The notes below the pieces were generated by a model. That model did no database searches. It was not told the DNA's origin and worked only from the letters and a program-made list of their open reading frames with translations. The position numbers were made by a program, and so were the translations under genes. Below, piece by piece: positions 1-64,000 of a DNA stretch of 64,000 nucleotides (positions within the stretch are counted from its first letter, which is position 1; each line of letters starts with the position of its first letter). The stretch comes from Ceratodon purpureus. Lineage: Eukaryota; Streptophyta; Bryopsida; Pseudoditrichales; Ditrichaceae. The DNA lies in contig CM026426.1 in assembly GCA_014871385.1 (NCBI GenBank), forward strand, positions 18,258,119 through 18,322,118. The letters run 5' to 3'.

Positions 1-3000
1 AATTTTTAATTGACAAACTTATTTTTCCCTCAAATTTGGGCAGCAACAAACTTTTTGGTTTTAAGATATTTTTTGAATATTTTAATTGTAATTTAATCTT
101 AACCAAATTCATACTCAAACTAAAAAATTATCCAACTTTGGAGTATATATGAATTTTTACAATGGTAGGCTCTAAAGTTTGACAAAGAAAGTTTCACAAT
201 TGCTAAAAAAACATTTTAGCCGACTTTGATCTCTACAATCTCAGAAGTGAAGAGAAGTTGACGGTCCAATTTTGGTATATGAGTAGTGTATCAAATTAAT
301 ATTAAAATCTTGTAGCTAATTTTTTAAAAAATACTTCAATTGAGATTTATTTAGCCTAAAGTAAAAAAGAGTCAATTTTGGCAAATTTGGCAAATTTGAA
401 TCACGGAACTTTAGGGTTTATTTTTAAAAAAGAAATTGATATGATTGGCATTAATTTTAGAATCATACATAATAGTATTAAAAAATACAATCTGTAAATG
501 CTATGAGTATAACTTAAAAGTGCAAATAACATAGGACTTACCTGCATTTCAAGTGGGAGCCATTCTTCATGCATTTTTTGTAAAGCCATTTCTATAGCAA
601 ATTCCTTACTTGCTATTTCAGAAACTTCTTGAATTTTTTCTATATGATCAGGCAAACCCATTTCTATTGCACTTGTTAATGTGAATTCAGGGGAAGGTCG
701 AATAGGTAAATTTAACAGCTTTGAAATTGTGTCCCAATGACGGTCACGCATACCGTCTTGTCGTAATGCATGAATCAATGGCAAATATGGTTTAAAGTCA
801 CCAACCTGTATACACACACATGTATATAGATAATTTGTTTGATTACATTTTTTTTAAATATCTTTTTAAAAGCCAACTATCTCACATACCAAATTACAAA
901 TAAATACCAATTAATAACATAGATAAATGATTCAAAACTTGAAAAAAATGTATAGTATTGAAACAAATTTTAAATGGAAAATAAAACCTTGTTCTATTAA
1001 AATATTAGTAAAAGTGATTATTAGATGCAAATGGAATCAATAGTTTTTCCACCTGTTGTCGAATGAGATCTGTAGACTGGGCTTGTGAAACCACCTCACG
1101 CTTTTGAAATTCACGAAGTGTCTTAAATAACCCTTTAAACCAACTATTTACATTTTCATCAATTTCTTCAGCATTCAAAGTATCTAAAGGATTATTCATC
1201 CAATTTGCATATGATGTTTTCCAAAGTTCAGCTACATCCCAGAGATAATGGTAGGGTACAAATTCTTCGATAACCTCTTTCAATCGGCTATAGTCAGTTG
1301 CTTGAGCTCCAAATAAAAGTTCTCTTGAATTAAAAAGTCGAGTAAGTTCTTGAGCTTTTTGAAGACGATTATTAAGTTTACGAGCATCTTCAGCAATCCT
1401 ATCAACCTAAGGAAATGTCAAAAAATATAATATTTAAAATTTAAAACCCATATATGAACAATTGTGAAAGTTGGAATTATATCATTAGTTCTAAAAATCA
1501 TGCATAATCAAATTTTATGTATGTAAAATCAAAATATATTTCTACAAAGCATATTCTAAAGGTTTTTATTTTTATTTTTAATTTTTAATTTTTTTATTTT
1601 TTTATTTTTTTTTAAATGTATTGCATTGTGAGAAAAATTTGAGCTTTAGTATTTCTTGGAATTCAGAATGAAAAATCAACATATATATGAATTGTAAAAA
1701 AACATGATATCAAATGAAATAAATACATGTGAAACAAATTGAAAAGGATAAAAAATGATGCATAAAAAAGAATGATTCACGAATTTCAGGAACTTTGCAA
1801 CATTGTAGATTATCATAAAACTTAAGAACATGTATTTAGAAGGAAAAAATTTATGTTACTTCTTCAAGATCAGTAAATGTTTTAAAATTTGTAACAGCAG
1901 TATCAAGGCTTTCCATCTGATTGCCAAAGAGTGCTTGTTCTCCTTCCATTTCTTTTTGGTAGCGCTCATTGTCATTAGCTAATACCTTCAAAGTTTTTTC
2001 CATTTGTTTTTCAATCTTTGAAGGCCACGTTAAAAGAGTCCATTTTTGTGTAAAATCATTATCATTCAATGCGTATTGTAAACCTTCAAGGGCTTGGTAA
2101 TAAACCTGCAAAAAGGAATAATGACATACAAAAATTCGTAAAATAAAGAAGGATTTATCAAAGAACTACATCTCTTTACCAAGTAAAAATTGGCTTTTTT
2201 TTCATTAATTAAAACTCCACTTCTTATTCTTATTACAATTCTTCTGATTCAGTCGTTTTTGGTTTAATAAATGCAATTTATTACATACTTCTCCTATTTG
2301 GATGAGCAAAATATTTGAAAATACACTACTTCATTCCAAAAGAATACATTCTTTTGTCTTTATTTATTTTCATTTTCATATTTTATGAAAAATACATATC
2401 ATTTCAAATAGATGATATGAAGTAAACATTTTTTTATTTAATTTTTAATTTTTTTAAAAAAATTTATATTTAAATATTAACATATAAATGTATGATAACT
2501 CTCAAAGATGGAAAGAATTTTGTTTTTGAAGTAGATGTAGTAACTGTTTATGAACTTGAAGTTATCTTTCATTTATTGATTTTCTTTATAGATTTTGGCC
2601 ATAATTAAAGCAGCTCGCATTCATCAAAAAAACTATTTATCATATAATGGATCAAAAATCAAAATAAATATATTATTCTTTCACTTCAGAACGTAATTAT
2701 GAGTTTATAGTTACAAGAAAAGAAGAAGAGCTCTGGCCCCGAAGGGGCCGACATGAATATAGTGTTTGTTCATTCTATTCACTAATCCGATGGCCACTAG
2801 ACAAAGGATAATGAATCTAGAGCTACTCCTCCTTTTCGAAGGTAGAGACTTTTATACACTAAGTACCTTGAAGACAACCGGCATGTCATCCATCCCAAGG
2901 TCTTTTTGGATACCCATACAACAAGGTCTCAAGACCCCACCATAGTTGGGTAGACTATGGTGATAGGCACCATGTGGGCATGAGGATTTGAACTCACAAC

Positions 3001-4752
3001 CATAGTTACAAAAATGTATTACAATATTGTTAAAAAAGATTTCTAAAAATAATTGAATTTCAAATTACAAATCATCAATATATCTTTCAAATCAAAATGA
3101 TTTAGAGAATAACAGTATGAATCACTTTTTGATGGTAGAAGATATTAACCACATAAAAATAATCTTTAGTAGCTAGTTTTTTTGAATCAATAAAAAATAT
3201 ATAATTAAAGAGATATGCATACATAACATACATTCATAAATGAAAATTGCATTCAAGAAATAAAATTGCATTACTCAATGTGGTATATGGAAGAAAAAAT
3301 ATTATTATATTATTTGAAGACCCTTAATATATATATAATATATATATTCTAAAATAAGTTCTATGAAAGAAACACTCTTGACTTTGAAAAATATTTTTAA
3401 ATATTATGTAGTTTAGATTATATGGTTTTTACGGATTTATGAATTTTAAGAACACATGTTTTTTATCCTTGAATTTTTTAGTGTCCTCAAAACTTGATGA
3501 CTTGCAAAGAATTATAATGAAGCACGACACTAAGGAATCATTTGAGTATTTTGAGAGAAAAACATTGGTCTCCTTTGGAGACTGACGTGAAGTTAGTGTC
3601 TGTTTGATCTACCCCCAATTCAATGCCCACAAGACAAAGATATGGAAGTAAAGATTTACTCCTCTTTTTCAAGAATAGACACTTTAGTCACAAGTAACCA
3701 CTATCAAGAAAACCATAATAGTTAGCTTTTGAGTTTTATTTTAATGTGAGTTTAGACACCAAACCATGAGCTCATTGTTGGTCGGTGGTGAGCTTTTGTC
3801 TCATATAACTCATTTGGGTTTTAACATTTTGATAAAAGCAGTGTTCTCATTGCACCATTAAAGGATAAATTTGATCTTACAATAACATATTTTTGGAAGG
3901 ACATAAAAATATGATAATATTGAAAGCGGTATATACGGTCATTGTATGGGTGTAATATATACTATATTAAGTACACGAATACATCAAGACATATTCCATT
4001 AGATAAATGATTTGCCAGTTATTGTGTTGATTTCAATGTTGTTCCACTATATAAATGTGCTCAAATACGCATATGTGGCCAATGTCGCTCTCTGAGACGT
4101 TCACGGCTTAAAGAAGTCAAGATATGAAAACATTCCCCTCAAGTATCCAAGTTTAACAAATTCTTAACACAATTTGCTCAAGGAACATATGATTGCCTCA
4201 ATAGATATTCACTTGTACTTTTTGACACATTCGAAAGACAATTTCGACTTCTACCATAGACAATGCTATAAGACATGACTTTAAATTTTAAATTAGGCTA
4301 CACAACTTAGTATCAAATTTCCAAGTTCAAATAACTGTATGGTACTTCGTTTACTATTATGTATAGACTTATACATTTCTACATTGTAAAACTTTGAATC
4401 CTTTGGTACTATTAAGTAATCTTCAAGTTGATTGCAAGTTTTGTAATAGAATAAGTCGATGTCAATGATAAACAACCTCTACTAAGTTGAATAGAAGTTG
4501 AATTTTATGAAAAGAAAAAACATAGTATTAAAAAGTGACATAAAAAAGGCCAGTTCAGATATGCTAGAATATTTTTTGAATTTATAACCATCTGAATCCA
4601 AGCGATAATAAAAACTATAAATTTAAAATTTAAAAAAAATCCAATGTAAATCTAGTGTTGCATGTATTGTAAAGTATATAAAAAAATTACAATTTAGATG
4701 CCAATGGATGAAAGGCTAAAACTTTCATTCATATTTTATACCTTTGTGAGTA

Positions 4753-4830
<78 letters not shown>

Positions 4831-7800
4831 TCTTTGAGAATCAACATAAATTTTATTGTAAAATAAATCTTTTCATAAAGTTAAATATATTTTTAACGAT
4901 ACAAAGAAGTGGCTACAATGACAAAGTACTTAGTTAATACCCCTTTTTTTATTTTGCATGTATAGTCCTAAGAGTTGATATTTTTAATGGAGCCTTCAAA
5001 GAGTGTTAAAAAGACTCAAGTTGAATCTATTCAAATTTATCAAACCTACTTTTTAAATTAATCTTTTCAAACAATATTTTTTTTGAACTTTTTAGATAAT
5101 TTCTTTTGGAACTTTAGGATTGAGTACATATGACAAAGGACTAGTGCTATATGAAAAAAATGAAATAATTTGTTGGTATTATTTGAACTATTTGATCAGA
5201 GCTTTAGCGATCTGAGAGTAAACACTAGCTTTTTGGTCCAAACATTAGAATTTTCATTCATAGCATAGATCCATTCTATTGTTTAAATGAATTAGAATAT
5301 ATGTATATATGGCAATTTTTTAAGGGTTGATTTTAGCTTGTGTCAATTGGTACAGCGCCAAAATATTAATTGTGAAAAGAAAAATTTAAAATATTTTGCC
5401 AATTTGTTTTGGAATCATGGTGTGAGGTTTATTTTTTTCAGAAGTTACCATAAACACAAAGATCTATAGTACATGAGTGTAACTGTTCATTGGTTTTTTA
5501 TTTTTGCAATCTAAAATTATACATATTTGCAGATTAAAGTTCAAAAGAAATAAATTTATTCCATGATCTGTTCAAATCTTCTAAAACTGGTTTTGAAAAC
5601 GAGGTGTTCAAATTTGTAGATTTGTAAACTTTTTAAATTCTAATTCGATGACTTCTGATTAAGTTACACCATTCACTGTGTTTTTGGAAGCAATTTAGAA
5701 TATAGATGTTTGTTAAAGTACAAATAACTTATTATTATCAATTTATTTTTTGAGACTTTATGTATAGATGTTCTTATATATTTATAAATATTTTAGAAAA
5801 TTATATAGTTAAAAATTTTAAATTGAAATAATAAAAATAGAATCATGTTCCGAATTTGTTGATGTAATTATGTTGAATTGAACGTGGTATTTTAAGATAA
5901 TTATAATCATTTTAACTGTAACATTGAGTATTTAATAGTATCTATTTTGAGTTTTTTGAATAAATAGAGATATAAAAATATATATTTTGTCTAAGCCAAA
6001 AAAATTAAAATTTTAAATTTTAAATTACATATATTCAAAAATCTTTTGAAATTTATTTTTTGTATTCAAATAATATTCTATGTTGTTTAAATCCAAATAT
6101 AAGCAATAAAAATTTACAACATGTATGATTGACAAATTTTGTTCTGAGTTAAATATTTGCATATACCTCGGTGTTTTCAATTTCTCCCTTGAGTTCATGA
6201 ATGTTCATTGGCATAGTCACCATTGCTTGTTTTATAGCATCAACATCTTCTGGACTAGTCGTCTTTGTTTTCAATTTTGTTTCAAAACTTTCAAATTTGC
6301 GTCCAATTTTGAAACCCATATCTTTAGGAGTCTTAGAAATCATCATAAGTACTACAATGAAAAAATGTAAAAAACTTACATATGAAGATTACAAAAGAAA
6401 TATGCACAATTTGTTTTAAATTTTTCCAAATTACCAATTTGAAGAAAATGGGTTTGACATAAGTGTCATCCATGTATTACTTTAAAGTTAAGATTTAAAA
6501 TGCAGAATTGAATACTAATTTTTAAAATAATTTCCAAATATTGCAGGAAGAGGCAAAACCTAAATCTAAAAATTGTTGTTTTTTGGTCATAAGAAATGTT
6601 CGTACTTTCTTGCTATTGATGATAAAACATCCAAATTGAATAGCATTTGGAATACTGCAATGACAATTTATAATGATTGTTCTAATCCGACAAAATATAT
6701 ATCAATGTAATTAAGTTTAAAAGTAGATATTTACTTTGGAAATTGTCCCTTTATTCATTAAAGTGTTATTAGTAAATATTAAATCATACTTCTTGTCCAA
6801 GGCATCTAAATCTGTTTTATGTATCTGAGCTTCAACAAGTAATTCTTTTAAGCCTACTTTTCTAGCTTCCAAGCCTGCTTTGTATGTTTTTATTTCTATT
6901 TGCAGTTGCTCTTCATACATTGTATATAGCTTCAAATACGAGGTTATAACTTGTGTTGCTATTTTTGTTGATTCCTACATCAAGAAAAATAGATCTTAAA
7001 AACTAACCTATTTCCGAATGAATTTTAAATATTTCTTAAAAAACATGCATGATTTTTTATTAAACGCAACATAAGTTTACAGTTGACCTTTCATCATTCA
7101 TACCAATAGATCAAAATAATTTTAGACTAGGCGTCATTAAAAATAAATAAAGAAATAAAACTTCAATAATAATATTTTGGATAAGGAAAACAGTTAGGAT
7201 AGTAAAAGAACCTCCACTCTTGATCTAAGTTTTTGAACTAATGGTTCATCTAATGCCACTGCTGCAATATTGGGAAAATAATGCCATTTCAATTTATCCA
7301 ATACATATATGTGAATTTGTTTTATTTCTTGTAATGAGTTTATACAATGATCAATAGCATTTGCTGTCACTTCCACAAATCTTGAAATTTGTGTGCTAAA
7401 GTCAAAACTTTTATTATCAACAACAACAACTTCTAAAGAAAAAAGAGGTGGTTTTTTAATCATCTGTAACAAACCTTCAAACATTTTTTTCAAATTATTG
7501 TATTATCAATTTCTTTTGTTACAATAATTTACTGTGGACTTATAATATAACAGTGAATAATGTTGTTCCAATTCATGTGAAATATCTATTATAATTGCTC
7601 GAAGGTTGAAAAAGGTGATACATTATTACAAAAGATTGTTTTGTATCAATCCTATTAATTTTAAGTGTAAATTTTACCATCCTATTATGTATCAATATTT
7701 AATTTTGAAAAATATAACATTAAAAATTTGTTCAAAATTATATTTGAAGAAGTTGTATGTTAAAACAATAAATCAACACTTCATGAACACAAGGTTTAAT

Positions 7801-10800
7801 AATACCAGGTTGTTTCAAAGTTGAACCCATGGAGGATAAATCATCTCTTATTTGTATATTACCATATAAAATTACAAATACAAAGCCAAAAAAAAAACAT
7901 GTAAAATATGGGCAAATTTATTAAAGATGCTTACAGCTGAAAAGATAGATTTGGGCCATTCATATTCTACATCATTAATCGATTTTATTTGAACATGTGG
8001 TGAACTTGTGTGTCTTTCAATAAAACGAGTGTACCTATGTAGCATGTCTTCTGTTAAGAACCGAAGTGAATCTTCCATTAAGTACCGAATCATTGTCAAA
8101 AATTTTTTCATTTTGCTAAAATTATAAGCATCAATGTTTGTTTCTCTAACATTGAACCATCCTTTGTTTACGTCTTTGAATGTTGTCTTCATTATATTTT
8201 TTAGCATAGTTATCCAACTGTTTCCCCAAAATTTCATGAGAATTAATAATCTCCTCTACAAAATTTGAATTTACATCAAATCATTAAACAAGTCATAGAA
8301 AAACTGTTCTCACCTTTCTTTGAGGTGTGTAGCTCCTTGGTCAGAGGTTGTAGTTTGCATTTGTTCAAATTCTTCTAGCCTTAGGCTCTTTGTATAATGA
8401 GTTTGTAAAATTGTCAATTTTAAGATTTTGTGGCATTCAGCTGTCACTTTCACAGCAGCAAAAACCACTTCTTTTCTTGTAATATTAGAAGTAAAATAAT
8501 ATTGATTTTCTCTTTCTTCAAATGGATATTTGGGAATAAATATAGTGCCTTGTCTATTTTAACATTTATTGAATGTTTTATCTTCAATATTGTATCTGTT
8601 AATACCTTAGATATAGTATTTAATACTGAAAAGATTTATGTGAATAAAAAGCATATAAATCATACCTTGGCACTCCACGCTTAGAAGTTTCAATGAGAAG
8701 TGGTTCCATGATATCTACACAAAATTCTTGTGACAACTTATCTTCTCTTTTCATACTTTGAATAAGCACAAGTTTATTCATGACACGTGCGTAGTCAAGA
8801 TTAGCTTCTCGAATAAGTTCAGTTAAATCTTCGTTGCGTTCTTTCATATCTTTTGTATTGTAAATAAATATTTTCATGCGCTTAACTTGATCATCGCTAA
8901 TTGTAAGAATGTCTTCGATTGGCATACAATCAACGTATTTTTTTAAACTCTGCATTTATAATTAAAAGTAATGATCAATTTTTTAATAATCATCTATATA
9001 TATTTGAATTCAAATAGATGCATAGAAAATATATATAATTTTACTAATAACATAAAAAATTACATAAAAATGTACCTTTTTCTTTGAATCTTTGTCACGG
9101 GCTTTTATTGCATGTATGACTCGATCTACAAAGCAAAATGGATTCTCGGCTAAAAAACATACGTAAATTCTACACCATCCATACATATCAATATTTATTA
9201 CACCAATATTGGGTAAATTGTATGGTACTGATTACATTATTTATAAAAAGATACGAGGTATATTTTTAACATGAGATCCATGATTTATTGAATTTCTACA
9301 AATGACCAATCAAAATCAAGAAATTGAAATATGAATATTTAATCAAGTCTGAGGTTGAAGTTTTTAATTTCATTCTTCTATATGATTGTGAAATATGAAA
9401 TTTAGTAAAATTGAGTTCAAATGATAAAGTATTAAACTATGTCATTCTTTGTGGTCTCAAATTGATGGTTATATGACTAAAAATATGTCAATGTGCTTTT
9501 GAATTCCAATGGTAATGAGATCCATCTTCAAACATCATTCTTTTTTTGTAAGCAATAACCATTTGACTATATCAAAAACCAAATAAAAAGACATTTGAAG
9601 ATAAATCTTAGCATCATTTGACTTCAAAAATACTTTGATATTTTTTGGTCGATAATTCAGTATAATAAATTGCATCTAATACAGTAAAAACTAATATATA
9701 GAGAGAATTAAAAAGAAAAAAGGAAAAGAGCAAGAGAGAAATACACTTGAATATTTAAAATCAATTTTTTCACTTAACACACTTTTGCAAGTGATATTAT
9801 TTTCCATCACTGAGATGACTTTTGTGTTTATTTTATGTAGTATTTGTCATTAGAGATTTAAAATACTAATAAAAATATAATGAAATAAATTGCCTTGGCA
9901 ACCATGACGTTTTGTCACTTTCATTCCATTTGACCAAGTACGTATTTTTTACTTCGTTGAAATCAATAACATTTGCAGGTTTCCATTCAGTTGATCCATT
10001 AGATTTTGTAAAACCTGCTGTTGCTGGAATAATCTTAGTTTTATCAACCCTGCATTGAAAAAGAAGTAGTTCTAAGAAACAATGTTACAACACCAATTCT
10101 TTTTGCCAACATAAAAGAATAGAAGAATATTACATGTGCATATTTATTTAAATAGAAATTTCAAATGGGCATACAATCTGATAACAGTTTTCTTAAGACA
10201 TATACACAAACAACAGTAGAGTGAATTTGGACTCTTTTGAATTTGTTAAAAAGATCATTTGAAGATCGATGGATTGTTTCAAATTTGCTGATATTTTTAT
10301 ATAATTACCATTGAGATGGCATTCGAGTTTCAAAATCATCGTTGTCAAATAAATGCAAAGGTAAGTTTCCTTTCTCTTCACCTAATATTGATTCATTTGG
10401 GTCATATCCTTTGGCTGTAAACAACTTCGTAAGGTTTTGCTCGGCATAATAAATTTTCATTCTGTTCAATGAATTTACAGCATTCATAAAATAATACTTA
10501 ATTTTAAGTATATGGGAATTATCAAAGCATTTTCAAAATGAAGGGATAAATAAATTACTCACAAAAAAGCCACCAACTATGTATAAAACTTATCACCTTA
10601 AATGTCAGTATAATATTTCCAGGCTTGCTCTACACAATTATATAAAATTTGATGGAATATAGTACAACTAATAATTCTAAAGTACTCATCACACAATAAT
10701 TGTATTTTGCAAATATAAACTAACAGTTTTAAATTGCATTAAAAGTAAATCTTATAAAAACATAACATTAGAATACCTTTCTATTGCTTCTTTCCTTGTC

Positions 10801-11015
10801 ATTTCACCTACTTTTGTTTCAAATGGCACCATTACTATTGGATCTAATACATTAAACTGCAAAAATAACAATTTGAAAATATGCTCTTAATAATCATTTC
10901 ATTTAAGTTAAGAATAAACCTTCATTCAAAGATTTTATCTTAACGTAATATATCAAGTAAAATGAAATTTAGTTATGTTGATTGTTATAAAAGAAACCTC
11001 TCTTTCTTCAGCCAT
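1..11015 (-). CDS. Axonemal (inner-arm type) dynein heavy chain, N-terminal part, runs off left edge
   Basis: Motor subunit of ciliary/flagellar dynein; the window holds the tail and the start of the linker, upstream of the AAA+ ring. Exons read on the minus strand: 11015-10998 (MAEERE), 10856-10777, 10461-10309, 10049-9894, 9149-9076, 8949-8666, about 8480-8314, 8255-7935, 7463-7212, 6974-6735, 6331-6167, 2105-1860, 1406-1053 and 806-542; 1-541 is intron. Telling stretches are EAIERMKIYYAEQNL near the start, the tail motif NKGWFNVRETN, DSLRFLTEDMLHRYTRFI, and in the linker GLQYALNDNDFTQKW and GMRDRHWDTISKLLN. All match known dynein heavy chains, and the tail most resembles single-headed inner-arm types. 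Most joins keep phase; the 10049-9894 exon appears to use a GC donor, and one or two very short exons (between 9894 and 9149, and between 8666 and 8480) were not placed. No stop is seen inside the assigned exons, so the gene may be functional. The exact paralogue is not resolved. Confidence 0.9.
2725..3003 (-). repeat. GC-richer insert in dynein intron with tRNA-like B box (SINE-like)
   Basis: A block of higher GC than the surrounding AT-rich intron. On the minus strand it carries GAGTTCAAATCCTC near 2,976-2,990, which fits the pol III B box GWTCRANNC. A diverged partner containing similar CTCCT...TAGA.AC.TT blocks lies at about 3,570-3,830. A tRNA-derived SINE is likely; box A was not located with certainty. 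Confidence 0.4.
3570..3830. repeat. Diverged second copy of the intronic dispersed repeat
   Basis: Shares the order of short blocks with 2,725-3,003: GTTTGATCTACCCCCAATTC, CCCACAAGACAAAG, ACTCCTCTTTTTCAAGAATA and GACACTTTAGTCAC. Much more decayed than the other copy. Lies in the same large dynein intron (2,106-6,166), which otherwise shows only AT-rich sequence and a TA microsatellite. Confidence 0.35.
4757..4828. repeat. (TA)n microsatellite in dynein intron
   Basis: An uninterrupted run of alternating T and A, about 36 repeats, within the 4-kb intron between the exons at 6,167 and 2,105. Confidence 0.98.
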
Positions 11016-14040
<3,025 letters not shown>

Positions 14041-14105
14041 TTAAACGGAGGAATCGAACCTCATTCCATAGGAATCTGCCCATTGCAGCGTTTAATCCCA
14101 CCCAC
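14041..14105 (-). repeat. tRNA-like pol III promoter remnant (SINE-like)
   Basis: On the minus strand GGTTCGATTCC is a perfect B-box match, preceded about 45 bp upstream by a G/T-rich stretch (TTGGAGGTGGG) in the place of box A. No complete cloverleaf could be drawn, so a tRNA-derived SINE or tRNA relic is more likely than a working tRNA gene. Confidence 0.4.
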
Positions 14106-14173
14106 CTCCAACCCAGTTAGTATTATTCTTAAAAGAATAACATAGAATCAAAAATCACAAAACTTGCTAACAT

Positions 14174-16962
14174 TATGGAGACACTGGATCTGAGACAGAA
14201 GCACCCACTCTCTCCCTTTGTTCCCTCCAGTGATCAAATGCTTCATTGTAGGGGAAGGATTCGAGATTGTACCATGACTGTGAGAACAGCTTGATACAAA
14301 TATCCAAATTGCCTTAGAGTCGGTTTCTAACCTTTGTTTTCAGAAAAGTCAAAGTTGAGAAATTCCGTTCATCTTCGAGAGAACCAAGTATTGCTGTAAC
14401 TGCAATTTCGGCCACCTTGAAGTATTCTGAAATTTTGCTTAACAGCAAAGCATTGCATCCCAGCTTTTGCCATATTTTTGAAACAGGGTTAACATCATCC
14501 GACTTCTCCATGGCTTTCAAGGCATGTGATTTCATTGTCAACTTAAACAGACATTGCTGCATTGACAAAAGGTGCCCATCAAGAGGAGCCATGACCTTAC
14601 GAGAATTACCTTTGGTGTCATCAACGGTTTTAGGGTCACAGAACCAATCCCGAATCACTTGCAAGTGACTGGGAAAGAGATCGTCACATCCCTCCTGCAG
14701 CCAATATTGAGGGAACACGATATCCAACGCCTCCATGATGTCACAGTTCGGGAATCTCCAATCAAGCTGAGAGATGAGCATCTGTGCAGCTGCAATGCAC
14801 TGCCCCTTTACTGTCGAAATCATAGATTTCAGATCGTCTCGAGAAACTGCCGCATGTTGGCCTGTAACGGCATCAACCATATAGGCAGGGTAGGTATGCA
14901 CGTTTATGCGAAATCCAAGAGACTCATGCCCGTTGTTAAGGTCAGTGACCCACTCGTGAGTGATAGTGTGAGAACGATCATCAATAATATCACTCTGAAA
15001 ATGAAGGGGCTAGAAAGAAGTGCTTGAGTCAACGTACATCATGAACAATTCTCCTTGGCAAATTTTGGCTGCTCCTATGAAGTCTGAAATAAAGACGTTT
15101 CGAGCCTGGGCAAACTTGATCAGGGACTGGATGCACTCAAGCATCGGGAGAATGCACCGCAGTGCAAGCAAAGTGGCAACGTCAACGAGCAGGGTCAAGT
15201 TTTTCTTCGCAACACCTTCCTTCGGTGCATCTTGTGCGAATTTTGCAATTAGAGTTTTATACTCTGAAGAAATCCGTTTCAAGGGCTCAAGTAGAGAAAT
15301 CCACCGTGTTTGAACTTGCTTCAAGATCTTGAGTCCCTCTGTCTCTACAACCTCAGCAAGTTTTTGAAACTCAAGGTGCTGTTTAGGTGAATTTGCAAAG
15401 TACAAATGCAGGCTTTTGCACAAGCCCTCTAGTTTCTGAACAAAAGGCAGATCAGTCATGGCCTCCACAGCCAAGATAGTCCGATGGGCAAAATCATGAA
15501 CAGGAATCACATAAGGAGCATGGGACGTTTTCAGCCGCTGCATCACACCTGAGCGTGATCCTTGGAAAACTAAAGCTCCATCGGCTCCGAAACAAATGAG
15601 TTCCTCTGCAAACTCATGAGCACTCAATCCACCATGCCAGAATATTTGCTCAAGGATGAGCTCGGTGACATTACTGGCATAAGCCTCCACGTCAACATGT
15701 CGAACCGATATCATGTGAGACTGTCTGGTGAAATTCACCGAAAAATAAACATGAATACTCAACCATTGGGAATTATCCAATGAAGTTACCTCATCAGCCG
15801 AAGCTGATATACATGATGCTTTGGCAAGGTCCCATTTCAGCCGATCTGAACATACATGTGCCATTGCATTCGCAAAGTCCCATCCACTGACTTGGTTTCA
15901 GTGCTTCTTCGTAAGCTCTAGTACCTGTCCAAAAAGCCACGTAAAAAATTGAATATGAGCTTCGTCTTGATCATGAACATGAAGAACACGTCAATCAAGA
16001 AGATGGACCATGATGAACAAGAGGACCATGACGGTAAACAAGACCAAGATGACCAGCAGGACCATGACGATCAGCAAAAAAAAAAGAGGAATACGACCAC
16101 GACGATCAGCAGAACCATGACAATGAACATCATGACTAACAACAGCACAGCCAAGACCAAGACAACAAAGAGCATACACATAAAACCAAGCACAGTCATG
16201 CTGAAGAGGGATAATGTAAAACGAATATCATGATCATGGGGAAACGATTTTAAATAACAAAATAACAACATGCTGATGGTGAAGGCTTTGAACAGGAAAC
16301 AAAAAACAGCAATAGATAGGAAAAAATAAACTCATGTTAAGGTGGGAGAGGAGATCCTGCATGGCGCTGTAATCCGCCATTGGTCGTCCTTGCTGGAGAA
16401 TCTGAAGGCAACACCGAAAGTGTACAAGTTTCCGGCGTCACTCTTTGGTGACCCCAGCCAGGACTTTTGTGATCACGGTTTGCCCTCCCTTGGCAAAGAA
16501 CACACGTTCATTTTTTACATGTTGATTTGTCTCCAAGTAGTAGTATTTCCCCCTCCGCACCTTCCCGATATCCACCAGAGCCCTCCTCCTCCCTGCATGC
16601 TTGTAGAGAGAGTCCAGCTTCGGTACCAACAACTTTTCCACCCCCTCGACATAGGTGCATATCTTACACCTGACCTGCGTAATGATCCCCAACTCCCCCA
16701 TGACAGACTCCGCCCAAGGTAATTTGGCTGCCCAGGAGTCCTGGAAGTGGCGGCGGTGGTCATAGCTTTTGCGTTTAGCCCTAGCCTCTACAACCTCCGA
16801 ACCGACCACCACCTCCTTCACAGGACCCTTGACAAGGGTGGATCGCAATTCGTCTATCTGACAATCACCATCACAAAGGGCATCAGAGGTGAGCTCATGA
16901 AGCTCTAATTTCACCCCCTCTCGTAATGCCGAGATTAAGGCCGACTCAGATTCCCCTCCCAA
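14174..16962 (-). pseudogene. hAT-superfamily transposase, decayed
   Basis: The N-terminal exon (16962 to about 16340) carries a BED/TTF-like zinc-binding region: RHFQDSWAAKLPWAES, VRCKICTYVEG and LLVPKLDSLYKHAGRR. A second coding block (about 15925-14174) has the RNase H-like core: ISASADEVTSLDN, LICFGADGALVFQG and VQTRWISLLEPLKR. It ends in the hAT dimerisation region with SLEDERNFSTLTFLK. The layout matches ZNF862/KIAA1586-like hAT proteins. In-frame stops break it: TGA at 16440-16438, TGA at 15900-15898, TAG at 15012-15010, TAA at 14316-14314; coding similarity continues past each to a final TAA at 14174. The stops sit at likely former Arg, Trp or Gln codons. The segment 15,930-16,340 looks like an intron with a degraded donor. 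Terminal inverted repeats were not found. Confidence 0.85.
15985..16175. repeat. Degenerate GACCATGA / AAGACCA purine-rich repeat in hAT intron
   Basis: Repeated variants of GACCATGA, GATGACCAGCA and AACATGA in a purine-rich strand, within the probable intron of the hAT pseudogene. It opens long frames on both strands that encode only low-complexity peptides; I do not treat these as genes. Confidence 0.7.
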
Positions 16963-18084
16963 ACCCTCGATACGGCCCTCCTAGAGAAACTTTCTAAGCG
17001 GTGCCTGCACCTTACCCCTGAAGGGCCTCATCGCAATAAGTGACATACTTCCGAGAAAACCCAACACAAAACCCAACAACGATCAAGCAGGACCAACACC
17101 CAAAACCTCAGAAAATTGCAAATAGTAGAGGACGATGATTAGCAACCAATGAGTGAGATTGGGTTAGTAAGACTCCCTTAAATCCCCTCCACTTCGAGGT
17201 CGCTCCATGGACTGAACACCTGCACGAACTCTGCAAAAAAAGGCCCAATTCCGCAAAAAGACGGCTGCAAACTGATCTCCATGCCAAACTCATCACCATG
17301 CAAAAACAAGCCCACCCCACTTCGAGGCGCGTTACGATGCTGGCCACCCACGAGAGGAGTTATGAAAAACTTTTGCGATCCAAACCAGGAAGAGGGAGCC
17401 AAATGCAGGCGGCTGAATGCAAAAACCCAATCTAGGAAACCATATTTGGAGGGTGGGGGTGGCGCTCAGTGATGATGGAGGAGAAGGCGGCCGACAAGGT
17501 GACAGGGACGAGGAGTGGGAGAAGTGACGCAAGTCTTTTCAGAAGAGACGTTCAGTTGGCAACTCATACCCGCGGCGGGTGTGTTCCAGGCGAACTCCCC
17601 GGGTATGAGCCCAGATTTTCACCAAGGGTATTTGCCAGTGCATGGGAGAGGTAGGTTCTAGGCGAATTTTTGCCAGAAATTTAAACGATGGTTTGGGCCC
17701 ATGGTAGTACTTTTAGTGATAAAAAATGGTCTCTTTGTCAGATGGCGGTTAGTTCATCCTGACGCCCCATTGATTTTATGGCGACTTTGGTTCTCCTTGC
17801 CTTGGTTCAGATAGGGAGCGTCGCTTATTCTGGTTAAGGTAAATGACCACTAACCGACCACAACCAATAACCGACCGCTTGGCAAAATCTTCATTTTCTA
17901 CTATAAAATCCTTGCTATCCTGAACATTTTGGGTGGATTCAGTACACACAAATACCTTATCTTCCTACATGGGAAAAATGTCTGCCACATCATACTTGAA
18001 AAAAACCCTCCAAAATTCCTTAAATGGTCGGTTACTGGTCATTTATCTTACATCACTATATCTTGCTCTGTGCCTGCCCCAACT
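16963..18084. other. No recognisable gene; mixed GC spacer
   Basis: Several overlapping short open frames occur on both strands around 17,100-17,650, none with a known domain. The stretch probably includes the unresolved 5' end of the hAT element and other transposon debris. Confidence 0.5.
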
Positions 18085-18365
18085 CCCCAGTGCAATGCAC
18101 TGATGAGTTGGCCCGGGTACACGTGGCATCTAGGGCTTGTTCTCGGGGTTTTGCGTCCCCCCGATTGTGGGAGGTGGCTTCTGCGGGCCGGTGGCCGCGC
18201 GTGCCTTCTTGGGCGTGAGGCCGTGTTGCTTTTTCCCTCGCTTTGGCGCTACGTTTATCCCGGTGGGGTTTTATGGTTCTCCTTGCCCTAGACTTGGCTG
18301 ACAAGGCATGTGTTCTATTTTGCAATGAATTTCTTCATTTGATCCCAAAAAAACCAAAAAGGAAT
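18085..18365 (+). mobile_element. Possible 5'-truncated non-LTR retrotransposon tail
   Basis: A GC-rich block with an open plus frame ends in AT-rich DNA and a short A-rich run (18,350-18,362), as in the 3' end of a truncated LINE. No reverse transcriptase motif is visible, so this rests on shape alone. Confidence 0.25.
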
Positions 18366-19983
18366 AGCTCTACGACCACTCTCATCCAAACTATGACCAA
18401 CTCGTCCCAAAATTCATGCATGTCCATGCGTCATGCACAACACCATGCGGCTAGATACTGCAGAAAATTGTAGAGTGACGCCATGGCTGCTCTTTGCATT
18501 GCTCAAAGAGGGGCAAAGATAAAGACGACAAGTCAATTTGCAAAATCTCTGTATCTTCTTTATCCCGAAGGTACATACACTAATCAATAAGCAATTTATG
18601 ACACCCACCTATGTAATTCATCATCTATCCATATATTTAATTTTTGATTTTTACATTTTTTCCGATCAATCAATAAGATATTTTCCATGTAGGGATGATG
18701 ATGATGGATGATCAAGGAAGTGTGACTAACTGAGTCTAGTCCTAGATTTGACAGAATCGTAGATCAAGGGATGGGATTAGATTGAAATAATGCTAAGGAA
18801 GGAATTCCTTAACTAAATACATCTTTGCTAGCCTAGTTCTTTTCAACTTCCAATCCTACACGCACATGGCTTTCGTGCTCCGCCGCCACTTCAGATGATG
18901 TCTTTCCATCGCCTGCTACATTCTCCATCGAATCCATATCTCATCTCGCGCCAATTAAAGAGAGACACCTCTAAGCAGGACTTGCCGCAAAACCGTGCCA
19001 TGCCGTAATGGACCACAACCATCCATGGATTATAGTATCCTCATATGACCTCCGGCAAGCTCCCTACATGTTGTTTCATTTCATTTTGTCACTTTCAAGA
19101 ACGCTCTCTGAAACCTAAGTTGTCTTGTTTGGGTTAAGTTTCTGTGTGAAAGGATGATGAAGATGTCATAGATGAAATGATGGCGTCTCCTTCCTGGACT
19201 AGGTATAAGTTGCAAGGCCCCTAGAAAATCTCATTCATTGTTTAGAAAGGTGGTAGGAGAGGTCCTTCATTTTGTGTATTCCTTGCTTAGGGTTTTATAC
19301 AAACAAATTGTTACTGCCGTAGTAAAGGTTCCGTCGTCTCGCCTTTTTAGAGTGTATCGTTCAATAAATTGAAGCGGATGAAGGCTCTGGGAGTATCATT
19401 AGCTGGATTTCTCTTTTGCGGCGCCGTTTCCTTTGGCACCTTACGGCGTTTGGGCGAGATGCATTCTGTAGTCATTCTAAAGACAATTGGAAGGTACGAA
19501 TTCTTGTCGCAGAGTGTCCTTGGATTCTTGCTTTTGACCAAAGCAAAAGAATTGTCTGCGGTGGATACGTAGGAGTTCAAGACGCATGGAGGGGTTTGGT
19601 TTTAGAGGAACTCATACCAACCTGTTTAGAATTTAGAACCTTCATACTTTGCTCTCTTGCGCTTTGATTCACTCCGTTGTGGTAATTTTGATCTCTCACT
19701 ATCTGTAATAATTTCCGCATTTGACCATGTATTGCATACAACCTACGACCTTGCTCTTCGGCAAAGACTATTAATACTCTAGGCTTAAGGTCTCTCGCGG
19801 TGAGCTTCGCAAGAAATCAGGCCAAAGACGTGTTTACAAGAGTGTATATATTTATTTTGAGGTTTAGCCTCGTGTCTTTGCTGGATAGCATCATTCTTTG
19901 TAGGCATTATCGTTGTCTTGCGTCATGTCCTATTTAGTCTTCAATAGCGGCTAATATTAATCTAACTCAAGAGAAGCTATTTT
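18366..19983. other. No recognisable gene
   Basis: Short overlapping frames around 19,350-19,670 have no identifiable domain. No RNA gene or long repeat is seen. Confidence 0.5.
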
Positions 19984-20265
19984 GCGAGTGGTGAGCGGTA
20001 AGTTCTGAGATATTTTGATAAAAATGTAACTTTAAGCAGTAAGTTTAGAGTATCTTTGGACAAACCGTATTTTTTGTAATTTTTTAAAAACTTAGCAAAT
20101 ATTAGGACCTATGACTGTGGACAATCAAGGACTCTAATACAGAAAAAAATGTAAATATATCAATGAAAAATCTGATAAATGTGGTAAATTGAACGTTTGG
20201 AGTTATGATTGTGTACAATGAGGGCCTATGGCCGTGGAAAATTTGAATACTACCTAGGGTGTAGT
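19984..20265 (+). repeat. MULE left-terminal region, copy A
   Basis: Homologous to 56,091-56,330 and, more loosely, to 60,740-60,990: a G-rich GAGCGG start, an AT-rich middle, then GACCTATGACTGTGGAC and CCTATGGCCGTGGAAA. Copy A retains only one or two GAGCGG-type units. Confidence 0.65.
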
Positions 20266-20429
20266 TATTCAGAGACATTCTAGAATAGTAAATGGATTCT
20301 CACTATATTAGAGTTGGGATAACATTTAATTTTTGTCAAATTAACATTTAGTATACTTAAAATGAAATTTATAGTACCTCTAAGATGAGGCTCATTGTCA
20401 AGGACACAAAAACCTTCTAATAAATAGAT

Positions 20430-20593
20430 ACTGTGCAATACCTGCCACACTACTAATGTGCCGCACGGAGTGCAGAGCCTGATGGACAGAGACTGTGCAA
20501 TACCTGCTGCACTATAATGTGCCGTGCGAGGTATTAAGCCTGATGGACAGAAACTATGTAATACCTGCCGCACTACAATGTGCTGCACTAGCC
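20430..20593. repeat. Tandem repeat, about 61-bp unit, 2.7 copies
   Basis: Units begin at 20,430, 20,492 and 20,553 with ACTGTGCAATACCTGC or variants, then AATGTGCCG and GCCTGATGGACAGA. The copies differ at scattered positions. It lies between the MULE-A left end and the transposase stop, where ORF2 would be expected. Confidence 0.85.
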
Positions 20594-21290
20594 AAAGAGT
20601 GATACACAAAATGGATAAACAAATCTCACAAGTTCAAATGGAATGCTAAAGCTTTATAACAATTGATGTAGAAGATATACGTAGCTACAATGCTCCAAGA
20701 CTTGTGTTGGCAAGATTGAGGTTCCCCTCACCTTGCCTTCATTATATACTACTATGGTTCCTATTAAAATATAATATAATTAATCTACAAGATAGGCTTT
20801 AGTTGGCTTGCGGAAGTGATAAGGATCATTGATAGTCAACCTAGCCTTACGAAGTTTTAAGAGTCACTAAGGATATTATACAAATATACTTTAAGAGCTC
20901 ACAAAGTTCAATGCAAATCCAATCTATAAGATCTTAGATAAGTTCTAGAAGATCCAACAAAAGTTTTAATTCTCGACAAGGTGATGTAGATTATTTGTCC
21001 GTGACACACATTGTATTAGTTATATGATATAACTTACTGTTTCAGTAGATGGGTCTTACTATTTTAGAAAATTGAGACTTACTGTCACTGTAGTTAAACT
21101 TACTGTCTCAAGTCAAAGACGAACTGTTTTAGAATAATGGGAATTATACTTACTCTAAAAGAGTCAAGCAGCTTAAAAACAATGAAATACATGTAGTGAG
21201 TCAAATATCTTGTAGTGGCCCTTTTTCTCTCACTACATCATGATTAAATCAAATCTTGTATCAAATGATTCTTTGAAGAAACAAAAAATT

Positions 21291-24200
21291 CTATAAGTCA
21301 AGATACTTCCGTAAGCCAACCTCCAAAACTTGGTTCACTTTGTTGAAGCTAAAACGAGTTGCATGAATGAACGTGTTTGATTCTGAGTCCAAACCACACA
21401 CTACATCAAACAAATAGTACAAATGCCTACAATTGGCCCATTGACCCCATTTTCCAATTGCTTTAGTCGCCATCTCCTTGAAGTTAGGACAACTACATCC
21501 TGGCAGCTGCAAAATTATCAGGTAGTATTGCTGTACCTTTAGAAGCGTGCCAAAATCCAATGAGAATATGCATCCTAAGGCAAGTGCTAGAAGAATGCAC
21601 AATTTGCGCACTCGGCCTTTTAGTGATAGGGCTCAGGCACAATTATTGGCGTGCTTTGTTGACGTGGCCTTCTTGTTGCGCCGAATCAACTTCCCTAAAT
21701 ACTACGTGGGGAACTCATCCGAATATGCAGGAGTTGTGTAGCTTGTTAAGTCCATAGGCAACAGGTGGTCCCGAAAAAGTCTTGTAGGTGTCATCTCCTT
21801 CCGCTTGGGAGTCCAAAGCCTGCGTTTTCTAAATAGAGGATCTCTTTGCAGGTTAAGTTGGTCTCTCTTTTAACCGGCCATACCTCTAGAACGCTTAGCA
21901 CTGAGAGAACTCACTTCCTCTTTGTGCCCTTAACGCATCTCTCAATATCGTTGTTGCAAAAGAAGAAGTCCATGGGGTTGGTCCAATTCTTCCAATAGTT
22001 CTTCATGAGGCCCGAGTAGGTAGGTGCAGCGGTGCTCTTCCCGTCTTGGACAATCCAAGCAATGCACTTCTTCTTGGTGATTGCTTGTAGAGCAAAGCAA
22101 GCCTTTGCAAATGTCTTAGGCAAATGTGCGATGTGCCACTAGGCAAGGTTGCATGATGTCTTCTTAACTGCCGATCGAGCTACTGCAGAGCGTCGTCTGT
22201 TGGAAGCTGCTCGTCATCTGTAGTTGTGAAGAATCATGAGTTATCAGAGGAGGTGGAGAGTAGTTTAGTCGGGCAGATCTGGTTTGGACATGTGGTCAGG
22301 ATATACTGATCTTGTCTAGCTTGTGAGATTCACATTTGTCACCAAAAGCAAGATTCGGTTTACGCTTCAGAGAAACAAACACCTCCTCTCCTTTGAGGTG
22401 GAGAGTCCTGGTGCACCGCTCGTCACCGCCACGCATTTTCAAGATGGCCTCATGAAGCGGTTTAGAGTTTCTTGTTTTTGCAGCTGACCTTTGAGCAAGG
22501 CTCATCTTCAATTTCTCCTTCAACGATCAACTACTAGGGTTCTCTTCCTTCAAGATTTGGTAATATGCTGAGCACTGTATGAAAGCACGAACAAAGTCAT
22601 CAGTGGTTGACACATATAGGTCGCTGCCTTTATCGCCAAATTGATGCTTCCACTTGTTATGAATAGATTCAGCAAGGTTACATGACGACATTTCCACTAG
22701 TTTGTCTTCATAGAGATCCTACAATGTGAATACACTCCCATATTAAAATAATGGTGGAATTAATGTAGTTGTACTATTCAAAATGAACTTCCAAGAGGAT
22801 ATATAAAAGGATATCCAGACTTACCAATTCTATAAATCCACCCTATTGGCGATAACGGAATGCCAAGAGACCAGTCAAAGCTCCAGTCTTGGTAGCGCTT
22901 GTTCGGTTGCTATACTAGATGACATCTACCATGTCCGAATTGCCATATACTTTGTCTTGGCCTCTGCCATCGACTTTGCATTCTTGTATTGCCTGCATAG
23001 TCTTTGATGCTAAGATTGCAGGTCTTGACGGATATTAGCCTTGGTATGTTTCTCCAAGGACTGCGTCCAATGGAAAAAACAAAAAAATTCTCTATCCACC
23101 ATCTTTTTAGACGCATCTCCACTTCCGTATATGATTTGAACCGCATCTTAGTTGGCTTGGGCACTGTCGGCCATGAAACCTTTGAAATTGATATTGTCCA
23201 CTCCATGCGTAGCCATGAGGTCGTTGAGGTTCTTCCATATGACTCATTGGGCTCCACCATCTTTAGACTGCATGTCGTATATTGCAATTGTCATGATACA
23301 ACAATATGTAGAATCGTACACATGGCAAGCCATTGTCGTCAACGACGTGACCCGTTTGACATGGTCAAACATTATTCAAGTGTTTTCCAGGTCACCACCT
23401 GTTCGCATTCGTTTCACCAGGTTGACATTGCTGCCCGGTCCAACTTCAGACATTTTGAAGACAAAGACCTTGTCCATGTCCGCCCCTTGCCTTGGAAACT
23501 TATTCTATTGTACAAACTTCCAATTTTTAGCACCGCGTAAGTTATTAATAATGTCCATGACTCCAAAGCGACGGATAGTCCTCATCGTGGTGACTCCGTT
23601 ACGAATGTTGGCCAAGGTGAGGTGCTTACATCGATCAAAAATACCTTGCAGCTCTTCGAGCTCCAAGATCTTTTGTAGTTCTCCTTCTTTAGGAAGGAGG
23701 AGTGGACCCAACACTTCCTTTGCAATTTCAAGCACAATAGCCAAGCGAGTGGCTGATGGGGTGCATTTGCATTGCTCCCCAATCAAGCTGTCTGTCAGTT
23801 CGATGAAGTCCTGATGATCACCTGACTTGATGGGATGGTCGTGAGATCCCAAGTGCACACAAGCCGTCATCATGTGACGTGTCGCAATTACATAGTAGAT
23901 CCTAGCAGGGCTGACATCAACACAAGTGAGAGGGTCGTGACAGGATTCACAAACAACAGTCGATCCAGTGGGAGGCTTTGACCCCACCTCAAGCACCTTC
24001 TCAGACAATCCTTCCCACTCTATTTCATTCACTTTGTAAGTCCTGTGGTCTTTTGCTGAAGATACTCACAATCACGGTGGTCGCAACAGAGGTGGCCCAA
24101 ACAAGAGGATGTACAAAACAAAAGATTCATATCATTCTGAATATTGGATGTTATTGTACAAGACCAAGCATGGCAATCGTACCGTCTATTCATTCTATGA

Positions 24201-24921
24201 AGCTGCTTGGCCTTTAAGTTCTAGCCATGGTCACCTAAAGGTGAAAATTTTAAAGATAACGATCGAATCGTAAAGAGGGGGGAGGTTATCAACCTGCTCT
24301 AGTTTGATTGCATCAAAGTTAATTCGAGATCACACACTCTTGGAATGTTTACAAGCTCCAAGGCGCATCAACATATGAATGATACTGACAACATTACTAA
24401 CCACAACGTTGGTCTAACCATGATGACGAAACGGCCTAATCAGAGGAGTTGTTCCCTTGCGAACTAGCTACTTCTTGAGACAACGTAACTTGGACTTTAT
24501 TCTCTGATCTTAGAATTTCAATCTCACTGTCAGAATAATTACTCAACTCATAAACTGTTTCTAGACTGGGCTCAATTTTGATCCCAGACAACACTGGTCT
24601 CTCAATGCTAATAGTGGACAACTCCCTAGGTGTTAAAAGTTGAGTTGAACCATCTAATACATACTCTGAGACTCCGTATACACAATATTTTCCGGGCTTA
24701 AGCAACTAGAACCTACCGACGTCATCCTCTCCTCTAGTCTGACCAACTGCATGTGAAAGTAGACCCGTTTGATCGTCAAAAGCTTCTTCTTCGTGAAAGA
24801 CAGTGTCCTCTCAAAACTGAAACTTCAAATTTAATGTTGTACAAGTGACTCTAGCATGACCGTCTTCACCTAATCGAAAGAAGATCGGAACAGAATGATG
24901 ATCAACACAAATAAGGGCCAT
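21291..24921 (-). pseudogene. MULE-A transposase (zinc finger, DDE, SWIM), broken
   Basis: Coding similarity starts at an ATG at 24921 (MALICVDHHSVPIFFRLGED) and runs to 21291. In order: acidic N-terminal part; a WRKY/GCM-like finger ending ACVHLGSHDHPIKSG; DDE core with the CFFHW type C..H motif; an intron at 22824-22719 (GTAAG...TTGTAG, phase 0); then CNLAESIHNKW, which holds the expected catalytic Glu; and a SWIM finger GCSCPNFKEM...NCRHLYYLF with all four zinc ligands. Many in-frame stops interrupt it, including TAG just before the intron where copy B has Trp, and TGA and TAG near residues 37 and 72. Too decayed to encode an active enzyme. The N-terminal 75 or so residues survive here but are missing from copy B within this window. 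Confidence 0.85.
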
Positions 24922-27900
24922 GTTATTTCCTAGTGAAGTGCTCAACCACTAAATTCAATATGCATCTAATGAAGGAATTGAACAGCAATTTGACACAACA
25001 AGTACAATGAACATTGAAATGACATGAATATATAACATGAAAGGAATTACAGTGTAAACGGGTAATTCTATGTTGTAGTAAGAGGATTTTAAGAAGTTAA
25101 TAGAGAGTATTGCAAATTAAGCTGAAAGACGGTTGCCAATGAACAATTTTAGATGTAAGTCAAAGATATGTAAAAAATTGATATCCGTCTTAAACATACT
25201 ATACTGATATAAAGATTGCTTTTGAAGTGGTCCTATCATACACACTCAAAAGCTCTATGTATAATTGTTTTCAAATAGTAGAATCCAAGTATAGGCATAC
25301 ATTCTAAACATTGATGGTTATGATATAGATTAGCAAATCAGGTCATACAAATGACGGCTTCTCGAAATCATGTAGACATCATAATAGAAGCTTTGAAATA
25401 ATAAACTCCATACATCAGAAAGTACGGATACTAAATTGTTGTTAACGGCGAACACGCTTATAGGGCCCTTTGGCATTATTGTCAGCGTTATTGTTAGGAC
25501 AATGGTCAATGTTTTAACTATGAACTACACTCCATCTTGGTGAACTTTTATCTTTTTATTCAAAAATTCTTTATTTTAGTAAGAATTTGCACTTTTTAGA
25601 TCAAAAGTAGACTAGTTAGGCCGTTAAATACTAATTATTCTATTTTTACTAATTTCCTCCAAAATCCTCTAAATTCCAATTTCTTTTTTAATTTTAATTT
25701 TGCCTATTTCTGACTTTCTCTCAAAATCTAATTTCCCTTTTTTCCTTTTACTTCCTTTCTTTCTTCTTATTTTTATTATCCAACTTTTAATATTCTAATT
25801 TTTAGTTTTTCCAAATTTAAATTGAATAACTCAAAGCGGTTGCATTAATGCAGCCGCCACAATTTATCGACAAGCATGCAAGTTAAGATGAGCTATTGCT
25901 GGTGAAGCAAGAAATTTAGCTAGAAGAATGGGAGTAGATACGATGACGATCCTATTTTAGAACTAGAGAAGTCGTGGTGGTTAAGGTTAGGAAGAATCTT
26001 GTAGTGAGTGGTAGTTGACGATCGAAATTGCCAAAATTACCGATTTAGTTTTGGAGGTTTACAAATTTTTCCTCTTCAAAACCTACATCTTACTCAGATA
26101 TCATATTATTATCACTCAAGTGGTATAGTTGGTTACCACATGAGTCTAGGAAAAAGAAGATCATAGCCGGATGATCTTTCAAATTTAGGAAAAGATGTGG
26201 AGTTAAGGATAAGCTAGGTGGAAAAGATTTTGGCAAGTGAGATGTGCATGGATGTGTATTGCATGTGCATGGCATGTGAAAAAAGCTCGGCTATGGTTGA
26301 GCCCTACTGACTGTTATGCAGGGGAGATTGAGGAGGGTGCTAAGTGGGCTGCGGTGTATAGAGCTATGGCTTGCTGTTTAGAGGAGGCAGTGGAGTTTAG
26401 GAGAAAGAGTATGTGAGCGGCTGCAGGTGCTATGCTGCTAGATGTTAGTTAGTGAGAAGGGTGAATGTGTGTGGTTGCTGGTTCAAGCTGCAAAGGAGAG
26501 CTTGCTGAGTGGAGAAGAAGCGGCGTAGGAGTAAGAAGTGGGAGTTAGAGGAAGAAGGTCGAAGGAAGTAGACGACTATCGGCTGCGACCTCTCGAGGTT
26601 GCTTGGGTTTGGGGATGGAGACCCTTTCTCCCTACTTCTCGGTAACCGGCGGAATCGCATTGATAGCTTGAGGTCGGAGGTTTGTGTGGCGGACTCAAGT
26701 GGCTGGCCGAGACGAAACGGCGGCTTGTAGTTGGAATTTGGAGAAGCCTGCTGGGTGACGTTCATGCGGTTGCAGCTGAATGCTGCAGTTTGGCTTAGGA
26801 GAGATGGCCGGTGGTTGACTGGTGTGGTGTCGGAGGCTGTTGGTTGCTCCAAAATTCTTGGATTGGGCTGAATCTTACTACTCAGCCGGAGGTCGAAGAG
26901 AGAGCTGCGGTTGCTGTTCGTTATCGTGTCATCAGTCCTCGAGCAGTTTCGGTGGAAGAAGGTTGCTAGTTTGGCGGATTGAGGGTGGACTGAGCCGGTT
27001 GAAGAGTCGACCGCTGCCCTAAAGAGATTGGATAGAGGCTGGAATTCCCGGCCAAGGGAAGTTGGTGGCTGCTTAGTGATTTATGGTGATTGGTGGTTGT
27101 TCGGCAATTGGTTCTGGAGTGAAGCGGTGGCTGTGACGGGTAGAATAGTTTGACGTCGAGGAGCAAGTTTGTGGTAGGGTGGAGTGTGAAGGAATGTGAC
27201 GTTGTCCGTGTTGTGAAGTTGCTGGCTGAAGGACTATTCGGTTAGAGATCTCGGCGGTGGTTGTGCAAACGGTTGCTTGATTAGCTCCGTTTTATTCTGT
27301 TTAGTGTTGTTGTGTATGTTGGAGGCGGTCCAGTCGGCTGCAGTCCGCTGGTGCAGTGTTGAGAGTTCGAGGGCGAGGAGCTGGGCTTCGGAAGTTCTTT
27401 CATGTGCATGAGTCTGTCAGTGGACGCTCCGGCTACTCAATAAGTGACTTCCAGTAGTAATCTTCTTTGCCTCTTTGTGTTAAGTTTATTGTTTTATTGG
27501 AATTTATGCTTGTGACATTGTGTTTTAAAATTATGCATGTATGCACATAAAATTATAATAAAAATTTGAATGTTTTGTGGAAGACTCCATGTTGAAAATT
27601 TAAGTGTTATTGCCTGGATGTTGAACATCTTGTTCATGCATGGTTGAGAGTTTGGATGTTAGAAAATGCATGCAACTCTTTAATTAACTAAGAATTAGAA
27701 TTTAGGACTTTTGAGTTCTTACGTGTGTGATTTAGTTGATTTACGAATTTAGAGGGTTTGAGAGAAAAAACATAAAAAATTTAATAAGAATTAAGAGAAA
27801 ATTAAGAGCTCAGAAAAAATCAATTAAACCAATAAGATGCTAATTATCTAGGATTTGTAATTGTTGGAATTTACTAAACATTTAAAGTTAGTAATTACTT

Positions 27901-27979
27901 ACGATGAGGGCAAAGTCAACTTACTTTTTTTCCTCACTGACCTACCTTAGGTTAGATTTTAGATTTTTTTCCTAGGTAA
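24922..27979. other. No recognisable gene; GC block at 26.3-27.4 kb
   Basis: 24,922-26,080 is AT-rich with no coding signal. 26,280-27,430 is a G/T-rich block with open frames on both strands (for example 26,852-26,445 minus) that look like low-complexity translation. It could be an LTR or leader of an old retrotransposon, but no flanking repeat partner was found. Confidence 0.45.
26112..26150 (+). repeat. tRNA-like head (box A), possible SINE start
   Basis: CAAGTGGTATAGTTGGTTAC followed by CACATGAGTC resembles the D-arm half of a tRNA, with a box A-like TAGTTGGTTA. No B box follows at tRNA spacing, so this is a fragment at most. Confidence 0.35.
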
Positions 27980-28291
27980 TTAAGTTTTTCCCGTGTTGTC
28001 CATTGGATTTGCTTGGACATGTTTACCATAGGTCCGCAAGGGAGAGCCAAATGTGAGGGTTGCATTTTTTGATTTTACACCTCGTTTAATAATCCCTACT
28101 CTAGAATAGGCATGACTTTGTGGAGTAGACTTGACATCTACTCGGGTTGTTTCATTCGCTTGCAACAATGGAGTCCGAGGATCTGGACTGTGAACTACGT
28201 CCGCCCGTCTAACTCAGCAGTCATGTAGGTTGGCAATCTTCATGTTGTTGTCGTCTGAAACTCCGCTAGAAAAAAAGGTCTCTGAAACCAT
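27980..28291 (-). pseudogene. Orphan copy of MULE accessory protein (ORF2-like)
   Basis: From the ATG at 28291 the frame runs to a stop at 27980, with one TGA about 25 codons in. The block SHAYSRVGIIKRG matches PHAYSKVGKIPRG of MULE-C ORF2, and the preceding RADVVHSPDPRT aligns with RADPPRSENSDE. Spacing between the two blocks is close to that in ORF2. It has no nearby transposase in the orientation that the MULE-C layout would predict, so it is probably a relic of a fourth element. Confidence 0.6.
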
Positions 28292-31200
28292 CTATGGATA
28301 GCGTGCCATTAATTTGAGATGACCTAGGAGAATCTGTAGGAGCAAGGCATGGAAGACTTGAGTCAATTTCCATTGGAAAAGAAGATGGAGATGAGAGGAA
28401 GGTATGGGTAGAAGTACTCGATTATTATATACACCTAGGGTGGACACTTATGCCCAAATCTATGGCAACCTTGGTTTATCAATTAATAGTCATTACTTAT
28501 TTATGTCATTATTGGACAACCTATTTAAAGAAGGATTAGAATGTACTAAAAAAATAGTCATAGCTTTATCGACACCAAATATTTGACATGGCAAGATACG
28601 ATTATTTAGATTAGGTTTCAGGGCCGACTTTTATAGTGAATTATTAGAGTGAGGATTAACTCTTACAACGGATCTCAAATAATTTAAGAAACTGTAGATT
28701 AACTTAATTTATCTAAGTGGATGTGAACATAATGATCGCACATAGATGTTAATTATGATTGACTTGACAATGATAAATAGGATATCTTTGCTTCTGTATT
28801 GTTAAAAATGATCACTAGATCGAGAGTGAGAGCAGACCGAGAAGTTAAGAGGACTATAGAAAAACAGAGGCGTGTTGAGAGAAGGCAAAGGTTTGAATAA
28901 AGAGAGAGCTTAGGGACGTCGTATAACTTGAGACCAATAGTGGGTAGACGAGAGGGTAATTCATCTAAAAAAACAAGTAGAGGTTCCAAAGGGAATAAGA
29001 CTTTTGATGTTTCACCGGTAGCCCCCATTGTTTTATTCCTAGTTTTGGAGGAAGGAACTTCTGTTGATAGAGGAGACAATGAGGTGATTTTTATTTGCAA
29101 TCCTTATTACTTATATCTAGGACAGATAAGACTCATTAACTCCTCTTTTCTGTTGGCAAGGTCTTTGGCATTCTTTTCAATTCTGAAGTTGGTATCGGAT
29201 GGTGACTTGGAATGTGTTCGACATCTGGAACAGGGACCTACGCAAGAGGAGCGTCAACCAAGCTCAGCCTCGAGTGCATCAACGTCTAATCACACTGGGA
29301 CTCGCGAGCAAGTTACTGACTAGTAACTACCCTTTGTGCTGAGTGCATTCTCTTGTTCTCATGGCGCAGTCGTCCTTTAGACCTAATGTCAACTATGTAG
29401 CTAATGATTGCTTGCCATTGACTTTCGCAGACTCAATAGAGTCAGGGTGAAATTTAGAGGGAAGTTGACGTTGTGGACACTGTCAAACGCAACATGGACA
29501 ATGATGAGCGGAATGTCGGATAAGAGGTAAGCACTTACACTCAAAAATTGAATGTCTATTTACATCATTGTGTAAGCAGATCGTGTGAATCGCTGTAATC
29601 GGAGTGAAGTGGTTCTGAAACCCTAGACTAGAAGTCATTTTGTTTTGGGTTGGAGAACCTTACTGATTCATCCGTAAAGAGTATAACGACCTTGCTAGAT
29701 TTAAGTATTCGGGGTTTTTATGGAGTTTCTTGTAGGTAAACAGGTAGAATAGTGAGCTCAATTCAAAATTTGTGGAAAAATAAATTGTTTGACTCCTCAG
29801 TCTCGGCCTTGAGAGTGACTTTGCAAGGCTGAGAGTGCATTTTGTACACGGTGAGCTCCGCTCGAGAGGGGCTCCCGCCATGGGAGGCACCCCGTGCAGT
29901 AGGGCAAGGGCAAAGCTTGGCTCGAGGCGTTGGGGTGGCTCCCATTGCGAGAGCCCCTCCCGGGCGGGACTCAGCCTGCGTCACCCACGTGTCGACATTC
30001 TCTAACAAATCAGGGGGGAAGCACAATAAAGTGTACCACAAAAGTGCTTAGCTCTTTGTCAATTTCAGCCACTCTCACATATACTAAAGAAAGTGGCATC
30101 AAAATTTAAGAGATGTGAAAAGGGGTTTAGGGTATGGAAAGTAGACTTGAACTCCTATAAGCTCGGTAAATTTCACGAGGAGATTTTACTTTTATGATGT
30201 CGTATGACCACCTTAAAGTCGGAGAAAGTGAATGCAGTCATTTGGAAAAGTGCTTTGAACGGTTGCATACATTGTCCGAATTCACTATGAAGTGACAACA
30301 CAGCCCTCCGTATGTGAATTACGGTCCTAAAAATGAACCAACATACTTTGTATTCAATTATATTCGGGCCTAAAGTACATCCGCAACGTTTTCGTGGTGC
30401 TGTTTTTGGAGCAACTTTTTAGGGGGTAGTTATGAAATTTTATGACATTGAAATGTAATTCCGGGGACATATTTAGAATGTCGAGGGTTGTGGAAAAAAA
30501 AAAAGTGAAAAAATAATATATTTGAAAATTACAGTCCACTTAAAATGCACTTTACAGAAAGTAAAATTGGATATCAAGTGTCTTAGAAGAGCGCCATGAC
30601 GTTCTTGGTAGGTGAGTGCCTTCATGGGAACCTCATTAGTGCCTCACGCATGGGAAGGAGGTTCAGCGTGCGGGGCAACAAATGGTACGCTCAAGCGACG
30701 GTGCAGCCGTCACTCGCAGCTAGGGAATGCAGGGATTTTTTCAATATGATCCATTTTATTCAAATTTGAATAGGTACTGTAATTGAAAGCATAGGCGAGT
30801 CATCATCTGGATCACGGGCAGAGCTGGGTGTCCGAAGTCCTTCAATGATTCCGAAAAGATGCTTAGACGCTTCGTGCCAGTGCGTTGTCGGTGCACATGG
30901 AAGTGCTGCGGCGTAGGGGTGTGGAGTTCTGCTCTAGGGTTTCAGGAGTTTAGGGTTTCGCGGCACTGTGAATCAAAGGGGACGAGGAGGGACGAAGACG
31001 TGCTGAAGATGTCTTCCAACGGGGTACCTGTTGAGTAACATGACTAAGTGCAGTGGCGCGCTAAGGTACAAAGTTCTTGTAATGTCCGAGTAGTGGAATA
31101 CGGTTTAAGCGCGTAGCGTCTCCACTAAGCGCCTTGGGCAGGTGGATGGATCCCGGGAGTGCCTAAGGAAGCTCCACGCAACAGCCAACGACGTTCAACA

Positions 31201-32025
31201 GGTTTGTACCGACAACGATGTTAGGGTTTCAGTGAAAGTTGTGTAGTGGAGAGAATTTACGATGCACGGTTTGTGGAGTGATTGGATACAGATCTGCTGA
31301 GTCTGCATTTCCACATTGTTTTTGTGGCCCTAAAAACGTGTCCTATTAGTAGTCGCGGCGATCCATTGCCTGTAAGTTAGTGTGAGTCCTTATTGTTTCG
31401 CAGTAGAATGATGGGTTACTGTGAATTCGTCAGCTCCTAATGCATCGGTGTTCCGTTCATGTTCTGAGATGTTAGCAGAACCGCCGACATCGAGTTGCGA
31501 CCGAGCAGGGGAGTTCCTAAACCCATCTGAGAGTCTGCACGTGGCTCACATGAAAGGGCATGTGTGCGCATCAGAACATTGAATGACATCGGTTACGTGC
31601 CAGATCAGCTGCGACAAGAGAAAGAACGCGAGTATATATCCTTGAGAGTGAGGTTTTTAATCTGCCCCAATGACGCATGGTGTCCAACAAAGTGTTTCTA
31701 TTCCAATGCCAGTGCTTTTATCTTGCTGTGCTCGAATTCAACTCTAATGCGTGGTCAAGGCTACTGAATTTCAACTACTTCGCACGTTGTTAAACTACAG
31801 TTCATTGCATGGCCCACGCTGGATCATATAAAGTGGAATTCAATGGTCGTCAGTATTGCTAGAGTTCATTTTGCAAATGCTAAAATTGAATGGGTTTTTG
31901 CCAAGCTGCGGCTGAAGAGGCGACAGCATTGACGATGGGCAGGTGGTTACATAACTACATATGGCATGGACATAGCACAGTAACCATCGGAGTGAGGGGT
32001 TTTGCTTCTTTGGCCATTGTTCAGG
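28292..32025. other. Gene-poor stretch with a foldback and unassigned frames
   Basis: An open plus frame at 28,928-29,323 (131 codons, Ser-rich end) has no recognisable domain. 30,050-32,025 shows no long coding frame; it may include the promoter and 5' end of the transposase-like element starting at 32,026. Confidence 0.45.
29867..29958. repeat. Imperfect inverted repeat (27-bp arms, 38-bp loop)
   Basis: The arm at 29,867-29,893 starts AGGGGCTCCCGCCATGGGAG. Its reverse complement is at 29,932-29,958, with four mismatches in 27 bp. The block is far richer in GC than its surroundings, so it could fold strongly or be a small foldback element. Confidence 0.8.
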
Positions 32026-35000
32026 ATGGGTTCGAAGAAGAACAAGCAGGCGAAGCTGTCCCTAAACGCGAGGAGGGAGCAGAAGATGGAGCAAAGCCAG
32101 CGTAGGGAGATGGAGATTCGGAAGCGCAACGAGCAGGAGCGCCGTCGGGTGTCGAGGTGAGGCAGATGGATTTCTGCAGTGCCGAGACTTGGAACTTGAA
32201 TGTGTGCGAACAGTGGATACCAAACAGACCTGATGTTCTTTTTTTCTTTCCATCGCCAGTGTGCCTTGGGGGCTTAAGGGCGGGACGTTGTCTCCTTCAG
32301 ATCTAAGTGGGGAAAAGAAGAGTGGAGGTCTACGGATGGAGAATTATAAGAGTGCCACCTTCACAGATTTGAATTGTGGGACTGCGCCGGGCTGAGCAGA
32401 AACGCGACTTTCACAGGACATGGCAAGCACGGAGCGGGACGGATGATAGTGTGTTAGCAAGAGACAATGGGATTGCCGCAGGACCATCGGAAGGACGCTG
32501 CGGAGTTATTCCAGAGGATAGGGCGGAGGATAGTGGGGATGTGGAAGGGGGGGAAACCAGTGATCTTGATGCAGCCGGAGAGCCCAGCGGGGCACAGACC
32601 GCAGAGGAAACAGACGTAGATGCTCAGGCAGTTGACTCCACGGGTGACGAGGGCGGCGATGTTGACGGGGACAATCTGACTCCACGCAACCGGAAATGCT
32701 CGTGGGCAGCTTCCAAGGTTCTAAATTAGTTGCAGAGCGTCTTTGACAGAGGGTTGACAGAGGAAGAAAAAAAAATTGTGTTGCACAAGTGCTTCTCAAA
32801 TGAGCGCATCAAGGCAGTTGATCCTGAGCTAGCGATGGCTGTTCAGAAGTTGCGCTATGTGGCTACCACCACGGTCCAAAGTTTAAGAAGGGCTTTAGAG
32901 ACAATACGCTCTACATGCATTCGTGGAAAATCTAAGGTAAGGAACATTGTATTGACAGCTGCAGTCTCAAAAGGCGACTCTGTGCGAGGGATTTGCAAGG
33001 CATTAGGAGCGTCTCGGTATCTTGTGAGGAAAGCTTTCCAGCGGCGTGAGGTCGTTGATGAAACTGGGGAAAATCTCTGGGACGGGGGGGGGGGGGGGGG
33101 GGGGGGTAGAAAGCGATGGAGCTTAGTGCGGAGGATCAAGGTGCAGTCTGTTCGTGGTGGAAGAATGAGACAACCGTCTCTCCTAACAAGCGGGATGTGA
33201 AGAGGCGACGTATTGGTCCAAAGGAGCACGAGGATCATGCGACCCATTACCTACAAGTCTCCCAAGTACACACAAAGAACTCTCGGCTTTCCGCATGCGT
33301 CTTGTCCTATCAGGTGGGGAAATCATTCGGAGTAGTACATGGTGATCAGAGAGCACTAGTATCTTGCCTAGGACATGTCGCTGGTTTGAGAACTAGGCTG
33401 CTGATGTCGCGAAGTGCAGTAGCAGTGAGAAAGAATACTGAAGAACGCAGGACGATGAGTACACTCTGATTTCCATTTTCGTGGCAGTTGGAATCTCACG
33501 CAAGGTTCAGGGACGCCAATGAGCAAAGCAGGGTTGGGCTCAGGACTTTTGAGCTATTGAAGCCGTTCTACGTGAGGAGGTTGAAGGAATGGAATACTTG
33601 TGCTTGCAGGTACCACTGCGAGATAGCGGAGTTGAGAATTGGGTGGAATAATATGCGGACAGCTAGTAAGGGGATCCACGGTCGGCACTGTGTGTGCGAG
33701 TGCGACGTCTGCAGGAGACCGGGAAATGGAGGGCCGGAGAACTGGAAGGAGCTCCCGCTGCTTGTGACGCCGAGCTGTCCCACTTCAGTGGGGTGACAGA
33801 CATGTGGTATAGTGTGTTATGCCTAGTGGAGGAGGATGGGTGGCACGCACCAAAATGCATTAAGGGCACTTGCGAGATGTGCGGAGTGGACATGCTCCAG
33901 CTCTGTCCTAGAGAAGTTGACGCTACTGTTCCTCTCATCGTGCAGTGGCACAATTTCGAGGACGTGGTGCACGGAGTGACTAAGGCTGGGAAGGAAAACA
34001 AGGTCTTGCGGATGATCTATTAGACTACGGGGGCTCCAGACTTCCTGAAGTATTTGACACAAAAGTTGCGGCCCTTCATTGTGCATAACTACATTGCGAA
34101 GTGGCAAGCGGAGCAATACAAGATCTCGCTTGATACATTTCCTCCTGATTCAATTTTATCTGCTGTTGATTTTGCAGAGAACTACACTTTCCAGCCGTAT
34201 CAGGAAATTCAGTCTATGCACTGGCTACAACACCAAATTACTATACTCGTGCATATATGCTACCGGTGGAACCGTGTGTATCTTGCAGACCGTACATCTG
34301 ATGCCCCGAAGCTTCTCACCGAGTATCACTACTATATAAGTGATGGCATGGAGCATGATACGCTTTTTGTGCAACATTGTTTCGCGTTGCATTGGAAGCA
34401 TATCACGGACCGAGGGATCGTACCGAACGAACATATTGTTTGGTCAGACGGCTGCGCGGCACAGTTCAAGTCCAGGCGGTGCTGGTATCATGTGTCGAGG
34501 TAATCAGTAACGTGCCCATTGGTAAATGCGCTATTATGTAAATTGTCATTGGGGGATTTACAACTATGGTATAATATTGACAGGATCACTTGTTTGTTTC
34601 TGCGGGGGTATAGGTATCCTTCCACGATAGTGATGCGAGGGTTACAGAATGGGTGTCGAATGGTCTGGTCGTATTTTGGAAGTGGCCATGGAAAGGGCCT
34701 ACATGATGGGGCAGGGGCCATGCTGAAGTGTCCAATAAGGGCGGAGGAGATGAATTTCAATTCGAGAACTAAACTTCAGAGTGCCGCAGATGTTGTTAGC
34801 TTTTGCAATCGGAAAGAGGAGGAGCATCGGGCTTACGGTAACGCGAGGAGGAGACTAATTCGATACTTCCATCTGATTGCGCCAGATGCAGTGGACAGAA
34901 CTCGGGACTTGGACTGCCGCGCGATACCAGGCACACGATCGGTTCACTCAGAGTTGTCAGTTTCCCCAACCAATGTCACATACCTGCATATCCAACAACT

Positions 35001-35912
35001 TGCATGTTTTTGTGTTGAGTGCATGGACGACAATCCCATGCTGTGCTCGAAGTAGGAGCACGTGCGACATTGGGCATTACAACTGTTGCAGCCGCTTACG
35101 CCTATTGCTGTGAGTCACCGACCTCTCTCCTTTCTCAATGTCGATTTTGCTTGTGGGGTGGAAGTGGATGCTTAGACACTTGAGAGAGAGAGAGTCGTTT
35201 GGGTACTGGGAGTTGTTGTTTCAGAGTAGGCTTCAGCGTATCCAAGTGCTAACAGAAACGCGAATTGTGCACTGCGTCCATTTGGCAGAGGGCATCGACG
35301 GGGACTCGGCAACAGAGAGCAGGCGAGCTTCTTGCGGGAGAATCATCAATACTTGGAGTCACACCAGCGCGCGAGGCGGGTGAGGCATGCGCCGAGGACC
35401 CTGCAGTCACTTTGTTGATGGCCCAGGGAGACATGCCGGAAGTAGAGGAGGGTGCTCAGTTCGAGGACGACCTGGTGGATGAGGGCGAGGACGAAGCCGA
35501 CCTAGACTCAGAGGCTGAACGAGTGGAAACGGGAGATACGTATGTGGTGTACACCGATCGACTTGAGAACGGGGACAGATTTTTTTTGGTTTTGTGTGAC
35601 ATGCCAGTGCATAACAACAATGCAACCTTCACCGATGGCTGGGGTTGTACGTGGCCAAAGGACACAATGCTCATTAGTGGGACATATTATCGTAGGCTTC
35701 CTAGCGTGGGGCGTGTGGCAGCTTCGTACAGATATGAGCTCCTAGAGGATGAGCCCAAAGCGTGGAACTACTCGCATCTAGTGGTACAGTCTAAGGTTGA
35801 GCTGTTGCAGTACAAAAGCAGCAAAAGAAATCCTAGATTCAAGATGACGGAGGAGACAAGGGAGGCCATTCTCTCGAATGTAGACGAGCGACAGTCATAC
35901 AATGCACACTGA
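32026..35912 (+). pseudogene. Transposase-like protein, DFAEN / SDG / SGHGKG family, multi-exon, disrupted
   Basis: The proposed first exon is 32026-32156, a very basic Arg/Lys/Glu-rich peptide (MGSKKNKQAK) ending at a GTGAG donor. An acidic segment follows (32,376-32,729). Then come a helical region (32,730-33,080), SPNKRDVKRRRIGPKEH, a Cys-rich block (ACRYHCEIAELR, HCVCECDVC), and the core: SAVDFAENYTFQPYQE, ISDGMEHDTLF, VWSDGCAAQFKSRRCW; an intron from 34,501; then SYFGSGHGKGLHDGAGAMLK. A C-terminal block follows to 35,912 (NPRFKMTEETREAILSNV). This motif set is known to me from uncharacterised animal proteins thought to be transposon-derived; Asp in DFAEN and in SDG may be catalytic (inference). 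Breaks include an in-frame TAG at about 32,727, a frame change after the poly-G run at 33,084, TAG near 34,021 and TAG at 35,053. Terminal repeats were not found. Confidence 0.65.
33084..33106 (+). repeat. Run of 23 G inside a coding region
   Basis: An uninterrupted G homopolymer follows TGGGAC in the transposase-like gene. The reading frame before it differs from the one supported after it, so the run either carries a real frameshift or is miscounted. Confidence 0.95.
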
Positions 35913-37002
35913 GAGCAGATTTAATTTGGTGCGGGAGCTGCTCCTCACCATCCTGATGAGCAGTCAGGTGCCATTTTCTTCGCTGACGAAATTGATGTGG
36001 TCGGAACGAATAGGTATTTTTGGTCTTTTCTCGATCATGTAGGACTGGATTTGAAAATCGAGCCTGCTCTCTTCAATCCTTGCTCCTCGACCCAAGTAAT
36101 TGTTATGACTGAATCTGTTGCTATTTGCAAGACTGAATTTGGTATAGTGTAGTGGAAGTCCAACAGCTGGATGGTGCATGCGCATGTTCTCTTCGATCTT
36201 GTTACGGTCCTTGCCTCAGGGTTTAAGTATATGGATGGGTTTTCTGATCTTCAGTTGTTGTTCCAATACAGATACGGTGCACGTTGCGGTGGAGAGCGTG
36301 AAATTCAGACGACCGCGATGGATTTAGATTCTGAGTTGGACTGTTTTGATGCTTGCGATGACGTTCTAACGTGTAGGAGTGTCCTGTGTCCGTAGCCCTT
36401 CTGCCCTTCATCTTACCTTATTACATATGTATATTCTACATAAGCGTCAGATGGTCGAAATGCTGCGCTATGTAAACCATGACGTTGCAGGGAGCAATGA
36501 CGTTCGGAATACCTGTGGCAACATACCTTCCAGAGAACGCGAATACATTCTGAATGCCCCTGCTTACTGCAATCTCATGGTTTACATGGCGCGGAGTTCG
36601 CCATGAGAGTATGCGTCATTTCGTCCGTAAGTATGTCACCTTCGCGTTTGTGTTCACTTAAGGGCAGATGATCGTAGTTGCCTATGGCCTCTGATAATTC
36701 ACAGCCAAAGTGCTATTTGCTGTAAGGTGTATGAAAAGCTTAACCTTGGAGACTGAGCTATGGCAGAAGCTGGCAGGTTTGGGTCGGCACTGGCAGATGC
36801 GCTCTAAATGGTTGCATGTCATATTCTGCATTTAATACTCCAAAGGAAGTCAGTGCAGCTTGTTCCTAATTAGTTGGTATCCAAATGCAAGAGTATTTTC
36901 AGTACTCGTAAGAAAAGGATCACGTATCCTTTTTATGTGTACACGGTGAAATGGAGAGTTGTGTACTCCTTTGTGCATTTATGTACTGAACATTGTGAAC
37001 AT
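35913..37002. other. No recognisable gene
   Basis: Between the transposase-like gene and the CYP59-like exons. Short plus frames at 36,171-36,606 and 36,874-36,990 have no known domain. The cyclophilin domain expected upstream of the CYP59 exons was looked for and not seen. Confidence 0.5.
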
Positions 37003-38024
37003 GAACATGGAGAGGAGGTTCGATTGGAAGACGATTGGGTTGCAATGGATGAGACCATGGACCCAGAGGATATTGAAAAGTCCCTTCGCAAGAAGGAAGC
37101 CTAGTCATGAGCAGTTGTTTTAGAAATGGTGAGTACTTTATGTTAATTTTTTTGCTGGATCCTTCTACTGTATTAAGAAAGATGTTCACTCAAAGCTCTT
37201 TTGGGTCAGCCTGGACTCGAAGTATATCATATCATAAGGAACATGTGCTGATTGTGTGAATACTCTATTGCTCTGTTTCGAAATCTATTTTTACTGATTT
37301 TTTTCTACTTCTTCTCTTTTCTTGCTATTTTTTTCTGCAGAAGCGGCTTATACATATACCTTGTGAACATGCACTTATAGTTGTTTGCACTTTCGCAGAT
37401 TGAGGATCTTCCAGAAGCAGATATGAGAGCCTCCAGAGAACATTTTGTTTGTTTGCAAGCTGAACCCTATTACTGAGGTAATCATGCACAATAACCAGGA
37501 AATATAAAATAACATCTTCTCTTACTTTCGTTAATATTTTGTCTGACGAGTTTCAGGGTTCTGATAATAAAACACATGCATGGGGATGGGGGATGCCTGC
37601 AGGAAGGTGATCTTGAACTAATCTTCGAGCGTTTTGGCAAAGTCAAGTCGTAAGAGCATCCCCAATGGTTCGCGCCATTGGGGACGCGCTAACGGGAAGT
37701 GGCGCGGGCCGTAAGCCAGCGCGCGACTGCTTGGGGGGCCGCGGCCCCAATGGTCGCACGCTACCCCGCCCCCCAAGCGTCGTTGGCGTGGCGAGGTGGC
37801 AGGGCGGGCCCCGACCTGGGTGCCCTCGTGGCTGGGTTTGGGCGGGTAGGGGGGGGTCGGCATTGAGCTTGATTTTGCTGCGCTCACTCTCTGTTCCGCT
37901 TGGAAATGAACTGCCACCTTGTTTGAGTTTTTTGTGTTCTGGTTTAGTTGTGGCAGGCTGCTGCTGTGATTTTTTGTGAAGCCTCTGGATTTGAATTTGT
38001 TTATTTACTTTGGGAGGGGCAGTC

Positions 38025-39346
38025 ATGGAGTCTTGGGAGGATGAGCTTGAGAGGAGTCTTGGTATGGAAATAGGGTTTGAAGAAGATATGGAGGATGAGC
38101 TTGAGAGTGATTTTTTTTCCAGACGGTTGATGGTGTGACAAGTGAGCTTTTGGGGGAGCCCTCTTCACCTCCAAAGGTGGGTGGGAGTGTGCCCGGTCGG
38201 GCATATGTGTTTAGGAATAGGGAGCACTGTCACGATCTTCTTTGGGAGGATTATTTCTCTGAGAATCCGACGTACGGCCCAAGGAAGTTCAGGAGGCGTT
38301 ATAGGATGCGGAGGGAGCTCTTCACAAGAATTGTTGAGGCGGTTGTCAGGTTTGATCCATGGTTTAGGCAAAGTGTGGATGCTGCAGGTCGTTTAGGGTT
38401 ATCTTCTTTGCAGAAATGCACTGCCGCCATCCGTATGCTGGCTTACGGTGTGGCGGCAGATGCATGTGATGAGTATGTGAAGTTGGGTGAATCCACTGCT
38501 CAGGAAAGCATGACCACGTTTGTGATTGCCATTAGAGGATGCTTTGAGGAGGTTTATTTGAGGCAGCCTACACGACAAGATATAGAGAAGCAGATGGCTA
38601 TCAATGAGAAGCGGGGATTTCCAGGGATGTTTGGGAGCCTCGATTGCATGCATTGGACTTGGAAGAATTGTCCCGTGGCTTGGCAGGGACAATTCCAGGA
38701 CAAGGATAAGAATAGAAGCATCATTTTGGAGGCTGTGGCAGATCAGAGCTTATGGATATGGCATGCTTTTTTTGGGTTGCCTGGAGGCAACAACGACATT
38801 AATGTTTTGGATAGTTCTCCATTTCTTCTAAACCTCCTGCGAGGTGCTGGACAGGACATCAGTTTCGAGGTTAGTGGACATACTTATCCCCGGTACTATT
38901 TTTTAGCTGATGGCATCTACCCAGCATGGGCATGTTTTGTACAGCCTATTCATGAGCCGCAGGGAGAGATGAAGGAGCACTTTGCAAAGTGCCAAGAAGG
39001 TGCCCGCAAAGATGTTGAGAGGGCCTTCGGGGTGTTGCAAGCTAGGTGGGAGATCATCAAAAATCCCGTGAGACAGTGGAATTTGGGAGTGATAGAAAAC
39101 ATTATGATGGCTTGCATAATTATGCACAATATGATCTTGGAGGATGAAAAGGGTCTTCATCTAGAGCCGTTTGTTGATTTGGGGGGTCCATGCCAGAGAA
39201 CTCCTATCCCATTCACATTCCATGATTTGCAGAGTGGCACTAGGGAGATAGAAAATGTTGAGACACATTTTGCATTGCGAAATGATTTGATAGACCATTT
39301 GTGGATGTTGAGGGGGCAAAGAGGGAGACTAGGTCTAGGACAATGA
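38025..39346 (+). CDS. PIF/Harbinger DDE transposase
   Basis: Cuts and pastes the element. The main frame, from 38135, encodes 403 residues with the DDE_Tnp_4 layout: a helix-turn-helix-like N-terminal part (PRKFRRRYRMRRELFTRIVE); first Asp in GMFGSLDCMHWTWKNCP (about residue 170); GLPGGNNDINVLDSSPF; second Asp in YYFLADGIYPAW; and Glu in GARKDVERAFGVLQARW. An upstream ATG at 38025 opens an acidic stretch (MESWEDELERSLGMEIG) that would join the main frame if the T run at 38,110-38,117 had one more T. So either there is a one-base frameshift, or translation starts at 38135. No other stop is seen, so the enzyme may be recent. Confidence 0.93.
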
Positions 39347-41116
39347 AAATGTATCTCTTTATTGTGAATAAAATCTTGCATTCAAGTTCAAGCCTTGTCC
39401 AAAATTCCTGAAATCATACATTTGGCTATCTCCAATGGAGGGGTGATGACCATCTAAGGGAAAAGTGGCTCCTACAGGATACATGGGAGGGGGTTGTGCA
39501 AATGATGTTTGTCTACTCTACTCAAACCCGTGTGTATGAGTGGGAGGAGTCATTCCAAATTGAGTATTTGGAATGCATTGGGAGTCTTCCCAGTCATCTC
39601 CTTGTCCATCATCTGTACAGCCCGAAATTGAGCATTATTCACAGTCAAACAAGCAACAAAAACAGGACAGACATCAAGCTGACCATTGCTACAAATAGGA
39701 AAAAAAAATTAAGTAGTAAAACAACTCCAAGCCATCAATCAGGGCATACTTTGAGCTTAATGCACAAAAACCATGCAGTCACAACGAGCACAGGGGAATT
39801 CAAACAGCAACAACATCATACATGGTGATTTAAAAAAAATAATTAAAAAAAAGAAAAAAAAAAAAAAAGAAAGAGATACTAACGACTGAGACTGCGCTGT
39901 GACTGAAGAGAGAGGGTGAGTGAAACCTTCGGGTTGGGATCAGGGGGTGTGGTTAGACAGGAGCGCTTTCAGGGAAAACAATGATGCGAGGACCAAATTA
40001 AAGAAAGACAGAGATACAAGAAAAACGCAAAAGAAAAAAAAAAAAAAAAAAAGAAAAAAAACAGACTGCAGAGTGGAAGGAGAGAGTCACCGAAGGCATG
40101 AAGTTCCTGGAGGAGCGACGAGATGGAGAATAGGAATTTGATGAGAGAATAGGGAGACTTCATTAAAAATGAAAATAAAAGAAAAAAAAAACAACCAAAC
40201 CGACAGAAAGCAGCGACGGTGAGGGCTGAGTTGATAACAAACGATTCAGAGAGATGGAGAGCTTCAGCCGAGTGAGGAGCAGAACATCAAAGTGGAAAAA
40301 AGAATTAAAAAAAAAAAGAATGGAGAGCCAGCTGATACTAAAGCTTGAGAGTGAGCGTTTGTTAGGGAGAGATTCCGAGAGGGGAAGAGCGTGAGAGAGA
40401 TAGCAGCAGAGAATAACCGAAACAAACCGGCACAGAAAAGCAGAGAAATAGCAGAGAATAGCAGCAGAGAATAGCAGAGAAAAAAAAAACAAACCGAAAC
40501 AATCTGAGAGACACAGATTCAAAGGAGTGAGGGAGAGGGAGAGGGAGAGTGCACATATACAAACCGAGAGGAGAGTGCACAGAGAGATTGTGAAACAAGG
40601 TGAGAGAGAAAAAAAAAACCAAAAACCGAAACAAGATGAGGGAGAGGAGCAGAGAGGGGCGAGGGTTCGGGAGAGGGAGAGTGCACAGACAGAAACCGAG
40701 AGGGGAGACTTCAAGAGCAATCCAGAGAGATTGTGAAACAAAAAAAAAAAAAAAAAAAAACAAAAACCGAAACAAGGTGAGAGAGAGGGCATGAGAGGGG
40801 CGAGGGTTCGGGAGAGGGAAAGTGCACAGACAGAAACCGAGAGGGGAGATTTCAAGAGCGATTCAGAGAGATGGTGAAACAAAAAGAAAAAAAAAAAAGA
40901 AAAAAACGAACAGAGAGAAGGTGAGATCGAGGGCATGAGAGGGGCGAGGGTTCGGGAGAGGGAGACTGAGAGACGCTGAGAGAGAGATTGCTCTGAACCT
41001 AAACACAAAGAGGGTCGAAAACGCAAGAAAAAAAAAAAAAACGAAGCAAGCAGGCTGTGCCAACAGTCGCACTTTGCGAGGGTTCTGAAGAGGGAGAGCT
41101 TTCGAGGGGGGATTCC
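39347..41116. repeat. GA-rich, poly-A-laced spacer of Harbinger element with 130-bp tandem units
   Basis: Between the two convergent genes. From about 40,500 to 40,990 a unit of roughly 120-140 bp recurs three to four times: GCGAGGGTTCGGGAGAGGG, GTGCACAGACAGAAACCGAG, AGAGCRATYCAGAGAGAT and GTGAAACAAA followed by an A run. Long open frames on the minus strand here are translations of the C/T-rich complement. Confidence 0.85.
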
Positions 41117-42307
41117 TCAGTAGGAAAAAAAAAAAAAAACAACAATGACAGAGGTTTGGAGAGAGGGAGACGTATCGTGGAGGGTGTGCTCCGGAGAAAA
41201 ATCCCCAGATTGAGTCGTCCCGTTTGGGGCAGGGGCCGCAGGCAAACTCGACCTAGTGCCGGTCGCTGCAGAACTGGGCGGGGGCTGAGTTTCGGGGGTG
41301 GCGGTTGCGGTGGTGGTGGACTGCAGCCGCTGCCGCTTCCCAGCCTGCGACTCCCCCGCTCTCTCCCGTTGTGCCTTCTCCGCGGCCCTCTCATTGACAA
41401 TTTTGTCGTGCTCCATCTTCTCCTTCTCTGCGAGACGCTGCTGCTGCTCCATTCTCCTTTTGATGCGGTGGAGCTCTTCCTTCCGTCGCAACTGAAAGTA
41501 TTCACGGGCGTCCTCATCCAGGTCTTCCATGGGCATGCGGAAGAGGGAAGCGGCAGCATGGTCTGCCATAGCTTCAGCTTTCCGCAAATTGGCTGCAGCC
41601 ATCTGCTCCGTGGCCCTTGCGGTACTTTTCAGAATAGCTTCCTTTCGACCCTGCTCTGCGAGGTCACTCTTCGCAGCTTTGTTGCCCATTGGCCTAGCGG
41701 GGCGGGACCTGAAACTCTTCGGTTCCACCACTTGAACGTCCTCTTCGGCCATGGCCGGCGCCTCTGCTCCCTCGCTGGGACCGCTTCCTTCATCGCCCAA
41801 GTCTACTACCGATGCAGTGCCTGCCCTTCCTCGACCCATGCTCACTCCCGGACTCTCAGGTCCCACATTGCGCTTCTGCACCTCCATAGCTGATTGCCAC
41901 CACCTAGGAACGTCCTTGAGCAGCTGCCAGCAATGCAAGAATGCAAACGTTTGCTGCTTGGGATGCCGGTCCTTGTAGTATTCAAGCGCCCTCTCCAAAA
42001 CATCCTCAGCAGAAACACCTGACTCTCTCGAATCTGAGACTTGTTTATGGGCTCCTACAAATTTCGCAACATCATGCTTGATGTGACTCCACTTCGATTC
42101 AAGAGACCTCGAAGGACGGGTGGGTGCATACCTTGGCTTTGTTTTGTTGAAATGTGTTGTGATCCTCTCCCAAAACGCAATGTTGCGTTGCCCATTGCCA
42201 CACACTGGGTCCTGCGAAACAGCCAAAAAACTCCTGCACAAGCATCTCTCCTCGTCAGCACTAAAGTTCTTCCCCTTCTTCCCCCTTCCCGCCTCAAGAG
42301 CTGCCAT
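41117..42307 (-). CDS. PIF/Harbinger Myb/SANT-like partner protein
   Basis: In this superfamily the second protein binds transposon DNA and helps the transposase enter the nucleus. I place the start at the ATG at 42307 (MAALEAGRGKKGKNFSADEE), because the frame upstream to 42457 is Pro-rich sequence from the terminal region. Residues about 15-90 are the trihelix/SANT-like part: FSADEERCLCRSFLAVSQD, AFWERITTHFNKTKP and SLESKWSHIKHDVAKF. A middle acidic segment follows, then a long charged helix (REYFQLRRKEELHRIKRRME) likely to form a coiled coil, and a Ser/Thr/Pro-rich tail. The frame is open throughout. It converges on the transposase. Confidence 0.85.
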   Translation of the reverse strand: MAALEAGRGKKGKNFSADEERCLCRSFLAVSQDPVCGNGQRNIAFWERITTHFNKTKPRYAPTRPSRSLESKWSHIKHDVAKFVGAHKQVSDSRESGVSAEDVLERALEYYKDRHPKQQTFAFLHCWQLLKDVPRWWQSAMEVQKRNVGPESPGVSMGRGRAGTASVVDLGDEGSGPSEGAEAPAMAEEDVQVVEPKSFRSRPARPMGNKAAKSDLAEQGRKEAILKSTARATEQMAAANLRKAEAMADHAAASLFRMPMEDLDEDAREYFQLRRKEELHRIKRRMEQQQRLAEKEKMEHDKIVNERAAEKAQRERAGESQAGKRQRLQSTTTATATPETQPPPSSAATGTRSSLPAAPAPNGTTQSGDFSPEHTLHDTSPSLQTSVIVVFFFFSY

Positions 42308-43487
42308 CCTGGCGTTGACTACGCAATAGAGTGTGGAAATTGTCTCCCTCCAAGCAGAGGAAAAATGGCGTGAGCGGGCCTGTGATGGAGTGTGGCAGGA
42401 AAGTGGAGGGGGGGGTGGCGCGACCATTGGGTTCCAAAAAGCACGCGGGCCCGCCAATGCCCGTTGGCGTGGGCCGTTGGCGCGGCTAATGGGGATGCTC
42501 TAAGTCTCTTGAACTTTGTTTTTCCTGAAGCTCGTTTCTTGATGTTTTCTTTTTGAATAGTGTTTTCTGCATTGACCTTTTTGCTGTCTATGTCCACAGG
42601 GCAGACATCATCCGAGACTTCAAAACTGGGGATAGTTCTGCTATGCATTTATTGGTAACTCCTGATGCACTTCTCTGGTTTTACTGGTTTTGTTTATTCT
42701 GTGGCAAGTGTAGCCAAGTGAAAAAAAGCTGCATTTTTGGAGGGCTTGTATTCACAAGTCCTGTGGCATCCTTTGTAATTGCAGAATCTGAAACCCCGGA
42801 GTCATGTGAGGCCGCATACTTCAAGGTAAGTTATTGACGCTCTATATTATTAGGGATGGACAGGTTTTCTCTGTTATGAACTGCAATTGGCTTCCCCTTG
42901 GCGTCATTCTTTATCAGTTTGCTGATTTCCTTCTTTGTCCTTTCAAATGGATAATGTGTTTATTCTATGGTCGAAGAATACATGTGGATTTCAGCCAAAG
43001 TGTTTCACACTTATGGAATTGATACCAGAAGGCTGGCAAAAATGGCGGAGATGGTCATTGTGAGCTTCTCTACACGATCCAAGTTTTATACCATCTTCAT
43101 GACTGAGGTTATAGCAGTAAACACAGGTTTGGAGATTAGGGCAAGCTTGCGTCTGGCAGCTGGTTCTAGGCTTGGTGTTCTTCGTGTTCTCTTCAGGTGT
43201 TGCCCACTGAACCTCTCTCAAACCCTAGAAATGATGTGATTTTAATGGATGATCTTTACAAGAAAAGATAGGATTAAGATTCCCATGCTTCTCCTCAGTC
43301 CTTTGTGAATTAAATTCCGTTCCCGGACCCTTGGGTTTTCTCCAAACCCCGAATCCCTTAAGAAAGCAACAGATAGTTCAGAATTACTTTGTCAGTCTCA
43401 TTTAGGGACAATTATGTGCATTTGGATAGTGGGATTCACCGTGGTCATTCTGATAACCACTCGTTTTCCGCTTCTAGTTCGATGCAG

Positions 43488-43625
43488 GAGCTTATGTCGG
43501 GTTCAATTACGGCAGAAATGGTGACAATCTGCCAGTGCTGACCCAAACCTGCCAGCTTCTGAAGAACCTCGGTGTTGGACAGTGAAGCTGGTGCATCGCA
43601 AAAGACGTTAGTTACCACAAGCTTT
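43488..43625 (+). pseudogene. GH17 beta-1,3-glucanase N-terminal fragment
   Basis: After a possible acceptor (GATGCAG at 43,481-43,487) the frame reads GAYVGFNYGRNGDNLP and LLKNLGVGQ, matching the start of mature plant glycoside hydrolase family 17 proteins. A TGA follows at 43,583-43,585; reading one base later gives VKLVH, which continues the family pattern, so a frameshift is likely. The catalytic Glu region is not seen. It lies 450 bp after the CYP59-like exons on the same strand. Confidence 0.6.
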
Positions 43626-46600
43626 GTCTCAGTTTTTTATGATTTTGTCCAGCTGTTAAGCCAAATATTTTTATCTATGCGTTCTTAGGCAATCAATGCG
43701 TTCTATGTGGACGGCACCAACGGTATTGCTGCCTGTAACTTTTAGGTGGCTGCTCGAATCACAACCTCTGACCCAAGTAAGTATTGTCGTGCTCCTACCA
43801 CTCACCCATCTGGAAACCTACCATTTGCTTTAACATAGTTTGAGCGACTGCTAATTTTTGAATTTGAAGATGGTGTCGGGAAATGATTTGCAGTGAAACC
43901 AACTCTTGTGTAAGGTAGAATGACCTTAAACCGGGCGAATAAGAGATTCAGCATGGTTGTGGACCTCGTGTGTACTGTTTGTAATTTTTCTTGGATGGGG
44001 AAACAAGAGGGAGAGTGAATGCAAAAATTTCTAGAATTAAATAGCAAAAACTGAATTTACTACAAATTTTTGAAGCGAAAAGTGTACATGACCTTAAAGT
44101 GATCAGTAGACTCTCCTTTTGTGGCGTTCACGCATGTACCTCAAACCGTGCAAATAGAGTTAATGAACCATGAATCTATGAACCAACCACCTCCCTACAC
44201 GTGTCCATATCGAGTCACTATTCATGAACTATTTATGAAATTGCTGTGCACGCAATAAGGTCCATGCCATGGGCGGCACAGGGGCGGTCTACCCTGCGCT
44301 TCTGGGGGGCCGCCCGGTTTAAGGTCATTCTACCTTAGTGCATGGTCGCTGTCATGGCTTATCTTTCGGATATTTCCAGCTCAGGGGCATAATAGTGTTT
44401 TTGTGGCCTTGTCATGTGTAGGCTACGGCCGAAGTCACGTATCCAGCCAGGTACCTTTCTCCCTATTCTGCTTACCATGGTCAAAATACTATTATAATTC
44501 TGTTCTTTGCGTCCTCTCAAAGAAATATCTGTCGAAATTGCACATCCCAGCACTAGATGTCAATCAATGACCTATCTATGTCGCTTTTAGTTGCAAACAT
44601 ACTTCTACTCCCATTATGAGGGAAACGCGCATAATTTCTTTTTAACAAACTGGCGTTTTACTTTGCATTGACCATTACATTCTCTTCGTTAATTGTTTTC
44701 ATAACGATCCTTGAAACCAATTAATACAAATAGTAATGCTGATAATGCCCGGAGTCGATGTCTTATAGAATGATATGTCTTGTGCGGTACCATGCTTCAT
44801 GTTTCGTGCTTCAATCGGTTACGAAGCAGTGAATGCTGCACATCTACTGAAATTGTACTAAATGACTACTTGTTCAGTTCTCCAGGATTTGTCCATTCCT
44901 TGTCAGCGGAATAGTTGTGTTTCCCCACTGCAATGAACGGATTATAGAGGTATGTTCAACTTCCGCTGGATTTCATTGGAGTAAATGTGCTTCTGCTTAG
45001 AAATCGCACGTTGCTGTTACTTACACTTCCAAGGCTGTAATTGCCCTTTACCCAAGGCTTACACCCGTTGTTAGCTTCTATTTACTTGAAGTCCTCATGG
45101 GCAGTACTGTGGTATAGAGAAGTGTAGCATTATTTGGTGACAAAACACTTGTTGTTCTTGGTAGGTGCACTTCAACCATTTTCCGTTGTAAAGTACCACT
45201 TTTGATTAACTAGGCTACACTTCAGCCATTTAGCAACTTTGTTATGTACATTGTCACCACTTATAGAACAACTGGTCCTTGCTGATTGTAGGATTGACTG
45301 CGGGTGTGGAGTCAGCTTGTGCTGGCTTTTCACTTCTTCTAGTGTACTCGTGTCTTGCAAAACTTGTATTGCAGTGGAGAAAGTGCAAACGCGATAAATC
45401 AGTCACTCATATGTGTTTATCATAGTGCTTTCATTCCATACAACTTAGTAAAGTGAAGTGCACAGAAGAAATGAAGTGGACAGCAAACTATGGACCACTT
45501 GGCGTACTCAACAAGTGCAAAGGTAGTGGAATTAAAGTGGTCATGGGCGACACACAAAGTGAGTATGATCTGGTATGCTCTGTTCGTCCATTAGGAAACG
45601 TCCAGAGCAGTTCAACCATATAGATTCCTTTGGATGCGACTTGGTAATGATCAAGTCGAGGGAGTGGGGCAATGTAGTATTCAAAACCTTGGCAGTCATT
45701 GTTCAGAGATCAGGCTTTCATAGCGCAGCCCTGTTCTGTTAGTTTGCTATACCCCCCCTTACTGTATCCATCCATGTGCAAGTATCATTGTAGTTACACA
45801 CCCCCCTTTCCTCCCCTCTCTCAATACCCACAGCAAATGTTGGAACATAGTAGGCAGCCTTAAAATAGTGCCAATTTGAATGTGACACATCATACTCCAC
45901 ACACTACACACTGCGCACACTACATATCCTTGCCCTCCCTTCTATCCACTCACATTAAAGTTTATTTTTTGGATTTAGCTGTGTAATTGAGAAGCTCTTC
46001 TTGCGAGAATCTCGAATTCAGCACCAGGAAGCACTTGCTCTCGGTGATGCCATCTCAGGATCATACGAATTCTGCGAATTCAGGAAATCCGGCGGATGCC
46101 GATTTGTAAGGGCAGTATTGAATTTGCATACACGGCTGCAGGTTCCTAAACTATCCAGTGTGTATTAAGGTAACCCTTTTGTGTGGTTTTTACATAATTT
46201 CAGGCGTCTTATGCTACCTTCTCACCGTAATAGTTGATTCTTGCACTAAATGTCTTTACAATTTGGCCTACAGATCATCTAATCGAATGCCGGCGATTGA
46301 TTTCAGTGAACTTTCAAATTCTATGCTTGGTGGCTCTTGAAGTACTAGTAAGTACTAGTAGTAACTGGTAATTCACGTAGGATTAGTCAGTTTCTAAACG
46401 CACTAAAATTTGCATTATAATTTGTGAGTAGTGAGATTACCCTGAACATGTGAATTGACATCTTGTGCATATGCAGAAATTATGAGTGAAGATATACACG
46501 ATCTGGGCGCCGACATGGGAGCTACTTTTTGCATGGGATTCATGACTGATGCGTCCCTGCTGCATCCTTCATCATGAGTCCCTTTTCTCCACCACATTAA

Positions 46601-47075
46601 TTCAATCACCACGTGCTACTTGGCCAGAACTCCAGGTTCGTGCAGCACTCCTCCTCCAATCTTGTTTTCTTGTTAGCCACATCTCCTTCCCTTGCTCCGA
46701 CGTATCAGTGCAACTTGTCCTGCTACTTGGTCTCTCACGCTTCACGGCTCCGGTGGCAGTTTTCCGTTTCTCTGTGCAACATTCCCCAGGTCTTCCTGCG
46801 ATCTCTGTACAGTCTTCGTGTGGGCTTCGATGTTCCGTAACTGTGGGCACGTGTTTGGTCTGCGTGGTGTATTTGCATGCTTCGGTGACTCTATTTTCTC
46901 TGTTCATTTTGCTTGATGCATGTTCTATTTCCGTGCTATGACTATTTTCTTGCGACCCTCGTCACTCTCCATATCCTGTTAGGTTTTTGATTAAGTGAAA
47001 TCCTATGGCAACATACCTTCACTTCTCCCTCGTCGCGTACCTGACTCACCTCTCTGAATCCGTATAGTCTCTAGG
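43626..47075. other. No recognisable gene; dispersed debris
   Basis: A frame at 43,690-43,740 (AINAFYVDGTNGIAACN) and one at 45,990-46,110 (REALL-type helical peptide with SGSYEFCEFRKSGGCRF) look exon-like but match no family I know. 45,160-45,545 holds several AAGTGAAG and CACTTCA motifs in both orientations. 46,540-47,075 is C/T-rich and may be the leader of the gene starting at 47,076. Confidence 0.45.
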
Positions 47076-47534
47076 ATGGCGCAGGTTGAAGTTTTTTCAA
47101 TCAACTGGTATGTCGCATTTATGCAACTTCACAACCGAGGCGTAATTCCTATGGTGACCCCTATGGAGTACATGCCATCACGCAGGGCACTTGCTGGGTT
47201 CTTCACTCACCGCGTAGGCCACGGATACATATTCAAGGATCAGGGTATCCCGGAGTACGAAATCTACGTGCGACAGCTACACGCGAGAGTGCTGCAGGCG
47301 CCATGGCCGATGAACTGCGTGATGCCAGTCCACTTCGCCCGTGGTTTGTTGGTAGAGGCTATGGGCGTGGAAGTAAACTGGGCTCAATTTGCCTTCCAAC
47401 AGACTCACCGTCATCACCCGCAGAGCGGCGTCCCCAGGATCCTCCCGGAATTCATCGCACTGTCTGATCCCCTACCCCCTCTGGCCATCGTGATGCCACG
47501 CTTACACCTCTCTGTAATCCCTCCGATCCTTTAG
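47076..47534 (+). CDS. Unassigned 152-residue protein, probably transposon-encoded
   Basis: Opens with MAQVEVFSINWYVAFMQLHN and contains hydrophobic/aromatic segments such as RALAGFFTHRVGHGYIFKD and PVHFARGLLVEAMGVEVNW. The general look (mixed helix with Trp and His) resembles putative plant transposon proteins, but I recognise no family. GC at third positions is higher than in the flanks, which supports coding. A coiled-coil frame follows 220 bp downstream on the same strand and may be part of the same gene. Confidence 0.5.
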   Translation: MAQVEVFSINWYVAFMQLHNRGVIPMVTPMEYMPSRRALAGFFTHRVGHGYIFKDQGIPEYEIYVRQLHARVLQAPWPMNCVMPVHFARGLLVEAMGVEVNWAQFAFQQTHRHHPQSGVPRILPEFIALSDPLPPLAIVMPRLHLSVIPPIL

Positions 47535-47752
47535 TTTTTTCATGTTTCCTTGGATTTCCCTGAAGTACTGGTTTGTGTGCTGCCGTGTTCAACTCAAACC
47601 AAATGCCAACATCAATAACGTGTTAGAATTGAGGCTAAAATATACATGGCATGTGTTAAATTCGTGTCATTTGTCTATGCATTTGGGCAGATCATCCCTC
47701 CCTTCATGGAAGCCCGTCTCGCTAGTTTTCTAAATCGCCTTCTTATTCGTCT

Positions 47753-48490
47753 GTGCTAGTGAAATTGCAGAGATCACCCCCTATGGCGACCAACATCGCG
47801 AATCACCTTAATGCAGATGGAGGGACATCCGCCGGAACGGACGCTCTCAAAGACGAGGAACAAACCTTAGACGAGTCTGATCCCCCGCCCATGGCTTTCG
47901 CAAATGCACCGGCTACAGGCATCAATGCTGCTCCAATCGTCTCGTCTGGGATCCCCGTTACAGAGCCTATCACTTTGGACGAGGCAGCAATTTCCCCCAT
48001 GGCGCTTCTCCGCCCGAGCTTCTTGGTCGCGGTCAACAACGAACGCATGCGACTCCACAGGGTCCGCGATGACCTTGGAAATGCCGTTGCAAGAACACGG
48101 CACTGCCTGACTGAGCACCGGGAGCGTCTGAATTTGCTACAGAAGAAGGTGGTGGACAAGTCACGCAGCCATGACAAAGCTGCAGGCCAATTTCGACGTG
48201 CCCGAGAAGTATTGAAAGCTAGAAATTCCGCCATGAAGGATTCGCCATCAGCTCAAAAACCTCCCACTCGAATGTCTGAGCAACTCGTTGCCTCTTGGTT
48301 GGAGAAAGTTGCAGTCTTGTACGCTCAGGTGTAGTCTTGGGAGCTGAAGATGAAGAGGCAGAAGGAAGTAGTGGATCACACAGCTGAAGAACTCACCGCA
48401 GCTGAGGATTCTATGAAGGAAAAGATTGAAATGCTCGAGAGGACTCTCAGAAAGCTGCATTCACTTGCCACTCTTCTCGACGGTCTGTGA
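47753..48490 (+). pseudogene. Coiled-coil protein, one internal stop
   Basis: The frame from 47753 gives 193 residues to a TAG at 48,332-48,334 and then continues in frame to TGA at 48,488-48,490 (WELKMKRQKEVVDHTAEEL, EKIEMLERTLRKLHSL). The N-terminal third is disordered (Asp/Pro/Ala). From about residue 95, heptad-rich helices predict a coiled coil (RLHRVRDDLGNAVART, RERLNLLQKKVVDKSR). The stop is followed by Ser-Trp-Glu and could be a former Gln codon (CAG to TAG). No known family. It may be a structural or gag-like protein of a transposon. Confidence 0.5.
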
Positions 48491-50026
48491 GGCGGCCGGT
48501 TCGACAGGACTATAGTGGCTGCGTCTTGTGCCCATGCTTACGGCATGTCGTTAACATTGTCTTGTTTTCTCCCTGGTTTCGGAGGTTCTAGGATTGCATC
48601 TGGTCAGGAATTTGTGGTCCTCAGTCGAAGGCGATCTCGATAGAAGATGTAGCTGATAAATGTAGAGACAACATTTTTTTGGAAGATATTTGAAACTTCA
48701 TTTCAAGTGTATGCATTTGGACTTAGTAGAGACCTGATTCTCTCTCTACATTCACCGCTCTTATTGCGCGGAATGAGCACCAAGATTTGGAATTCGGGTC
48801 GTTAGAATTCAGGCATAGTTTCGCGGCTATGGTCACTTTAAGATGGTCTTGCATAAAGACGGTGACTCCTTTTTCTTCTCTTATGTTGACAATAGCTCTA
48901 CATCTTAATCCTAAGGCTGCAATCGTTTAATGTTTGTCGCCCCTTTAATCGGCTGCTGAGCAACATCATCCGTTGTTCGACTTTCACTTTACAGACACCT
49001 TCCACTTCACTTCCACACTACCTTCCACTTCACCTACACAATACCTTCCCCTTCACTCTACAACGCAGTGGCCACTGTCCATTGCATCCACTTCAGTCTG
49101 TGCGATGGGTAACATTGACACCTGCAAATGTCTGATCATTAATTTGTGATCTCGTATCAGTGTACTAAGTTGTTACCACTCTGTGGAGTTTACTTTCTTG
49201 GATCAAATGAAGGCGAACTCTCTCCTTATAAATGAACCATGTAATTCACTTTGCCTATTTCTATGTTTAGATGGGTGACAGCACAGAGAATTGTATCTGC
49301 AACAATGTGCCGGTACCTGCAGAATTCTACGTGTAGTACCTTAGACAGATTACTTGGCGGCGATGTCGTCGAGAATGCATGATGAGTTCTTTAACATCTC
49401 CATAGCTTTGCCCCTGACATGCATATGTGGATAAGGAACCACTGATCTGCTTATGTGATAGTTTGCATTCACATGACATCAAACGTATACCGCTCATTAC
49501 ACTACACATTATTGTATTTGCAACAAAGGCAAAGGACACAGAAGCTTGTGTCATTTAGAAGTAACATGCAGGGAATTCAGTTGTGTGAGACGTTCTGGAG
49601 TTAAACCTCGGCCCGAAAATTTCACGACTTCGAGTCTTCATCTACAAATCCCAATGACCCGTCCATGTGCACTGTCTTACCATCTCCCACAGTGCCAGTG
49701 CCGAGAATACTACTTCGAGGCAAAAAAACACAAAGTCCTACATGACGAGACCAACTGTTGTTAACTACAAAGCGCTGTACAAAAGCACAAAACTATCAAA
49801 GTAATTGTTTTGCCAGTAGACAAAGTTTAGCAGTAGAATGAAGTTTAGCACTAGAAGTTCTCTGCCCACCTATGGCGTGTGCGCATAACAGCCACTCAGA
49901 TATTCGCTGTTGCACTGTAATTGTATACACCATGAAAGACTGAAGCCAACCAAGTTTACTAGAGCTAATGTCAGGGCCAGTCTTTGTAGGAAATGAGAAG
50001 CTGAGAAGACCTAACGCTGAGGCTCA
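48491..50026. other. No recognisable gene apart from the 23-bp repeat
   Basis: Apart from the three-unit repeat at 48,997-49,065, only short scattered frames are present. The right part may be the 3' region of the minus-strand double-B3 gene ending at 50,027. Confidence 0.5.
48997..49065. repeat. 23-bp tandem repeat, three copies, (ACCTTCCACTTCAC...)
   Basis: Units at 48,997, 49,020 and 49,043 begin ACCTTCCACTTCAC, ACCTTCCACTTCAC and ACCTTCCCCTTCAC. The core is the complement of the GTGAAG-type motif that recurs at 52,980-53,640 and near 45,430. Confidence 0.9.
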
Positions 50027-51043
50027 TCAGCAACGTGTGACATTAAACTCCACCGTCCCCACTGCAGCGAACTCCAACGTATCACCGAGCTTGAAGTCAT
50101 TAAGCGCCACAAAATCGTACCAGCCCTTCTGGAGGTAGCAGAATGTTTGTCTCGGGGTGACCAGGCTAGCACTCTCCACACGTACTGCCGACGACGGTCC
50201 GCAGAGGATGAACTTCGTGCCACTAAAATGCTCCGCACTAAACTGACGTCAATAGCTTGTCGGGAGGTCCTAAGAGAAACCAACAGTTGAGAACGAGTGT
50301 TTTTGTGGCAAGTTCAGTTTCGAATGTAGTAGAATGTACTCACAGAACCCGTTGAATAGAAAAAGCAACTACAGCAGTTGACAAAGCAGTCAAGACAAGA
50401 AGCTCACCAATCGAGCTGCGCTCTCTGGCTTCAGAGGACTTGCCCGCAGCGTCTTCTTGAAGACGAGGCCATCAGCTTGTCTCCGCACTGGTCCTTCTCC
50501 TTCAGTCACTACGGGTTTTCGAGGAGTAGCAGGGTGATAAACAGTCACGAACAGGCATCTTTCATCCAGAACCTCGAAGATGAGAAGATTGCCTATCTTC
50601 ACTTCTTTGTCCATTAAAAAAATGGACCAGCCATGGCCAGCAGTGATGGCTTTGCGTTTACTGCTTCCATCTTCACGGATCTGGAACTGGACGGGCCAAT
50701 CTCTGATGACTGGAATGTCTGTGACGAAAGCGCAATCCCCACTGCGAGGCCACCCGGTCTTCTCGGTGAAAGCGGTTGGGATTTCCTACGGGATATGTAA
50801 TTCAACATAGTTACGACGTGCACAGTCAATGTAATCAGATCGCTGATTCGCCCAACGATAGCAGTACTAGCAAGCGCATAAAGACCAGATCACCCAAAAC
50901 AACGAACTGGAAATTCATAAAGATGTTGAATACAGGGGACGTACGAGGTGGGCGCGCATTGCCTTGGTCGACATGTTGACCGTGAAGTAGATGCTGCGGA
51001 CGTCCTCGACTTGTTCCACCTCATGTCTCTGTAGCGCTTGCAT
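50027..51043 (-). CDS. Protein with two B3 DNA-binding domains
   Basis: B3 domains are plant-specific DNA-binding folds. Proposed exons: 51043-50945 (ends SIYFTVNMSTKAMRAHL, GTACGT donor), 50785-50408 (starts EIPTAFTEKTGWPRSGDCAF; ends ESAARL, GTGAGC donor), and a last exon ending with TGA at 50029-50027. Domain 1 shows WPVQFQIREDGSSKR, GHGWSIFLMDKEVKIGNLL and IFEVLDERCLFVTVYHP. Domain 2 starts VFKKTLRASPLKPES and continues FSAEHFSGTKFILCGP, QKGWYDFVALNDFKLGD and TLEFAAVGTVEFNV, the standard GW..FV..N.LK.GD pattern. If the last exon begins at 50269 it holds a TGA at 50251-50249; an acceptor at 50243 (GACGTCAG) keeps the frame open but drops part of the first strand. Introns are all phase 0. 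Further 5' exons are possible. The gene is short for a B3 factor and could be transposon-borne. Confidence 0.7.
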
Positions 51044-51951
51044 GGCCAAAAAAAACACACTGACTACGGGAAGTCAAACCTGTTAGAGCTAACAAGAGTG
51101 AACGTGGGTCCAGCGAACGGGATGCGTAGGCGTATTGACTATGCTGCGCCCGTGAGCGGGGCACGGAACCAAAGCTGGTCGAAGAACAATGCAAGTACAC
51201 GCCTGGAAATACGTAAATACTGTGAATTTGTCGCTGCCATTTCTTTAATTCAGAAATTTAATGAGCCCAAACCCTGAATGTCACACATCATCATTTATTG
51301 AGCCCCAACCTACGTGTCCATGCACCTCTCACGGGACCTGCATACAGGGGACGAATAAGGCACTTCAAATACTGCCCCAAATACTACTTTGCTCAGGAAT
51401 AATACTCACCTTTACACCAACTCCGTGATGCTCCACACCTCCTTTGCATTTTGCGTACCTGCAAAACAACTGAGCACGAAACTCAGGACAGACCGGTGAC
51501 TGTCTGGATCCATAACCAGCATATCCCAATTGACATTGTGGGACGTTCCTAACATCACACTCTTGCTTGCGAACACGCTGGTTCAAACAGCCAGGTAAAT
51601 TGAACCGACAGATGTTTTGGACAAAATTTTGGAACATTTGCAAAGCCAAGCATTCAATATATACAATACATGAACTTTATATCCAAAAAATTTGTGCACA
51701 GTATCAAAAAAGCACATTCTCCAATGAGCTTTTAAATGTGCCCACTCCTGCGGAACGCAAGGAAGCTTAGCAGTGCAATCCATGACAAAGGTAAGATTAA
51801 CACTGTAACAAAAAGTAAGATACTATGTACATTTTTACCCTCCGCCTTCCCCGCCGCGCTATGCCGTTCACTTTCAGAACAACCACAGGGCACACCCACA
51901 CCTTCTGTGTCCTGTCCTCCTCTTCATCATAGATTTACCTCATACTGCCAT
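51044..51951 (-). other. Possible extra exon(s) upstream of the B3 gene
   Basis: A minus frame at 51,649-51,365 contains a Cys-rich stretch (QECDVRNVPQCQLGYAGYG, CPEFRAQLFC) followed by a strong donor, GTAAAG|GTGAGT, near 51,410. It could be an exon of the double-B3 gene or of the gene at 51,952-52,881, but no domain is recognised. Confidence 0.3.
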
Positions 51952-52881
51952 TTACTCGCTGTTGACGTTGCGCTTGCGCTTTGCAAGCTTCCCACCGCGA
52001 CCTCGTGCTTTCACTGCGTCGCTCACAATAGGAAGTGGATTAAATCTCTCCTGCACTCCGACTTGTGCAAGAGACTTCATGTTCGACCCTTTCTCAGTTC
52101 TTGCCGCACCCAAAGCTAGTTGCCCCCAACCCGCCGGACCCTTCTTCAGACGCCCTGGTAAACTTGTCTCCGTCAGCGTCGCCGCGTTCAGAGTAGGCGA
52201 CGGGCAAAGCGTGTTGCACAGGGCAGCTTGCCGACGCGTCGCGCATCGGTCGGACATGTGAGATCCCGACGTCTTCTTAGACAGACAATCCTCCACCACG
52301 GGTTGTTTTGTTTCCTCCACCGCGGTGACCTTGACTGAAGTCTCACAAAGAGGTTGCACTTCACTCATCACCGTCTCCTGGTGCGGCGCATCCGCCTCAA
52401 CCTCATCGCCTCTTCCCGTCGACCCTGCACTGCATTTGACCTTGGCGATACCTCGTTCATCAGTCATGTCCTCAAACCCCCCTTGATCTTCTCGCAAAGT
52501 CTCCGGGATGGCCGTTTCTGTGGCCTTCTTTCTGCCAGCATCTCGGGCCGTCTCTGATGCAGGTTGGGCCTGACTAAGGCAGACCTCATCGTCGAGAAAC
52601 GAGATACTCTCGTGGCACTTCGCAGCTGCCATCGACACAACTTTCGACGCCCATTTTGCAGGTAGAACTGGCTCAGGGGCAGGGCAGGCCACCAAATCTA
52701 CGTTCCCGAGATTGCAAATTTCTGAATCCTTTCCTGCGCTTCCTGCAGGAGTCCTCCAACTCCCAGACGCAGGAGTCCCTAGCCGTCGCGAGGAAGGTGT
52801 CCCCGATTTGTCATAGCGCCGAGACACCGGAGTCCCTGAAGTTGACTCCATATATACTCCAACTGCCAACATTCTCACCAT
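51952..52881 (-). CDS. Unassigned disordered protein with basic C-terminal tail
   Basis: Open for 309 codons; the ATG at 52851 (MESTSGTPVSRRYDKSGTP) may be the true start. The N-terminal part repeats GTP/SRR-type phosphosite-like motifs, the middle is acidic and low in hydrophobics, and the end is strongly basic (KARGRGGKLAKRKRNVNSE), like a nuclear localisation or DNA-contact tail. I recognise no family. Antisense frames here are also open, so support is the frame length and its consistent composition. Its neighbours on the same strand are the double-B3 gene and the RING-like protein. Confidence 0.5.
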   Translation of the reverse strand: MVRMLAVGVYMESTSGTPVSRRYDKSGTPSSRRLGTPASGSWRTPAGSAGKDSEICNLGNVDLVACPAPEPVLPAKWASKVVSMAAAKCHESISFLDDEVCLSQAQPASETARDAGRKKATETAIPETLREDQGGFEDMTDERGIAKVKCSAGSTGRGDEVEADAPHQETVMSEVQPLCETSVKVTAVEETKQPVVEDCLSKKTSGSHMSDRCATRRQAALCNTLCPSPTLNAATLTETSLPGRLKKGPAGWGQLALGAARTEKGSNMKSLAQVGVQERFNPLPIVSDAVKARGRGGKLAKRKRNVNSE

Positions 52882-52979
52882 TTACGTTTCAGCTTGACGT
52901 ATCCTCGAACACTTACTCCACATCAAAGAATCAATCAGAAAAGGAAGAATAAGAGGGGGAGTGTTGCATCGACCATGAC

Positions 52980-53640
52980 TTCCCAATGAACTGCATGAAG
53001 TGAAGACATCGGCTAAGTGCCGTGTCCAAGTGAGGAGAAGGCAAAAGTCAAGTGAAGTCATCTCCACAGTGGAAAGCTAAGTGCCACGGCAAATATCTCA
53101 GCGACAAGCTTCACAGCAGCAAAGTGAAGCCATCAGCAAAGTGAAAGTCCAACTTTGCAAAGTGGAAGCATCAGCAAAGTGAAGTTATTCAGAGGAAACC
53201 CTAATCCGAAGAGACGGGTCCAGGGAACACGGACACGGGCTGCAGTTTGAGCACAGCGAAGTCAAAGTACGATTAGTACAAGTAACTGGTCACCTACAGC
53301 GACCACCAAGCCAAGTGAAAGTGGGTCGTCCTCGAAAGTGTTTCCCCAGTGCCATCTTCTTGAAACCTCGCACTCCCAGCTAGAGTTTAGGATCGACAAT
53401 CTAACTCATTAAGCAGCAAAGTGAAATCCCCAGTGCGTTAGTGAAAAGAAATGTCCACATCCTCATCAGAAGTAAACTCACAGCACTACCACAGTGGGAA
53501 CAAAGCTCACAACTCACGGTAGACGAACTGCACATTCTTGATAGCACGACACTCATAACTACACGATAGCACAAGTGAGAAGAGGAGACTTCCAAGTCAG
53601 TGAAGTGAAGGCCACACAAAGCGCACTTCAAGAAGAAAGT
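52980..53640. repeat. Region rich in AAGTGAAG / GCAAAGTGAAGCCATCA motifs
   Basis: GCAAAGTGAA followed by GCCATCA, GTGGAAGCATCA or similar recurs at irregular spacing, for example near 53,117, 53,137, 53,160 and 53,175. The same core in inverted orientation forms the 23-bp repeat at 48,997-49,065. The arrays bracket the double-B3 gene and the disordered protein. Confidence 0.65.
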
Positions 53641-54024
53641 GTTTTCACAGTTTCTCCGGAGTCTCCTCTCACATCACAGACAGTGGACGCCACTGGCTTA
53701 ACAAACAGAATGACTAAACAACGCTCAGGTGCATTCTGTTAACCAAACTGGATGGAGGGAAGCTTGTCTAATTACTTCGCTTCATTCTTGCAGGTGACCA
53801 TGAGTTATGGGGTTATTGCAAGGTGACGTGGACTTGATGGATTCAGTCGTGGACGTTGAGAGAGCCACTCTAGAATCATATGCTTCGATTCATGGACTAG
53901 ATCCCCGTATCCAATAAATCAAGGATGCAGGGGAGCTGCCCCTCACACGTCCATACTTCTACGAAGACACTGGTACCAAGCATTCCAAGGGTGTTAACGT
54001 TCATGGTGAACCAGGAAAACACAT

Positions 54025-54942
54025 TCACTCCAACGTACTTGTGAGGAAAACGTCTCTTCTCAAGCAGATCAGCACAGCATTGGGAATTGGGGACTCACAG
54101 TTTGTGGAAGCAGCTGCTTCCAGAACACCATCGCCCTGAGTTGTAGTCCTCCCCACGCTCCCTTCTGTTTTTGGAGTCCTAAGCAGAGGTACCCTGATCT
54201 GATTCGCTCCAAAACTCGCTAGCCAGTCGGAACCGAACTCCATCTCGCAAACAGCACCTGCGCATCTGCTTCCCCCGTCACTTAACCAGGCCGCAAGACA
54301 GAAGTGATGATACGTGCATCCACAGTCCGCGACAAATATATTGTGGCATTTAAAGTTGTAGCCACAGACGGGGCAATTCGAGATGCGAATAACCCCTCTT
54401 CTCCCTTCCGACGACACTCTCGGATTTCGAATCGGCAAGGGTGATGTCCCCATTCCGGAGCCTCCCGCCATGAGCTCCACTTGTTCCGTTAATTTTGCGA
54501 CCCATTTCTCAGATCGTGTACATGCCACGCCTCGAAGCATTATTTCATGTTCGACTTTTCTCAACTCTGTCTGCATCTGGTCTTGCTCTTTCTGAAGCTG
54601 CTCTGTTCTCGCACTCTCCCGGTTGAGGATATGGACACCGAACTCGAGATCTCTATCAAGCACTCTCAACTCCTCATCTTCTTCTGGACATGTCTCGCCC
54701 ACCATCCGCACTTCACTATCCTCAGACCCCTCTACATTCCTCATCTTCATAAAATGTGCGACCAAACTCTCTCGCCTCTTGCGCACGTTAGCACAGCTGA
54801 GCTCCTCTTCATGCAAAGACTTCTGCCGCTCAGCGAGTGCTTCGTCCATGCCCTTGCACTGCTGCTGCAGTTCCTTCCGTTGATCCTCTAGCAGTAATCT
54901 GCACACCCGCACAGCATTTGGACTCAGTCTCCTCGTGCTCAA
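54025..54942 (-). CDS. Coiled-coil protein with RING-like zinc finger
   Basis: Open for 305 residues from MSTRRLSPNAVRVCRLLLED. Residues about 15-170 are charged helices with heptads (EDQRKELQQQCKGMDEALAE, RTEQLQKEQDQMQTELRKVE) and should form a long coiled coil. Near residue 190 lies a finger: NCPVCGYNF, VADCGCTYHHFCLAAWLSD, CAGAVC. The C-x2-C, C-x-C..H-H..C and C-x4-C spacing is close to but not the same as a classic RING, so E3 ligase activity is only a possibility. The tail is unstructured. The order coiled coil then RING is found in some E3 ligases, with the RING normally at one end. No closer family is recognised. It lies 1.1 kb upstream of the disordered protein on the same strand. Confidence 0.6.
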   Translation of the reverse strand: MSTRRLSPNAVRVCRLLLEDQRKELQQQCKGMDEALAERQKSLHEEELSCANVRKRRESLVAHFMKMRNVEGSEDSEVRMVGETCPEEDEELRVLDRDLEFGVHILNRESARTEQLQKEQDQMQTELRKVEHEIMLRGVACTRSEKWVAKLTEQVELMAGGSGMGTSPLPIRNPRVSSEGRRGVIRISNCPVCGYNFKCHNIFVADCGCTYHHFCLAAWLSDGGSRCAGAVCEMEFGSDWLASFGANQIRVPLLRTPKTEGSVGRTTTQGDGVLEAAASTNCESPIPNAVLICLRRDVFLTSTLE

Positions 54943-56090
54943 TTCATCAAAACCCTAATCCCTATGATTTTTCTCTGCCTATGTACATCCCTTTATCTGC
55001 ACTGACCATGTCTTGGCAGATGCTCAAGCACCGGGGACACATTCAAACTCGGCCAGCTTCATCTTCATTTGCTCTAGAATATCTGCTTAACGACCATGTA
55101 AGCACTGTGGAACTACAGATTGTTACGCTCGAATCTAAAGTAAAGAAGCTCATAAAAATCTGCACTGAATTTTACTTCTCCTTGCCACCCACAGTTCAAC
55201 ATAGGGCACGTGCGCACTACACATGCTCCATTGAAAATGTCCAAATTGGACACGAACCTCCACTCGTTCCGTGGCTTCGACAGTGCCGCAAGACCTTCTC
55301 TAATACCTCGTTTGCCATTCACCATGGGCCAGAATCAGTATCCCCTGGTTGCCACATGCTTAACATCTGCACATGCCTCGTGTTTACATGGTAGAAATAA
55401 TTCAAGAAATGACAACTGCACTCCCTCAAGAGCTAATAAAATTAGATCACCTTCACCCTTCCGTTCATGATCTATCAGACTAGTAAGTGGTGTATCATAT
55501 AGTTCTACTCTCTATAAATCACAAGACAGGTTGTGTCAGATGCCAGTGTTTTCTCTATCTACTACAGCTTTAAGCATCAAAGGAAATAAAACGCATGAAA
55601 CGACAGTCTTGTCGGTTGCGGACTCACGGGGTGCAAAGAAGAACAGAATCCAATCTCAGTCACTGAAGAAGAGAAAATAAATAAAGCATCCTTTTACTCA
55701 TGAAATAACCCATCATGATAAAAGATCAACATCAAGGCAATCTTGCCCTTCATCTTGTTCAAAGGATTCAAGGCATGAAATTTTTGACTTCAATGCATCA
55801 GCCAACGAAGACCGACTTCAAAAACGTGAAGGAGACCCACTAATATACGAAGTTAACGAACAAGCAAAGTTCATTGTCTGCCTAAAAAACATACTACCAA
55901 ATTTTATAGCCACAATTCTTCCATGTATTGCTGGCACCCAAGACAAGAGGAAACTGGACACTCGGTTAATCAAAGTCACATTTACCTTCCTTCGATACAA
56001 GTGAAGTCAGACAGATTAAAAATTAGCATTGCCACCACTCTATTTGATGGGTTTGCTGCCGACCGGCCGTACGACGGACGTCACTATAGT
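54943..56090. other. No recognisable gene
   Basis: Likely 5' region of the minus-strand gene at 54,942, followed by AT-richer spacer up to the left end of MULE-B. Short frames (for example 55,210-55,470) have no domain. Confidence 0.5.
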
Positions 56091-56330
56091 GCGAGCGGTG
56101 AGCGCTGAGCGGAGAGCGGAGAGCGGTAACTAGTTGAGTATTTTGATGTTTTTGGGAATTCAGAGCGGTATGGTTATGGTATTTTATGGACTAACAATTT
56201 TTTTGGTTTTTAAATTTCTAAATTTAGTTCGTAATGGGACCTATTACCGTGGACAATCTCAGCAAAATGAATTCATGGCCTGATCTATGGCCGTGGAAAT
56301 TATTGTATTACGGTTTTCGGGTGCAGTAGT
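56091..56330 (+). repeat. MULE left-terminal region, copy B
   Basis: Five GAGCGG/GAGCGC-type units in 40 bp, an AT-rich middle, then GGGACCTATTACCGTGGAC and CTATGGCCGTGGAAATT. It matches copy A closely and copy C in the same orientation. Confidence 0.75.
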
Positions 56331-56448
56331 GGCCTCCACTCGTGGATTGTTGTTATAGAGAGTGCTCAGCCGGGTCTTTTTATAAGGACAGGCCGTGAGG
56401 TAACACTGTAGCGCTGAATTTGAGTTCAGTACGTCGTGAGCCACCTAG

Positions 56449-56532
56449 GTAGGGGATGAACGTCAGCCAACAACCACTGCTGATGATTCCAACCCAAGCA
56501 AGCGTCGAAAACTAGAAGACAATGAATTCTGA
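56449..56532 (+). pseudogene. C-terminal remnant of MULE-B accessory gene (ORF2)
   Basis: The frame ends TADDSNPSKRRKLEDNEF and stop, which lines up with the end of MULE-C ORF2 (RADSVVGKSKRVRFED). Both end in a short basic patch followed by acidic residues, like a nuclear localisation signal. A TAG precedes the remnant, and nothing of the N-terminal part is seen. The position, between the left end and the convergent transposase stop, matches copy C. Confidence 0.55.
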
Positions 56533-56977
56533 CTTTGCGCACGAACAAAAAGATTAGACCATACATGTGCAACATAACATACAAATGTATGCACGTTCTG
56601 CAAAGTACAACAGAACGAGTGGTAGTTTATCCCATTCATGGACCTATGACAAAGGTGGGTCAGTAGTACACCTCCCCTTCACTAAGAGTTCTCTCGGTTT
56701 AGGGAGTCTGGAAAAGGATTGTTCGGGCCTAAGCACACATATGTGACTTCCTCCCAGAACCATTTACATGGACCTCTTTAGGAATTACACAGTTCTTTAA
56801 ATGACTTGCAAAATGGTTCTTAATAGCGCTTACGAATAATAAGGGCGTGATTCACAAGAATGGGAACAACGGTTTACAGTGCAAGTGCAAATTTTTGGTA
56901 GTGGCCCTTTTAGTCTCACTACTTCATCATCCAGATGAATTCAGGCGATACATGTGTAAATAACGAATCAGATATCA

Positions 56978-59900
56978 CTACTTGTCTAGGTGCTTCAGAA
57001 GGCCACTCTCTAGGACTCGCTTCACTTCGTTGCAGCTAAAACTAGCTGCATGAATGAATGTATCCGACTCCGAATCAAGACCGCAAACTACACTGAGAAG
57101 GTAGTACAAATGCTTACAATTAGCCCATTGACCCCGCTTCCCAAGTGCCGTCATTGCCATCTCCTTGAAATTTGGGCAAGTCCAGGCAGGGTGCTGCGAA
57201 ATGGTCAGGTAGTATTGTTGTACCTTTGGAAGCTTCCCTGAATCCAATGTGACAATGCATCCCAGGGCTGGGGCAGGCAGCATGCACAGCTTGCTGACCT
57301 TCGCGTTCAACGATAAGGCAGAGGCACAATTATTGCTATGCTTGGTCGACGGGGCCTTCTTGTTCCGTCGGATGAGCTTTCCTGATTGCCGGGTAGGGAA
57401 CTCATCCGGGTATGCCGGCGTAGGGTAGGCCGAGAAGTCCACTGCCGCGGCCCGGTCTTGGAAGAGTCTTCTTGGTGACATCTCCTTCTGTTGAGGGAGT
57501 CTGAAGCCGGCATTCTCTAGAGAGACGATCTCTTTCTTCGTCAACTTCGTCCCAATCTTCACAGGGCACACCTCAGGTACCTTTGGCACCGATAGGACCC
57601 ACTTCCGCTTGCTACCCTTGACGCACCTGTCAATGTCGTCATTGCAGAAAAAGAACTGATGAGTCTCTATTCTGTCCTTCTGGTAGTTCTTCATGGGGCT
57701 TGTGTATGTCGGCGCAGCCGTGCTCTTCCCGTGCTGCACAATCCGTGCCACGCATTTCTTCTTAGTCACAGCGTGTTGGGCGAAGCAAGCCTTAGCGGAC
57801 GTCTTAGGAAGTCGTGCAATGTGCCACTCGGAAGGGTTGCAGGCGGTCTCTTCAACTGAAGTGACGTGATGGTACTCGACTGGCGGTGGACACTGCTCAG
57901 CGTGAAGGTCGGCTTCGTCCGCTTTAGTGCTTGTAGGAGAGTCTGCTATTACCACCGTCGGAGGGTAGTCGCTCTCCCGACGTGCAGCTCTAGTCTGGAC
58001 ACGAGGTCTTGACACGGTGATCTTGTCTGGCCTATGAGACTCTCGTTCATCTCCGAAGGCAACATCAGGTTTTCGTTTTAGTGAGACACAGACCTCCTCC
58101 CCTTCAAGATGCGGGTCCCTTGTGCACCAGTCGCCCGCTCCTGGCATGTTCATAACCGCTTCATGTAGGACCTTCGGATTCCCTGTCCTCGCTGCAGATC
58201 TCTGTGCACGTCGGAGGCTGAGCTCTTCTTTTGACGGAACTTTCCCCGGATGCTCCCCCTTCAAGAACTGGAAGTATGCAACGCATTGCATGAACGCCCT
58301 TACAAAGTTGTCGACAGCTGCAACGTACAAGTCGCTGCCCCGATCGCCAGACTGCTGCTTCTACCTGTTGTGAATTGATTCAGCAAGATTGCACAATGGC
58401 ATTTCCGCCAGCTCTTCCTCAGTGTGATTCTGCACACATTAGGGGTTAGTTTAGGGTTTAGGGTCCAATTACTGACTGCGAAGCAAACACAGTGCCACTA
58501 GCAGGAGTCCTCGGCACCGAGGCCAATTGCCAAGGGCTGCAAGGCTGCTGCATTGGGCGCTTACTGAAGGCATGGAGCATCATGAAAGACCAGACTGAGT
58601 ACCCCAAGCAAGAGTGCTCGGCCCCGAGGCAACTTGCCAAGGGCTGCAAGGCTGCTGGATTCGGCGGTAGGTCATGGCTCGGAGGATGAGAAATGAGCAG
58701 ATTCTGTACTCCCACCTCGACTACTCGGCACCGAGGGCTGAAAGGGTGCTGCACTAGACGCTAGGGCATCGCACGGAGCATCACGAGAGAGCAGATTCTT
58801 TACCTCCAGCAAGTTACTTAAGATGCGATAGAGACCTGAAAGGCCGAGAGATAGCTTACCAGTTCCATGAAGCCTCCCCACTGGCGATAGCGATGGTGCG
58901 AGAACGAGAGCCACGTCTCCATGTTGGAGAGCTCTTTTCCAGTTGCAGCGCCGGATGACATCCACCATGCTCGGATTGCCAAGAATTTTGTTTCAGCTTC
59001 GGCCAGTGTCGTCGCGTTCTTGTACTGCTGGCAGAGTTTGATGTGTTGAGCTTAGAGGTCCTGTCGAATGTTAGCGTTTGTATGTTGCTCCAAAGACTAC
59101 CTCCAATGGAATAGGCATGTCCTCTCCCTATCAACCATCCTCTCGGAGGCGTTACCGCTCCTATAGATAATTCGAACTGCGTTCCAATTCGCTTGGGCAC
59201 CGTCTGCCATGAAGCCCTTAAAGTTTACTCTCGCGATCCCGTGAGTCTCCATGATGGCATTCAAATTCTTCCAGAGCACGGACTGGGCTGCCGTGTCTTC
59301 CAACTGCATGTCGCACGCAGCGATTGTCATTATCCGACAGTAAGTGGGGTCGTAGACGTGGCAGGCCATTGTTACCCAGTCCCTAACTTGCCTCACGTGG
59401 TCAAACATGATCCACGCATCCTCCAAGTCACCGCCTGTCTGCATACGCTTAACTAGATCGACTCCAGAACCCGGCCCTACCTTAGACATCTTGAAGACAT
59501 ACACCTTCGCCGCATCATCGCCTTGCCCCAGGAACATGTTATTTTGGATAAACTTCTAGTTGCTGAAGCCTCCCAGCATCCTCATGCCATCCATGGTCCC
59601 AAAGCGCCTAACATTCTTGAACGATGTAATGCAATTTCGGATGTTTGGGGAAGAGAGGTCCTTACAGCGGTCGAATATTGGTTCGAGCTCCACCAATTCC
59701 AGAATCTTCTGCGGTTCACCTTCCTTGGCCAGAAGTAACGGGCCCAGCAGCTCCTTCGCAGTTTCGAGGACGATGGCGGAGGGAGTGGCGGAGGGAGTAC
59801 GCTCCACCTGCTCCCTGATCAAATTCTCCGTGTGTTCGACGAAGTCACGGTTCTCGCCGGACTTCACTGGGTGGTTGTGAGTTCCCAAGTGAACGCACGC

Positions 59901-60739
59901 TCTCGTCATGTGAGGTCTTGCAGTGACATAGTAAATCTTTGCAGGGCAAAGTGCAACGCAGGTCGGCGGCGTACTGCAAGATTTACAGACCACAGTGGAA
60001 CTCTGTGGCGGGTTCGACCCAACTTCAAACAGTCTCACAGATTTTCCATCCCATTCAGTCTCGTTCACTACCGAAGTCCTATTATCACGTGTAAGATACT
60101 CACATTTGACATTGTCACAGCGCAGATGGCCAAGGCACGACGAAGAACGGAATGTCAGCTTGAGGTCGTTCTGAATATTCGAAGTCACTGTTCGAGTCCA
60201 AGGGTGTCCGTCGTATTTCCTATCCATTCCCCGTAACTGCTTCGCGGCGGAGTGATGGCCGTGAGCACCTAGGGGTGGGAACTCAAAAATGACATCGCCA
60301 TTGTACTGAGGAGGAGGGTACTCAACTTCCTGTATTCTAATTGCATCAAATTTGATGCGAGACAGAACACTCTTTGACCTTTTACGAGCGCTAAGCTTCA
60401 TGAGGCACTGGACGACACTGTCTGTAGGGGAGACTGCCGGGGTAGACGGAGGGGAGACTGCCGGGGTAGATGGAACGGATGACTTCAGGGAGGCAACTAC
60501 TTCCGCAGGAATCTCAACTGCAGTTGGCAATGTCGTGTCCTTCACCTCAGGGAGTATTGTCGTCTCAAGTACGTTTTCACTATCAGAATCACTCAACTCA
60601 AAAATGGTTTGAAGTCGTGGCTTGGTCTTCACTTTCTTCAACGGCGGATCAGAATTGATGCACACTGTTGTAGACGATCGGGGGGTAAGCAATTCAATAG
60701 AAGCACCTAAGACAGACTCCGTAAGAGGGAAGCTTGTAC
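56978..60739 (-). pseudogene. MULE-B transposase (zinc finger, DDE, SWIM), few defects, N terminus cut off
   Basis: Reads from 60739 to 56978. Order: acidic region with IFELSDSDSENV; Zn region HLRCDNVKCEYLTRDN, then ACVHLGTHNHPVKSG (WRKY/GCM-like C..H.H end); core with probable first Asp in IAACDMQLED, second Asp in FKGFMADGAQANW, then CLFHW; intron 58859-58430 (phase 0); then CNLAESIHN with the expected catalytic Glu; a long variable region; and SWIM-like AWTCPNFKEM...NCKHLYYLL. Defects: TAG 59558-59556 where copy A has Trp, TAG 59099-59097 where copy A has Gln, TAA 59054-59052, and TAG 58363-58361 where A and C have Trp. The first SWIM Cys is Trp here, so zinc binding is probably lost. About 75 N-terminal residues present in copy A are missing, replaced by the end of copy C. 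Confidence 0.88.
58450..58463 (+). repeat. Two plant-type telomere units (TTTAGGG)2 in the MULE-B intron
   Basis: TTTAGGGTTTAGGG within the 430-bp intron. Too short to mark a chromosome end; probably chance or a telo-box-like motif. Confidence 0.7.
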
Positions 60740-60990
60740 GTGAGCGGAGAGCGCAGAGCGGAGAGCGGTGAGCGCAGATTTGGAGAGCGGAGAGCACAGA
60801 ATGGGGGACAGAACCTAAAAATAGCACTTTTTTTACTAAAAATAAATTATAAAATTAGAAGATTCGAATATTCTAATTGTATTTTTGGAAATTTACTAAT
60901 TTTAGTAATTTAATTGACCCTATAACCGTGGACTAATTACAGTATTTTCATTGAATTCGTAGTTCATATTCTCTTTTCTTGGTGATTAAT
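60740..60990 (+). repeat. MULE left-terminal region, copy C
   Basis: Seven or so GAGCGG/GAGAGCG units between 60,740 and 60,800, an AT-rich middle, then GACCCTATAACCGTGGAC near 60,920. Same orientation as in copies A and B, so it is the same (left) end of a separate element, not the inverted right end of B. Confidence 0.75.
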
Positions 60991-61709
60991 TTTTTAACGT
61001 GCACCAATTACTATGCTCCAGCTCCTTCTAACTAGTTCAGGCATACAGTAATTCCCCTTATCTCCTTAAATTTATATGCAAATTACTACTTGAAATGTAT
61101 TGGTATTCAACCTCTGAACAGGGATCAAGTAACATTTAATTTCGTAACATTTTCTTAACATTGCTAGAATTCATCCACCATAGTCTACATGCCTTTCTCA
61201 TTTTTTTTATTTTTTTTTATTTTTTTTGAAATTTGTCTTGTATTTTTTATAAAACTTTCTTTATTCTATCTATCTAGTTAGAGGGGTCAAAAGCCTCCTT
61301 TCATTTAATTCTCTCCTTCATTTTATTTTCACAATCATTTTATTTTCACATTCAATTTGTTGATCTCCTTTATATTATTTTCAACCTTCATTTTAAATAT
61401 TGCTATTCTTTTCTTTAATCTTTTTAATTTCAATTTATATAAATGTTTTTTTTTTTGGTTTTTTTTGTTTTTTGTTTTTTTCATTCTTTAAATTTTAAAA
61501 AACAATTTAAATGCTAAATGACCTCTGCTAAACCTTCATCTTTTTCCATTCGGTTTAGGAGGATGACAACTTTTAAATGAATGAATAGCCGATTTTCAAG
61601 GGCGCCAAGCATCTTCTTCAGGGATATTTAAGATAAGAGTAGGGAATGTCTCTGCCTCTTTTGTGTTTTTGTTATGTGAAGCTCTTTTCCGTAGTGCGGG
61701 ACAGCAGCT
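60991..61709. other. AT/T-rich spacer upstream of ORF2
   Basis: Pyrimidine-rich with several T runs (61,200-61,260 and 61,440-61,500) and no coding frame. Presumably holds the ORF2 promoter; no clear TATA box stands out. Confidence 0.5.
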
Positions 61710-62162
61710 ATGGAAGACGTCAGAGATATTGTTGTTTCACTTGCTGACGATGTTTGTCCATTTCAACCATATGTTGAGGTGGAGGACGAAGAAGAAGTGA
61801 TGGCCAACAGCCAAGGGAGTCCTTCGACAACGGATGTTGACGTACAACCGGATGTAAGAGCTGACCCTCCACGTTCAGAAAATTCGGATGAAATCATAGT
61901 GCTAGAGAAGGACGCAGATGTGCCTTTGCAACCACATGCATACTCGAAGGTTGGAAAGATCCCAAGGGGAACCTATTCCAGGGAATCAGTTAATCGGAGG
62001 CGGGGAGGTGGGCCATTGCTGAAACGTTCATACCAAGGACACGCTCCAAGTGTGGGAACGAAAGTGAATGCGACTGTAGTTTGTCCTGTAGTACAGTCAG
62101 CGGCTGGCAGTCGTGCTGATAGTGTAGTGGGCAAGTCTAAACGTGTTAGGTTCGAAGATTGA
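61710..62162 (+). CDS. MULE-C accessory protein (ORF2), 150 residues
   Basis: Starts MEDVRDIVVSLADDVCPF and is acidic for about 70 residues. A conserved centre follows, PHAYSKVGKIPRGTYSRES, then a basic Arg/Gly stretch and a C-terminal basic patch, KSKRVRFED, likely a nuclear localisation signal. No known domain. Homologous blocks occur in MULE-B (56,449-56,532) and in the orphan at 27,980-28,291, so the protein is a shared part of the family. It converges on the transposase with 254 bp between the stop codons. By analogy with maize MuDR, which also pairs a transposase with a convergent second gene, it may help insertion or nuclear targeting (inference). It shows no similarity that I can see to mudrB. 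Confidence 0.75.
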   Translation: MEDVRDIVVSLADDVCPFQPYVEVEDEEEVMANSQGSPSTTDVDVQPDVRADPPRSENSDEIIVLEKDADVPLQPHAYSKVGKIPRGTYSRESVNRRRGGGPLLKRSYQGHAPSVGTKVNATVVCPVVQSAAGSRADSVVGKSKRVRFED

Positions 62163-62416
62163 GATATCTAATAACAAGTATATGTTTGCTGTAATAAAAG
62201 ATATATGTTAGGGGATACGAAGTATATAGTGCACTTGTTCAAGATAGATTGTATTGAAATAGAATGCAATTAATGTGAACGACAAAGCCCTTAATATAAT
62301 GAAAAAGTCAATACAGCTTCTATATTGCTGACTTAGTACATGGGATATTACTAAAATCATTCACTACGTGACAAATGGCCATTGTGGAAATGGCAGTTCT
62401 AAAGTAGGAGGGCTAC

Positions 62417-63910
62417 CTACTTCTTCGCCAAGGGGTGACGCAAGATTCCACTCTCTAAGAGTAGCTTGACCTCGTTGAAGCTGAAGGTGGGCGCATGGAT
62501 GAAAAGCTCGGCTTCGGGATCACGGTTGCAGACCTTCAAGAGTATGTAATAAAGGTGCTTACAATATGAGAACTGAGTCTTGCCACGGAACGTAGTCATC
62601 GTCTTCTTGAATGCTGGGCAAGTGCAACCAGGATAAGAACTGATGGTAATCTGGTACCGTGTGATGTGTGGAGCGACGCCCGAATCCAGCCCAATGATGC
62701 AACCGTGGCCCGGCTCAAGTATCATGGTGACGGAATGGAGGCGCGCTTTAAGAGACTCGGAGGAGCCCATGGAGAGTCGCTGCGCTTGATTGGGACGAGT
62801 GGCAGTGCGCTTCACCATCTTGCCGTCTCTCTTGCCTGGGTAGCGGTCAGCGTCTGCAGGGACTGGCACCGAGCTCAGATTTGCAGGGGGCGGGGCAGAA
62901 GAGAACAGGCGTCTTGGGGAGACCGGTTTCTTCGGCGGAAGTTGAAAGCCCGCTGCTTCGAGGGCTAGAATCTCAGTCAGTTTTAGGTTAGTACCTAGTT
63001 TCACTGGCCAGACCTCTGGAATGGAGGGGAATTCCTGGTCCTTTGAGTAGTGTGCTACCCACTTGCGCTTAGAGCCTTTCACGCAGCGCTCAATATCGTC
63101 GGAGCAGAAGAAGAACTCTGTCTTCTCGACTAGGTTCCTGCGATAGTTAGTCCAGAGCCCAGTGTAGGTCGGTGCAGCTGTGGAATGGGGCCCTCTGACG
63201 ATTCTCTCAGTGCACTTCTTCTTCGTTTCAGCTCTTTGGGCCCAGCAGCACTTCGCAGAAAGTTTGTGAAGTCTGGAAATGTGCCATTCCTTCACGTCGA
63301 CCTTGGTTTCTTCAACCGCGTTGACATGGCGAATGCCGCCCTTGTTCACAGGTGAAGGTAAAGGGGAATCAACTTCCTGGGCAGGAGGTTGGGTACATTG
63401 TACCTCGGTGTCGTGTTCGGAGTCGTCTTCCACAATGACGGGCATCTGCATAGGGCGAGCCCTGACGGCACGTCTTGGGCCTCTTGGGCGTGAGAAGTTT
63501 GTCTTATCCGGGCGATGAGACTCCTCGTCAGCTCCGATAAGGACGTCGGCTTTTCGCTTCTGTGAACCGAAGACTTCCGCTCCAGGCATGATAGGCTGAC
63601 GGGTGCAGAACTCATCCGCGCCTGGCATATCGAGCATGGGCTTGTCGAGCAGTGTAGGATTTCCCCATTTCTTTGCGTTGCGTTCAGCCATCCGGAGCCT
63701 GAGTTCCTTCTTGGACGGTCCTGTTCCGCCGACGTCACCTTTTAGGAACTGGTAGTAGTTGACAACCTGTAGAAAAGCCCGAACAAAATCGTCCACGGTA
63801 GCAACGTACAGGTCGTTCCCGTTGTTTCCTGAAGCTTGGAGCCACTTGTTGTGAACCGTTTCGGCGAGGTTACAGGTGGGCATCTCTGTGAGTTCTTCTT
63901 TCGTGAATTT
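62417..63910 (-). CDS. MULE-C transposase, C-terminal exon
   Basis: Last exon, open over 497 codons from the acceptor CTGCAG just above 63910 to the stop at 62417. It starts KFTKEELTEMPTCNLAE; the Glu in NLAETVHNKW is the expected third catalytic residue. After a long variable region with basic patches comes a complete SWIM finger, GCTCPAFKKT...YCKHLYYILL, with ligands C-x-C and C-x-H. The exon border matches the phase-0 introns of copies A and B. Similarity to copies A and B is clear but moderate, so C belongs to a related subfamily. The zinc finger and first two catalytic Asp lie beyond the window. Confidence 0.88.
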   Translation of the reverse strand, partial: KFTKEELTEMPTCNLAETVHNKWLQASGNNGNDLYVATVDDFVRAFLQVVNYYQFLKGDVGGTGPSKKELRLRMAERNAKKWGNPTLLDKPMLDMPGADEFCTRQPIMPGAEVFGSQKRKADVLIGADEESHRPDKTNFSRPRGPRRAVRARPMQMPVIVEDDSEHDTEVQCTQPPAQEVDSPLPSPVNKGGIRHVNAVEETKVDVKEWHISRLHKLSAKCCWAQRAETKKKCTERIVRGPHSTAAPTYTGLWTNYRRNLVEKTEFFFCSDDIERCVKGSKRKWVAHYSKDQEFPSIPEVWPVKLGTNLKLTEILALEAAGFQLPPKKPVSPRRLFSSAPPPANLSSVPVPADADRYPGKRDGKMVKRTATRPNQAQRLSMGSSESLKARLHSVTMILEPGHGCIIGLDSGVAPHITRYQITISSYPGCTCPAFKKTMTTFRGKTQFSYCKHLYYILLKVCNRDPEAELFIHAPTFSFNEVKLLLESGILRHPLAKK

Positions 63911-64000
63911 CTGCAGATTTGACAGTAAATGCCGTTAGATTCACCGATTACAGGTTTCTAGGTTAGGGCTAGGAAACTAGTATCAAAAACATCAAAACAG

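Follow-up and report, generated by a model that had tools for sequence, protein, structure and literature searches.

Accessory proteins of Mutator-like elements (MULEs) are known mainly from flowering plants, and their mode of help has been settled for few of them. The window analysed here, a 64,000-nucleotide stretch of the moss Ceratodon purpureus, raises the question of whether a small open reading frame, ORF2, which faces the transposase gene of a nested transposon (element C), encodes such a helper in a non-flowering streptophyte and, if so, what that helper might do. The genome amounts to 362 Mb, and we infer that the contig holding the window, 110.5 Mb in length, is a C. purpureus sex chromosome. 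Rfam and tRNA scans of the whole window gave no match.

Element C and copies A and B

Element C is nested inside the transposase of copy B, spans 15,475 bp and extends past the end of the window. Its ends are inverted, and a 10-bp target duplication flanks it. The features of the element are as follows, with positions beyond the window extrapolated:

60715..60724, no strand: left copy of the target-site duplication GACTCCGTAA, an exact 10-bp direct repeat flanking element C
60725..60810, plus strand: left terminal inverted repeat, found again in inverse orientation at the right end over about 62 bp (88.7% identity)
60742-60795: 7-bp GAGCGGA array within the left terminal inverted repeat (TRF)
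61710..62162, plus strand: ORF2, putative 150-aa accessory protein (ATG at 61710, stop at 62162), with an acidic first half, the core HAYSKVGKIPRGTYSR and the basic end KSKRVRFED
62417..63910, minus strand: transposase exon 2, with the motif CNLAETVHN and a SWIM-like C-x-C...C-K-H pattern
63911-64016 (63911..64000 in the window), minus strand: transposase intron, splice signals picked by eye
66717-67190 (extrapolated), plus strand: ORF3
about 69948-70397 (extrapolated), plus strand: ORF with CTD-like heptads
70546-74543 (extrapolated), plus strand: methylase-domain gene, N6_N4_Mtase match
75061-75657 (extrapolated), minus strand: ORF5
76199 (extrapolated): right end of element C

The right copy of GACTCCGTAA lies directly past the right end, outside the window, and the boundaries were confirmed by a paralogous empty site that has one copy of the duplicated 10 bp. 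As background for this repeat, none of 500 random placements had a direct repeat of at least 9 bp, and 0.2% had one of at least 8 bp. The longest exact flanking repeat of a second full-length C copy is 12 bp (CTCCAACAAGGG), or 10 bp (TCCAACAAGG) when trimmed to the same element ends, and at 25 of 29 other loci the alignment starts no more than 4 bp from the left end of element C. The gene order is ORF2 (+), transposase (-), ORF3 (+), a multi-exon DNA-methylase-domain gene (+) and ORF5 (-). Thus, the two-gene element proposed in the preliminary description gives way to one with five or more conserved ORFs or genes.

The convergent pair described there, an open 150-residue ORF2 on the plus strand facing a minus-strand SWIM-type transposase, was confirmed at 61710-62162 and 62417-63934, the SWIM-like pattern being recognised by eye. 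The 505-codon minus-strand ORF at the latter position is mostly exon 2 of an open 1,190-residue transposase, exon 1 of which lies just right of the window. Between copies, dN/dS is 0.05-0.13 for exon 2 and 0.05-0.18 for the 1,190-aa protein. With its open transposase and these low values, the element that carries ORF2 looks autonomous.

Two further copies, A and B, contribute these features:

21303-24921, minus strand: element A transposase, degenerate (stops, frameshifts)
28019..28201, minus strand: element A ORF2-like stretch (QSHAYSRVGIIKRG), on the same strand as the A transposase and 3.1 kb upstream of it
28805..29065, plus strand: element A ORF3-like stretch (E 2.7e-4 with the ORF3-like protein of element B)
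56093..56126, plus strand: GAGCGGA array, left end of element B
56981..60714, minus strand: element B transposase, split by element C near its N-terminus, with four in-frame stops and an intron containing a 107-bp minisatellite
76869-77348 (extrapolated, beyond the window), minus strand: element B ORF2 relative

Blocks of ORF2 had been reported in copy B and in an orphan at 28 kb. Inside the window, no ORF2 blocks were found in copy B (best frame p 0.12); the insertion of copy C into B puts B's ORF2 relative outside the window. Toward the right end of element B there are 108-bp minisatellite arrays and other sequence, and the end itself was not reached. The 28-kb stretch is a relative of ORF2 (tblastn over the whole window, E 0.01, with a score that none of 200 shuffled queries reached); lying upstream of the copy A transposase, it is not an orphan. 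A further minus-strand ORF2 match, in the subterminal region of the copy A interval (tblastn 20171-20287, E 0.19), was likewise reached by none of 200 shuffled queries and was treated as chance.

Class of the element

Based on motif order and the length of the target duplication, element C would be classed as Mutator-like. Its 10-bp duplication falls within the 8-11 bp of MULEs, and it has the terminal inverted repeats of the group. Read by eye against the general MULE architecture, the B and C transposases both show what look like an N-terminal zinc finger, D...D, C-x2-H, N-x2-E and a C-terminal SWIM finger, and the CNLAE motif is present in A also. Profile tests of this assignment failed, the Pfam MULE and SWIM models not recognising the transposase. 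Scanned with the MULE DDE profile PF10551, the spliced 1,190-aa protein, a single piece of A and the pieces of B and C gave no match; a search of the genome with this profile, in which 150 of 384 candidates were scored, had 93 matches, none of them in the window. Compared by profile with proteins of this genome that PF10551 recognises, the transposase reached a probability of 0.2-0.3%, from a shallow profile in which three of five sequences were used.

A literature search found no description of this element among the matches listed. Lanisha reportedly came from Ceratodon, the moss analysed here, and those who described it also worked on the Ceratodon genome. In PMC12730594 it is cited as a superfamily of cut-and-paste type proposed by Maumus, McDaniel and Carey (2020), in a group said to produce duplications of 2-5 bp; the 10-bp duplication of element C does not fit Lanisha/CMCT.

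Like maize MuDR (mudrA transposase, mudrB), element C has inverted ends, a target duplication in the MULE range and a transposase in which a SWIM-like finger can be read by eye; copies of the C subfamily also have a convergent second gene without an assigned function. Unlike MuDR, it is 15.5 kb long with at least five ORFs or genes, its transposase escapes the Pfam models, and the ORF2 homologue of A and B lies upstream on the same strand; ORF2 is set beside mudrB by layout, not by sequence. Arabidopsis VANDAL elements (vanA, vanB, vanC) are similar in having several genes beside a Mutator-like transposase and tandem repeats in noncoding DNA. They differ in that the inverted end of element C, about 60 bp, is clear and its ORF2 is without a Pfam match.

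Linkage and divergence of ORF2

ORF2 had been thought unlike any recognised protein, and the libraries searched agree: Pfam and NCBIfam gave no match, and PDB sequences gave nothing meaningful for ORF2 or for the B transposase core (best E 0.9 and 0.43, respectively). No relatives of ORF2 or the transposase were found in viral contigs, and none of the B transposase core in plasmids.

Within this genome, at least 150 near-identical copies of ORF2 are present (148 of them stop-free), and several counts support the proposed link of an accessory protein to the transposase: (i) All 30 ORF2-selected loci inspected have ORF2 convergent to transposase exon 2. (ii) Starting from the transposase, ORF2 was at the predicted spot in 23 of 24 cases (61 listed), comprising 12 of the 61 by listed coordinates and 11 of 12 sampled from the remaining 49; of the 12 sampled elements, one has no ORF2 where it was predicted and in another ORF2 is frameshifted. 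(iii) In the sister layout of copies A and B, where the homologue lies upstream of the transposase on the same strand, it is no more than 1.5 kb away in 75 of 81 transposases among the matches listed. ORF2 has switched position between subfamilies, lying upstream on the same strand in A and B and downstream and convergent in C, yet it has been retained. The ORF2-transposase partnership is thus conserved. The MuDR-like layout is not; it was correctly described for the C subfamily, but convergence is confined to that subfamily and is therefore not a trait of the family.

Compared by profile, ORF2 and the related B-type family match in the core at E 1.9e-7 over 27 columns. Eight B-type members share the consensus S[LI]xxFxGPFEP and HAYAxVGxIxPGTYSRxLLRxTPRxKGRKLQ, with 25 columns invariant. 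In all ten sequences the first half is net negative and the second half net positive, and eight of the ten have an AT-hook-like PRxxGR, which is absent from ORF2 of element C itself and from L059. ORF2-like identity is 46% where transposase identity is 85% (40 pairs; r 0.97). ORF2 therefore diverges in step with the transposase but much faster, a pattern that a dedicated helper would be expected to show, although relaxed constraint would also fit.

The view of ORF2 as a gene under purifying selection holds in part, selection being apparent between subfamilies and not among young copies. Between related subfamilies, dN/dS is 0.25-0.67 for pairs with computable dS. Eleven young C-type copies (47 nonsynonymous and 26 synonymous changes) did not differ from a neutral simulation (P 0.25), and they contain 0 stops versus 2.3 expected (P 0.10).

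Possible roles of ORF2

ORF2 probably encodes a small helper for a large Mutator-like transposon of the cut-and-paste type that carries several genes. The protein would be nuclear, and it may act against silencing. Its basic, often AT-hook-like second half could contact the noncoding DNA of the element (the terminal GAGCGGA arrays and an AT-rich stretch) or chromatin, while its acidic first half could recruit a partner, with the outcome that the element stays transcribed or that the transposase can use its ends. An accessory protein of VANDAL is described in PMC5735166 as evolving new targets, and the rapid, lineage-matched divergence of ORF2 would be better explained by VANC-type, sequence-specific anti-silencing than by a catalytic role that is conserved. 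Points against the helper reading are that codon usage trained on transposases gives no preference for the ORF2 frame, that the libraries searched offer no match, that variation among the young C-type copies is compatible with neutrality, that element C's own ORF2 has no AT-hook-like motif, and that two of the 12 sampled elements have ORF2 missing or frameshifted.

It is unlikely, although worth serious consideration, that ORF2 instead plays the part proposed for maize MURB, that of a structural partner needed by the transposase in end binding, synapsis or integration. Tight linkage and lineage-matched divergence would suit such a partner, and mudrB is described as apparently required for integration (PMC6446971), but a drop to 46% identity would be unexpected while the slowly evolving transposase keeps 85%. 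We consider it improbable that ORF2 was captured from the host, or is a passenger, and was amplified by hitch-hiking with no role in transposition. Its codon usage is unlike that of the transposase (third-position GC of 0.37 versus 0.61 in exon 2 of element C), and the young copies display no detectable constraint, both of which a passenger could explain. A passenger would not, however, be expected to have frames mostly open at about 40% ORF2 identity (about 117 of 150 matches listed are without stops), conserved blocks with dN/dS below 1, or persistence through relocation and inversion between subfamilies. A chance open frame in conserved terminal regulatory DNA is the least credible reading. 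In its favour, dinucleotide-shuffled versions of the region contain an ORF of 155 codons in 11 of 1000 cases, which makes the length of ORF2 modest evidence. The idea is refuted in practice by protein-level homology across subfamilies at another position in the element; 0 stops in 31 copies versus 7 in each other forward frame (loci chosen by ORF2 similarity) and fully open frames at 10 of 12 transposase-selected loci also speak against it.

With ORF2 read as a helper, the window reveals an abundant, apparently recent moss family in which a tightly linked helper has moved between subfamilies. Matched ORF2-transposase pairs at graded divergence would allow a direct test of whether helpers recognise the DNA of their own element.

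A separate question, how the transposon handles host chromatin, is posed by the gene with the methylase domain and by the CTD-like heptads. Tentatively, and with considerable doubt, element C could represent a new lineage of giant several-gene moss DNA transposon whose transposase current profiles do not cover. Such an element would bring an epigenetic kit of its own, made up of ORF2 as a fast-evolving, VANC-like protein, a ParB-like/DNA-methylase protein whose catalytic motif is altered (D[VI]PE) and a protein bearing heptads like those of the RNA polymerase II CTD, which together might draw transcription to its own copies or re-mark them. Oomycete MuDR/MULE elements are described as carrying a SET methyltransferase gene (PMC6446971, PMC12730594). 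Element C similarly carries a methyltransferase-type gene, but it has an N6_N4_Mtase match rather than SET, together with ORF2, ORF3 and ORF5.

ORF2, element C and its insertion site

The preliminary description had a candidate accessory gene, ORF2 (150 residues), facing a minus-strand ORF in element C, one of three copies (A, B and C) of a large transposon. An ORF scan finds both:

61710-62162, plus strand, ORF2
62417-63934, minus strand, convergent 505-codon ORF

The GC content of ORF2 is 0.486 vs 0.39 and 0.33 in its flanks, with a codon-position pattern (GC1 0.64, GC3 0.37). Its length is matched by 11 of 1000 shuffles, and codon usage learned from the transposase ORFs does not favour its frame. 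The relative noticed at 28 kb gives a significant match; the ORF2 blocks reported in copy B were searched for inside the window and not found.

Element C is 15,475 bp long and bounded by exact GACTCCGTAA duplications, and the GAGCGGA array of its left end reappears inverted 15.4 kb rightward. It interrupts element B's transposase in the part coding for the N-terminus, with ...KPGKYRVYGITES encoded on the right side of the insertion and ...TESVLGASIEL continuing on the left. The empty site is represented by a paralogous B-type sequence on contig C8, uninterrupted at this point and with a single TTACGGAGTC. A second full-length copy, on the window's own contig C6, is flanked by an exact repeat of up to 12 bp, CTCCAACAAGGG; trimmed to the element ends defined by C, this repeat is 10 bp, TCCAACAAGG. 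In 25 of 29 other loci the alignment starts no more than 4 bp from the left end of C (exceptions: L021, L025, L028 and L040). Another C-type element lies inside a B-type transposase on C8 (L041:1-150), its insertion point being about 50 bp away from the counterpart of the window's site.

The length of the duplication, the inverted ends and the order of motifs as read by eye are compatible with the MULE identity first proposed, but Pfam and profile-profile tests did not recognise it; the element is thus called Mutator-like in mode and is a possible MULE. No description of it was found in the literature searched. Lanisha, which PMC12730594 assigns to a group making duplications of 2-5 bp, does not fit the 10-bp duplication.

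Linkage of ORF2 to the transposase in two layouts

A genome search with the ORF2 protein returned at least 150 matches (the best 150 of 1350 candidates), 92-100% identical and on 13 contigs; 148 of the 150 listed are stop-free. All 30 fetched ORF2 loci continue into a convergent transposase exon 2, with a deletion within this exon in L014 and a rearranged left end in L040. To counter the ORF2-based choice, the genome was searched with transposase exon 1 (best 61 of 2872 candidates). Twelve of the 61 listed matches, the window's own included, pair with a listed ORF2 on the opposite strand across 1810-1819 bp. The predicted ORF2 place was fetched for 12 of the other 49, and ORF2 was on the predicted strand in 11 (ten open, one frameshifted, L064) and absent from that place in L068. 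Within this genome, proximity and convergence, as originally proposed, hold for C-type elements in all 30 ORF2-selected loci and in 11 of the 12 fetched transposase-selected loci.

Elements A and B have a sister layout: transposase (minus), ORF2-like (minus), ORF3-like (plus). B's ORF2-like protein has at least 150 matches (best 150 of 572 candidates). Identity in those listed is 37-100%, and by manual count about 117 contain no stops. The B transposase core has at least 81 matches (2441 candidates), and an ORF2-like gene lies at most 1.5 kb upstream in 75 of the 81 listed, on the same strand in 75 of 75 and with a gap of 650-750 bp in 71. Five of the remaining six, among them the window's B, have it on the same strand but farther upstream, at 3.2-17.7 kb; B's wide gap is due to the insertion of C. 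For the sixth, the nearest listed ORF2-like gene is 19.3 kb off on the opposite strand. The MuDR-like convergent layout claimed earlier therefore applies to the C subfamily but not to A and B. What is conserved is the transposase-ORF2 partnership and not the layout, since the ORF2-like gene is upstream on the same strand in A and B and convergent in C.

Divergence and constraint of ORF2

Eight B-type members have in common invariant residues around GPFxP and YAxVGxIxxGTYxRxLLR. A B-type profile aligned with ORF2 at the core HAYSKVGKIPRGTYSR (E 1.9e-7, probability 93.7%, 27 columns only), and end blocks common to both were seen by eye in the alignment. Mean identity in 40 B-type pairs is 46% for ORF2-like vs 85% for the transposase, and the two identities correlate at 0.97 (75 B-type pairs). 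Pairwise dN/dS within B-type ORF2-like genes is 0.25-0.67 where dS is measurable; pairs including C are saturated.

Among 31 copies, nucleotide diversity (pi) is lowest in ORF2 (0.020, vs 0.034 in transposase exon 2, 0.048 in the intergenic segment, 0.057 in the AT-rich one and 0.068 at the left end), a result biased by the choice of these copies by ORF2 similarity. Their nonsynonymous/synonymous ratio is 0.46 in the ORF2 frame; the two remaining forward frames have 0.83 and 1.04. Eleven sequences (ten transposase-selected plus C; L064 and L068 excluded) together carry 47 nonsynonymous and 26 synonymous variants, a split not distinguishable from that of a neutral simulation (P 0.25), and ORF2 has no stops in them vs 2.3 expected (P 0.10). 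Because of these two values the young copies provide no firm signal of constraint; judged from the sequences compared, firm evidence comes from the between-subfamily data. 

Other genes, a possible role for ORF2, and the genomic setting

The element had been called two-gene, but C carries, in order, ORF2 (plus), transposase (minus), ORF3 (plus, 157 residues), a heptad ORF (plus), a methylase-domain gene (plus) and ORF5 (minus). Exon models, with splice signals picked by eye, give a two-exon transposase open across 1,190 residues and a ten-exon methylase-domain gene with 1,050 residues open and no assigned start (L010:265-4262, beyond the window). Gene order from ORF2 to the methylase gene is kept in 4/4 copies (C and three others, in the parts fetched). 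All three copies long enough to include ORF5 have it, one of them incompletely.

The N6_N4_Mtase match scores 26.7 bits (E 6.5e-6), against a cut-off that is also 26.7. The usual methylase motif is (D/N/S)PP(Y/F/W); all four copies have D(V/I)PE at this position. The WEGNHRLSAWL motif, identical in all four, presumably resembles ParB-like domains, a reading with no supporting profile match. A single methylase exon has at least 150 genomic matches (best 150 of 1638 candidates). Five YxPTSPx heptads (L009:9723-9827, extrapolated window 70104-70208), which we take to resemble the RNA polymerase II C-terminal repeat, lie in an ORF 91-93% identical in the three other copies examined.

Between copies, dN/dS is 0.05-0.18 for the transposase, 0.23-0.33 for ORF3 and 0.21-0.31 for the methylase gene, with in-frame stops in the comparisons (one in each of two for the transposase, 1-3 for methylase). 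Values of dS (L041-L046 vs L009/L010) are at most 0.13 in the left half (ORF2 and transposase), 0.47-0.78 in ORF3 and the methylase gene, and zero for ORF5 in both comparisons possible, which suggests that module exchange or homogenisation between lineages may have produced mosaic elements.

ORF2 combines transposase linkage, relocation with retention, a conserved core, fast divergence and charge polarity (negative, then positive, in 10/10 ORF2 and ORF2-like sequences). We infer that it may be a nuclear helper working on its own element's DNA or chromatin. The main rival makes it a structural partner, as proposed for MURB, the maize mudrB protein. A parallel to the nuclear helper is Arabidopsis VANDAL: as outlined in PMC5735166, a transposon protein binds to arrays of short motifs within its own noncoding repeats and lifts silencing, and proteins and motifs coevolve through tandem repeat formation. 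A possible likeness here lies in the heptamer arrays of the element ends and in a tandem array of 200-211 bp that each of four copies has in its right half; for the C6 copy, the repeat program listed no heptamer array at the left end.

The window (G000:C6:18258119-18322118) belongs to a genome of 362,488,568 bases in 151 contigs, 30% of it in C6 (110,524,308 bases). The U and V sex chromosomes of Ceratodon purpureus are each given in PMC8000587 as >100 Mb, about 30% of a 360-Mb genome. GC is 25-28% over the window's first 12 kb, far below the remainder. Dynein heavy-chain N-terminal exons at 401-1406 (minus; DHC_N2, E 8e-25 and 1.4e-10) are compatible with a plant having swimming sperm. Convergent ORFs of 411 and 460 aa at 38111-42499 look like what we take to be a PIF/Harbinger transposase and Myb-like partner. 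A 107-bp minisatellite lies inside an intron of B's transposase (58484-58813), and two arrays of a 108-bp unit, with 13.6 and 27.4 copies, lie right of element B (extrapolated 79115-80573 and 84228-87181; L010, L075).
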